A stretch of 64,000 bases of DNA from NCBI GenBank assembly GCA_006386115.1, contig VFIW01000002.1:496001-560000 (forward strand), given 5' to 3'. The notes beneath the pieces are model-generated. The model did no database searches, was not told where the DNA came from, and saw only the letters and a program-made list of their open reading frames with translations. The position numbers were made by a program, and so were the translations under genes. Shown here one piece after another: positions 1 to 64,000 of this stretch. Every line of letters starts with the position of its first letter. Positions within the stretch are counted from its first letter, which is position 1. The DNA comes from Globisporangium splendens. Its lineage: Eukaryota > Oomycota > Peronosporomycetes > Pythiales > Pythiaceae.

Positions 1-1448
1 GGGTCAAAGTACTCCAAGTCGCTGAACGACACGGGGATGCCCAGGATGATCTTGACCAGCGGCATGGACAGATGGAAACCCCAGACGCCGCCTTCGAGCA
101 GCGCGCGGCCAATGAGTCGCCCCGTCGAGAAGTAGTACGTCAAGTGGTCGTCTCCAATGTCGTGCGCCGAGCTCGGGTTCAGGTAAAACGACTGGTCGCT
201 CTTGTTGTGGCACACAAACAATTGCAATTGCGGACTCAGCAGCATCTCGTTCACGAGCATGAACCACTCGCGGTGCACGCCGCCAGCGTCCACGCCGCTC
301 TCGTCCAAAAACGTGATGCGCATGAACGAGCGGATATTCTTCTCCTGGATGCAGCTCAAGTGGTCGATCGACTCCTCCAACATGTACTCGCGGTGCACCG
401 AGAGCTTGAGGAACTCGACTTCCGCCGGCACGATCAGCGACGCCGTGGAGATCACGAAGTGCGCGTACTTGGTCGGGAAATCCTGGGCCACGAACGTCAC
501 GACCTCGTTCATGCGCTCCTTGGACTCGAGCGTGCTGCCCGTCGGGAAAATCGCCGGGTTTGCGTCGTTCGATGGGACGAGGTCCATGGTGATGCTGTCG
601 TCCCATTTCACGAGTCCTGCCGCCGCGACAGTCTCGACCTGGTGCTGAGACTGCTGCTGCTCAGCAGAGTCGTCCTCTTGCTTTTCCTGCTGGAAGCGCA
701 CGGCGTACCCGGGGAACTGCGACTCGACCGCGCCGCCATTCACGCACCCGCGGTACCAAAACATGTTGCCATTGACGTCCAGCTTGCGCACCCACTCCTT
801 GCGTTTTCTACAGAACACACAAAAGAGTCTGATGAATGTGCCGTCCTCATCAACAAATATGGAAACTCTATGCTATAAAAGAACGTACCGCGCGCGGATT
901 TGCTGCGTCGTGAGCTGCTGAGTGCCGCTCGTGGGCGTCGCGCCGTCGCTGCTCGCGTTCTCCTTCTTCTTCTTGGTCGCGTCATCCGCATTGTCGCCCG
1001 CGAGCTTCTCGCCGCAGAGACTGCAGTACGCGAAGCGCTTGAAATTCTCAAACTCACAGCCTGGACACACCGTGAACCCGGCTTCCGCTTCTCTGTAATA
1101 GCAGCAATGAGAAACAAAATCCAGTTGAGCACACAGACTTGTGTATAGAGGCGTAAATAAATGAATGCACCTGGTCGCGGCGTCAATGCGATGCTCCACC
1201 GATTCGCCTCTGTAGTATATACAGAACCGCACACACGCACGAGTGTTAGCATGTGAATATGAAGTCCATGCAAATGCTCGTAACATATATACGTACGAGA
1301 GCAGTGGCGTGTGCATGTTTTCGAGCATGCGGCGCTGCTGCTTGCGGCATCCGGCGAGCCAGACGATGAGGAAGATGACGCAGATCACGAGCATGCCCAC
1401 GCCCTGGTAGAGCATCGCCGACACCGTGTTGCCGCTCGAGTCCGCCAT
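1..1448 (-). CDS. HECT-type E3 ubiquitin ligase, membrane-anchored (partial, C-terminus off window)
   Basis: Predicted E3 ligase that would accept ubiquitin from an E2 and pass it to substrates. Exons on the minus strand: 1448-1297, 1209-1171 (39-nt microexon), 1092-889 and 807 to beyond base 1, all with GT/AG borders and phases that match the intact paralogue at 14844-17099. Exon 1 encodes a hydrophobic segment (VICVIFLIVWLAG) ending in basic residues, so a membrane anchor is likely. Exon 3 encodes a RanBP2-like zinc finger (CPGC..N..CSLC, spacing C-x2-C-x3-N-x6-C-x2-C). Exon 4 starts with a WW-like stretch (KEWMRKLDV..FWYRG) and runs into the HECT domain (MRITFLDESGVDAGGVHREW). The HECT C-lobe with the catalytic cysteine lies outside the window. 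The start is the first Met before the hydrophobic segment. Ligase class is firm; substrate unknown. Confidence 0.85.
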
Positions 1449-1880
1449 CCTGCCTCAATGGACACAAATACAGGAACAGAGGCGGCGTCTTCTGTCGATC
1501 AACAGGAGAATGGAAATAGGGAACTGTGTGATGTGGCCGATATGAGGGAAGGAGGATGCGCCATTGTTCCCTCCCTTTAATTGGCCATTCCCACCGATTA
1601 CGTACGTATTGGACCTCTATACAAGAGACAGCTAAAGATTAGACAGTGCGGGTAGGGCAACAAGACGATATTTGTGCAGATATGCATGGGTCATCTTCCC
1701 AGGGTTCGGGTTTTCAGCTTTTGGTATCTTTGTAGAGAGGGACAATGTCGGTGTGGAAAGAAAGACACAAGGCGAGTAACCATCCAGTGTCTATAAACAT
1801 TGCTTTAGAATCAGTTTCGAACGCTCCTCGATTTTGCCATTTTGGAACCATAATAAACATTCAATTTTCTGTTCATTTAT
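1449..1880. other. Intergenic, upstream of the partial HECT gene
   Basis: No convincing coding region, RNA gene or recognisable core promoter. It should hold the promoter of the minus-strand HECT gene that starts at 1448. Confidence 0.5.
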
Positions 1881-1894
1881 GGAAACGGAAATTC

Positions 1895-4508
1895 TTTATC
1901 TTTATCTTTATAAGGTGAGGTATATTGAGGTTCATTGTCGTGACCTACAATATCCATTCTCCTACCTAATCTTCATTGCGAATTTCATCTAGAAGTGTAA
2001 ATGTGTCTACAGCGCGGATTGCAATAGATCACTTCTGAATGCTAAATAATCTTTGACCAGGATGGCATGTTCTCTTGGTCCTATGTGAGGCTGCCTTGTG
2101 TTGTCCAATGACCTTGGGTCTTCCGAACTTCGCATAAGCCAATGCATGACGTCGTTGTCAAGATCCTGGGTGAGATTGTTGAAAGCAGCTCTTTGAGTTG
2201 GGAAGTGAACCTGCGTTGAGGTTCTGGTGTCCATGGCTAGGTTGGCGGCTGAGTCCGCCATCTTGTTGAAGGCACGGTAGTGATGGTACCATCCTCGGAT
2301 GTCGATGCAATCCGCGAGTCGTCGACTTGTCAGGTATAAACGTGCCAATCGGTGCTGTCGAGGGGACCGATGCATTCTCTGTTGGGAGATAATGAGTGCA
2401 CTGTCTCCAATCACGTACAACGGTTCGAAGTGACTGCGTTGGGCTTCTCGGAGTCCATGTATGAGACCCCAGTACTCGGCAAAGTTGTTGGTCGTGTCCT
2501 TCCTGCTATACCCATGCTCGCGGCCCAAATTAAACTGGCTGTGTGCGAGTCCTTATGGACACGCACGATAATGGATCCAGTCCCTCCTGGTCCTGGATTG
2601 CCGCGTGATCCACCATCGAAAAACAACAGGTAAACGCCGCGAGTATCATTTGGAGTCAAGGGGATGGCGTCGGTTTGGCTGAGAAAGCAGTCGACATATG
2701 CCTTGAGAACTGCCGCAACCGTGTGACCGTCCGAGTCTCCAGCTTGCGCTTCAGCGAGTCGTGTGAGGTTTCGCATTCCTGCCTCTAATCTGGTCATCAT
2801 GATCGCCATCTCAGCAGTCGATTTGATTGGATCCGAATCCATGCGTCGCAGATGCGCACACCAAATGGCTGTATGAGCGACGCGCTCATATATCGCCACA
2901 GCATGTGTGCGACGGAATAGAGATGATCTTGGAGATGTTCATTGGAGCACTTGTGTCCGATAATGTGTCTCTTGATCGTGGTCCATGCATGCCTTGGAGT
3001 ATCTGGTAGATCCAGACTGAAGATCCAGATTGCGGGGTCGTGACCAGGAGTGATTCCGATCTTCGCCCATAGCGCATAAAAGTAGTTCCACACCAGTTTG
3101 GCTTTCGGACACTCCCAGAATAGATGTTGAACAGAAGATTGGACAACTTGGGAACATTCGGGATTCGAGCAGGATAGATCAGCTTTCTCATAGTTCCACA
3201 TGGAGAGTCGGTTGGCTTTCAGCCGGAGAAGAGTCTGAGCCGTATAAGCAGTAATCCCTGGGATGTTGTGTAATTCGCTCCACTGGATTAATTGCAGTCC
3301 TGGCCACAGAGACTCTGCTGTTTGGACAGCTTTGTTGACTGCTGCATCTCGTGTATCTTTGCCAATTTGTGTTCTCGTTGCTGCAACTTGTTGCCGATAG
3401 AAAGATCTGGTCGTATTGTATCGTCCGTTGCCACCCCATAGTTGCACGATTCTTGTGAAACGTGGATGTGCATGGAACGACACCTTCTGCCCGTTCAAGT
3501 CTCTTGTTGCCATGATGTCACAGTCCAATGCGTAGCACATAACCGCTCGAGCGCTCGAATTGACGGCCGGGAGAATCCGGAGATTCCACATGTTGGGATG
3601 AAGTTAAGCACTCCTGGTCTTACCCACTCCCATCGAAGTATGTCACCCAGTTGTGCCGTTCCGACTGATAATGATGTGTGAGCAAGCTTGTAAGGGGAGC
3701 CGCTGGAATCAAGAAGCCACCCATCTGCAGTCGAGGTCATGTATGGCGACCATTCTGCACAGAATGTCCCACGTAGCTTTCGTTCTTCAGCGATGATACC
3801 TGGAAGCCTGTCAGACATTTTAGAGCTGAGGTCGATCTGGAACACATCGCCGTCCCATTGAGTCTGCACAATTGTCGACTTGAAGTGCTTGTAACACCAA
3901 CGTACATTATCACGTTCTCTGGGCTCATAGGGTCGAGAATGGAGCGACGCACATAATACTGCGCCAGTTGTCCACATAGTATCACGAAGCTGGGGTGGCC
4001 GCCTTGGAATTGCATCGAGCGGCGTGATGTACGTCGAAGAAGCCCTTGTGTTGTGCAGCAAGATTTCCCCGACGACCTGATCGATGTGAGAGGTTGTGAT
4101 TGCCCATTTGGAGACTGCTGTGGCACTCATCGTCATCAGCTCAGTTCTGATGTTGGGTACTGACAAGCCTCCATTCATTTTTTTGAGCTCAGCTTGTTCT
4201 TCCTTCATCCACGGTTTCGCAGGCTTACCATTCCTTGAGCCCCAGACAAATTGTTTCACTAGGTCGTGTAGCTGATTGACAATAGCCGTAGAGGGCCAGG
4301 AGTGCCTGGCCACGTAAAGCACTTTGGGTATGATGACGGCACTGGCAATTGCTGCGCGTTGGGCGACAGAGTGAGTTTTGAGACGCGCAAGTCGAAGTCT
4401 GGCACGTAAGGCTTGGATGCACTTGGACCAGTTACTTGCATTCGAAGGCGTTTGTCCGACTTGGATGCCGAGGTAGCGGCAATGTTCCTCACGTTGTAGC
4501 ACATGAAG
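1895..4508 (-). mobile_element. LINE-A: 5'-truncated non-LTR retrotransposon
   Basis: Minus-strand LINE fragment holding the second half of ORF2: the region after the reverse transcriptase, a zinc-knuckle-like stretch (CSNPECSQ...HLFWECP) and a C-terminal RNase H (FDGGSRGNPGPGGTG, NNFAEYWGL, VIGDSALI, NKMADSAAN give the D-E-D-D set). It is flanked by a perfect 14-bp target duplication, ggaaacggaaattc, at 1881-1894 and 4509-4522. The 3' end (1895-1911) is a run of ATAAAG-type units on the element strand rather than plain poly-A. Compared with other copies it has an internal deletion of roughly 160-190 bp near 3530 and small frameshifts near 2520 and 2875, so it is dead. Confidence 0.93.
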
Positions 4509-5387
4509 GGAAACGGAAATTCATGCACAGCGAGCGACACACGATCGCTGTTCGCTCACTGGATTCCAAAACGTACACACCTCTCAATGTGCGTGGTGTA
4601 GCAAGTGTCATATCACCATGTTGTTCTCTTTTGCCAAGCGCGGCACACGAAAGTGTCGAAAGCCCTCGTGATTGATCATGCGCACTGCCGTGTTCATACA
4701 TGCAAATCAAAGCGGTCTTATCCCTGACGCTCAAGTCTTACCCCAGTTCGCGCATATTACACTATCAGCTCAGTAGGGTAGACAAGACATCTTTTTGTAG
4801 GCTCATAGCAGCCGTCAAGTCTCAAGCACGCTTCGTTTCTCCGATGACCCTTGTGCTCATGCGACTCTTGCTTGCTAAATCAAAGCATCTCAACAGCCAT
4901 CACAAACAACAGGCTTTTGTAGATGGACTGGCCAAACTAAAGACTTGTCGCGATGTGTACAAATCGTAATTCTGTAAGAGAGACTCCCACACAAATTACG
5001 GTTTGTGCATCGCGACAAGAATTGCGCTATTCGCACGAGGTAAATATCACGACGCCGATTGACGTTGGTGAGCGGAAATACGTGTCGTGGGGTGTAGCAA
5101 AGGCTCAGCAATAAAGAAAAAGGAAAGATGTTACCACATACCTTACTGCACACGCACGTATCATGTTCGTTCACAAATGCACACGCTGACTGGCGCATCG
5201 TCGTCCCCGCTCACGCGTACGCGCGCTTTCTTTCTCCTCTTGCGCTGTGTATCTCCCACTCATGGTACACCACCGCGTAGGTGACGAGCAGAAGTCGCTA
5301 TCTGTTTTATAATCGCATCGCACTCTTGGAGGTGCTTGCGCACACAAAGGACAGCAACAAACACCGCACGCACATATCATGATCGAG

Positions 5388-5388
<1 letters not shown>

Positions 5389-5418
<30 letters not shown>
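5389..5418. repeat. (CA)15 microsatellite
   Basis: Uninterrupted CA dinucleotide repeat, about 30 bp. Confidence 0.97.
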
Positions 5419-5420
<2 letters not shown>

Positions 5421-5866
5421 CGGTTCTCTCCCACCTTCTGGTCGCGCTCTGTTTGGCGCTCTCTTCGCTCATTTCTGTTGCGTTGTGTGGACGAGGAAAA
5501 AGCTGTTTTGTGGGCGAGAAACATACTGCTTGCTGTTAATTGCATCAGTCACCGTGCGTACATATCAGCAGTCGGACATTTTGAGACCCGATGCAAACTT
5601 TCAGAAACAAGTGAGACACGACACCGACACAACTTCTGATAATCTGTAATTACTGTGCCAGACTGTGGTTTCCAAAAGCCTCTTTATGTAAGTTGCATCT
5701 ATTATAAACGGGTATCGCGTGTCAATTTAAGACTCAAGTGCAAGAGAGGGAGGGAGCACGGTACGCATCGTGTACAGAAACAAGCCAGAATCAGACACCA
5801 GGTTTATTTTCTTCTTCTTTTTTCGAAAGAGACCTCTTTATACGCGGTGAACACCTTGAGAAGAGA

Positions 5867-5884
5867 TGTGTGTGTGTGTGTGTG
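5867..5884. repeat. (TG)9 microsatellite
   Basis: Uninterrupted TG dinucleotide repeat, about 18 bp, 450 bp from the CA run. Confidence 0.95.
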
Positions 5885-8489
5885 TCGCTTGTGTCCAACA
5901 CGAGGAGCCAAATGATTGCTCTTGACGCCTGGAAAGAGATGAAATGATGCGATCTGCACTTTGATGTGTGGCTGCGACACGGTCTTTGTGTGTGTCGGCA
6001 ACACTGGACGAACCCATGCATTTAGTCGATTTCCGTGTTTTCTGAAACATGCCACTGATCTACCATTTGTTGAGCAGGTTGGTGCCAATGCGTGCGTAGA
6101 ACAAAACTGACACCTCATCTGGAGCCGTTTGCGATTCTCGCTCGGACGCTGACAGCGCGGTTTGCCACATTGAGCACTTACCTAATTTAATGGTTTGGTG
6201 TGCCGCTCCAGGTGCATCGAATTCGCGGGTCGTTTGGGTATCTCCCGGCTGGCGCAGTCCCGTTCGAAGGCTACGTCCGTGTCAAAGCGCGCTGATCTTG
6301 CACAGGAATACTTGGGTTGGTCTTGAGTAGCAGAAGCAGCATACCGCATCAAGCTCGAAATGAAGGTGCTCAAGTTGCCGGGAGCCTGTGGTACGCTTGG
6401 AAGTTCAAGTCGCTTGTTCTGACAATCAAGGCTGTTAGGCTTCATCCAGTCATGCCTCTCAAAACCATTACCTCCCTCTCGATTTGTGCGATGTAGCGTC
6501 ATCAAGCCCATGCGCGTTATTTGTTTGTTTTTGCTTTTTTTTTCTGGGTACCGCGGGTGTAGCAAAATTGGCGCTATTGTAGGTGCATCCATTAGTCTGT
6601 GCACTTCTCATTATTTGTCGTCGTGCAGAATCTGTCCAGAGCCAGCAGCGCATTGTCCGATTGGCACCGAGATCGTCTCTATGTTGTTACGGATATTCTT
6701 GTGCTTATTAGGAATGAGATCGTTGAGCACCGACTGGTTGCCGCAACACGGTACTTGATCTGAACATTCCGGTCATGGATGCACTGCTCACTCTCGCGTA
6801 TACCTTCCAGCAACTCACTCCTCATTCTTACTTGCCATGCATGTATGTAGAGACGCGGAAGCTGGATTCACTCTGTGTCCCGGATGTGGATTTGAAAACT
6901 TCACGAGAGTTGCGTACTGCTGCCTCTGTGGTGATAAGCTATCAGTGGAAAGTACCCCCGAGAAGCGACCAAATGGTACCGAGACACCGATAAATGACGT
7001 GAGAAAGCTCAACGCCCAGCAAATCTGCGTGCGGTACGTTACTTTTGGCATGTTGCCAACGTGCTTGTTGAGCGCAACATCCTAAACGTGAGCCTCACTC
7101 ATATCGCTTCTGTGTGTACCTTCAACTCTTTAGGAAGCGCAAGGAGTGGATGCGCAAAGTAGACGTCGACGGCAACCTGTTCTGGCACCGAGGCAACGAC
7201 AACAGCAACAGCAGTAGCACGAAGAGTTCAGTGTCAGCAGCTCAGAGCCCAGGGTTCGTGCTGCAGTACACAACTGAGGACGTAACCAATGCGCTGCCGG
7301 AAGAAGGTGGCGTCGAGATGATCGAACCTGGGGTCATCCAAATGGACGAAGGAGTCGCAATGACACTGGTTCCCTCGACTGAGGCGACGCCTGCGCGATT
7401 CCCTGTGGGGGCGACGCTGCCCTTCTCAGCGGAGCATATGAGCGAGATCATCACAATGAGCGCCCTCGATTTCCCGTCCAAATATGCGCACTTCGTCGTT
7501 TCTACAGCCGCATTGCTCGTGCCGGCTGATGTCGCGTTTATCAAACTCTCGATCCATCGCGACCAAATGCTAGAGGAATCTGTGGATCACGTCGGCTGCA
7601 TCAAGGAGAAGAACATCCACTCGTACATGCGCATCAACTTCATGGACGAGAGTGGTGTGGACGCCGGCGGCATCCATCGTGAGTGGTTTATGCTCGTGAA
7701 CGAGCTACTCGTGAATCCAACTCTCCAGTTGTTCACGTGCTGCAACAAGAGTGATCAGTCGTACTACGTCAACCCAGCGGCCAAGTACCACCTCGGTGCT
7801 GACAACCTCACGTACTACTATGCAACCGGTCGCTTGATTGGCCGCGCGCTACTCGAAGGATGTACCTGGGGGTTCCACTTGGCGCTGCCGCTGCTCAAGA
7901 CTATCCTCGGTATTCCCGTCTCGTTCAGCGACCTGGAGTACCTGGACCCCGAGGCGTACCGCAGCATGGTGTGGCTCGTGGAGAACGACGGCGTCGACGA
8001 TTTAGGACTGGACTTCAGCGTCATGGAAAACCGCGGTGGTGAGCTCGTCCAGGTTGAGCTCATCCCCAATGGCTGCAATGTCGCAGTGACGGATGAGAAC
8101 AAGCACGTGTACTTGAAGCGCAAGTTCGAGTACTTGCTGTTTGAGAGCGTATCGGACCAGTTGTACATGCTGCTGAAGGGCATCTACGAGGTGATCCCAC
8201 AGGAGCTGCTGCTGCTCTTTGACGCCGAGGAGCTGGACTACTTGTTGTGTGGCACACAGGAGATCGATGTGGAAGACTGGAAGGCCAACACAGTCTGCTC
8301 CACGAATCTCAAGTGGACGAACGTGCTCGAGTGGTTCTGGGAGGTCGTGTCGGAGATGCCGAACGAGTATCGAAGGAGGCTGTTGCAGTTTTCGACGGGC
8401 TCGTCTCGAGTCCCGCTCTCGGGGTTTGCAGGATTGACCAGTTATGATGGACGCCTGTGTCCGTTTACGCTGAAGGGCACGTCGTCGTG

Positions 8490-8838
8490 TGTGGTGATTG
8501 GCACCTAGTTTAGATCGAACGGAGCAGTTGCAGTTGAGGTCCAGGGACCGTCACTCAGGGGACGTCTCTCGCGCAGGTATTCGGCAAGTGAGTCATTTGG
8601 GAAATGACTCACCTCAGGTAGTGAGTCATCGCTGCTTGTACTTGAACTGCGTATGTGTATGTGCATGTTGCATTTAGCGACACAAAGGCCCAGTGTGTTG
8701 TTACTCTCTCCCAAGCACTTGGTGCTCTGGGCCGACACTGCCATGGGGAACAGCAAGAGCTTTGGGATAATCGGCCGATAGGCATGCATGAATGACAACA
8801 TTGAACAATTTGCCTTTTATAGCACTGGTCGTGCCATA
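8490..8838 (+). repeat. 5' LTR of retrotransposon 1
   Basis: 349-bp direct repeat matching 13412-13760 except for one T/A and one C/T difference. It contains a short inverted motif, gagtcatttgggaaatgactc, near 8590. Confidence 0.96.
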
Positions 8839-8909
8839 AAGTCGACTTTGGTTACACACCAGCGCAAACACTGCGCAAACGATATCAAGCGAGAAAGAAC
8901 GAAGACGAG

Positions 8910-11453
8910 ATGCCGTCGTTCCAAGTGGACTCCGATGGTGACGTTGACATGTCCGTCAGCCACCCGGTGTTCGAGTTCATCAAGGCCCCACGCATCGCTT
9001 CGTGGGATCAATCGGCTTTGGTGAAGTGGCGTCGCGAGCGCCAGCAGTACGAGAGGAAGATCCGAGAGCGCTGTAGCGTTACCGGTGAAGCGTACGAAAA
9101 CGTGACCGTGAGCGTGATTGCGTCGGTCGACACGCGGATATTGAACGATCTAGCGCACTACGCATTCGAGAAGCAAGTGTCGTGCCTGACGGACAGCGAT
9201 ATCATCGACACCGTACGAAAGAAATGCTCGAGCCTTTTGAACGCGCATGCTCCGGACGTGGAAGAGCTCTTCAAGCAGCAACTGAGCATGAATCTCCGCG
9301 AGCGCGACATCGAAGCCCGCATCATGAAGTATTTCATGGATTTTGATTTGATCGTGGAGGAGAACGGATTGTCTGAGGTGCTTGGCAGTGAAGCACTGCT
9401 AGACACAGTTGACGACATGGCGAGGAAAAAGAGCCGCTGCAAGCTCCTGATTGACAACTTGGCTCCTGCCATGCTGAAGACGGACATTAAACGCCTTGTT
9501 CCGATCCAGCACCGTCAAGCAAAGACGAACGACGTGTCTTTGCGAAACCTGATCGTTCACAGGGCTACTGAGCAGCAACACTTCCACCTTCTCCAGCAGG
9601 AGAAGCCAGATGCAGTAAAGAAGACGCACGTCAGCGGGCAGAAAGAGGCCAAGCTAAAGGTTCCGTTTCAGCAAAAAGCCAAGCATGGCAGCAGTCTACC
9701 GCAGTCCGGGTGTTTGATCTGTAAGGGCTCGCACTGGGTGTCCGATTGCCCGTCCGCAACAGACGCCGAAAAGCTGGCTGCTCGTCAGAAGATGTGGAGC
9801 CGTTCGAAAGGAGTGACGAAGGTAAAAGCCGCAAAGCCTGTGACATTGGACACGGGTGATACTCTTACAATCAACGGGTTGTTGGAGGTGAACTACTGCG
9901 CCGACACCGGCGCAACGTTCAACATTCTGCCAAGTAAGGTCCTGGTCGAGCTTCTGGAGGCTGACAGTTCTTTCTCCACTGTGGGGCTCAAGGCACCACT
10001 CGCAATGAAGATGGCTGATGGACGAACGGTCACGTGTAAGGAGGAGTGCTCAGTCGACCTGCAGATCTCAACTGCTGCTGGCCCTGTGTGCATTCGCAAC
10101 GTGCACTGCCTCATCCTCGAAGGCGAAGATGAAGAGTTTCTTTTGGGGAACAACACTCTCAAGTCCATGGGGATCGACGTTGGTCAAATGATCGAGCAGC
10201 TTGCTGGAACGTCGGTCGACGGCGACGCGGGTGACGATATCCCTCCGGAAGATGATCTCGGCACTGATGTGGACAGTGAAGTGCAATTGTGCCTCGAGCG
10301 AATGTTTCGCGAAGCAGAGGCGAGTGGTTTCAAGCAAAAGCTGATGCCCATGCTGCGCGGTTTGGTGATGCAGTACCGAGATGTTTGGCGTGTGCGGATT
10401 GGACCTGATGCTGCTGCAAAGGTGGAACCCCTGAGAGTTACGATACAGGATGGGGCAATGCCGTTTCGGTGCAAGGCCAGGAAGTACCCCGAGCTTCAAA
10501 GTGCGTTTGTGAAGACGTACGTACAACAACTGGTCGAGTTCGGTTTTGTGCGGAAGAACAATCACAGCAAATGGTGTTGTGCAGTCGTACCAGTGCGGAA
10601 GCACGGAAGCCACGATGACTTTCGCATCACAAACGACTACCGCCCGATCAATCGCGTGTCTATTCCGATCGCTGGGTCCACTCCAAATCTGGCTGTGGTG
10701 ACTCAGAAGGTCAAAGGAGCTAAGCGATTTGGAAACTTTGATCTGTTCAAAGGATTCTGGCAAATGCCTCTTGCTGAAGAAAGTCAAGAGCTTTTCAGCT
10801 TTATGACTGAGGACGCGGTCTACACTCCGACTCGTGTACCTCAAGGAGCTGTTGACTCGGCTCTCCATTTCCAGACGCAAATGCAAGAAGTGTTTGGGGA
10901 CATGTTATACGACTCAGTCCTTATCTGGATTGATGACATTGCTCTCTTTGCGCAGGATGACGAGACGTACCTTCTAAAGCTGGAGCAGTTCTTTCGCATT
11001 CTCCGCGAGAGGAACCTGAAGCTCAGTGCGACTAAGAGCTCGCTGGTTCAGCAAGCAATCACATGGTGCGGCAAGGTCATTGATGGTGATGGCGTCCGAC
11101 ATGACCCAGCGCGTATCCAAGCTCTGCGAACGTTGCCGCTTCCAGTAACTGCCGCTGACTTGCAGTACCTTCTGTGCGCCACCAACTGGGTCCGTGACTC
11201 GTTGGTAGACTACGCGAGAGTGGTCGCGCCACTACAGCACTTTCTGGATTTGGTGTTGGTGAACAAAAGCCGAAAGAAGCGATATGCAGAGAGCATTGTC
11301 CTCAACTGGGACAGTGACGCTAAAGTCTCCTACAAGGCGCTAATCAATCTCCTCGCCAGCTCAACCAAGCTGGCCTTTCCTGATGCGACCTCCACAGTCT
11401 GCTTGTGTACCGATGCCTCCAATTTGGGTGGGCAGTGGTGGTTACTCAAGTGA
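8910..11453 (+). CDS. Gag-protease-reverse transcriptase polyprotein of retrotransposon 1 (first part)
   Basis: 847-residue frame. The N-terminal ~250 residues are Gag-like, followed by a CCHC zinc knuckle near residues 270-282 (CLICKGSHWVSDC). An aspartic protease active site lies near residue 330 (CADTGATFNIL). The reverse transcriptase spans roughly 505-720 with the catalytic box WIDDIALF near 672, a WIDD variant of the usual YxDD. The frame ends just inside RNase H at TDASNLG, where one base appears to be missing; the next frame continues the domain exactly. Start is the first Met after the leader. It would replicate the element in virus-like particles. Confidence 0.92.
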   Translation: MPSFQVDSDGDVDMSVSHPVFEFIKAPRIASWDQSALVKWRRERQQYERKIRERCSVTGEAYENVTVSVIASVDTRILNDLAHYAFEKQVSCLTDSDIIDTVRKKCSSLLNAHAPDVEELFKQQLSMNLRERDIEARIMKYFMDFDLIVEENGLSEVLGSEALLDTVDDMARKKSRCKLLIDNLAPAMLKTDIKRLVPIQHRQAKTNDVSLRNLIVHRATEQQHFHLLQQEKPDAVKKTHVSGQKEAKLKVPFQQKAKHGSSLPQSGCLICKGSHWVSDCPSATDAEKLAARQKMWSRSKGVTKVKAAKPVTLDTGDTLTINGLLEVNYCADTGATFNILPSKVLVELLEADSSFSTVGLKAPLAMKMADGRTVTCKEECSVDLQISTAAGPVCIRNVHCLILEGEDEEFLLGNNTLKSMGIDVGQMIEQLAGTSVDGDAGDDIPPEDDLGTDVDSEVQLCLERMFREAEASGFKQKLMPMLRGLVMQYRDVWRVRIGPDAAAKVEPLRVTIQDGAMPFRCKARKYPELQSAFVKTYVQQLVEFGFVRKNNHSKWCCAVVPVRKHGSHDDFRITNDYRPINRVSIPIAGSTPNLAVVTQKVKGAKRFGNFDLFKGFWQMPLAEESQELFSFMTEDAVYTPTRVPQGAVDSALHFQTQMQEVFGDMLYDSVLIWIDDIALFAQDDETYLLKLEQFFRILRERNLKLSATKSSLVQQAITWCGKVIDGDGVRHDPARIQALRTLPLPVTAADLQYLLCATNWVRDSLVDYARVVAPLQHFLDLVLVNKSRKKRYAESIVLNWDSDAKVSYKALINLLASSTKLAFPDATSTVCLCTDASNLGGQWWLLK

Positions 11454-13363
11454 AGATATGGAAATCGGAGGTGCCAATGCACAAGCAAGCTCACGAGCTG
11501 CTGATCTGCAAAGGGGGCACTTTCAAAGGTGCTCAGATCAATTGGAGCATCGTGGAAAAGGAGGCGTACCCCATAATCAGGGCGTGCACCGACTTGGAGT
11601 ATCTACTCCAGCGCCAGAATGGATTCAAGATCTTTTGTGATCACGCAAACCTGATCAAGATTTTCTGTCCATCCATGGAGCTGAAGCTGCACATCCGTGG
11701 GAAGCTGCAGAGGTGGGCAATGCGTCTCACTGGCTATCGTTACGACATTGAGCACATCAATGGAGGTGACAACCTCTGGGCGGATATTGTTTCTCGATGG
11801 GGACCAAGTAAAGATGCAATCGCGGCCGTGAATATGAAACTGCTCCGTACTTGCAATCCTGCCCAACTATCAACACTCCGCCCGCTGCAAGATGATCACT
11901 TTGAATGGCCAACTCGCGCTGAAGTGATTGGTGTCCAGAAGCGTTATGCGAACAGCGTAAGCGGAACAACTGAAGCAGCCGACGGTGCTATTCTTGTCGA
12001 CGGAAAACTTTGGATTCCTACGCAGGCTGTCGGTCTGTTGGAGCGCATCCTGGTAGTCACACACTGTGGAGTCCAGTCCCACCGGGGTGAACAAGTGATG
12101 ACCAACCAGCTACAGGCCATCTTTGCGATCGAGAACGTCGCACGCCGAGTGAAGGCGTTCGTGAGAGCTTGTTTGCTATGCAAGCACGTGAAGGGTGGTG
12201 TTGTGATCCAACGTCCGTGGGACGAACCGCAAGCTATTCCAACACGCAATGAAGTTCTCCACATGGATTTCCTGTTCATGGGCGAGACCTACGGACCCAC
12301 ACAATATGTATTGGTTCTGAAAGACGAACTGACGCATTACTGTGAGCTCGTGGCCTGCGACTCAGCCACGTCGGAAGTTGCAGCTGCTGCCGTCCTCGAT
12401 TGGGCTAAGCGCTTCGGTTATCCAAAGGTCTGGGTGTCCGACAATGGGTCCCATTTCAAGAATCAGACTCTGGAATGCCTGCGCGCTCGGGTTGGCGCGA
12501 AGCACCGATTTACCCCAGTCTACACGCCGTGGATTAACGGTACAGTCGAGCGACTGAACCGTGATATTCTGCAAGTAATGCGAATGTTGCTGTTGGAGAT
12601 GAAGCTGGACACAAAGAACTGGGAGTATTTGCTCCCTGTGGTGCAGCACAATCTGAACAACTCGCCGGTTGCCTCTCTTGCGAACAAAGCACCGGTGGAG
12701 CTGTTTACTGGGCTTGAAGCCTCGACCCCGTTGGATTCGTTGCTGCTCCCAGATGGGACTGCAACCGCCTCCAGCCTCAAGACCATAGACCTCACCAACG
12801 TCGAAGAGTCCCTTGCGAAACTGCGTTTGGATCTGCAGGCGATACATGCCAAAGTTGGTGACACGAAGGAACGCAAGCGGCTCTACCAAATGGCAATGAA
12901 GAAAGGACAAGTCTGTAACTTCTCTATTGGTGACTACGTGCTATGGTCGCGAGTTGACGCCCGCCTGGACGGAAACAAGTTGATGGTGCGCTGGCTTGGG
13001 CCATTTCGCGTTGCTGCTGTCCTCCCGCACTCATTCCTCATCCAGCACCTCATCACTGGCGAAGAGTATGATGTGCATGGAAGCCGTCTGAAGTTCTACA
13101 GCGACTCCAGTCTCGACGTCGATGAGGAGCTTCTGGAGCACGTCTCTCTCCAGGGGCTAAAACTGGGTGTTGCTGCGATCGTGGACCACAGGCGCAACAC
13201 CACAACGAAGAAGTGGGAACTTTTGATCTCGTGGCAAGGGTTACAGTCAATTGAAGACTCCTGGGAGCCTTTCACTACAATGCTGCGCGATATCCCAGTG
13301 AAAGTGCGCGAATACGCTGAGCAGCATGACGCACAACAGCTCATTCGACTGATGCCGAAGTAG
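11405..13363 (+). CDS. RNase H-integrase-chromodomain part of pol, retrotransposon 1
   Basis: Continuation of the polyprotein in the -1 frame, without a Met of its own at the join. It begins in RNase H (FGWAVVVTQ; later EYLLQ, ADIVSRWG). It continues with the integrase: HHCC zinc region (THCGVQSHRG...CLLCKHV) and the D-D-E core (MDFLFMG, VSDNGSHF, NGTVERLNRD). A C-terminal chromodomain follows (WELLISWQGLQSIEDSWEPF, about residues 598-620). The chromodomain is what places the element among chromoviruses, where it is thought to steer integration to particular chromatin. The lesion at about 11426-11432 separates this part from the upstream enzymes. Confidence 0.9.
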   Translation: MYRCLQFGWAVVVTQVKIWKSEVPMHKQAHELLICKGGTFKGAQINWSIVEKEAYPIIRACTDLEYLLQRQNGFKIFCDHANLIKIFCPSMELKLHIRGKLQRWAMRLTGYRYDIEHINGGDNLWADIVSRWGPSKDAIAAVNMKLLRTCNPAQLSTLRPLQDDHFEWPTRAEVIGVQKRYANSVSGTTEAADGAILVDGKLWIPTQAVGLLERILVVTHCGVQSHRGEQVMTNQLQAIFAIENVARRVKAFVRACLLCKHVKGGVVIQRPWDEPQAIPTRNEVLHMDFLFMGETYGPTQYVLVLKDELTHYCELVACDSATSEVAAAAVLDWAKRFGYPKVWVSDNGSHFKNQTLECLRARVGAKHRFTPVYTPWINGTVERLNRDILQVMRMLLLEMKLDTKNWEYLLPVVQHNLNNSPVASLANKAPVELFTGLEASTPLDSLLLPDGTATASSLKTIDLTNVEESLAKLRLDLQAIHAKVGDTKERKRLYQMAMKKGQVCNFSIGDYVLWSRVDARLDGNKLMVRWLGPFRVAAVLPHSFLIQHLITGEEYDVHGSRLKFYSDSSLDVDEELLEHVSLQGLKLGVAAIVDHRRNTTTKKWELLISWQGLQSIEDSWEPFTTMLRDIPVKVREYAEQHDAQQLIRLMPK

Positions 13364-13411
13364 CGCCCCCAAGTTCCATTCGCTCCGTCCGTGCTCAACT
13401 CTGGGGGGCAA

Positions 13412-13760
13412 TGTGGTGATTGGCACCTAGTTTAGATCGAACGGAGCAGTTGCAGTTGAGGTCCAGGGACCGTCACTCAGGGGACGTCACTCGCGCAGGT
13501 ATTCGGCAAGTGAGTCATTTGGGAAATGACTCACCTCAGGTAGTGAGTCATCGCTGCTTGTACTTGAACTGCGTATGTGTATGTGCATGTTGCATTTAGC
13601 GACACAAAGGCCCAGTGTGTTGTTACTCTCTTCCAAGCACTTGGTGCTCTGGGCCGACACTGCCATGGGGAACAGCAAGAGCTTTGGGATAATCGGCCGA
13701 TAGGCATGCATGAATGACAACATTGAACAATTTGCCTTTTATAGCACTGGTCGTGCCATA
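13412..13760 (+). repeat. 3' LTR of retrotransposon 1
   Basis: 349-bp partner of the 5' LTR, preceded by the purine-rich tract and followed by the target duplication TCGTG at 13761-13765 and the resumed HECT coding sequence. Confidence 0.96.
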
Positions 13761-13898
13761 TCGTGCAAGATGAAGTACATCTCGAGCCACGCATGCTTCA
13801 ATCGACTCGATATCCCGACGTACCGCTCCAAGAAGGAGCTGAAAGCGTTCCTGTACACGATGCTCGAGACCGAGTTGACCGGGTTTACCACCGCCTAG

Positions 13899-14402
13899 AG
13901 TGATCGAAACTCGGGGCTTGTCGTGTGCCACGACGAATAGAAGCCGTCATGAGTATGCTGTGGTGCAAGAACGAGTGCACGGCTTCTGAGAGATAAAGTG
14001 TTTCTCGACTTCACTCTGAAACGCATATTTGCGAAGCTGCATCCAGAGTAGTGATGGGGACGTTAAATTCAGTTGAGACGTTGGCTATGATGTCAGCGGA
14101 AACAACGCTTCTGCGACCATGAATTTGTTGTTTTCGCGGCAAAAGCAGTTCGGCAAATATTGACCCGACAGATTGAGAGAACTACTTATTTGATTGGTAC
14201 TTACTATCATGTCTGTGCAATTGCATCGCCGCCAAGTCGTTATAAGGAAATTGCCATTGATTTTGTGTGCATCTTTGATCTTGCTTAGTGCAACATGCTC
14301 GGTACGACTGACATCCTAAACCCTTTGAAATGCTCAAAAGTACGCTTCGAACCCTGTTTGTGTTTATCTGCGTCCTGAGAATTGGCCACCAGAGCCAAAA
14401 TG
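13899..14402. other. Intergenic between two convergent HECT genes
   Basis: 3' flank of the interrupted HECT gene. No coding region or RNA gene is visible; the SINE at 14417 inserted at its right end. Confidence 0.5.
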
Positions 14403-14416
14403 AATCACTACTGAGA

Positions 14417-14664
14417 TGAACCGGTGGCGCGGTTCTAGTGGGGTAAGCTTCTGACCTCTACGCTGTTGATTGCGGGTTCGAGTCCCGTTCGGAGCGGGAT
14501 TTTCAACAAGCGGAAATTCGAAGTTCTTCGGGCCTAATCAGGGGTAGCGGTGGGACCCCATGGGGGGCAATAAGACCCAGCCCTGTAATTCCTACTCATC
14601 AATAAAAATCGGCTATTGTAGGTCACAACGATGAACCTAAATATACCTCACTTTCAAAATCAAA
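14417..14664 (+). mobile_element. SINE with tRNA-like head and LINE-derived 3' end
   Basis: A 248-bp insertion bounded by a perfect 14-bp direct repeat, aatcactactgaga, at 14403-14416 and 14665-14678. The head has RNA polymerase III type boxes: A-box-like ctagtggggtaag (14435-14447) and B box ggttcgagtcc (14475-14485). I could not fold the head into a good cloverleaf, so it is tRNA-derived rather than a tRNA gene. A central part of about 120 bp has no match I recognise. The last ~40 bp (14614-14651) follow the 3' terminus of the LINEs in this window (tattgtaggtcac..., gatgaacctaaatatacctc), then an A-rich tail. There is no coding capacity. Shared 3' end and equal-length target duplications imply mobilisation by the LINE reverse transcriptase. 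Confidence 0.85.
14435..14485 (+). promoter_or_regulatory. Internal Pol III promoter of the SINE (A and B boxes)
   Basis: A-box-like ctagtggggtaag at 14435-14447 and a near-consensus B box ggttcgagtcc at 14475-14485, spaced about as in tRNA genes. Confidence 0.65.
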
Positions 14665-14843
14665 AATCACTACTGAGACACATTTCGTAAAGAAACGTGA
14701 TCATCGTATTCGACGCATTCGCACACAAGAAAAGGAAGGCATTGGAGTTCAGATCAAAAGCGAAATCCAGTTTACTGGTACTGCAATCATATTTTCATTA
14801 TAAATACATACTTCAGCATTTCTCTCCTGCTTTTGCTGCGCTT

Positions 14844-17099
14844 CTACGCGATCGTGAAGCCGTACAATTCAGTCTCGAGCGTCGCGCGCAGCACGGTCTC
14901 GAGCTCCTTTTTCGTTCGGTACAGCGGCAGATCGAGGCGATTGAAGCACGCGTGGCTGGAAATGTACTGCGTCGAGTAGTACGACACACCCTTCAGGTTG
15001 AATGGACTCAGACGGCCATCGTAGCTCGTCAGACCGGCAAAGCCCGAGAGCGGGACTCGGGACGAGCCCGTCGCGAACTGAAGCAATCGGCGACGGTACT
15101 CGTTCGGGAGATCTCGCACGACCTCCCAGAACCACTTGAGCACCGACGTGCCCTGCAAATTGACGGACGCCACGGTGTTCGCCTCCCAGTCATCCACGTT
15201 GAGCTCCTGCGTGCCGCAGAGCAAGTAGTCAAACTCCTCGGCGTCAAAGATCATGAGCAGATCCTGCGGGATCACGTCGTACAGACCCTTGAGGAACATG
15301 TACATCTGACTCGAGACGCTCTCAAAGATCACGTACTGGAACTTGCGCTCAACGAACTGCGCCTTGTTGGCGTCCGTGACGGGGATATTGCGGCCGTTTG
15401 GGATCAAATCAATCGTGATCTTGTCGTCACCGCGTTGCTCCGTGACGCTGAAGTCGAGACCTAGCGTCTCGGCACCGTCGTTCTCCAGGATCCACGCCAG
15501 GCTTCGATACAGAGCTGGGTCCAACGACTCCAAGTCCGTGAAACTCACAGGGATGCCTAAGATGATCTTGATCAGCGGCAGCGCCAAGTGGAACCCCCAG
15601 ACGCCACCCTCGAGTAGTGCACGGCCCACCAATCGTCCACTCGAGAAGTAGTACGTGAGATGGTCTTCGCCAATATCGTGCGCCGAGTTCGGGTTGAAAT
15701 AGTACGTTTGCTCGGCGTGATTGCGGCGCTGAAACAGTCCGAGCACTGGATCCAACAGCAGCTCGTTGACCAGCAAAAACCACTCGCGGTGAACGCCGCC
15801 AGCGTCCACGCCGTTTTCGTCCAGGAACTTGATGCGCATGAACGAGCGCATGTTCTTCTCGTCGATGCAGCTCACGTGGCTCACTGACTGCTCCAACATG
15901 TACTCGCGGTGCACTGACAGCTTGATGTGCTCGACCTCAGCAGGCACGATCAGCGCCGACGTGCTCACGACAAAGTGCGCGTACTTGGTCGGGAAATCCT
16001 TGGCTGCGAACTCCACGACCTCTTTCTTTCGCTCCGACGTCGCGTCCTGGACCGTTGAGCTGCCCGTGGGAAACACAGCGGCATTGGCCTCCGCCGCAGC
16101 CACAAGGTTCATCGAGACGAATGCGTTCGTGATGATGGTCGGAGACTCGCTCTCAGACGGCTTTTCATTTGCAGTGGCATTATCGACTGTTGCAGTATCA
16201 GGCGAGGAAGCTGGCGAAGTGAATTGCACGACGTACCCAGGGTACTGCGACTCAGCGACGCTGACAGCTGATGAGGATGAGGAAGAACTAGAACTTGGAC
16301 TAGTTGCCTTCGACGAACTCTCGTCGCTCCCTACATCGTTCACGTAACCTCGATACCAAAACATGTTGCCCTCGACATCCAGCTTGCGCATCCACTCCTT
16401 TCGTTTTCTGCAGACACACAAGTTGTCCGTAAGCTCTTCAGAACGCCATCATAGTGACACACAACTGCCAAAATGCAAACGCACCGCACGCGCAGTTGCT
16501 GGGATGTGAGCTTCTTCTTCTTCTTCGTTGTGACTGTTGGGGTAGTTGAAGCACTGGTAGTATTTTCACTATTGCTACTGTCTTCGTTGCTCTCGGCATC
16601 GTCTTCATTCGACGTGCTGGCAGCAGCAACTGGCGCAGTCGGCAGCTTTTGGCCGCAGAGGCTGCAGTGCGCAAAGCGCGTAAAGTTGGTGAACTCGCAC
16701 CCGGGACATATCGTAAACCCGGCTTCTGCATCTCTATATAGAGCGATTCAATGCACATGAACCCGTCAGCCTCAATCTCACGTTATCAACAAAAATTCGC
16801 AGTAAAAGACACGTACTTTGTAGCTGCATCGACGCGATGTCCCACTGTTTCGCCACTATAACCATCACACAAACAACGGCACGGATAACATATTAGCGTC
16901 TTCATTTTGCGTACAGCCGTGCATTCGCATTTGCATGATCGTACCTGAGCAGTGGGGTCTGCAGCTGCTGCTGCTGGATGCGGTCTTTGCGTCCGCGGTG
17001 CATCATCACGGCTACGAGACCGCCAAAGAGCGCCACGAGCGGCAAAAACTGGTAGTACATGGCCGAGCTCGGGCCCACGAACTGCTGCTGACTCGACAT
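14844..17099 (-). CDS. HECT-type E3 ubiquitin ligase, membrane-anchored, complete
   Basis: The intact family member, 668 residues from four exons: 17099-16945, 16855-16817 (39 nt), 16733-16485 and 16407-14844. Introns are about 75-90 nt with GTACG/GTGCG donors. Residues 15-33 form a hydrophobic segment (YYQFLPLVALFGGLVAVMM) after a short polar N-terminus, suggesting a membrane anchor. Around residues 69-90 is a RanBP2-like zinc finger (CPGCEFTNFTRFAHCSLC), a fold known to bind ubiquitin or RNA. A WW-like stretch follows (EWMRKLDVEGNMFWYRG), then a linker rich in Ser/Thr/Val, then the HECT domain with the catalytic loop SSHACFNRLDLPLY near the C-terminus. In the HECT family this cysteine forms the ubiquitin thioester. 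The start is the only Met that precedes the hydrophobic segment. Function firm at family level, substrate unknown. Confidence 0.93.
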
Positions 17100-18198
17100 G
17101 CTGGTCGTTTATCTTCTTTCTGCTGCTGCTTATATAATGCTTCTTTGATTTGTGCCGAAGTCTCGGCAGCGTTGCGGCGGCGCGTGTTTTGAAGAGTGGG
17201 GTGGCGGACCAGAGACGCCGAGCGCGAGCCTTTCCACTGGGTGTATGCGCGTCTGTGATTGCGCGCAGCAGACAGTGAGAAGATGGCGGATTGTGCGCCA
17301 TCATCACGCAGATTTTAAACTGCGATTTGGTGACTTGCCATGCAATCATCAGTATGAAGTAATCATGACGCGATCCCCACATGACTTCAACGCGGAGTCA
17401 GACGTCAAATGCGGACTTAATAATGTAATTAACTCTTTAGAAATGTTGCGGAGTTAGTTGAAGGAGCGGTTCGTAAACATTGCGCAGACTTTATTACTAT
17501 TACTCTGAGACAGTCTGACGGACATAGGGGGAACAAACACTGTGCGAAACTGGGTGACTCGAGGGCTTTTGAATCGACTAACAGCGTGCCAATTGCTGGC
17601 TTCAGTGGCGAGAAGCGCGTGTGAACAAATAAGGAACTGCCGAGCTTCCACAGAGCTCCTCTGAAAGATCGTTTCAGAATTAAACCGCGGCTTTTGAATC
17701 ATTCTCTTCCATCCGCCAGACGGAGATCAACCTAGACTTCAACATGTGCGTAGGACACGGTGCGCGTGTTTTTGTTTGCTTGTTTTTGTTGTTTGTTTAT
17801 GGGTGTGGTGTTCTGCTGTCGCAGAGTTCGGTGATGTAGCAGCGCCAGGCGGCATCATCATGTCGGGAGATGTATCCTTGAGCATCAGTTTTGTGATGAT
17901 GGCTTTTTTCTCATTCCAATCGTTAATTGCTGTACACTCAAAAAGTTGATCAATAGTTGATAGCTCTGTGTCAATAATTGTATCATCAATACTGTTTCCG
18001 AGTGAGCAAACAACAAGCTGGCAAATATTGCTTTAGCATCAAACTGGAATAAATTGTCTGCACAAAACGAAGGACTCGCCACAATCGTTCTTGGAACCGC
18101 AGCGTATTCACCACGGCGTATTCAACTCGCCACGACATGCCACACACACAAAGCATATACACTATTATTGGCCGCGGTAAGCCCGTACTATTCAGCCG
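17100..18198. other. Intergenic, upstream of the intact HECT gene
   Basis: About 1.1 kb with no supported gene. An A/T-rich stretch (tatataatgc on the minus strand, near 17135) lies about 35 bp before the HECT start codon and could be promoter sequence, but I see no clear Inr/FPR pair. Confidence 0.4.
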
Positions 18199-18405
18199 TC
18201 AGCGTCGCGCACAGAAAGTCTTGAGCTCTCTCTGGGAGCGGTACGTGGGGATATCATCAATTCGACTAAGGCACGTTTTGCTTGAAAGTTGATTCATCCT
18301 GCGCGTGGAAGCGGACACAACCGACTATCACAGCTGGTCAGTCCAGCAAAGCTTGGGGAGTGTGGGACTCGGCACGATCCTCTTGCAGCAGCCTTCGTCT
18401 GATGC
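18199..18405 (-). pseudogene. Relic of a fourth HECT ligase gene (C-terminal part)
   Basis: Three short minus-strand stretches in different frames line up in order with the HECT C-lobe of the neighbours: RRLLQ (about 18385-18400), FAGLTSCDSRLCP (about 18310-18353, family FAGLTSYDGRLCP) and IPTYRSQRELKTF (about 18215-18260, family IPTYRSKKELKAF). Frameshifts separate them, and the catalytic SHACF region is replaced by a shorter, altered stretch ending TCLSRID. This is a decayed copy in the same orientation as the intact gene 1.1 kb away. No function expected. Confidence 0.78.
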
Positions 18406-18620
18406 AGCAAACTACTCTCCTCCTACTTCCGCGACACAGATTTTGCCGCGGAAACTTCAGCACACAGCACTCCCTCTCTTTGTCGAATTGGGAGCGGTCG
18501 TGATCTCGGACACTGAAAACTATAATATATTGCAGATAAGTCAATCGCAACAAATGCCAAATGGACCACAATCTCTCAATAGCATAGAATAATACACTGC
18601 GATGCGAGTAGAAGACCAAG
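18406..18620. other. Short non-coding gap
   Basis: No supported gene; possibly decayed HECT sequence upstream of the relic, or LINE-B target sequence. Confidence 0.4.
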
Positions 18621-21600
18621 TTTATTTTTTTTATTTTATTTTATAAGGTGAGGTATATTTAGGTTCATCGTCGTGACCTACAATATCCATTCTCCTACCT
18701 AATCTTCATTACGAATTTCATCTAGGAGTGCAAATGTGTCTATAGCGCGGATTGCACTAGATCACTTCTGAATGCTAAATAATCTTTGACCAGGATGGCA
18801 TGTTCTCTTGATCCTATGTGAGGCTGCCTTGTGTTGTCCAATGACCTTGGGTCTTCCGAGCTTCGCATAAGCCAATGCATGACGTCGTTGTCGAGATCCT
18901 GGGTGAGATTGTTGAAAGCAGCTCTTTGAGTTGGGAAGTGAACCTGCGTTGAGGTTCTGGTGTCAATGGCTAGGTTGGCGGCTGAGTCCGCCATCTTGTT
19001 GAAGGCACGGTAGTGATGGTACCATCCTCGGATGTCGATGCAATCCGCGAGTCGTCGACTTGTCTAGTATAAACGTGTCAATCGGTGCTGTCGAGGGGAC
19101 CGATGCATTCGCTGTTGGGAGATAATGAGTGCACTGTCTCCAATCACGTACAGCGGTTCGAAGTGACTGCGTTGGGCTTCTCGGAGTCCATGTATGAGAC
19201 CCCAGTACTCGGCAAAGTTGTTGGTCGTGTCCTTCCTGCTATACGCCATGCTCGCGGCCCAAATTAAACTGGCTGTGTGCGAGTCCTTGTGGACACGCGC
19301 GATAATGGATCCAGTCCCTCCTGGTCCTGGATTGCCGCGTGATCCACCATCGAAAAACAACAGGTAAACGCCGCGAGTATCACTTGGAGTCAAGGGGGTG
19401 GCGTCGGTTTGGCTGAGAAAGCAGTCGACATAGCCCTTGAGAACTGCCGCAACCGTGTGACCGTCCGAGTCTCCAGCTTGCGCTTCAGCGAGTCGTGTGA
19501 GGTTTCGCATTCCTGCCTCTAATCTGGTCATCATGATCGCCATCTCAGAAGTCGATTCGATTGGATCCGAATCCATGCGTCGCAGATGCGCACACCAAAT
19601 GGCTTGTATGAGCGACGCGCTCATATATCGCCACAGCATGTGTGCGACGGGATAGAGGTGATCTTGGAGATGTTCATTGGAGAACTTGTGTCCGATAATG
19701 TGTCTCTTGATCGTGGTCCATGCACGCCTTGGAGTATGTGGTAGATCCAGACTGAAGATCCAGATTGCGGGGTCGTGACCAGGAGTGATTCCGATCTTCG
19801 CCCATAGCGCATAAAAGTAGTTCCACACGAGTCTGGCTTTCGGACACTCCCAGAGTAGATGTTGAACAGAAGATTGGACAACTTGGGAACATTCAGGATT
19901 CGAGCAGGATAGATCAGCTTTCTCATAGTTCCACAAGGAGAGTCGGTTGGCTTTCAGCCGGAGAAGAGTCTGAGCCGTATAAACTGTAATCCCTGGGATG
20001 TTGTGTAATTCGCTCCATTGGATTAATTGCAGTCCTGGCCACAGAGATCCTGCTGTGTGGACAGCTTTGTTGACTGCTGCATCTCGAGTATCTTTGCCAA
20101 TTTGTGTCCTCGTTGCTGCAACTTGTTGCCGATAGAAAGATATGGTCGTATTGTATCGTCCGTTGCCACCCCATAGTTGCACGATTCTTGTGAAAAGTGG
20201 ATGTGCATGGAACGACACCTTCTGCCCGTTCAAGTCTCTTGTTGCCATGACGTCACAGTCCATTGCAGAGTGGACTGTATGCGTAGCTTTGACTAGGGTC
20301 GTGTCGACGTGGGTCAGAGTTGCTTCACTGGTGTGCAGATGCCATTCGTGGTTATAATGACGTTGCCCGTTGTACAGTCGAAGCACATTTGTTTGCTGTG
20401 GTCGATACAGAAGCTGTGGGAAGTTGGATACCAACGTAGCACATAACCGCTCGAGCGCTCGAATATATGGCCGGGAGAATCCGGAGATTCCACATGTTGG
20501 GATGAAGTTAAGCACTCCTGGTCTTATCCACTCCCATCGAAGTATGTCACCCAGTTGTGCCGTTCCGACTGATAATGATGTGTGAGCAAGCTTGTATGGG
20601 GAACCGTTGGAATCAAGAAGCCACCCATCTGCAGTCGAGGTCATGTATGGCGACCATTCTGCACAGAATGTCCCACGTAGCTTTCGTCCTTCAGCGATGA
20701 TACCTGGAAGCCTGTCAGACATTTTAGAGCTGAGGTCGATCTGGAACACATCGCCGTCCCATTGAGTCTGCATAATTGTCGACTTGAAGTGCTCGTAACA
20801 CCAACGTACATTATCACGTTCTCTGGGATCATAGGGTCGAGAATGGAGCGACGCACATAATGCTGCGCCAGTTGTCCACATGTTATCACGAAGCTGGAGT
20901 GGCCGCCTTGGAATTGCATCGAGCGGCGTGATGTACATCGAAGAAGCCCTTGTGTTGTGCAGCAAGATTTCCCCGACGACCTGATCGATGTGAGAGGTTG
21001 TGATTGCCCATTTGGAGACTGCTGTGGCACTCATCGTCATCAGCTCCGTTCTGATGTTGGGTGCTGACAAGCCTCCATTCATTTTTTTGAGCTCAGCTTG
21101 TTCTTCCTTCATCCACGGTTTCGCAGGCTTACCATTCCTTGAGCCCCAGATAAATTGTTTCACTAGGTCGTGTAGCTGATTGACAATAGCCGTAGAGGGC
21201 CAGGAGTGCCTGGCCACATAAAGCACTTTGGGTATGATGACGGCACTGGCAATTGCTGCGCGTTGGGCGACAGAGTGAGTTTTGAGACGCGCAAGTCGAA
21301 GTCTGACACGTAAGGCTTGGATGCACTTTGACCAGTTACTTGCATTCGAAGGCGTTTGTCCGACTTGGATGCCGAGGTAGCGGCAATGTTCCTCACGTTG
21401 TAGCACATGAATGTCACTGACTGACTCTTCGGTGGAGCTGTATTCCTTGTTCAACGGTAATACTGCAGATTTGTGCCGATTGACTCGAAGCCCAGAAGCT
21501 GCTCCATATTTGTCCAGGATTGCAAACACGGCATTAATATCCTTGGGATCACTAAGATAAATGGTCGTGTCGTCTGCGTATCCTCCAAGTCTGACTTCAG

Positions 21601-24018
21601 TTGCGCATCCTGCTGCCTGGAGTTCAACGCCGTGTATTTCGTCACTCTCTTCGATTTTCCGATAAAAAACCTCTAACGCCAAGATGGAGAGAAGAGGGGC
21701 CAGCGGACATCCTTGACGAATTCCGGATGTTACGTTGTACTTTCTCGACAGGAAACCGTTGACAATGAACTTGTAAGTGGTTTGAGAGTGTAACACCTTC
21801 ACTAAGTGTACGAACTTCAATGGGAATCCAAGATGCTGGAGCGCTTGTGCCAGAAAGCTGCGATCGAGTGAATCATAGGCTTTAGCAAATCAAGGAGCAA
21901 CGCGATCGCTCTGGACATGGCGGGGTCGCTTGTGGCCCGCTGTTGCGCAGCCAATAACACATCGATCGTAGTCGGGATTGCTCGCCCTGGAACGAAACCA
22001 GCTTGCATGTGATGGATAAGCCAAGGGAGCACCGTTCGTAATCTGGTTGCAAATATCCGTGTGAATATTTTGTAATCAGAGTTGAGGAGTGCGATTGGCC
22101 TGTAGTCCAGCGGCGATGCAGCAGAGACGGACTTTTTATGCAGTGAATATGGGCTTCACTGAACGAACTTGGTAGAACGCATTCGGGTATCCACAAGTTG
22201 AAAAGTCGCTCGAATAGACCGGTAATCTCGTCGCAGTGGTCTTTGTACCAGTCGTTGCCGAGTTCGTCAGGACCGTGAGCTTTGCTTCTCTTGCGTTTCT
22301 TCACAGCCTGTTTAATCTCACTCGAATTGATCGGTTTGAGCAGGAAGCCTAATCTGTCCGACGGAGGAATAGCTGTTCCTGGATCAAGGATTTGATCGAT
22401 GTCAGTTTGCAGAGTGGGCGCCTGTTGCATGATTGATTTCCATCCTTCTCCCATGTCGTCGGCAAGTTCTCGTGAACGCATGGGTCCGTAAGTCGCTGTG
22501 CCACCGAGTGTGAAGATAGTGTTGTCAAGGAACTTGGTCGAGATACGCTTGTAGAAGGATTTGCTCGTTTTTCGTTGATGATGCATGTGCTCTCGAAAAA
22601 TGCGGTCCCGTTTTGAAGCCTGCCACTTAGATTTGCATTCTGCAATGGCACGACGGATACTCGCGGCGGTGGTAAGAAACTCTTGCGACAACTCCACGTT
22701 TTGATCACCCACCGCTCCACCAGAGTGATCGAGCATCTGCACTTCTGATTCTGAGAGGCGTCGTTGCAACCTCTGGATTTTCTTCTTGTATCCTTGATTC
22801 AATCTGGCGAAATACGATTTTTTAGCTTCAAGGTACCTAATCCTGAGCGCGATCTTGGCTTCATCCCACCAATTTGCTGTGGCCAGAGCATAATCGCGAG
22901 GCGAAGAGGAACGTCCACGTAATTCATCAAGTTGATCATGAGCTTTTTCGAAGAAATCTTTTCCAATACTCGCCGCATGCGCCGCTGCATTTTTCGGAAG
23001 TGGATAGACAACTCGAGGTTTCTTGCTTTGGATCACCTTGTCAGGAGCAGCTACCCGGATCGTGACTCCATTGTGATCGGAGAACGGACCAGCTACGCTT
23101 TGGTAGACGCTGCGAACCCAGTCGAGATGGTCGTTGCTGCAATACCATCGGTCGAGCCTACTGCTGGCACTGCCGCCTGAAGGCAGTGTATAGTAGTAGG
23201 TGTGATGCTGTCGATGGAATGCTTTGACGTCTCGTGTGTCCGTGGCGCGAAGAGCATCATCCTCGAGGGTGTCAACAAGATCCAATTTCTGGAGCAGTTT
23301 CTTCAATTCCCTGGAATCGTGCACTTTGTTGTGGTTGTTGTGAGACCTGTCTGCCGTCTGGTTGAGAGTGCAATTAAAGTCTCCACCGCACAGAATGGGT
23401 CCATCATGTGACGAGAGGAGACCTGGTAGTGCTCTGTAGAAAGCTTCCCTTGCAAATACGGTAGAAGGAGCGTAGATGTTGAGAAGTAACACCGTTTCAC
23501 CACGCAACGTCACCGTAGCTGCCATCCAGTGCGCATTCCACTGATCCTGCTTATATGGAGCCAGAGTAGGTATGCACGAATAGGGATTCAACAAGATCGC
23601 CACTCCTCCTTTGCGCTCGGTGGAAGCTGACCAGAGAGAAAGTCTGGGATCCGACTCTTCTGATGGTTCCTGAAAAATCCAACTTCGACGAAATCTGGAT
23701 TGCATTGATGCCACTTCGGTCTCCAGGACGTGCGTTTCTTGGAGAAAGACAATGTCCAATGATCCCGAATCATCAGTCTGTCGAAAATGTGAAAACCACG
23801 CGTTCAGATTGGCGTCGGATTTGGAGAACCCCATCACATTCTGTGTGTGGAATCCAACAGTTAGCTCATGGCGAGCACTGACTGTCGCACTGCGCCTTCT
23901 GGGTCGGTGGTTGTCACGACGAGCTTGGGTTGTGGGCTGATATGGTCGCAACGGTAGTCCATCGCCGGAATACGTTGATGTGCCTTGTATTCCACGCTGT
24001 ACTTCCGCCGGAGAGACA
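18621..24018 (-). mobile_element. LINE-B: large LINE copy abutting inverted repeat IR1
   Basis: Minus-strand LINE of about 5.4 kb holding almost all of ORF2. From its 5' end: a short N-terminal part (SPAEVQRGIQG), an APE-type endonuclease (LLLNIYAPS, GGDFNCTLNQ, SDHNGVTIRV), then reverse transcriptase (FAKAYDSLDRS region, [23 protein letters not shown]), zinc-knuckle-like and RNase H domains. Single-base losses near 21890 (TTTT to TTT) and 22130 (A6 to A5) break the frame; 19064-21820 remains open for 918 residues. The 3' end carries a TTTTA-type tail (18621-18640, + strand reading). No target duplication can be identified because the 5' end stops exactly where the IR1 arm begins. Confidence 0.92.
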
Positions 24019-24367
24019 GTGTGATGCTGTCGATGGAATGCTTTGACGTCTCGTGTGTCCGTGGTGCGAAGAGCATCATCCTCGAGGGTACCAACAAGAT
24101 TCAATTTCTGGAGCAGTTTCTTCAATTCCCTGGAATCGTGCACTTTGTTGTGGTTGTTGTGAGACCTGTCTGCCATCTGGTTGAGAGTGCAATTAAAGTC
24201 TCCACAGCACAGAATGGGTCCATCATGTGACGAGAGGAGACCTGATAGTGCTCTGTAGAAAGCTTCCCTTGCAAATACAGTAGAAGGAGCGTATATGTTG
24301 AGAAGTAACACCGTTTCACCACGCAACGTCACCGTAGCTGCCATCCAGTGCGCATTCCACTGATCCT
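24019..24367 (-). mobile_element. LINE fragment inside IR1 left arm
   Basis: 349 bp of LINE ORF2 endonuclease region, the mirror image of the start of LINE-C at 32390-32738. It is joined to the subtilisin fragment by the same junction (gagctgaacaacct then aggatcag), and at 24019 switches abruptly to LINE-B, so that a partial endonuclease is fused in frame to a second one. Confidence 0.9.
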
Positions 24368-24648
24368 AGGTTGTTCAGCTCGGTCTGCGAGGTTTGCGCA
24401 TGCTGCTCGAGGCGGTCGACAAGGCTCGTGATTCGGTCACCACGCGTTGCAAACTCGACTTCCTGGACATTCGCGAGCACCGCTTTCGTCGAGCCTCGCA
24501 GCGTCACGGTGAGGTTTACAGTCCCTTGCTGCCGTAGCGTGCGATGGACGGCCGCGTCGACTTGAGGCGACAGAGCGACTGCAGTCGACCATTCGGTGGC
24601 AATGCAGGCAGACAATAGGAGGAGCGATGCCGTCTTGATAGACACCAT
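24368..24648 (-). pseudogene. Subtilisin-like protease, 5' fragment only (IR1 left arm)
   Basis: 93 codons of a secreted serine protease: signal peptide (ASLLLLSACIATEWSTAVA) and the beginning of the inhibitory prodomain, then cut at the LINE junction. It is the mirror copy of 32109-32389. The protease domain is absent from this side, because the duplicated arm ends inside the LINE. Probably still has the promoter motif at 24699-24716. Confidence 0.9.
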
Positions 24649-25660
24649 CGCTGCAGGTCCAGGAAAGGCTTGGGTTGTACTCGGCTGTTGGGGGCAGTGG
24701 CGAAATGGAGACTGAGAGCGTCAATGGCGTAGGCGCTGCTGGTGGAGGGCTTTCGAAACTTGACAAAAGTTGTACTCTCTGATACCTTCTCCTTCTCCCG
24801 CCATGTTGAACACCATCATGAGGGAACCAGCGTGTCGTCGCATATTGTCGTTGATGTTTCCATGGTTAGTGGAATTCATAGGCAGGGATAGGAGCAAGTC
24901 ATGCTGAGGTTTGTGTGTGCGAATACTTTTTTTTATACAGCTATGCGGCCAAAGTGCAAGAAGGTACCGGCGCTCGTCTACAGAACACAACGGAATGAAC
25001 ACTGTCAATAGAGAGACACACTGACATTGTGCTTCCGACACTGCCAATAGCTCACCACTGACCGAGGCAGAAAGTTCACAGAATAACAGCTTCTTCATCG
25101 CATGTTTACGAAATTACTACACTCTATTTGAAGTTGAAAAGTCTGTTATGTTCACAAAGAGAATGCACCTTTTCTGGCGTCGCTGGCGATGCGGCTCCAC
25201 CAATTCTCTTGTAGTTGGACTGTTGCATTTGGCTTCGCTGTGAGACCTCAAGCTGCCTGTAAGTTTGCAAGCCTTACCTGGACATGGCAGGTGCTCCCTC
25301 GTGGCAGTCACGCGGGCTCTCTCTACTTATCCTGAAGCGCGCCGACCAACCTGATGCCAGTCTTGAGACCTTGGTGAAGTCGTGATGAGAAACTAAAGCC
25401 AAAGCACAGGCTGATCTACGAACGGTTTCAAGTTGTGCCAAGCGTCTGCCCCTGGGTATAATTCTGTCTCACTAGACGCCTGATTATCACGCGTTCTACT
25501 GTAGTGAAAAGAGAAACACACAAAAACGAACAAGGCATGGCAAGATACAGGTGTGATATTGACAAGTTCTCAAAAGAACAAAACACAAAAAACAAACAAA
25601 ATGCTACTGATATGCAGATAGTTTAGCATTCAAGTGGGATGAAGTGTCAACTGGGATGAT
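24649..25660. other. Intergenic, IR1 left arm
   Basis: 1.0 kb between the GH7 3' end and the subtilisin 5' fragment, mirror of 31097-32108. No supported gene. It holds the subtilisin core promoter (24699-24716) and GH7 3' sequences. Confidence 0.5.
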
Positions 25661-27320
25661 CTATGCGCCGCGTCTGGTGCATTTCTTGGACGTGTTCTTG
25701 GGGGTCGTAGTCGTTGGGGCCGTAGTCACTGGGGCTGGGGTCGATTCGGCTTCAGAGCTGGCGTCGGAGCCGCTCACACTAGGAGTCGTAGAGCTGGAGT
25801 CTGCGTCAGCGTCGGCCGATCCAGTCACAGAGCCGGTGTCCGAGTCGGATTCGCTCGAACCGGAGGCCGTCGCATCGGAGCTGGATTCGGTCGAATCGGA
25901 GACCTCCGTCGAGGCGGATCCAGACTGGGGCAAACCGGGGACCGTCGAGCCGATGTCTCCGACACGCACGTTCGAGAACTTGACAGTGGCATCCGCGGAC
26001 TGCGCCTCCACTGTCGCTGGCACACCGGTGGTCGTAGCACACGTGCCACGCGCCACACCAGGCTCTTTTGGACTGCGGTCGAGCGGGTAGGTGCTGTCTA
26101 ACCACAAACATTGCGCTGCGTGGTCCGTCCAGAGACTCATGGTCAAGACGACTCCCTTCTTGAGCGCCTTGGTCATTTGCGCGAGTCCGCCCTTGGTCTT
26201 GTGGTCATCCGGGTCCTTGAATGCGGTCTTGGACTGTGAACAGACCTTGTCGGTGATCGAGCTGATAGGGTCGATGCCAGCAATCTTGATCTTCGGGTTC
26301 TCGATGACCTTGCCATTCTGCTTGAAGAAGCGCTTGATCTCGGCGAGGTTGCCGTTGGCGGTCTTGTCGCTCGTGATGAATTGCGTGGTGACGGTGAATG
26401 GTTTGGTGGTGTCGATCTGGAACGACGCTCCCGGGCCGAAGAAAGTTGTGTTGCCCATGCGGTACGGGTTGTTATCGCAGCCATCTTCATCGCAGACACC
26501 CTTGTATCGGTTGGCGGATCCGAAGCCACACTGGGCATCCGTGGTGCATCGCGTCTGAGACTCGACGGTGCAAGGGTGCGACGTGTAGGCGCTACTGATG
26601 CTGTTGGCCTCCCAGATGTCCATCTCCATGCAGCACGAGCCGTACTTGCCGGTGCCGCCGTTCGGGTCGGTGGCGCTCGGCTTCCAGTTGGCAACGTTGG
26701 CTTCACCGTTGATGAACTTGACATCGTGTGGGCACTGCGCGTCACAGTATCCCGTGCCGTACGCGGCTCCAGCCTTGTTGCCTGGGTACTTGGACTTGCC
26801 ACCGTCGGCGTCCATTTGCACGAAGTAGAGCGCGCCGTTCAAGCCACACGGGAGCTTGGACACGTCGACGTCGAAGGAGAACTCTTGGTTGAGGAGCTTG
26901 TAGAGCTTGTACTTGGTGTCGTCCTGCATGACGTAGAGACGCGATCCGACGTTGGTGCTGTACTGTCCCTTGGTGACGAGCTTGAGCGAGAGGTCCGATC
27001 CGGAGGCGGAGATACCGTAGGTTCCTTCATAATTGGCACCTTCGAGAGCACAGTTGGGCACAGGTGGCTCCATCCGGGCAAATGGAGGTGTCCCACTTGT
27101 TGCCGGTGTAGCAGTTGGTGGAGGTTCCGACCTTGTGTGTCCAGCGCCAGTTGGCGTCCAGCACGATCTTGGTGGCTTCGGAGACGCAGCCTCCCTTAGT
27201 GGTGCACGTCTCGGTCGGGTACGATGGGTGCACTTCCGCGTCGCTGGTTCCGACTTGTTGTGCGAGAGCTGGGACGGCGGTGAGCACCGCGAGGAAGGCG
27301 ACAATGGCTGCGATCTTCAT
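25661..27320 (-). pseudogene. GH7 cellobiohydrolase, frameshifted copy (IR1 left arm)
   Basis: Mirror copy of the gene at 29435-31096. It differs by loss of two bases near 27058 (tgcctccaac on the right, tgcccaac here), which shifts the frame around residue 88, before the catalytic region. The rest of the GH7 domain and the Ser/Thr-rich tail remain open in the shifted frame down to 25661. Start codon at 27320 and signal peptide are intact, so only a short secreted fragment would be made. A base-calling or assembly error in a near-identical repeat is an alternative. Confidence 0.9.
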
Positions 27321-27883
27321 GACTGGCTGACTTCGCTAGATTGTCGATGCTTGAGCTGCTGGTGAGTTTTTGGAGTAGCTGGCAAAACGGAGAATGGACA
27401 GCAGGCTGGCGGAGACACAAGAGGTGGTTGAGCCGTGCGCAGGAATATCATCAACGGAGTGCACTGATATGGCCACTCGCTCTTGGTAGGGAAGTAGGAG
27501 ACGGTGATGGTGGCGCGCGTGTCTGTTGAATTGGCGTGCGTGCATCAAGGAAGCGCAGAGCAAGTGAGCCAGTGCATGTGTGTCCTTGACAACAGGGTGT
27601 CTGACAGGGATCATGCTGCTGACGGATAAAAATCTCGTAGACCGGCTGGTGAGCAGGACCGTTTGAACGCGCGCGCAGTCTCCATACTGCGAAGCGTCAG
27701 AGCACGCGACGACTTTGCTGGTTGCTAGGTCACATGGACATGCCCATGTGATCTCTTTTGTATCATTTTGTGCGTCGGAGGAAACACACGATTCGACAAC
27801 CAAAGCGCTCAAAGGGCTGCATATCTTTGGATCATTTTTGTGCGTCAAAAGGTTTTTTCGGCACACGACTTGACACTCGAATG
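27321..27883. other. GH7 upstream region, IR1 left arm
   Basis: 563 bp of 5' flank shared by both GH7 copies, so the two genes are head-to-head with the same proximal promoter. Open frames here are probably chance; see rejected items. Confidence 0.55.
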
Positions 27884-28871
27884 CCTCGTATTACTACCGC
27901 TGTTGCCATGATGTCACTAACCACTGATGACTGATCACCACTGTATGGTGCAGTTCACAACACTTTCATGTCCGTACAGGCATGCTATCGACGCTATCTA
28001 GGTCAGTGCAGGGTTGTTCGTTGCCGATGATCACAACCATTTCATTGGCAGGCATTTGGTTGCACCAACACTTTGCGATCCACATTCGACGTGTCAGTTG
28101 TGTATCACTGGTTCGAGTCTTCCAGGTCACTTTTTTTAGTTGTTTGGGTTTCTAAAACCCAAATCTCTCACAAGCGGTTAAAAACCTCTTGTCAGTGAGA
28201 TAACCAATTATTGGTTTTTAGAGTCAATATAACAGCGCGATTGTGCCATGTGTTGGTCTTGTTGAATCTGATGCATTCTGGAAGCGCTCGATCTGCTTCC
28301 GTAAACACAGTTGTTCAACAACTGGCTCTCAGTCACTCATGGACGATGTTGAAGTTCCTCTATGAGGTGCTGCCATGATGGAACAGTAGGAAGTCAGCTC
28401 AGACAAAGAGATTATTCTGTCACTAGAATAATCTTTTTGACGGTAGGTGTTTCATATGATCCAGGACCGGTACACGCTCAGGCGTAACCCTTCGCAGACA
28501 GCATAAAGTAGAATCGCACGTGCTCGAGAGAATTACTTTTTGGAAGGTTTAAGACGTTTTGTAGAAAAAGAAAACCTCGACGGTTTTAATTAGCCAAAAT
28601 TGCTAGGGGGTTCTTTTCAATGCCCGAGTCACCCACGTATCTCCACGCTTCACAAGACACGAAAGACGCTGAGCCGGTGGGTGGATGGAAGAAGGGCACG
28701 ACTACGGCGATAGAGTCGTGACGTGGTTTACACACAGCATGTCTGTCAACAATACTTCGACCACAACTCTTTCGGTAATAGTAAAAACACGCCTTGGTGC
28801 GTATAACCATATGGTTTTTGATGCGGTTCCGCTGCATAAACAAAGTATTGGTATTTTCAATACCGAACGGA
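27884..28871. other. IR1 spacer rich in short hairpins
   Basis: 988 bp of unique sequence between the IR1 arms with no supported gene. It holds perfect hairpins at 28143-28163 (9-bp stem), 28202-28216 (7-bp stem), 28308-28324 (8-bp stem, 1-nt loop) and 28409-28434 (10-bp stem, 6-nt loop, followed by a T-run), plus an imperfect one at about 28165-28199. Confidence 0.8.
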
Positions 28872-29434
28872 CATTCGAGTGTCAAGTCGTGTGCCGAAAA
28901 AACCTTTTGACGCACAAAAATGATCCAAAGATATGCAGCCCTTTAAGCGCTTTGGTTGTCGAATCGTGTGTTTCCTCCGACGCACAAAATGATACAAAAG
29001 AGATTACATGGGCATGTCCATGTGACCTAGCAACCAGCAAAGTCATCGCGTGCTCTGACGCTTCGCAGTATGGAGACTGCGCGCGCGTTCAAACGGTCCT
29101 GCTCACCAGCCGGTCTACGAGATTTTTATCCGTCAGCAGCATGATCCCTGTCAGACACCCTGTTGTCAAGGACACACATGCACTGGCTCACTTGCTCTGC
29201 GCTTCCTTGATGCACGCACGCCAATTCAACAGACACGCGCGCCACCATCACCGTCTCCTACTTCCCTACCAAGAGCGAGTGGCCATATCAGTGCACTCCG
29301 TTGATGATATTCCTGCGCACGGCTCAACCACCTCTTGTGTCTCCGCCAGCCTGCTGTCCATTCTCCGTTTTGCCAGCTACTCCAAAAACTCACCAGCAGC
29401 TCAAGCATCGACAATCTAGCGAAGTCAGCCAGTC

Positions 29435-31096
29435 ATGAAGATCGCAGCCATTGTCGCCTTCCTCGCGGTGCTCACCGCCGTCCCAGCTCTCGCACAACAA
29501 GTCGGAACCAGCGACGCGGAAGTGCACCCATCGTACCCGACCGAGACGTGCACCACTAAGGGAGGCTGCGTCTCCGAAGCCACCAAGATCGTGCTGGACG
29601 CCAACTGGCGCTGGACACACAAGGTCGGAACCTCCACCAACTGCTACACCGGCAACAAGTGGGACACCTCCATTTGCCCGGATGGAGCCACCTGTGCCTC
29701 CAACTGTGCTCTCGAAGGTGCCAATTATGAAGGAACCTACGGTATCTCCGCCTCCGGATCGGACCTCTCGCTCAAGCTCGTCACCAAGGGACAGTACAGC
29801 ACCAACGTCGGATCGCGTCTCTACGTCATGCAGGACGACACCAAGTACAAGCTCTACAAGCTCCTCAACCAAGAGTTCTCCTTCGACGTCGACGTGTCCA
29901 AGCTCCCGTGTGGCTTGAACGGCGCGCTCTACTTCGTGCAAATGGACGCCGACGGTGGCAAGTCCAAGTACCCAGGCAACAAGGCTGGAGCCGCGTACGG
30001 CACGGGATACTGTGACGCGCAGTGCCCACACGATGTCAAGTTCATCAACGGTGAAGCCAACGTTGCCAACTGGAAGCCGAGCGCCACCGACCCGAACGGC
30101 GGCACCGGCAAGTACGGCTCGTGCTGCATGGAGATGGACATCTGGGAGGCCAACAGCATCAGTAGCGCCTACACGTCGCACCCTTGCACCGTCGAGTCTC
30201 AGACGCGATGCACCACGGATGCCCAGTGTGGCTTCGGATCCGCCAACCGATACAAGGGTGTCTGCGATGAAGATGGCTGCGATAACAACCCGTACCGCAT
30301 GGGCAACACAACTTTCTTCGGCCCGGGAGCGTCGTTCCAGATCGACACCACCAAACCATTCACCGTCACCACGCAATTCATCACGAGCGACAAGACCGCC
30401 AACGGCAACCTCGCCGAGATCAAGCGCTTCTTCAAGCAGAATGGCAAGGTCATCGAGAACCCGAAGATCAAGATTGCTGGCATCGACCCTATCAGCTCGA
30501 TCACCGACAAGGTCTGTTCACAGTCCAAGACCGCATTCAAGGACCCGGATGACCACAAGACCAAGGGCGGACTCGCGCAAATGACCAAGGCGCTCAAGAA
30601 GGGAGTCGTCTTGACCATGAGTCTCTGGACGGACCACGCAGCGCAATGTTTGTGGTTAGACAGCACCTACCCGCTCGACCGCAGTCCAAAAGAGCCTGGT
30701 GTGGCGCGTGGCACGTGTGCTACGACCACCGGTGTGCCAGCGACAGTGGAGGCGCAGTCCGCGGATGCCACTGTCAAGTTCTCGAACGTGCGTGTCGGAG
30801 ACATCGGCTCGACGGTCCCCGGTTTGCCCCAGTCTGGATCCGCCTCGACGGAGGTCTCCGATTCGACCGAATCCAGCTCCGATGCGACGGCCTCCGGTTC
30901 GAGCGAATCCGACTCGGACACCGGCTCTGTGACTGGATCGGCCGACGCTGACGCAGACTCCAGCTCTACGACTCCTAGTGTGAGCGGCTCCGACGCCAGC
31001 TCTGAAGCCGAATCGACCCCAGCCCCAGTGACTACGGCCCCAACGACTACGACCCCCAAGAACACGTCCAAGAAATGCACCAGACGCGGCGCATAG
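29435..31096 (+). CDS. Secreted GH7 cellobiohydrolase-like cellulase
   Basis: 553-residue glycoside hydrolase family 7 enzyme, expected to cleave crystalline cellulose from reducing chain ends outside the cell. Residues 1-20 are a signal peptide ([20 protein letters not shown]). The catalytic motif EMDIWEAN at about residue 231 supplies the nucleophile and acid/base glutamates plus the helper aspartate (E-x-D-x-x-E). Other family hallmarks are [24 protein letters not shown], many paired cysteines, and [10 protein letters not shown]. From about residue 455 a Ser/Thr/Asp/Pro-rich tail of about 95 residues replaces the CBM1 found in many fungal enzymes; it ends KKCTRRGA with no binding module visible. 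No introns. It is the intact copy of a head-to-head pair in IR1, followed by a subtilisin gene, so two secreted hydrolases lie side by side. Confidence 0.95.
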
Positions 31097-32108
31097 ATCA
31101 TCCCAGTTGACACTTCATCCCACTTGAATGCTAAACTATCTGCATATCAGTAGCATTTTGTTTGTTTTTTGTGTTTTGTTCTTTTGAGAACTTGTCAATA
31201 TCACACCTGTATCTTGCCATGCCTTGTTCGTTTTTGTGTGTTTCTCTTTTCACTACAGTAGAACGCGTGATAATCAGGCGTCTAGTGAGACAGAATTATA
31301 CCCAGGGGCAGACGCTTGGCACAACTTGAAACCGTTCGTAGATCAGCCTGTGCTTTGGCTTTAGTTTCTCATCACGACTTCACCAAGGTCTCAAGACTGG
31401 CATCAGGTTGGTCGGCGCGCTTCAGGATAAGTAGAGAGAGCCCGCGTGACTGCCACGAGGGAGCACCTGCCATGTCCAGGTAAGGCTTGCAAACTTACAG
31501 GCAGCTTGAGGTCTCACAGCGAAGCCAAATGCAACAGTCCAACTACAAGAGAATTGGTGGAGCCGCATCGCCAGCGACGCCAGAAAAGGTGCATTCTCTT
31601 TGTGAACATAACAGACTTTTCAACTTCAAATAGAGTGTAGTAATTTCGTAAACATGCGATGAAGAAGCTGTTATTCTGTGAACTTTCTGCCTCGGTCAGT
31701 GGTGAGCTATTGGCAGTGTCGGAAGCACAATGTCAGTGTGTCTCTCTATTGACAGTGTTCATTCCGTTGTGTTCTGTAGACGAGCGCCGGTACCTTCTTG
31801 CACTTTGGCCGCATAGCTGTATAAAAAAAAGTATTCGCACACACAAACCTCAGCATGACTTGCTCCTATCCCTGCCTATGAATTCCACTAACCATGGAAA
31901 CATCAACGACAATATGCGACGACACGCTGGTTCCCTCATGATGGTGTTCAACATGGCGGGAGAAGGAGAAGGTATCAGAGAGTACAACTTTTGTCAAGTT
32001 TCGAAAGCCCTCCACCAGCAGCGCCTACGCCATTGACGCTCTCAGTCTCCATTTCGCCACTGCCCCCAACAGCCGAGTACAACCCAAGCCTTTCCTGGAC
32101 CTGCAGCG
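31097..32108. other. Intergenic, GH7 to subtilisin (IR1 right arm)
   Basis: 1.0 kb with no supported gene; contains GH7 3' sequences and the subtilisin core promoter at 32041-32058. Confidence 0.5.
32041..32058 (+). promoter_or_regulatory. Oomycete Inr/FPR core promoter of subtilisin 1
   Basis: ctcagtct fits the oomycete initiator YTCANTYY exactly and is followed by catttcgcc, one mismatch from the flanking promoter element CAWTTTNYY. It lies 68 bp before the start codon. Mirror copy at 24699-24716. Confidence 0.6.
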
Positions 32109-33907
32109 ATGGTGTCTATCAAGACGGCATCGCTCCTCCTATTGTCTGCCTGCATTGCCACCGAATGGTCGACTGCAGTCGCTCTGTCGCCTCAAGTCGA
32201 CGCGGCCGTCCATCGCACGCTACGGCAGCAAGGGACTGTAAACCTCACCGTGACGCTGCGAGGCTCGACGAAAGCGGTGCTCGCGAATGTCCAGGAAGTC
32301 GAGTTTGCAACGCGTGGTGACCGAATCACGAGCCTTGTCGACCGCCTCGAGCAGCATGCGCAAACCTCGCAGACCGAGCTGAACAACCTAGGATCAGTGG
32401 AATGCGCACTGGATGGCAGCTACGGTGACGTTGCGTGGTGAAACGGTGTTACTTCTCAACATATACGCTCCTTCTACTGTATTTGCAAGGGAAGCTTTCT
32501 ACAGAGCACTATCAGGTCTCCTCTCGTCACATGATGGACCCATTCTGTGTGGTGGAGACTTTAATTGCACTCTCAACCAGATGGCAGACAGGTCTCACAA
32601 CAACCACAACAAAGTGCACGATTCCAGGGAATTGAAGAAACTGCTCCAGAAATTGAATCTTGTTGGTACCCTCGAGGATGATGCTCTTCGCACCACGGAC
32701 ACACGAGACGTCAAAGCATTCCATCGACAGCATCACACCTACTACTATACACTGCCTTCAGGTGGCAGTGCCAGCAGTAGGCTCGACCGATGGTACTGCA
32801 GCAATGACCATCTCGACTGGGTTCGCAGCGTATACCAAAGCGTAGTTGGTCCGTTCTCCGATCACAATGGAGTCACGATCCGGGTAGCTGCTCCTGACAA
32901 GGTGATCCAAAGCAAGAAACCTCGAGTTGTCTATCCACTTCCGAAGAATGCAGCGGCGCACGCGGCGATTATTGGAAAAGATTTCTTCGAAAAAGTCCAT
33001 GATCAACTTGATGAATTACGTGGACGTTACTCTTCGCCTCGTGATTATGCTCTGGCCACAGCAAATTGGTGGGATGAAGCCAAGATCGCGCTCAGGATCA
33101 GGTACCTTGAAGCTAAAAAATCGTACTTCGCCAGATTGAATCAAGGATACAAGAAGAAAATCCAGAGGTTGCAACGACGCCTCTCAGAATCGGAAGCGCA
33201 GATGCTCGGTCACTCTGGTGGAGCGGTGGGTGATCATAACGTGGAGTTGTCGCAAGAGTTTCTTACCACCGCCACGAGTATTCGTCGTGCCATTGCAGAA
33301 TGCAAATCGAAGTGGCAGGCTTCGAAACGGGACCGCATTTTTCGGGAGCACATGCATCATGAACGAAAAACGAGCAAATCCTTCTACAAGCGTATCTCGA
33401 CCAAGTTCCTTGACAACACTATCTTCGCACTCGGTGGCACAGCTACTTACGGACCCATGCGTTCACGAGAACTTGCTGACGACATGGGAGAAGGATGGAA
33501 ATCAATCATGCAACAGGCGCCCACTCTGCAAACTGACATCGATCAAATCCTTGATCCAGGAACAGCTATTCCTCCGTCGGACAGATTAGGCTTCCTGCTC
33601 AAACCGATCGATTCGAGTGAAATTAAACAGGCTGTGAAGAAATGCAAGAGAGGCAAAGCTCACGGTCCTGACGAACTCGGCAACGACTGGTACAGAGACC
33701 ACTGTGACGAGATTACCGGTCTATTCGAGCGACTTTTCAACTTGTGGATACCCGAATGCGTTCTGCCAAGTTCGTTCAGTGAAGCCCATATTCACTGCAT
33801 AAAAAAGTCCGTCTCTGCTGCATCGCCGCTGGAATACAGGCCAATCGCACTCCTCAACTCTGATTACAAAATATTCACACGGATATTTTGCAACCAGATT
33901 ACGAACT

Positions 33908-33969
33908 GTTTATTGTAGGTCACGAAGATGAACCTAAATATACCTCACCTTATAAAGATAAAGATAAAG
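33908..33969 (+). mobile_element. 62-bp LINE-family 3'-end insertion in LINE-C
   Basis: Only the terminal part of the family 3' UTR plus an ATAAAG-type tail, flanked by attacgaact (33898-33907 and 33970-33979). An extremely 5'-truncated insertion; a SINE tail is an alternative source. Confidence 0.85.
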
Positions 33970-36915
33970 ATTACGAACTATGCTCCCTTGGCTTATCCAT
34001 CACATGCAAGCTGGTTTCGTTCCAGGGCGAGCAATCCCAACTACGATCGATGTGCTATTGGCTGCACAACAGCGGGCCACGAGCGACCCCGCCATGTCCA
34101 GAGCGATCGCGTTGCTCCTTGATTTTGCTAAAGCCTATGATTCACTCGATCGCAGCTTTCTGGCACAAGCGCTCCAGCATCTTGGATTCCCATTGAAGTT
34201 CGTACACTTAGTGAAGGTGTTACACTCTCAAACCACTTACAAGTTCATTGTCAACGGTTTCCTGTCGAGAAAGTACAACGTAACATCCGGAATTCGTCAA
34301 GGATGTCCGCTGGCCCCTCTTCTCTTCATCTTGGCGTTAGAGGTTCTTTATCGGAAAATCGAAGAGAGTGACGAAATACACGGCGTTGAACTCCAGGCAG
34401 CAGGATGCGCAACTGAAGTCAGACTTGGAGGATACGCAGACGACACGACCATTTATCTTAGCGATCCCAAGGATATTAACGCCGTGTTTGCAATCCTGGA
34501 CAAATATGGAGCAGCTTCTGGGCTTCGAGTCAATCGGCACAAATCTGCAGTATTACCGCTGAACAAGGAATATAGCTCCACCGAAGAGTCAGTCAGTGAC
34601 ATTCATGTGCTACAACGCGAGGAACATTGCCGCTACCTCGGCATCCAAGTCGGACAAACGCCTTCGAATGCAAGTAACTGGTCCAAGTGCATCCAAGCCT
34701 TACGTGTCAGACTTCGACTTGCGCGTCTCAAAACTCACTCTGTCGCCCAACGCGCAGCAATTGCCAGTGCCGTCATCATACCCAAAGTGCTTTACGTGGC
34801 CAGGCACTCCTGGCCCTCTACGGCTATTGTCAATCAGCTACACGACCTAGTGAAACAATTTGTCTGGGGCTCAAGGAACGGTAAGCCTGCGAAACCGTGG
34901 ATGAAGGAAGAACAAGCTGAACTCAAAAAAATGAATGGAGGCTTGTCAGTACCCAACATCAGAACTGAGCTGATGACGATGAGTGCCACAGCAGTCTCCA
35001 AATGGGCAATCACAACCTCTCACATCGATCAGGTCATCGGGGAAATCTTGCTGTACAACACAAGGGCTTCTTCGACGTACATCACGCCGCTCGATGCAAT
35101 TCCAAGGCGGCCACCCCAGCTTCGTGATAACATGTGGACAACTGGCGCAGCATTGTGTGCGTCGCTCCATTCTCGACCCTATGAGCCCAGAGAACGTGAC
35201 AATGTACGTTGGTGTTACGAGCACTTCAAGTCGACAATTGTGCAGACTCAATGGGACGGCGATGTGTTCCAGATCGACCTCAGCTCTAAAATGTCTGACA
35301 GGCTTCCAGGTATCATCGCTGAAGGACGAAAGCTACGCGGGACATTCTGTGCAGAATGGCTGCCATACATGACCTCGACTGCAGATGGGTGGCTTCTTGA
35401 TTCCAACGGCTCCCCTCACAAGCTTGCTCACACATCATTATCAGTTGGAACAGCACAACTGGGTGACATACTTCGATGGGAGTGGATAAGACCAGGAGTG
35501 CTTAACTTCATCCCAACATGTGGAATCTCCAGATTCTCCCGGCCGTCTATTCGAGCGCTCGAGCGGTTATGTGCTACGTTGGTATCCAACTTCCCACAGC
35601 TTCTGTATCGACCACAGCAAACAAATGTGCTTCGGCTGTACAACGGGCAACGTCATTACAACCACGAATGGCATCTGCACACCAGCGAAGCAACTCTGAC
35701 CCACGTCGACACGACCCTAGTCAAAGCTACGCATACAGTCCACTCCGCAATGGACTGTGACATCATGGCAACAAGAGACTTGAACGGGCAGAAGGTGTCG
35801 TTCCATGCACATCCACGTTTCACAAGAATCGTGCAACTATGGGGTGGCAACGGACGATACAATACCGCCAGATCTTTCTATCGGCAACAAGTTGCAGCAA
35901 CGAGGACACAAATTGGCAAAGATACTCGAGATGCAGCAGTCAACAAAGCTGTCCATACAGCAGGATCTCTGTGGCCAGGACTGCAATTAATCCAATGGAG
36001 CGAATTACACAACATCCCAGGGATTACAGTTTATACAGCCCAGACTCTTCTCCGGCTGAAAGCCAACCGACTCTCCATGTGGAACTAGGAGAAAGCTGAT
36101 CTGTCCTGCTCGAATCCCGAATGCTCCCAAGTTGTCCAATCTTCTGTTCAACATCTATTCTGGGAGTGTCCGAAAGCCAAACTGGTGTGGAACTACTTTT
36201 ATGCGCTATGGGCGAAGATCGGAATCACTCCTGGTCACGACCCCGCAATCTGGATCTTCAGTCTGGATCTACCACATACTCCAAGGCGTGCATGGACCAC
36301 GATCAAGAGACACATTATCGGACACAAGTTCTCCAATGAACATCTCCAAGATCATCTCTATTCCGTCGCACACATGCTGTGGCGATATATGAGCGCGTCG
36401 CTCATACATGCCATTTGGTGTGCGCATCTGCGACGCATGGATTCGGATCCAATCGAATCGACTGCTGAGATGGCGATCATGATGACCAGATTAGAGGCAG
36501 GAATGCGAAACCTCACACGACTCGCTGAAGCGCAAGCTGGAGGCTCGGACGGTCACACGGTTGCAGCAGTTCTCAAGGCATATGTCGACTGCTTTCTCAG
36601 CCAAACCGACGCCATCCCCTTGACTCCAAGTGATACTCGCGGCGTTTACCTGTTGTTTTTCGATGGTGGATCACGCGGCAATCCAGGACCAGGAGGGACT
36701 GGATCCATTATCGTGCGTGTCCACAAGGACTCGCACACAGCCAGTTTAATTTGGGCCGCGAGCATGGCGTATAGCAGGAAGGACACGACCAACAACTTTG
36801 CCGAGTACTGGGGTCTCATACACGGACTCCGAGAAGCCCAACGCAGTCACTTCGAACCGTTGTACGTGATTGGAGACAGTGCACTCATTATCTCCCAACA
36901 GCGAATGCATCGGTC

Positions 36916-37025
36916 ACATTTACACTCCTAGATGAAATTCGCAATGAAGATTAGGTAGGAGAATGGATATTGTAGGTCACGAAGATGAACCTAAATATAC
37001 CTCACCTTATAAAGATAAAGATAAA
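36916..37025 (+). mobile_element. 110-bp LINE 3'-end insertion in the RNase H region of LINE-C
   Basis: LINE 3' UTR and tail inserted into the RNase H coding part, flanked by gaatgcatcggtc (36903-36915 and 37026-37038). The same insertion at the same site is present in LINE-D (62162-62271). Confidence 0.92.
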
Positions 37026-37324
37026 GAATGCATCGGTCCCCTCGACAGCACCGGTTGGCACGTTTATACCTGACAAGTCGACGACTCGCGGATTGCATCG
37101 ACATCCGAGGATGGTACCATCACTACCGTGCCTTCAACAAGATGGCGGACTCAGCCGCCAACCTAGCCATGAACACCAGAACCTCAACGCAGGTTCACTT
37201 CCCAACTCATCGAGCTGCTTTCAACAATCTCATCCAGGATCTTGACAACGACGTCATGCATTGGCTTATGCGAAGTTCGGAAGATCCAAGGTCATTGGAC
37301 AACACAAGGCAGCCTCACATAGGA

Positions 37325-38323
37325 GGCGATATATGAGCGCGTCGCTCATACATGCCATTTGGTGTGCGCATCTGCGACGCATGGATTCGGATCCAATCAA
37401 ATCGACTGCTGAGATGGCGATCATGATGACCAGATTAGAGGCAGGAATGCAAAACCTCACACGACTCGCTGAAGCGCAAGCTGGAGACTCGGACGGTCAC
37501 ACGGTTGCGGCAGTTCTCAAGGTCTATGTCGACTGCTTTCTCAGCCAAACCGACGCCATCCCTTGACTCCAAATGATACTCGCGGCGTTTACCTGTTGTT
37601 TTTCGATGGTGGATCACGCGGCAATCCAGGACCAGGAGGGACTGGATCCATCATCGTGCGTGTCCATAAGGACTCGCACACAGCCAGTTTAATTTGGACC
37701 GCCAGCATGGCGTATAGCAGGAAGGACACGACCAACAACTTTGCCGAGTACTGGGGTCTCATACACGGACTACGAGAAGCCCAACGCAGTCACTTCGAAC
37801 CGTTGTACGTGATTGGAGACAGTGCACTCATTATCTCCCAGCAGAGAATGCATCGGTCCCCTCGACAGCACCGATTGGCACGTTTATACCAGACAAGTCG
37901 ACGACTCGCGGATTGCATCGACATACGAGGATGGTACCATCACTACCGTGCCTTCAACAAGATGGCGGACTCAGCCGCCAACCTAGCCATGGACACCAGA
38001 GCCTCAACGCAGGTTCACTTCCCAACTCAAAGAGCTGCTTTCAACAATCTCACCCAGGATCTTGACAACGACGTCATGCATTGGCTTATGCGAAGTTCGG
38101 AAGACCCAAGGTCATTGGACAACACAAGGCAGCATCACATAGGACCAAGAGAACATGCCATCCTGGTCAAAGATTATTTAGCATTCAGAAGTGATCTAGT
38201 GCAATCCGCGCTGTAGACACATTTACACTCCTAGATGAAATTCGCAATGAAGAATAGGTAGGAGAATGGATATTGTAGGTCACGAAGATGAACCTAAATA
38301 TACCTCACCTTATAAAGAATAAA
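37325..38323 (+). mobile_element. 999-bp 5'-truncated LINE insertion in LINE-C
   Basis: Fragment carrying the end of ORF2, with an uninterrupted RNase H (37563-38216 frame: FDGGSRGNPGPGG, NNFAEYWGL, VIGDSALI, NKMADSAANLAMD) and the family 3' end. Flanked by gcctcacatagga at 37312-37324 and 38324-38336. Lacks the 110-bp internal insertion, so it came from a different source copy than LINE-C. Confidence 0.92.
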
Positions 38324-39988
38324 GCCTCACATAGGACCAAGAGAACATGCCATCCTGGTCAAAGATTATTTAGCATTCAGAAGTGATCTATTGCAATCCG
38401 CGCTATAGGCACATTTTCACTCCTAGATGAAATTCGCAATGAAGATTAGGTAGGAGAATGGATATTGTAGGTCACGACGATGAACCTAAATATACCTCAC
38501 CTTATAAAGAGCTGAACAACCTGCTGCGTCAAGAATCGGGAGCCGCCGAGCAGCTCTTTAAGCGCTCCACGAGTTTCTGGATCAGCAACCAGGTGCGCTT
38601 TGAAGCCGCGACGTTTGAGCTCGTGGAAAAGGTGAGTGCTTTGTCTTCGGTTGCCGACGTGCGAGAAGAACGAGTCTATTCGATCGGCTTCCCCACTGTG
38701 CCAGCAAGCAACAACACCGAGAGTCTCAGCATCTCTTCTTCGATTGGTGTGCTTGTGAATGGAGCCCCCGGGTGGGGGTATCGCGAAGATCCAGGTGCCA
38801 GACGTGTGGGCAGCGGGCTTTACAGGACAAAACATCGTCGTCGGTAGCATCGACACTGGGGTGCTGGCCACCCACAATGCTCTCAAAAGCAATTACCGAG
38901 CCACGTATGGATGGTACGACCCTGGCACAGGCTCGACAAAGCCCTATGATTCAAGTGGTCACGGCACTCACACCATCGGAAGCATGGTCGGGTCTGGCGG
39001 TATTGGTGTCGCGCCTGGCGCTCAATGGATCGCATGCAAAGCCACCGACACGAAAGGCAAGCTCACAGACGCAGCCGTTCTATCATGTACGCAGTTTATG
39101 ACATGCCCGACGGATGCCTCGGGTAACAACAGAGATTGTACGAAAGCTCCACACGTGATCAACAATAGCTGGGTGGTCCTGGAGGCGACTCTTTTTTCCA
39201 GGTGTCCGTAAACGCATGGCTCACCGCTGGGATCATCCCGGTGTTCTCCCTCGGAAACGGTGGTCCAGCGTGCCGCACAGTCAGTTCCCCAGGTGATTAT
39301 ACTACCGTCATTGGCGTGGGCAGCACAGACAGCGTCGACGCGTTGTCAAGCTTCAGCAGCAAGGGACCATCGGTCGGTGGGATCCTGAAGCCTGACATCT
39401 CAGCCCCAGGTGAAAGTATCCGTTCCGCGTGGTACACGGGCACCAACGTTTACAACACAATTTCTGGCACCAGTATGGCTGCTCCGCATGTCGCGGGCGT
39501 CGTCACTCTATTGCTAAGTGCTTTCCCAGCATTAAGCTTTGCCCAAGTGAAATCCGCATTGATCGGCACGACAGACACGTCGTCCTTGAAGTCTTCGGGT
39601 ATGACTTGTGGGACCACTCCAGACGGTAAAATCCCGAACAGCCAGCACGGCTACGGCCGCGTGAATGCGCGTGCTGCTCTCAACCGAGTGACTGGTGTGA
39701 CTCCAGCGCCGACGCCAGCGCCAGCACCAAAACCGCCAGTGACCGATCGATGTGCAGGACTGAACGAACTTCTGTGCGGCGAGTATCTGTGCGACTGGAA
39801 TGCCGCCACCGCGAGCTGCAGACCGTTCATGTGACAAAACAGTTGTGTTTGAGATAAGGTTCCAGACCATTTCTTGGAAAAAAAAAAAGAAAAGAAACTA
39901 TAAAGAACATCTAACACTGTCTAGCATTGATCAATCGACTTGCTCACACAATTTTGGTTTTGCACTCGATTAAATGGTCGGGCGTAAC

Positions 39989-41701
39989 TTAACTGGCAAA
40001 ACATTTGAACTTGCTCCAGGTCCACGAGCAGCCTTTCGTCATACAGCATTGGAAAAAGTTCAGTGCCGCACAATCCAACGGCCTCTTTGTGGTCGGTGCT
40101 GGAGTTGGCTTCTTAATAGTTGGAGAAGGCTTTGGCGGCTTTGTGGTTGGCGCTTGTGTTGGTGTCTGGGATGTAGGCGCTGGCGTTGGTGTCTGGGTTG
40201 TAGGCGCTGGCGTTGGTGTCTGAGTTGTAGGCGCTGGTGTCGCAGTTGGAAGCGGGTATGGTGTCGTGACACCTTGCCTCTGCACAGCGCTCAACGCATT
40301 GACACGACCGTAGCCGTAGAGGTTGTTCGGGTACGTACCGTCTGGGATACCGCCACAAGTGAAGTTGACGCTACCCAGGGCAGCGTTGTCGACAGTCGAC
40401 GTCAAAATGGTCTTCACTTCGCCATACGTCAAGTTGGGGTTGTTTTGCAGCAAGAGAGCGACGATGCCAGTCACGTGCGGCGTCGCCATCGACGTGCCGG
40501 TCGCCACCACGTACGCATTGTCAGAAGTACTCCAGGCCGAACGAACATCTGTGCCGGGGGCCGACACTTCTGGCTTCATGACACCAGCAAGCGATGGACC
40601 CTTGCAACTGTAGTCGCCCAGCGTATCACTTTGGTCCGTACCGCCAACCGTGATGACATTGGCGTAGTCGCCAGGCGAAAGCACGGTGCTGCACGTTTTC
40701 CCGACGTTGCCACTGCCGAAAATGGGGATGATATCAGCCGCGTGCCACGCGTCCACGGCCGCCTGGTAGAACATGGAGCCCGGAGTCCCGCCCCAACTGT
40801 TGTTGATGACGTTCGGAGCCTTGGAGCAGTCCTTGTTTTCGCCGAGAGGGTCGGTGGGACATGTCATGAACTCCGCGCATGCCAGCAGATCGGCTTCGAA
40901 GCAGCCACCAGGTTGGCAACCTCGGCAGGCCATCCACTTGGCACCTGGCGCGACACCGAGACCGTTCGCACCAAGGATGGATCCCATAGTGTGGGTTCCG
41001 TGCCCACTCGCGTCGGCTGGGAACTCGCCGCCGTACGGAGGATCGAACCAGCCGTAAGACTCGCGGTAGTTAGCCTTGAGCGCTTCGTGGGTCCCGAGCA
41101 CGCCGGTATCGATGGAGCCGACGACGATGTTCTGCGCGGTGTTGCCGAGAGCCCAGACGCTCGGCGCGTGGATTTTCTCGACACCCCATTCGTTGGTTGA
41201 AAGGACGCCGGTCGTCGTGCTGGAGCTGTTATTGGCTGAGGTATCCGTCGAGAGGATGACGGCTGGCGCGGGAAGCACAAGCTGCTCGCGCACTTCGGAC
41301 AAGCTGGGCAACGCCGCGAGCTTCTCCACGAGCTCAAACGTCGCGTCTTTTACGAACACCTGGTTGCTGATCCAGAAGCTCTTGATCTTGCTGAACAGCG
41401 GGGTGCTCGACGACGCTTCCTGGGAGAGCAGAGCGTTGAGAGACGTTTGCGACTGCTTCGAGTGCGTCTCGAGACGCTCGACGAGGTTGGCGATCTTCTG
41501 TCCGCGAGAATCAAATGCAGCCTCTTTGATGCTCTCCGTGATGGTCTTTGGGGACTCGTTCATGGTGAGAATGAGATCGACAGTGGCTTGCGCGCGCAGA
41601 GCACGGTGCACGCCGGGGTGCACGCGAGGGAGCGCATTGACGTCGGCGACAGCGAGTACTGCGGCAATCGCAAGGAGAGACGCGATCTTGATCGAGACCA
41701 T
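39989..41701 (-). CDS. Secreted subtilisin-like serine protease 2, intact
   Basis: 570-residue protease from the ATG at 41701, chosen because it opens a signal peptide (ASLLAIAAVLAVADVNA); the frame extends upstream without a better start. An inhibitory prodomain of about 165 residues precedes the peptidase S8 domain. Catalytic Asp lies in VVGSIDTGVLG (about residue 195), His in SGHGTHTMGS, oxyanion Asn in VINNSWGG and Ser in ATGTSMATPHVTG (about residue 420). A tail of repeated TQTPTPAPT units leads to a small Cys-rich end (DCAALNFFQCCMTKGCSW), possibly a surface- or polymer-binding module. Extracellular protein degradation is the expected role. No introns. Convergent with subtilisin 1 and duplicated by IR2. 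Core promoter at 41744-41754. Confidence 0.94.
   Translation of the reverse strand: MVSIKIASLLAIAAVLAVADVNALPRVHPGVHRALRAQATVDLILTMNESPKTITESIKEAAFDSRGQKIANLVERLETHSKQSQTSLNALLSQEASSSTPLFSKIKSFWISNQVFVKDATFELVEKLAALPSLSEVREQLVLPAPAVILSTDTSANNSSSTTTGVLSTNEWGVEKIHAPSVWALGNTAQNIVVGSIDTGVLGTHEALKANYRESYGWFDPPYGGEFPADASGHGTHTMGSILGANGLGVAPGAKWMACRGCQPGGCFEADLLACAEFMTCPTDPLGENKDCSKAPNVINNSWGGTPGSMFYQAAVDAWHAADIIPIFGSGNVGKTCSTVLSPGDYANVITVGGTDQSDTLGDYSCKGPSLAGVMKPEVSAPGTDVRSAWSTSDNAYVVATGTSMATPHVTGIVALLLQNNPNLTYGEVKTILTSTVDNAALGSVNFTCGGIPDGTYPNNLYGYGRVNALSAVQRQGVTTPYPLPTATPAPTTQTPTPAPTTQTPTPAPTSQTPTQAPTTKPPKPSPTIKKPTPAPTTKRPLDCAALNFFQCCMTKGCSWTWSKFKCFAS
40151..40240 (-). repeat. 27-bp tandem repeat coding the Thr/Pro tail of subtilisin 2
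   Basis: Two full 27-bp units (40173-40199, 40200-40226) with degenerate partial units on both sides, encoding repeats of TQTPTPAPT. Confidence 0.85.
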
Positions 41702-41761
41702 GATGGTCGGTGCGGGGTAGTTGATTCGAAGTGCAACGGAGGCGGCAAATTGAAGAATGCC
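40273..41761 (-). repeat. IR2, left arm (1489 bp)
   Basis: Reverse complement of 43200-44688 with a single silent difference seen by eye (GAC/GAT in the signal-peptide region). It covers 60 bp upstream of the subtilisin 2 start and 1429 bp of coding sequence. Confidence 0.95.
41744..41754 (-). promoter_or_regulatory. Oomycete Inr/FPR core promoter of subtilisin 2
   Basis: ttcaatttgcc on the minus strand: ttcaattt fits the initiator YTCANTYY and caatttgcc fits CAWTTTNYY, overlapping as in known oomycete promoters. It sits 43 bp before the ATG. Confidence 0.75.
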
Positions 41762-43199
41762 TGAAATGTGGTCGCTGTGTCTTGTCCTCACGATTATTCT
41801 CCGAAGGGTTCAGCACGTGGCTGCATGCGTGAGTTGAATGTTGTGAGCAATCATGTATCCTTACCACTCTCTGTACCGTTGCGAACGCTTTGTCAGAATT
41901 GATTTGTCATTTGGCAGCACTCAGTCGAATCAGTTTAGAGTGCACTCTTTGATCCTACAGTTGTCACGAAGTACACGTTCCTTTCTGTGTGCGGTTTTCT
42001 CAGTTTCTGGCAACTCGAGAATCTTTTGGATCCCGACGGATCCAAAATGAGAAGAACACTGTTATGTGGCTTGTTGGTCACACCAGACGATGAAACGCTG
42101 CGTATGTAGTGAACGGACATTGTACTCGTTTGCATCGGATTGAAGCAACCAGACCTTGTGAGCACGGCAAAAACACCGATGTTGCGCGAGTTAGTCGACA
42201 CACCTAGGCAGAACTGGAGAACGGATGCTGGGGGAAAGTAGCTGCTATACCAAGATCACCATGTACTGCGGACGTGATGCTCAGCGGCGGAAATGCGAGT
42301 CAGACGCAGAGCTGCTCATTTGACGACGAACATTGGATTCGCAGTGACCTGTTTATGACTCGTTATCAGAAACGGTATCAGCAACGCATCAACCAATCTC
42401 TTTATCCAGAGACGGAATAAATGGTAGGTACAATCCTGGTTCTTATTGGCAAAAATGTCGCGTTTTAGTTGAGGTATCAACTACCCAGACAAAAAGACGG
42501 ATGCGAATTGCTGTCAGATTTACTTTAAAACGTACATTTTACATACAAATAGCAACAGGTTTATTGATGACTTATTTTGTCATGTATTGCTTGACGCGGA
42601 TCGTTTATGCGCACCTCCTCGTGCCATCTGGATTCGCTGGTCTGAGAACTTGACATAAATCGGTCAGAGCGAATCCCACTCTCGTCGTTTCAAGAGAGCT
42701 CTTCGTCTGAGTCGCAGTTTGCGCCGCACATTGGGTGGATCTGCTTCTGTGTGAGCTCACACTTGAGCCCTGAGAGAAACATGGCATCAAGCTGCTCCTG
42801 CAAGATCGCCAATACTACCCGACCGATTTGCGCTCAGGTGGGTTGACAGGCTGTCACCATTCTCACTGCTAAGGGAACCCACAAGCTCTGCTGGAAAGCG
42901 AATCATGACGTCGGCCATTAATGTGGCCAACCAAGCCACACCCTTCTCCTCTTATGCCACCGGTTCCATAAGCCAAAATTGAGCGATCAGCAAACTGAGG
43001 AAGTCAAATGTAGAAAGAAAGGGTAACACGATTCAACATTGCGCAGGCTTTGGCAAGTTTGATGTGCGAGGTCAGCAGTCTAGTTCAATTCCCACGATTA
43101 TGCACTCCTGCAAATCCCGATCCCAGTTATAGCGCATCCTGTAACAGCAGCTTTAGGCGGGAAAGATCTCACGCCCGCTCGAGAGGGTGGCTTTGCTCT
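41762..43199. other. IR2 spacer
   Basis: 1438 bp between the head-to-head subtilisin copies. No supported gene or RNA; short open frames only. Confidence 0.5.
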
Positions 43200-44688
43200 G
43201 GCATTCTTCAATTTGCCGCCTCCGTTGCACTTCGAATCAACTACCCCGCACCGACCATCATGGTCTCGATCAAGATCGCGTCTCTCCTTGCGATTGCCGC
43301 AGTACTCGCTGTCGCCGATGTCAATGCGCTCCCTCGCGTGCACCCCGGCGTGCACCGTGCTCTGCGCGCGCAAGCCACTGTCGATCTCATTCTCACCATG
43401 AACGAGTCCCCAAAGACCATCACGGAGAGCATCAAAGAGGCTGCATTTGATTCTCGCGGACAGAAGATCGCCAACCTCGTCGAGCGTCTCGAGACGCACT
43501 CGAAGCAGTCGCAAACGTCTCTCAACGCTCTGCTCTCCCAGGAAGCGTCGTCGAGCACCCCGCTGTTCAGCAAGATCAAGAGCTTCTGGATCAGCAACCA
43601 GGTGTTCGTAAAAGACGCGACGTTTGAGCTCGTGGAGAAGCTCGCGGCGTTGCCCAGCTTGTCCGAAGTGCGCGAGCAGCTTGTGCTTCCCGCGCCAGCC
43701 GTCATCCTCTCGACGGATACCTCAGCCAATAACAGCTCCAGCACGACGACCGGCGTCCTTTCAACCAACGAATGGGGTGTCGAGAAAATCCACGCGCCGA
43801 GCGTCTGGGCTCTCGGCAACACCGCGCAGAACATCGTCGTCGGCTCCATCGATACCGGCGTGCTCGGGACCCACGAAGCGCTCAAGGCTAACTACCGCGA
43901 GTCTTACGGCTGGTTCGATCCTCCGTACGGCGGCGAGTTCCCAGCCGACGCGAGTGGGCACGGAACCCACACTATGGGATCCATCCTTGGTGCGAACGGT
44001 CTCGGTGTCGCGCCAGGTGCCAAGTGGATGGCCTGCCGAGGTTGCCAACCTGGTGGCTGCTTCGAAGCCGATCTGCTGGCATGCGCGGAGTTCATGACAT
44101 GTCCCACCGACCCTCTCGGCGAAAACAAGGACTGCTCCAAGGCTCCGAACGTCATCAACAACAGTTGGGGCGGGACTCCGGGCTCCATGTTCTACCAGGC
44201 GGCCGTGGACGCGTGGCACGCGGCTGATATCATCCCCATTTTCGGCAGTGGCAACGTCGGGAAAACGTGCAGCACCGTGCTTTCGCCTGGCGACTACGCC
44301 AATGTCATCACGGTTGGCGGTACGGACCAAAGTGATACGCTGGGCGACTACAGTTGCAAGGGTCCATCGCTTGCTGGTGTCATGAAGCCAGAAGTGTCGG
44401 CCCCCGGCACAGATGTTCGTTCGGCCTGGAGTACTTCTGACAATGCGTACGTGGTGGCGACCGGCACGTCGATGGCGACGCCGCACGTGACTGGCATCGT
44501 CGCTCTCTTGCTGCAAAACAACCCCAACTTGACGTATGGCGAAGTGAAGACCATTTTGACGTCGACTGTCGACAACGCTGCCCTGGGTAGCGTCAACTTC
44601 ACTTGTGGCGGTATCCCAGACGGTACGTACCCGAACAACCTCTACGGCTACGGTCGTGTCAATGCGTTGAGCGCTGTGCAGAGGCAAG
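43200..44688 (+). repeat. IR2, right arm (1489 bp)
   Basis: Mirror of 40273-41761. It starts 7 bp before the Inr motif and ends inside the coding region at gcagaggcaag. Confidence 0.95.
43207..43217 (+). promoter_or_regulatory. Inr/FPR core promoter carried by the IR2 right arm
   Basis: Same ttcaatttgcc motif as for subtilisin 2, 43 bp before the start codon at 43260; sequence further upstream is unrelated to the left side. Confidence 0.7.
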
Positions 44689-44717
44689 AGGCGACGGCGC
44701 CTGGTCCACGGGTGTAG
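43260..44717 (+). CDS. Subtilisin-like protease, 3'-truncated duplicate of subtilisin 2
   Basis: 485-residue frame identical in protein sequence to subtilisin 2 up to SAVQRQ, then nine unrelated residues (EATAPGPRV) and a stop supplied by flanking DNA. Signal peptide, prodomain, Asp/His/Ser triad and oxyanion Asn are all kept; the Thr/Pro repeat and Cys-rich tail are lost. It could therefore make a secreted protease lacking its C-terminal module. Upstream of the 60 bp of shared 5' flank the promoter region differs from the parent gene, so its expression may differ. Whether it is expressed cannot be told from sequence. Confidence 0.88.
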   Translation: MVSIKIASLLAIAAVLAVADVNALPRVHPGVHRALRAQATVDLILTMNESPKTITESIKEAAFDSRGQKIANLVERLETHSKQSQTSLNALLSQEASSSTPLFSKIKSFWISNQVFVKDATFELVEKLAALPSLSEVREQLVLPAPAVILSTDTSANNSSSTTTGVLSTNEWGVEKIHAPSVWALGNTAQNIVVGSIDTGVLGTHEALKANYRESYGWFDPPYGGEFPADASGHGTHTMGSILGANGLGVAPGAKWMACRGCQPGGCFEADLLACAEFMTCPTDPLGENKDCSKAPNVINNSWGGTPGSMFYQAAVDAWHAADIIPIFGSGNVGKTCSTVLSPGDYANVITVGGTDQSDTLGDYSCKGPSLAGVMKPEVSAPGTDVRSAWSTSDNAYVVATGTSMATPHVTGIVALLLQNNPNLTYGEVKTILTSTVDNAALGSVNFTCGGIPDGTYPNNLYGYGRVNALSAVQRQEATAPGPRV

Positions 44718-45640
44718 GCATATCAGCAAGATATGTCGCACCCTTTTACTCAAAGCGCATGGATCATGCCCACACGATTTAGCTGGTTGAAATTAAACTG
44801 TAGTTCTTGAGGCGAAAAATAAGTCCGGAGCATCTGCATGTCGAAGTCTCCAAGCGAATAGAGCCTGAGTCAGACGATACCTTTTTCTAACACCTTTGCC
44901 AATCATATCAAGTCGGATCGAGTCAGTGAGTGATTCTGGGAACGAAGAGTGATGGGCGCTGTAATCAGATCTGCAAGCGCTGGGTACAGAAAAACCGATT
45001 GTAGTATTAGCATTCATGTCCGTAGAATTTACAAACTTGATATGTGTCCGCCGATTCACTGAATTTCACCACGCTAAAAAAACTCGCTTGCCGTGAAAGT
45101 AACCGCTCAAATATCGATTCTTTCCCTGCGATAAATCTGTATGAGGCGAAACACGGCAAGGCAAGCAAACTGCTGGGCTCCACTTGGTGGATGAACATGA
45201 AGAACTGTCCGCGGTGTGACAACGACGTACGATGTGAGTGCGGTGCCACCTGTTGGCACTTTCACTCCGCCTGCATGCCTTCCGCAGCGAACGCTCATCT
45301 GCCTGCAGACGTGCGTCAAGAGTGCCAATCCTTTCCTTTCAGCCTCGAATGGGCTATCGCTTCCTATTGGCTTTAAAAGGTCGAGGCTTTTCAGGGGCAA
45401 GAAACTCGGGGTCATCCCAGCTTGTATTTCCGTGACACCGCCAAACTTTGTGCGACCCAGAAAAAATGATGTTCAGTGTCGGGACTCTTTGAGGAGGTAA
45501 ATTAGTCGCACGGTGAATGAAACTCCACCATTGCGAAATTTGCGGTCTACCCCACAGATTACGCAATATCAAGCCCCAAGACTCAAGCAAGAACCAGTGT
45601 CCCATCCTTCAGTGATCAGCTGTTTTCGGAGTTTCGACCA
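44718..45640. other. Between truncated subtilisin and LINE-D ORF1
   Basis: Probably includes the LINE-D 5' untranslated region, whose left end I cannot place. A 110-residue frame at 45044-45376 contains a Cys/His-rich patch (NCPRCDNDVRCECGATCWHF) but has no recognised family and may be chance. Confidence 0.4.
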
Positions 45641-47980
45641 ATGACGGAGCCTCCTCCTGAACAGCCTCCTGATGGTGGCGGTACGAATTCCGCATGTTCT
45701 GGCTGGGACCCCATCGCGTTGAAGAACTAAAAAAGGCATGATGGGCCAGACACCTCCTCAGCCTGATGCTGCTCACCCAGAGAGCAACACTCGGACTGAT
45801 GCTGCGGTGCGTGAAGCGCGTCATCGTGCATGGGTTCAGCGATTGACCAAGATCGCTACACGTCCATGGAAGACCAAACCCGATGATGACCTACGGAAGA
45901 TGGTGCCGGCCGAAGAAGAAGCGTTGAATGCCTGAATAATGGGTGCTTTCGTCTTAGAAGCGCCTCCTGCATTCCTCGCTTGTACCCACACTTTCCTTCA
46001 ACGCATGGCCTATGTCAAATTCTTTGAAGATTGCCTCGAAGGCACAGTCGTTGCTGTGGTCCCTCCGCGCATCTTGATGCCTGAACACATCGCGGAAAAG
46101 ACAATTCTTATGCAATTACTTGCATCCGAGCCAGCCGGCTCTGCAGGTTATAAGAATCTGCGCGAGTGGATTCAGAATGTCAAGCACCTGTACTACACTG
46201 CGGCGACTCGGCGATTGACCTTCATTGTCAAGAAGCAGTCCATTGCAACGAAATGGCATAGACGAGAAATCAAATTTCGTAATGAAAAACTCGTTCTCCT
46301 CAGTACCGCCAAACTCGAGGAAGAAGATGATCGATGTGACATTGACAATGTTATCCCCCACCAAGCGGATGCACTACAATATCAAGTCCGTGTTGTAGCT
46401 CCTGGCTTAGGCAACGACATTGTCGGCCAACTGATAGCATTGAGCACCGAATGTGAAGTCGTGTCCATTGCGCGCGCCGCGAGCACGGGATGGCGCATAC
46501 GACTCTAACTTCTGGGTCGTTATCTTCAACTCCGAGGAATGTCCCCCTCAGCTCAAAGATGTCACCCACATCTCTGCTGAAGGGTTCTCGATCTTCGTTC
46601 ATCATCATCAGCGGTACAGCCGAATCCCTTGCTTTCAGTGCTTCGACCCCTCGCACCCAAAAAGCAAGTGTACTCGAGCTCCTGGAGATCGTCAGATGCA
46701 ATTTCATCGCGACTTCGAACCAGAAATCAAGCAAACCAAGGAAATGTCGAAATTTGAGCTGCAGCACATGTCTCTTGAAGTCCGACAAAAGTACATTGGC
46801 AATCTCTCCAATAGTTTGGGCAAAGTCATGGCCAACCTGAAGACCAAGGCAACTGAGAAAGCGCTGCCCTCTGAGATGCTCCAGCCTGCTGACTCGAATA
46901 GCAGCACCGGCTCTGCAGCAGTGGTAGCAGCGGCCAATTCTGCAACAGACGCTCAATCGGTTACGCCGTCGGAGGCAGAATGGTTCGATCCAGCCAACCT
47001 CAAGAAACAGAAGGGGGCGATGAAATCCATGATTTCAACCTCAGCGACCACACCAGTGAAGAGTTCACTGGCGTCGAAAGGGCAACCCCATCCAGCTTCT
47101 GACGCGGCATCAGCTGGTAGACGAACGCCAAAAGGCGGAATCTTAAAGGCTGCTCCGAAGCTGACTTCTGTTTTCGGCACATCTCCTGGAACAGTAGCTA
47201 GCTCTGGTAGCATTGGCACCGGGACTCCAGAGACAAGTATCAAGGCTTCTAACGGTCAGAGCAACCGCAAGGCTCTCCAGGCTCGAAAGAAGCGCGAACT
47301 TGAACTTGAGGCCATTCTGGCTGGGAAGCTTTCTTCAGCTGATTCTGTGCTTGATGGGGTACAAGCAAACTCCACTCAAGCGAAGCAAAAGATTGCTATC
47401 GACGCCCGCTTAAGCGCTGCTCAGGCAACATTAGACATTGCTAAGGAGCATCTTTCTTTATAAGGTGAGGTATATTTAGGTTCATCTTCGTGACCTACAA
47501 TATCCATTCTCCTAACTACTCTTCATTGCGAATTTCATCTAGGAGTGTAAATGTGACCGATGCATTCGCTGTTGGGAGATAATGAGTGCACTGTCTCCAA
47601 TCACGTACAACGGTTCGAAGTGACTGCGTTGGGCTTCTCGAAGTCCATGTATGAGACCCCAGTACTCGGCAAAATTGTTGGTCGTGTCCTTCCTGCTATA
47701 CGCCATGCTCGCGGCCCAAATTAAACTGGCTGTGTGCGAGTCCTTGTGGACACGCACGATAATGGATCCAGTCCCTCCTGGTCCTGGATTGCCGCGTGAT
47801 CCACCATCGAAAAACAACAGGTAAACGTCGCGAGTATCATTTGGAGTCAAGGGGATGGTGTCGGTTTGGCTGAGAAAGCAGTCGACATAGCCCTTGAGAA
47901 CTGCTGCAACCGTGTGACCGTCCGAGCCTCCAGCTTGCGCTTCAGCGAGTCATGTGAGGTTTCGCATTCCTGCCTCTAAT

Positions 47981-48344
47981 TGTGACGGATGCGTCAGCTT
48001 AGCTTCTCAAAGCTAAAGCGTGATTCGCATACGTCATTCGAAGAGATTGCAATGAACATTGATAGCATAAAAGCACGACAGAAAACAGAAATTGCGTATC
48101 ATTGCACTCAAGTTAGTGGTGTAGTTTTTATTCGTAAATGAATCCAGTATGCAGTAGAAAAATGAAGCTAAGCGTAGGACACTAGTAAGCATGTCTATGA
48201 GGCACTCATGGCCACTGCTTTGCCACTCCATGTACGAGCAAGCGCTAGCAAACACCCTAACTATAAATCTCACTTTCCATTTTAAATTGATCCACTCAAG
48301 TTCCATTCCAAGCATCGTATCCCAAAGCGCCTACTACTGTGACA
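47981..48344 (+). repeat. 5' LTR of retrotransposon 2
   Basis: 364-bp direct repeat matching 53824-54187 with about five differences. Confidence 0.95.
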
Positions 48345-48825
48345 TAGTAGCATTTGTCAAGTCATCGATCCAACAGTCCAAGCTTCGATCAATCGTCATA
48401 CAAGTATCGACAAACTGTTTTCAAGCTTCGATCAGTTCTTGTCCAAGCTTCGAGAATCGCTATCCAAATTTGGATTTCATCAACTTCGACATTTCGAATT
48501 CATCGTTTAGGGTCTAGAACCGAGCTACTGGGAGGGAGGTTCTATATCCTACTGTTGTTGTTACTGGGTGCTATAAGCGGAAAGTAACGCAGCAGAATTT
48601 GGGTTGCCGTCAAAAAATCTTTTACAGTTTCTGTAACTGGTTAGTGTGGTTACACAGTTCGTGTGGTTCACATAGGAAACTCTTTCATTGGGTCTGTGGT
48701 TTAGTGCCGTGTGCCTGTCCCGCCATTGAAAACACAGAGAATAACTTTCCTATATACCATCAATACTGGTGTTTGATCTACACTCGAGTGTTGCAGTAAA
48801 ACTAAGAGTATTGTGAACTTAGTTC

Positions 48826-49128
48826 ATGGGAAAACGAAAAACCCGTGAACCAGAAGATACTTTTCAGCAAACCTTTGAATCGCTTACTTCTGATTTTGAA
48901 GTTGCGCAGAAGATGCGTCGTGATTTGTGGTTGACGACTGTTAAACAAAACAAACTCGTCAATCTCATCAGACATTTGATTCCTGACGCTGCGAACTCGG
49001 GTGCTCGTAACGTGATTCACGAGTTCACCAACCTTGTTCGTCATCGCATTGCCCAACTCGAAGCCCTAGTCGTAAATTCGCTTGATCATAGTATACATCT
49101 GTATAAGAAGCGTCGTTTAAATAAATAG
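48826..49128 (+). CDS. Small leader ORF of retrotransposon 2, unknown function
   Basis: 100-codon frame from ATG 48826, basic and probably helical (KRKTREPEDTFQQ, VKQNKLVNLIRHL, LYKKRRLNK). It lies 52 bp before the gag-pol start. It does not resemble a family I know. Directly after its stop is a T-run ending in ggtag, which looks like a splice acceptor. It could be an accessory protein, an alternative N-terminus, or chance. Confidence 0.4.
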   Translation: MGKRKTREPEDTFQQTFESLTSDFEVAQKMRRDLWLTTVKQNKLVNLIRHLIPDAANSGARNVIHEFTNLVRHRIAQLEALVVNSLDHSIHLYKKRRLNK

Positions 49129-49180
49129 TTTCTTTTTTTTTGGTAGATTACGCTACGGAAAGTCCATTAGCTCCCTTACA

Positions 49181-52100
49181 ATGAGTGGAAGGAGGGGTAG
49201 AGCGAGTGAGCGTCCATCACCAAATCCAAGACCACAGCAACAGTCGAGGAGTTCTGGACCGGAGCATCGTCAAGATCCTGCTCCAAACCCAGACCCAGCT
49301 CCGCCTTCGACTCCAGCTCCACAACCGAGTGCGGCTCCAAGTGGTCAGTCTGCTGACACAATGTCGATGCAGCAGATGCTGATGTTCATTCATCAGCAAC
49401 AACAAGTTTTCCAAGCTCAAATGCAAGCTCAGATGCAACAATCCAACTATCGATTTGAGCAATTGTTGTCATCACAGGGGGACAAGAAGAAGAAAGACCC
49501 ACCTGTGTATGAAGGAAAATTTGGCGAAGATCTCGAATTGTGGATCTTTGCAACTGAAGAGTATTACTCAAGTAAAAAGCAGCTCATGCTTGAGAACTCT
49601 TCGCATTTTGTGACAATGATATCCAGTAACCTTGGGAAAACTGTTCTTAACTGGTATCGTTCTTTTTCGCTTCAATGTGAAGCTGAAAATGTTCACAAGA
49701 CGTGGGAATTATTCAAGGTTCGCCTTCGAGCTCGGTTTCGGCCGAAAGACTTTGAGTACAACCTGCGGGAGCGACTGTTTCATTTGAAACAATCCGGATC
49801 AATCCACGAGTATGTGTCTCGTTTCCAAGATTTGATGTCGCAATCAGAACTTGAGATTTCTGATATGGAGCAACGGTTTTACTTCCAGAACGGCCTTCGC
49901 CCGGAAACTGTTGGGAAGATCAAAGAAGAAAGCCCAATGTTGCTTAAGGATGTGATTGAAATCGCCTCCAACTTTGAATTTGCACATTTTGTGGGCAAAC
50001 CACCGAAGTCTACTTCGGCGCAACCCTCAGCATCCAAGTCCAAGAGGTTCAAGACAGCGAAGAAGCCTGAGAGGAGTTCCATCAATGCCAACAGGCAGAG
50101 TGATTGGAAGAAGTCTGCGATATGCAACAAATGTGGCATCAAAGGTCATATTTCGCCAGATTGTAGAACTGGTGACAAGCCGAAGGAAGCTAATCGCTAT
50201 GTGAGCGGTTCATTTTATGCGATCCTTCAAGTGATGGCTAAAGCGTTCAAGGATGCCGACCACCCATCAGAAGTATCAATTTTCATCGACAATGGTTGCA
50301 GTCTCAACGGAATATCCGAAGAGCTCGCACAACGACTCGACTTAGACGTAACTGAAGATCGAAATGAAATTATGGAAGTTGATCTGGGTTTTGGTCAAAC
50401 TGTTGTCCATCCAAGACGCACCGTCGAAATGAGCCTGGAAGTTCCAGGTTTTCCTGTTATAAAAACCAACTTTCAAATCATGCCAATACCAGAGGAAAAA
50501 GATGTCATCCTTGGCATGATGTGGCTGCGTGAGCAAAACCCAGAAATTGATTGGGTAGCGCTGCAATTGAAACCACGCAAAGAAGAAAAGCCAATTCCAT
50601 TGAAGACTCCAAATGTTCGGCCTTCACGCAAGATTGCTGGTCGACGAACGGCACGACTCAGTCAACAGCGTGAAATCTTCAATTTTTATTGCCAAAATGG
50701 TCATTTTGGTGAACATGGCAAGACAGATATTATCTCTGCAAAACAACTCCAGCGTGAACTTCGCAAAAGCAAAAATATCGAAGCCATATTTGTGATCAAT
50801 CCTCATGTCTCTGAGAAAGCTGAACGCTTCAAAAATCAAGGTTGGGAAGCACTTCGTGATAATCCAGCTTTCGAGACATTATTGAAGTACCAAGACACAG
50901 TCTTTCGGACGGAGTTACCAAATTCAACTCCTCCCATTCGTGAAGGCATTGAACATGAGATCCAGTTGCAACCTGGAACGAAGCCTATATCTGTAAGGCA
51001 ATGGCGTCAGAGTCCTGAACAACGCCAAGTGATTATGGATTGGACCAAAGAGATGGTCAAAGCCGGAATCATTCGTCCAAGTACGTCCGCATTTTGCGCT
51101 CCAACGTTTTGTGTGAAGAAACCTGTTGGTTGGAGAATCGTACACGATTACCGTCAGCTAAATCAAGCGACCATCATGCCAGCTATCCCAATGCCAAGAA
51201 AGGAAGATACCTTCGAGGCGATGGCGGGAAGCAAGTGGTTTTCCTGTATGGATCTACTGTGGGGTTACTATCAGGTGAAACTTCGGGAACAAGATATTCC
51301 TTTTACCGCTTTCTCAACCCCCGATGGGCTCTTTGAGTATTTAGTGACACCAATGGGACTTAGTGGAAGTCCTGGGACATTTAATCGCCTGTTACAAAGA
51401 GTTTTCAGCGATTTGCGTAATGTGATGCGCATATATTTCGATGACATCTATGTATTCACGAGAAGTGATGATGTCTCCGAGCACGTCAAAGCTCTCGACC
51501 ATGTTCTCAAGCGATGTGAAGAACAAGAGCTTTATATCAAGTTGTCCAAGTGCCAGTTTTGTGTGGAAGAAATTCCATGCTTAGGTGATTTCGTAGGACG
51601 TAATGACGTTCGTATGGACCCCGACAAAGTGAAGATAATAAGAGAATGGCCAACTCCAAAGACGAAGAAGCAAATGGAAAGCTTCTTAGGTACAACCGTC
51701 TATGTTTCACGTTTTTGCCCTGACTTTGCACAATTTGCAGGTCCATTGCATGATGCAATTAAGGCAAAGAAGTCTCGTGAAGCTGTCATTCTCGATGACC
51801 GTCAATTCGCATGTTTCGAAGAACTCAAGCGCCGCTTGTCATCACCGCCTGTGCTCAAGTTACCCGACTTTACGAAGCCATTTGGTATTCGTATGGATGC
51901 ATCCAACTTCGCGGTTGGAGGCGTCTTATTCCAAAAGGAGGGAGGGTTGGAATATCCAATCGCGTACACAGGAAGGAAGATGAAGGCTGCAGAACTCAAT
52001 TATCCGGTTCGAGAACAAGAGCTGCTTGCAATCATGCATGCTCTTCGAGTTTGGCGCGTCTACTTACTCGATCGTCCATTCCTTGTGGAAACTGACCATA

Positions 52101-53845
52101 AGAGTATCGAGACAATCCTCACGCAAAAGACCACCAATCGTAGAGTGGCACGATGGTTTAATGAACTTGCTGAGTTTCAACCGCAGTTCAAGTGGATTCC
52201 AGGAGAAAGCAACGACGTTGCAGACGCATTGTCGAGGAATCCAGACTTTGAGCATAATGCTGCTCAAGTCAGTCTGAGTGAGCTTTTGGACGCTGCTCAG
52301 AATAGGGAAATCGTAGCAAGTGTGAAAGCTACAACTACCCCTTTGAAGACTTTGATCAACAAGCGATATTCGTCAGATCAACGACTTCAAGATATCTTGA
52401 AGAAACTCAAGAATGAGGAAGTAGTACCGAAGTACTCTTCACATGATGAACTTTTGTATTACCAAACCAAGGAAGATGAAGCTCCACGGTTGGTGATTCC
52501 AGATGATGAAGATTTGAAGAACCGTGTCGCCTATGAGAACCACGATGTGGTCACGGCAGGTCATCCTGGATATTTCAAGACCTATGTGGCCGTACAAAAG
52601 GAGTACTATTGGCCAAGAATGTACAAGTTCATCAAGCGATATGTGGACACTTGTGAATTGTGTCAGCGCAACAAGGCTCGTCAAATGAAGCCTCCAGGTC
52701 TTTTGAATCCACTGGAAATTCCATGTGGTAGATGGATGGATATTTCTATGGACTTTATGGTGTCCTTACCATCCACAAATAGCAATTTTGACGCTATAAT
52801 GATCATAGTTGATCGACTAACGAAGCGATCAATGTTTATTCCGACCAAGACAACTGCAAGCGCTGAAGACACAGCAGAGTTGTTTATGAAGCACTACGCG
52901 AAAGATCATGGTTTGCCACGAACAATCGTATCTGACCGAGACACCAAGTTTACGTCAAAGTTGTGGCAACAAGTGATGACAATTATGGGAACAAAACACA
53001 AGTTGTCATCAGCATTTCGTCCTCAAACAGATGGACAAACCGAGCGAACCAACAGGTTCATTCAAGATTACCTCCGTGGTGTTGTTAATCCCTCGCAAAC
53101 CGACTGGGATGACTATTTGCATCTTGCAGAATTCGCATACAACAGAAGAGTGCATTCGTCGATTGGAATGTCACCGTTTGAAGCTGACCTCGGGTATACT
53201 CCATGCATGCCAGATGATGTGGCAATGGATCCTGAATTTCGTGAACTGTCTAAGTCAGCAAAAGAATTCGTTCTGAAACAAGAGGCAATGTTGAAGATCG
53301 CACAAGACGCGATTAGTGAAGCTCGAGATCGTATGAAGTCGTATTACGACAAGAACCGACTTGTTCAAGACTTCGAAGTTGGTGACAATGTCCTTCTCGA
53401 TGGGAAGAATTTGGACATTCGCCACAAGGGCTTTGCGCAGAGCAAGAAGCTTGCTCCACGATTCATCGGTCCGTACCAAATTGTGAAGAAGGTACATAAA
53501 GACTCGTATGAATTAGCTCTATCAAGAGAGCTCAAGTTGCACCCAGTATTTCACACGTCGCTCCTCAAGCCATATGGCAAAGATGAATCTCGACAGCAGA
53601 AGATTCAAAAAGTTCTACTTGCACACGGAAGTGAAGGTCAACTTGTTAAGGCCATCCTTAACCACCGTAAACGCTACGGGAAGATGCAATACAAGATCTG
53701 GTGGCTGGGAGAAACGAAAAACCAGTCAACTTGGGAACCGTTGGAAAATCTCAAGCAAATTCCCGGACTCATTGAACAATACTGGAGTCGAAAGAAGGGA
53801 GGCGTCTTCTTAAAAGGAGGTCAAGTGACGGATGCGTCAGCTTAG
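49181..53845 (+). CDS. Gag-Pol polyprotein of retrotransposon 2
   Basis: Single 1554-residue frame. A Pro/Gln-rich N-terminus is followed by a retrotransposon Gag domain (about 110-260, FRPKDFEYNLRERLFHLKQ) and a CCHC knuckle near 313 (CNKCGIKGHISPDC). The protease-like site near 366 reads FIDNGCSLNG, with DNG where DSG/DTG is usual. Reverse transcriptase spans about 600-800 (MDLLWGYYQVKL, YFDDIYVFTR), then RNase H (RMDASNFAVGGVLF, DVADALSRN). Integrase has the HHCC zinc region (GHPGYFKT, CELCQRNKA) and the D-D-E core (SMDFMV, VSDRDTKF, GQTERTN). A C-terminal chromodomain follows (MQYKIWWLGETKNQSTWEPL). The stop lies inside the 3' LTR. No frame lesion is visible, so it may be, or recently have been, functional. 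Confidence 0.95.
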   Translation: MSGRRGRASERPSPNPRPQQQSRSSGPEHRQDPAPNPDPAPPSTPAPQPSAAPSGQSADTMSMQQMLMFIHQQQQVFQAQMQAQMQQSNYRFEQLLSSQGDKKKKDPPVYEGKFGEDLELWIFATEEYYSSKKQLMLENSSHFVTMISSNLGKTVLNWYRSFSLQCEAENVHKTWELFKVRLRARFRPKDFEYNLRERLFHLKQSGSIHEYVSRFQDLMSQSELEISDMEQRFYFQNGLRPETVGKIKEESPMLLKDVIEIASNFEFAHFVGKPPKSTSAQPSASKSKRFKTAKKPERSSINANRQSDWKKSAICNKCGIKGHISPDCRTGDKPKEANRYVSGSFYAILQVMAKAFKDADHPSEVSIFIDNGCSLNGISEELAQRLDLDVTEDRNEIMEVDLGFGQTVVHPRRTVEMSLEVPGFPVIKTNFQIMPIPEEKDVILGMMWLREQNPEIDWVALQLKPRKEEKPIPLKTPNVRPSRKIAGRRTARLSQQREIFNFYCQNGHFGEHGKTDIISAKQLQRELRKSKNIEAIFVINPHVSEKAERFKNQGWEALRDNPAFETLLKYQDTVFRTELPNSTPPIREGIEHEIQLQPGTKPISVRQWRQSPEQRQVIMDWTKEMVKAGIIRPSTSAFCAPTFCVKKPVGWRIVHDYRQLNQATIMPAIPMPRKEDTFEAMAGSKWFSCMDLLWGYYQVKLREQDIPFTAFSTPDGLFEYLVTPMGLSGSPGTFNRLLQRVFSDLRNVMRIYFDDIYVFTRSDDVSEHVKALDHVLKRCEEQELYIKLSKCQFCVEEIPCLGDFVGRNDVRMDPDKVKIIREWPTPKTKKQMESFLGTTVYVSRFCPDFAQFAGPLHDAIKAKKSREAVILDDRQFACFEELKRRLSSPPVLKLPDFTKPFGIRMDASNFAVGGVLFQKEGGLEYPIAYTGRKMKAAELNYPVREQELLAIMHALRVWRVYLLDRPFLVETDHKSIETILTQKTTNRRVARWFNELAEFQPQFKWIPGESNDVADALSRNPDFEHNAAQVSLSELLDAAQNREIVASVKATTTPLKTLINKRYSSDQRLQDILKKLKNEEVVPKYSSHDELLYYQTKEDEAPRLVIPDDEDLKNRVAYENHDVVTAGHPGYFKTYVAVQKEYYWPRMYKFIKRYVDTCELCQRNKARQMKPPGLLNPLEIPCGRWMDISMDFMVSLPSTNSNFDAIMIIVDRLTKRSMFIPTKTTASAEDTAELFMKHYAKDHGLPRTIVSDRDTKFTSKLWQQVMTIMGTKHKLSSAFRPQTDGQTERTNRFIQDYLRGVVNPSQTDWDDYLHLAEFAYNRRVHSSIGMSPFEADLGYTPCMPDDVAMDPEFRELSKSAKEFVLKQEAMLKIAQDAISEARDRMKSYYDKNRLVQDFEVGDNVLLDGKNLDIRHKGFAQSKKLAPRFIGPYQIVKKVHKDSYELALSRELKLHPVFHTSLLKPYGKDESRQQKIQKVLLAHGSEGQLVKAILNHRKRYGKMQYKIWWLGETKNQSTWEPLENLKQIPGLIEQYWSRKKGGVFLKGGQVTDASA

Positions 53846-54187
53846 CTTCTCAAAGCTAAAGCGCGATTCGCATACGTCATTCGAAGAGATTGCAATGAAC
53901 ATTGATAGCATAAAAGCACGACAGAAAACAGAAATTGCGTATCATTGCACTCAAGTTAGTGGTGTAGTTTTTATTCGTAAATGAATCCAGTACGCAGTAG
54001 AAAAATGAAGCTAAGCGTAGGACACTAGTAAGCATGTCTATGAGGCACTCATGGCCACTGCTTTGCCACTCCATGCACGAGCAAGCGCTAGCAAACACCC
54101 TAACTATAAATCTCACTTTCCATTTTACATTGATCCACTCAAGTTCCATTCCAAGCATCGTATCCCAAAGCGCCTACTACTGTGACA
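53824..54187 (+). repeat. 3' LTR of retrotransposon 2
   Basis: 364-bp partner of the 5' LTR. The gag-pol stop codon (53843-53845) lies within its first 25 bases. Confidence 0.95.
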
Positions 54188-57016
54188 CTAATCTGGTCAT
54201 CATGATCGCCATCTCAGCAGTCGATTCGATTGGATCCGAATCCATGCGTCGCAGATGCGCACACCAAATGGCATGTATGAGCGACGCGCTCATATATCGC
54301 CACAGCATGTGTGCGACGAGATAGAGATGATCTTGGAGATGTTCATTGGAGAACTTGTGTCCGATAATGTGTCTCTTGATCGTGGTCCATGCATGCCTTG
54401 GAGTTTCTGGTAGATCCAGACTGAAGATCCAGATTGCGGGGTCGTGACCAGGAGTGATTCCGATCTTCGCCCATAGCGCATAAAAGTAGCTCCACACGAG
54501 TTTGGCTTTCGGACACTCCCAGAATAGATGTTGAACAGAAGATTGGACAACTTGGGAACATTCGGGATTCGAGCAGGATAGGTCAGCTTTCTCGTAGTTC
54601 CACATGGAGAGTCGGTTGGCTTTCAGCCGGAGAAGAGTCTGAGCCGTATAAACTGTAATCCCTGGGATGTTGTGTAATTCGCTCCACTGGATTAATTGCA
54701 GTCCACGCCACAGAGATCCTGTTGTATGGACAGCTTTGTTGACTGCTGCATCTCGAGTATCTTTGCCAATTTGTGTCCTCGTTGCTGCAACTTGTTGCCA
54801 GTAGAAAGATCTGGTCGTATTGTATCGTCCGTTGCCACCCCATAGTTGCACGATTCTTGTGAAACGTGGATGTGCATGGAACGACACCTTCTGCCCGTTC
54901 AAGTCTCTTGTTGCCATGACGTCACAGTCCATTGCAGAGTGGACTGTATGCGTAGCTTTGACTAGGGTCGTGTCGACGTGGGTCAGAGTTGCTTCACTGG
55001 TGTGCAGATGCCATTCGTGGTTATAATGACGTTGCCCGTTGTACAGCCGAAGCACATTTGCTTGCTGTGGTCGATACAGGAGCTGTGGGAAGTTGGATAC
55101 CAACGTAGCACATAACCGCTCGAGCGCTCGAATAGACGGCCGGGAGAATCCGGAGATTCCACATGTTGGAGCTAAGGAGCATCTGTCCAAAGCGTCTTCC
55201 GCGCACACCGCAGCTGCTGCAGCGGCTGCGACTGCAAAACGCAAATTCCATGACGTTTCAGCCAAGGCGCACAGTTTGGCTCTCGATCGAGACGAACACA
55301 AGGAGGCAGACACCATTGGTCGTGATGAGGAATCTTCATCTGCGAATCGTGAAGCTGGACAGTTCCAACGTCAGATTGACTTGCTTGATTTGCAGCAACG
55401 TGTGACAGCAAAAGAAGCAGCAGCCGCATCTCTGATCCTCCAGGAGGCCAAGAACGCCAAAAATCGAGCGAAAAGGCAACTCGATTTACTCAAGAAGCGA
55501 GCCAAAGCTAAGAATTTGGATCCCAAGGATGGCGATCAGCATGCTGGGAACAAGGCTTCTACGACAGCTGCTTCAGGATCATCTCCCGCTGAGAATACCG
55601 AAAGCCAAGGAGATCAAGACCTTGCTTATACGAAACTCAGGGAGTTTGTCAAAGCTCATGTCGTCCACGGGCACAGCCCCACTGTGCAGACTCAAGACGA
55701 GGAGCAATCAAGAACGAGCCAGCCCGGCTCGAAGTCATTTCCCTCAGCGTCTAGAGATAATGGATCGGCAAACCAGCAACCAGCATCGGAACCATCAGCT
55801 GATACCACCTCTGGGTACTCTGAAGATCCCTCGCACTTCGATGTCACGATGTCCTTGGCAGATTCCACGTCGATGGATTCCACGATGCACCTGCAAGATC
55901 TGACGGGAGGTGCTGTGACCCCGCCAAATGGCCAAGCCACTCTCCCTCTGCCAGCAGAGGTGACTAAAGCCTTTCGCCAGGAAATGCGCAGTCAAAATGG
56001 TACCGAGGACGCAGGCAATGGTCCTCACTCGATGAACCAGCCAACTCCAGGCAGCGCTGACCAAGATCTTGGACACATTGACTCGGCTGAATCTCGAGAT
56101 GCAGACCCAACGGGCGCCTTTGGTCCCGGGCCAGAAATCAATGCGGCGATGGGTAGTGGATTAGGTACAGGGTCGACGGATGATGAACATCGATTCCAGG
56201 AACCGGAGCGAGAACCAGACTCCCACTCTCATACGTTAAATCGGCCACGGGCACGAAAGATCCCAGAACTTGCGTCCTCAGTTTTAAAAGCAGCGGCTTC
56301 AACGACACCAGGTCAATCCGAGGCCAGTCAAGAGTCAACTTTTTCCAACGACAGTGAAAGCGGCGAATTTGAGACGCCTCCTTCCTCACCGTCTCACTCT
56401 GTCCAGGACGATGGGCAAGTGCGCAAGTCTCTGGTTGAACGATTGGTTGGATCGAAAGAGGAGCTCGAACAATTGACGACTGCTGAACAAGCCCTTCGAA
56501 GACAGCATTTTCGTGCAAACAACAAAGCCATGCACGACTGGACCACGGCGACTCGACAAAATCGAAGATTCAACTTGCCTTCAGTTGATCCAAGCGACGT
56601 CTCCAAATTGACTGGATGGATTCCCAGTCACGTGGATGCTCTAAGTGCGCTCGCTTGTGCACTGCCTTTTCCACTGGAGGTCTTGCGCATGTTCCCAGTG
56701 AAAAAGCTTCTTGATTTTGGGCACAGCATAAACAGTCAAGCTCAACGCGCATTAATCCGGCATCACTCAGCTTACGATGCAGTTAGCGCGCAAGTGCGAG
56801 CCTTTTGTAAGAAATGGGCATCGGCTGTTGACGCCTGTCCGCAAGGCTCCGCTCGTTGGTCCATGACGGACAACATCAAGCAGTGGAACAGACTTGAAAA
56901 GCTAGATGATAGCCTATTGACCGCGACCGTCTCGCGACCCATTGACCCAGACAAATGGGCAATTCTCAATGTGATAAGTCTTCTACTACCAAGCATGTTC
57001 CCCAAGCACGAAGCCG

Positions 57017-60000
57017 TTGGTCACGTTATGCCTGAAACCCGAGCTGAAGAATATTGGCGTTCGTCTTCTCTTCAACCAGCAATTGATGCGATTGTGGGCA
57101 CGACGACGTCATGGTCGCTATTGGCGCACCAGCATGAGCTGGAGGTCCAACAGCGGCACAATCAGAACTAAAGGCACCCGTGGTGCCTCAACTCGCACTG
57201 TACTTGGTGGCAGTTCAGTGCGAGCAGGGGGAGATGGCTCAACTGTCTCTCCGGCGGAAGTACAGCGTGGAATACAAGGCATATCAACGTATTCCGGCGA
57301 TGGACTACCGTTGCGACCATATCAACCCACAACCCAAGCTCGTTGTGACAACCACCGACCCAGAACGCGCAGTGCGACAGTCAGTGCTCGCCATGAGCTA
57401 ACTGTTGGATTCCACACACAGAATGTGATGGAGTTCTCCAAATCCGACGCCAATCTGAACGCGTGGTTTTCACATTTTCGACAGACTGATGACTCGGGAT
57501 CATTGGACATTGTCTTTCTCCAAGAAGCGCACGTCCTGGAGACCGAAGTGGCATCAATGCAATCCAGATTTCGTCGAAGTTGGGGTTTTCAGGAACCAGC
57601 AGAAGAGTCGGATCCCAGACTCTCTCTCTGGTCAGCTTCCACCGAGCGCAAAGGAGGAGTGGCGATCTTGTTGAATCCCTATTCGTGCATACTTACACTG
57701 GCTCCATATAAGCAGGATCAGTGGAATGCGCACTGGATGGCAGCTACGGTGACATTGCGTGGTGAAACGGTGTTACTTCTCAACATCTACGCTCCCTCTA
57801 CCGTATTTGCAAGGGAAGCTTTCTACAGAGCACTATCAGGTCTCCTCTCGTTACATGATGGACCCATTCTGTGCGGTGGAGACTTTAATTGCACTCTCAA
57901 CCAGATGGCAGACAGGTCTCACAACATCCACAACAAAGTGCATGATTCCAGGGAATTGAAGAAACTGCTCCAGAAATTGAATCTTGTTGATACCCTCGAG
58001 GATGATGCTCTTCGCGCCACGGACACACGAGACGTCAAAGCATTCCATCGACAGCATCACACCTACTACTATACACTGCCTTCAGGCGGCAGTGCCAGCA
58101 GTAGGCTCGACCGATGGTACTGCAGCAATGACCATCTCGACTGGGTTCGCAGCGTCTACCAAAGCGTAGCTGGTCCATTCTCCGATCACAATGGAGTCAC
58201 GATCCGAGTAGCTGCTCCTGACAAGGTGATCCAAAGCAAGAAACCTCGAGTTGTCTATCCACTTCCGAAGAATGCAGCGGCGCATGCGGCGAGTATTGGA
58301 AAAGATTTCTTCGAAAAAGCTCATGATCAACTTGATGAATTACGTGGACGTTACTCTTCGCCTCGTGATTATGCTCTGGCCACAGCAAATTGGTGGGATG
58401 AAGCCAAGATCGCGCTCAGGATCGGGTACCTTGAAGCTAAAAAATCGTACTTCGCCAGATTGAATCAAGGATACAAGAAGAAAATCCAGAGGTTGCAACG
58501 ACGCCTCTCAGAATCAGAAGCGCAGATGCTCGGTCACTCTGGTGGAGCGGTGGGTGATCAAAACGTGGAGTTGTCGCAAGAGTTTCTTACCACCGCCACG
58601 AGTATTCGTCGTGCCATTGCAGAATGCAAATCGAAGTGGCAGGCTTCAAAACGGGACCGCATTTTTCGGGAGCACATGCATCATGAACGAAAAACGAGCA
58701 AATCCTTCTACAAGCGTATCTCGACCAAGTTCCTTGACAACACTATCTTCACACTCGGTGGCACAGCGACTTGCGGACCCATGCGTTCACGAGAACTTGC
58801 TGACGACATGGGAGAAGGATGGAAATCAATCATGCAACAGGCACCCACTCTGCAAACTGACATCGATCAAATCCTTGATCCAGGAACAGCTATTCCTCCG
58901 TCGGACAGATTAGGCTTCCTGCTCAAACCGATCGAGTCGAGTGAAATTAAACAGGCTGTGAAGAAATGCAAGAGAGGCAAAGCTCACGGTCCTGACGACT
59001 CGGCAACGACTGGTACAGAGACCACTGCGACGAGATTACCGGTCTATTCGAGCGACTTTTCAACTTGTGGATACCCGAATGCGTTCTGCCAAGTTCGTTC
59101 AGTGAAGCCCATATTCACTGCATAAAAAAGTCCGTCTCTGCTGCATCGCCGCTGGACTACAGGCCAATTGCACTCCTCAACTCGGATTACAAAATATTCA
59201 CACGGATATTTGCAACCAGATTACGAACTGTGCTCCCTTGGCTTATCCATCACATGCAAGCTGGTTTCGTTCCAGGGCGAGCAATCCCGACGACGATCGA
59301 TGTTATTGGCTGCACAACAGCGGGCCACGAGCGACCCCGCCATGTCCAGAGCGATCGCGTTGCTCCTTGATTTTGCTAAAGCCTATGATTCACTCGATCG
59401 CAGCTTTCTGGCACAAGCGCTCCAGCATCTTGGATTCCCATTGAAGTTCGTACACTTAGTGAAGGTGTTTACACTCTCAAACCACTTACAAGTTCATTGT
59501 CAACGGTTTCCTGTCGAGAAAGTACAACGTAACATCCGGAATTCGTCAAGGATGTCCGCTGGCCCCTCTTCTCTTCATCTTGGCGTTAGAGGTTCTTTAT
59601 CGGAAAATCGAAGCGAGTGACGAAATACACGGCGTTGAACTCCAGGCAGCAGGATGCGCAACTGAAGTCAGACTTGGAGGATACGCAGACGACACGACCA
59701 TTTATCTTAGCGATCCCAAGGATATTAGTGCCGTGTTTGCAATCCTGGACAAATATGGAGCAGCTTCTGGGCTTCGAGTCAATCGGCACAAATCTGCAGT
59801 ATTACCGCTGAACAAGGAATACAGCTCCACCGAAGAGTCAGTCAGTGACATTCATGTGCTACAACGTGAGGAACATTGCCGCTACCTCGGCATCCAAGTC
59901 GGACAAACGCCTTCGAATGCAAGTAACTGGTCCAAGTGCATCCAAGCCTTACGTGTCAGACTTCGACTTGCGCGTCTCAAAACTCACTCTGTCGCCCAAC

Positions 60001-62161
60001 GCGCAGCAATTGCCAGTGCCGTCATCATACCCAAAGTGCTTTACGTGGCCAGGCACTCCTGGCCCTCTACGGCTATTGTCAATCAGCTACACGACCTAGT
60101 GAAACAATTTGTCTGGGGCTCAAGGAATGGTAAGCCTGCGAAACCGTGGATGAAGGAAGAACAAGCTGAGCTCAAAAAAATGAATGGAGGCTTGTCAGTA
60201 CCCAACATCAGAACTGAGCTGATGACGATGAGTGCCACAGCAGTCTCCAAATGGGCAATCACTACCTCTCACATCGATCAGGTCATCGGGGAAATCTTGC
60301 TGCACAACACAAGGGCTTCTTCGACGTACATCACGCCGCTCGATGCAATTCCAAGGCGGCCACTCCAGCTTCGTGATAACATGTGGACAACTGGCGCAGC
60401 ATTGTGTGCGTCGCTCCATTCTCGACCCTATGAGCCCAGAGAACGTGATAATGTACGTTGGTGTTACGAGCACTTCAAGTCGACAATTGTGCAGACTCAA
60501 TGGGACGGATGTGTTCCAGATCGACCTCAGCTCTAAAATGTCTGACAGGCTTCCAGGTATCATCGCTGAAGGACGAAAGCTACGCGGGACATTTTGTGCA
60601 GAATGGCTGCCATACATGACCTCGACTGCAGATGGGTGGCTTCTTGATTCCAACGGCTCCCCTCACAAGCTTGCTCACACATCATTATCAGTTGGAACAG
60701 CACAACTGGGTGACATACTTCGATGGGAATGGATAAGACCAGGAGTGCTTAACTTCATCCCAACATGTGGAATCTCCGGATTCTCCCGGCCGTCTATTCG
60801 AGCGCTCGAGCGGTTATGTGCTACGTTGGTATCCAACTTCCCACAGCTCCTGTATCGACCACAGCAAACAAATGTGCTTCGGCTGTACAACGGGCAACGT
60901 CATTATAACCACGAATGGCATCTGCACACCAGCGAAGCAACTCTGACCCACATCGACACGACCCTAGTCAAAGCTACGCATACAGTTCACTCCGCAATGG
61001 ACTGTGACGTCATGGCAACAAGAGGCTTGAACGGGCAGAAGGTGTCGTTCCATGCACATCCACGTTTCACAAGAATCGTGCAACTATGGGGTGGCAACGG
61101 ACGATACAATACGACCAGATCTTTCTATCGACAACAAGTTGCAGCAACGAGGACACAAATTGGCAAAGATACTCGAGATGCAGCAGTCAACAAAGCTGTC
61201 CATACAGCAGGATCTCTGTGGTCAGGACTGCAATTAATCCAATGGAGCGAATTACACAACATCCCAGGGATTACTGCTTATACGGTCCAGACTCTTCTCC
61301 AGCTGAAAGCCAACCGACTCTCCATGTGGAACTAGGAGAAAGCTGATCTGTCCTGCTCGAATCCCGAATGTTCCCAAGTTGTCCAATCTTCTGTTCAACA
61401 TCTATTCTGGGAGTGTCCGAAAGCCAAACTCGTGTGGAACTACTTTTATGCACTGTGGGCGAAGATCGGAATCACTCCTGGTCACGACCCCGCAATCTGG
61501 ATCTTCAGTCTGGATCTACCACATACTCCAAAGCATGCATGGACCACGATCAAGAGACACATTATCGGACACAAGTTCTCCAATGAACATCTCCAAGATA
61601 ATCTCTATCCCGTCGCACACATGCTGTGGCGATATATGAGCGCGTCGCTCATACAGACCATTTGGTGTGCGCATCTGCGACGCATGGATTCGGATCCAAT
61701 CAAATCGACTGCTGAGATGGCGATCATGATGACCAGATTAGAGGCAGGAATGCGAAACCTCACACGACTCGCTGAAGCGCAAGCTGGAGGCTCGGACGGT
61801 CACACGGTTGCAGCAGTTCTCAAGGCATATGTCGACTGCTTTCTCAGCCAAACAGACGCCATCCCCTTGACTCCAAGTGATACTCGCGGCGTTTACCTGT
61901 TGTTCTTCGTGATGGATCACGCGGCAATCCAGGACCAGGAGGGACTGGATCCATTATCGTGCGTGTCCACAAGGACTCGCACACAGCCAGTTTAATCTGG
62001 GCCGCCAGCATGTCCTACACCAGGAAGGACACGACCAACAACTTTGCCGAGTACTGGAGTCTCATACATGGACTCCGAGAAGCCCAACGCAGTCACTTCG
62101 AACCGTTGTACGTGATTGGAGACAGTGCACTCATTATCTCCCAACAGCGAATGCATCGGTC
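57017..62161 (+). pseudogene. LINE-D ORF2 (endonuclease-reverse transcriptase-RNase H), decayed
   Basis: ORF2 overlaps the end of ORF1 in another frame. Its first in-frame Met beyond ORF1 is at 57428, so start by reinitiation, frameshifting or a non-AUG codon is possible. The first 702 codons hold an APE endonuclease (LLLNIYAPS, GGDFNCTLNQ, SDHNGVTIRV). Small indels near 58996, 59304, 59467 and 60508 break the reverse transcriptase ([11 protein letters not shown] at about 59680). A TAG at 61333 and a garbled RNase H start near 61905 add to the damage. Intact, it would nick target DNA and copy the element RNA onto it. Confidence 0.9.
57172..57188 (+). other. Perfect hairpin directly after the ORF1 stop
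   Basis: aggcacc-cgt-ggtgcct: a 7-bp stem with a 3-nt loop beginning one base after TAA (57169-57171), at the ORF1/ORF2 junction of LINE-D. Confidence 0.85.
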
Positions 62162-62271
62162 ACATTTACACTCCTAGATGAAATTCGCAATGAAGATTAG
62201 GTAGGAGAATGGATATTGTAGGTCACGAAGATGAACCTAAATATACCTCACCTTATAAAGATAAAGATAAA
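62162..62271 (+). mobile_element. 110-bp LINE 3'-end insertion in LINE-D
   Basis: Same insertion, same site, same duplication (gaatgcatcggtc at 62149-62161 and 62272-62284) as at 36916-37025 in LINE-C. Confidence 0.92.
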
Positions 62272-62527
62272 GAATGCATCGGTCCCCTCGACAGCACCGG
62301 TTGGCACGTTTATACCTGACAAGTCGACGACTCGCGGATTGCATCGACATCCGAGGATGGTACCATCACTACCGTGCCTTCAACAAGATGGCGGACTCAG
62401 CCGCCAACCTAGCCATGGATACCAGAACCTCAACGCAAGTTCACTTCCCAACTCATCGAGCTGCTTTCAACAATCTCACCCAGGATCTTGACAACGACGT
62501 CATGCATTGGCTTATGCGAAGTTCGGA

Positions 62528-64000
62528 GGAGTGCCATTGCAGAATGCAAATCTAAGTGGCAGGCTTCGAAACGGGACCGCATTTTTCGGGAGCACATGCA
62601 TCATGAACGAAAAACGAGCAAATCCTTCTACAAGCGTATCTCGACCAAGTTCCTTGACAACACTATCTTCGCACTCGGTGGCACAGCGACTTGCGGACCC
62701 ATGCGTTCACGAGAACTTGCCGACGACATGGGAGAAGGATGGAAAACAGTCATGCAACAGGCGCCCACTCTGCAAACTGACATCGATCAAATCCTTGATC
62801 CAGGAACAGCTATTCCTCCGTCGGACAGATTAGGCTTCCTGCTCAAACCGATCGATTCGAGTGAAATTAAACAGGCTGTGAAGAAATGCAAGAGAGGCAA
62901 AGCTCACGGTCCTGACGAACTCGGCAACGACTGGTACAGAGACCACTGTGACGAAATTACCGGTCTATTCGAGCGACTTTTCAACTTGTGGATACCCGAA
63001 TGCGTTCTACCAAGTTCGTTCAGTGAAGCCCATATTCACTGCATAAAAAGTCCGTCTCTGCTGCATCGCCGCTGGACTACAGGCCAATCGCACTCCTCAA
63101 CTCTGATTACAAAATATTCACACGAATATTTGCAACCAGATTACGAATTGTGCTCCCTTGGCTTATCCATCACATGCAAGCTGGTTTCGTTCCAGGGCGA
63201 GCAATCCCGACTACGATCGATGTGCTATTGGCTGCACAACAGCGGGCCACGAGCGACCCCGCCATGTCCAGAGCGATCGCGTTGCTCCTTGATTTTGCTA
63301 AAGCCTATGATTCAATCGATCGCAGCTTTCTGGCACAAGCGCTCCAGCATCTTGGATTCCCATTGAAGTTCGTACGCTTAGTGAAGGTGTTACACTCTCA
63401 AACCACTTACAAGTTCATTGTCAACGGTTTCCTGTCGAGAAAGTACAACGTAACATCCGGAATTAGTCAAGGATGTCCGCTGGCCCCTCTTCTCTTCATC
63501 TTGGCGTTAGAGGTTCTTTATCGGAAAATCGAAGCGAGTGACGAAATACACAGCGTTGAACTCCAGGCAGCAGGATGCGCAACTGAGGTCAGACTTGGAG
63601 GATACGCAGACGACACGACCATTTATCTTAGCGATCCCAAGGATATTAACGCCGTGTTTGCAATCCTGGACAAATATGGAGCAGCTTCTGGGCTTCGAGC
63701 CAATCGGCACAAATCTGCAGTATTACCGCTGAACAAGGAATACAGCTCCACCGAAGAGTCAGTCAGTGACATTCATGTGCTACAACGTGAGGAACATTGC
63801 CGCTACCTCGGCATCCAAGTCGGACAAACGCCTTCGAATGCAAGTAACTGGTCCAAGTGCATCCAAACCTTACGTGTCAGACTTCGACTTGCGCGTCTCA
63901 AAACTCACTCTGGCGCCCAACGCGCAGCAATTGCCAGTGCCGTCATCATACCCAAAGTGCTTTATGTGGCCAGGCACTCCTGGCCCTCTACGGCTATTGT
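62528..64000 (+). mobile_element. LINE-F: 5'-truncated LINE running off the window
   Basis: Starts abruptly in the ORF2 linker before the reverse transcriptase (AIAECKSKWQASKRD) directly after RNase H sequence of LINE-D. Reverse transcriptase motifs are present ([22 protein letters not shown]). A run of five A at about 63044, against six in LINE-C and LINE-D, breaks the frame, and LINE-B has the same loss. Its 3' end and any target duplication lie past base 64000. Confidence 0.9.

Follow-up and report, generated by a model that had tools for sequence, protein, structure and literature searches.

A 248-bp insertion in the genome of the oomycete Globisporangium splendens is very probably a tRNA-type SINE that carries, as its 3' end, the recognition hairpin of a local LINE. 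The original prediction proposed such a LINE/SINE partnership from the 64-kb stretch of DNA analysed here ("the window"), and two results support it. Target-site duplications (score at least 8) flank 36 of the 40 SINE copies tested, against 1 of 480 control pairings that set the left flank of one copy against the right flank of another, and in a representative of SINE-A, the older of two subfamilies, the tail matches that of the partner, LINE1, at 42 of 42 bases. By analogy with known pairs, as described in the available part of their survey (PMC3747384), we infer that the two elements form a stringent-type SINE/LINE pair: the anatomy is directly visible, while use of the promoter and copying in trans would follow the precedent of those pairs.

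The insertion with its 14-bp duplication had been placed at 14403-14678, and these coordinates proved exact. All of its parts lie on the forward strand. Duplications of 14 bp each, at 14403-14416 (AATCACTACTGAGA) and 14665-14678, bracket a SINE copy of the young subfamily B (14417-14664). Its head contains a putative A-box-like stretch (GGTTCTAGTGG, 14431-14441), which by eye agrees with the A-box consensus at 9 of 11 positions, and a B box (GGTTCGAGTCC, 14475-14485) that matches the Pol III consensus GGTTCGANTCC perfectly and sits in T-arm-like surroundings. A TTTT run directly 3' of the head (14500-14503) is a possible weak Pol III stop. The body of the element (14504-14610), which has no second match anywhere in the window, is followed by the shared hairpin (GGCTATTGTAGGTCACAACGATGAACCTAAATATACC, 14611-14647) and by a terminal repeat of the (TCAAAA)n type (14651-14664).

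The SINE tail is what ties the element to LINE1. The tail of the window SINE matches LINE tails at 8 further sites of the window, with 88.6-93.2% identity over 41-55 bp. The LINE insertions there include a long LINE1 copy on the minus strand (18634-24400, the extent of our query; tail 18634-18688) and a tail-only LINE insertion within another LINE on the plus strand (33911-33962), flanked by a 12-bp duplication. Over the 42 bases ATGGATATTG...CTCA, the window copy of SINE-B agrees with LINE1 at 38 positions; the next-best LINE family, Y, reaches 35 of 42 for SINE-A and 34 of 42 for SINE-B. Allowing up to 3 mismatches, the tail pattern occurs at 563 places in the assembly (283 + 280) and its reversed control at none, and 518 places remain when the pattern is extended by the LINE sequence in front of it. 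Among the first 30 of the 563 places, 27 are LINE copies, 2 are SINEs and one, L060, is half of a split subfamily-A copy. By its encoded domains, LINE1 is an APE-type LINE with RNase H: the reverse transcriptase (RVT_1, 84.9 bits) and RNase H (RVT_3, 32.7 bits) score above their cut-offs, and the endonuclease (Exo_endo_phos) scores 22.1 bits, slightly below its cut-off of 24.5. Further rows, probably of LINE1 and with 53-54% identity to family Y, have open reading frames of ~1,850 codons, a figure to which we give little weight because one of them, C42, shows an internal stop.

Duplications accompany the LINE insertions as well, as the original prediction had claimed with lengths of 13-14 bp. 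A scripted scan of 39 LINE rows, allowing at most 1 mismatch, recovered 12 distinct duplications of 12-20 bp; 15 of the rows have their 5' end beyond the stretch and 1 repeats an insertion. Apparent duplications at L070 and w38467 were tail self-matches and were excluded. Among the 9 remaining rows, L074 has a duplication recognized by eye and w-47498 one read separately, and none was found in the other 7.

The part common to SINE and LINE, predicted to be about 40 bp of LINE 3' terminus and now delimited to 37-42 nt, coincides almost exactly with a single predicted RNA hairpin, GGAUAUUGUAGGUCA-CGACGA-UGAACCUAAAUAUACC, plus UCA. Its predicted stem has 14 pairs (GGAUAUUg UAGGUCA...UGaACCUAAAUAUaCC). 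A relative of the reverse transcriptase led to three further LINE families, Y, Z and Q, which carry a homologous stretch behind the ORF. RNAalifold folds seven tails (LINE1, both SINE subfamilies, Y, Z and Q) into one common hairpin. Both sides have changed at 3 of the 14 pairs: pair 13-29 from G-C to A-U in Z, pair 14-28 from G-C to U-A in Q, and pair 17-24 from A-U to U-A in Y and Z and to G-C in Q. At 5 of the 14 pairs the exceptions are broken pairs only. Across these seven short rows, which represent four independent LINE families, 93.9% of cells are paired. Shuffles give 86.9%, with 0 of 500 as high as the real tails, and slid registers at most 50%; three or more double-change pairs arise in 4 of 500 shuffles, and 28 of 500 equal or exceed the real tails in the number of pair types. 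Folded singly against shuffles, the sequences are not clearly better than chance, with z from -1.1 to -2.4 for LINE1 and the SINEs, +0.5 for Y, -0.3 for Z and -1.4 for Q. The 3' end of Z is confirmed by the differently flanked copies L128, L129, L131 and L132, among which the length of its (ATC)n repeat varies; this variation suggests slippage when reverse transcription starts. The true termini of Y and Q rest on homology, because the two Y ends share one flank and the Q end is a single copy. We conclude that the LINE has a conserved 3' hairpin, as a predicted fold that covariation supports.

With homologous hairpins in Y and Z, a genuine SINE might have been moved by one of these families, or by an enzyme that accepts any A-rich end, leaving the LINE1 tail as a passive relic. 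By eye, the SINE-B terminal sequence CACCTTCAAAATCAAA is indeed closer to that of Y (CACCTTCATCAAAA) than to that of LINE1 (CACCTTATAAAG). We nevertheless regard this as unlikely, given that the representative SINE tails match LINE1 best and that the Y/Z tail pattern occurs at 18 exact places (13 Y and 5 Z, plus two LINE1-like), against 518 LINE1 tails counted at up to 3 mismatches. On contig C186 (193 kb), a LINE-dense region holds 9 of the 13 exact family Y tails.

At the other end of the element, the Pol III-type head of the original prediction stood in part. A perfect B box is present in 27 of the 30 further copies whose head is complete (a count that omits the window copy, its duplicate L009, and L039), and the TTTT run, as GGATTTTC, follows the head in 26 of the 30; the run could act as an early Pol III stop. 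Recognition of the head as a tRNA did not follow: ARAGORN reported no tRNA in it, and Rfam none at its gathering cut-off, giving a sub-threshold, tRNA-like match of 15 bits. Nor was a tRNA parent found when the head was compared with the tRNA genes of 30 loci, some of which are mitochondrial. If the SINE were instead a non-autonomous LINE derivative, transcribed by Pol II and carrying a fortuitous B box, a missing tRNA parent and a TTTT run behind the head would be easily accommodated. The perfect B box shared by so many copies, its tRNA-like T-arm context and the lack of anything LINE-like ahead of the SINE tail speak against such an origin, which we judge quite improbable.

As expected of an independent SINE, the head is multi-copy and not confined to a single place. 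A search of the 53.3-Mb G. splendens assembly (195 contigs) with the head only, omitting the tail, returned 40 places out of 42 candidates, and adding L045 and L120-L123, which are short copies, brought the places inspected to 45. These represent about 40 distinct insertions, because four places repeat insertions already counted and L029 has the same left flank as L031. Rows dropped as duplicates were L009 (the window copy), L039 (L038), L121 (L120) and L125 (L047); L042, a split copy without its own tail, was left out of the 40-copy duplication count, and L027b is a LINE tail. The 36 distinct duplications have a median length of 15 bp (range 11-22). The four misses among the 40 copies are L018, L025, L029 and L044, in which a duplication was looked for and none was found; to judge from the common flank, L029 is probably the same insertion as L031, and leaving it out gives 36 of 39. 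Copies are either full-length or 5'-truncated, the shortest (L120 and L123, 57-58 bp) being barely longer than the tail, and duplications also flank the truncated copies L036, L043, L045-L047, L120, L122 and L123. Such a mixture is as expected for target-primed reverse transcription. The element is thus short (~248 bp), non-coding, dispersed, multi-copy and flanked by target duplications, as SINEs are. An explanation without an independent SINE, in which a LINE was rearranged or a SINE-LINE insertion nested, is hardly credible: nested LINE fragments are common in the window, but in those 36 copies a single unit, made up of head and tail or of what 5' truncation has left of them, lies between the duplications, and the head joins the LINE tail and in none of the copies inspected LINE coding sequence. 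Of the two findings that the original prediction had named as refuting it, a single-copy head and a head joined only to LINE coding sequence, neither was seen.

The copies fall into two subfamilies that differ by 0.102. Within subfamily B, which includes the window copy, 25 copies differ pairwise by 0.040 on average, and most of its copies end in CTCAC(C/T)TTCAAAATCAAA. The older subfamily A ends in CTCAATAAA, and its copies differ from one another by 0.071 on average; its members are L038, L040, L041 and L044 within the count, and also L046 and L042/L060. LINE 3' ends differ by 0.031 on average (21 copies), a spread comparable to that of SINE-B.

Beyond the hairpin, the partners diverge. SINE-B ends in (TCAAAA)n, LINE1 in (ATAAAG)n, Z in (ATC)n and Q in (CAA)n, so that SINE and LINE1 do not have the same terminal repeat; one inspected LINE copy, L124, has a SINE-type end. 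In the example pairs of the survey, as far as its available text goes, the terminal repeat is common to both partners (PMC3747384); we do not take a shared repeat as strictly defining for stringent pairs. The insertion sites of SINE and LINE show a similar preference, with C before the duplication at 21 of 36 SINE sites and 7 of 13 LINE sites and A at +2 at 22 of 36 and 11 of 13, respectively, a likeness partly confounded by A-rich tails and drawn from 13 hand-picked LINE sites.

A natural transplant of the tail offers a separate view of its role. On the plus strand, a short LINE tail is nested in LINE ORF2 at 36915-37019 with the duplication GAATGCATCGGTC, and the same nested insert occurs at 62161-62265, in a long plus-strand copy (57242-62265); the LINE copies that hold it at these two sites are both long. 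On the minus strand, another LINE copy stops at this nested tail: its 3' end lies at 47457-47555, the remainder at 47555-47980 and 54188-55169, and its duplication GCTAAGGAGCATCT at 47440-47453 and 55171-55184, the pieces 47457-47980 and 54188-55169 lying around an LTR element. A LINE copy with its own duplication thus ends at the nested tail, and copying of the LINE RNA therefore appears to have begun at the transplanted tail there. To judge from this sequence arrangement, a transplanted tail can define a LINE 3' end; it is also possible that the LINE RNA itself ended at the nested tail, through cleavage or polyadenylation. More tentatively, and ranking the idea somewhat below probable, we suggest that throughout a lineage of oomycete LINEs one ancient, covarying 3' hairpin may serve as a ticket for reverse transcription independently of the terminal repeat, so that the repeat would drift freely and a bare tail of ~40-100 nt would make an RNA mobile, whether a SINE or a LINE RNA with a nested tail.

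The window holds other large repeats. The LTR retrotransposon that splits the tail-stopped LINE copy spans ~47981-54187, with a large ORF at 49121-53845 and end repeats that show 99% identity across the 300 bases compared. A second LTR retrotransposon probably lies at ~8490-13711, with gag-pol-like ORFs recognized by eye and flanking repeats also 99% identical over 300 bases. A 3-kb inverted duplication with 100% identity (24019-27057 and 29700-32738), which could be real or an assembly effect, carries a cellobiohydrolase-like ORF (by eye) twice, and a 1.5-kb inverted duplication with 99% identity (40260-41764 and 43197-44701) carries a subtilisin-like protease ORF (by eye).

For the SINE and its partner LINE1, we propose the following cycle. 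The internal promoter would drive transcription of the SINE, yielding an RNA that ends in a 14-pair hairpin resembling that of the LINE RNA, a likeness plain in the sequence, with the fold itself predicted and supported by covariation. The LINE reverse transcriptase would bind this hairpin in trans and, where the LINE endonuclease has nicked the target, would begin copying within the short, A-rich terminal repeat. Insertion would follow with a duplication of 11-22 bp and sometimes with 5' truncation, as for LINEs, and this footprint is what the copies display.

Among the literature matches listed, mostly titles and the starts of abstracts, with subscription journals outside the scope, there is no SINE/LINE tail pair from an oomycete. 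The abstract of the 2005 paper on infSINE, the SINEs of Phytophthora infestans, reportedly names no LINE partner. These oomycete SINEs, grouped into 15 families in the available part of PMC5063351, are set apart from ours by description and not by sequence. So are those of Peronospora effusa, tRNA-bearing, SINE-like repeats that, unlike ours, occur as clustered units, one of 717 bp (available part of PMC11540230). The available text of PMC11540230 and PMC11139960 names no partner LINE for oomycete SINEs. The survey of SINE/LINE pairs lists animals, fungi, amoebae and green plants, and the words oomycete, Phytophthora and stramenopile are absent from its text as available (PMC3747384).

The closest parallels are found elsewhere. 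The same survey lists 58 SINEs in stringent-type pairs, including UnaSINE1/UnaL2 of eel, and in what is available of it the pairs of this type resemble ours in a SINE 3' end identical to the 3' end of a LINE from the same genome, a hairpin near the 3' end, a simple-repeat terminus and target duplications (PMC3747384). Our pair differs from them in its oomycete host, in a shared part of only 37-42 nt and in its differing terminal repeats; compared with functionally assayed pairs, it is known from sequence alone. SINEs with LINE 3' ends also occur in other filamentous microbes, as AfuSINE2-1a/I-1_AF of Aspergillus fumigatus (PMC5063351) and Mg-SINE/MGR583 (PMC3747384), but the hosts are true fungi, the LINEs are different and no covarying hairpin is described in the accessible parts of these sources. 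ZmSINE2/LINE1-1_ZM of maize likewise shares a short 3' hairpin with compensatory changes, but belongs to a plant L1 lineage in which poly(A) ends predominate, and has another hairpin sequence (available part of PMC3747384). Within the literature searched, the G. splendens pair is apparently a known kind of system unreported in oomycetes. If our reading is true, tail-based template recognition extends to the stramenopiles, and the four related LINE families of this genome provide a compact set for direct testing of hairpin recognition.
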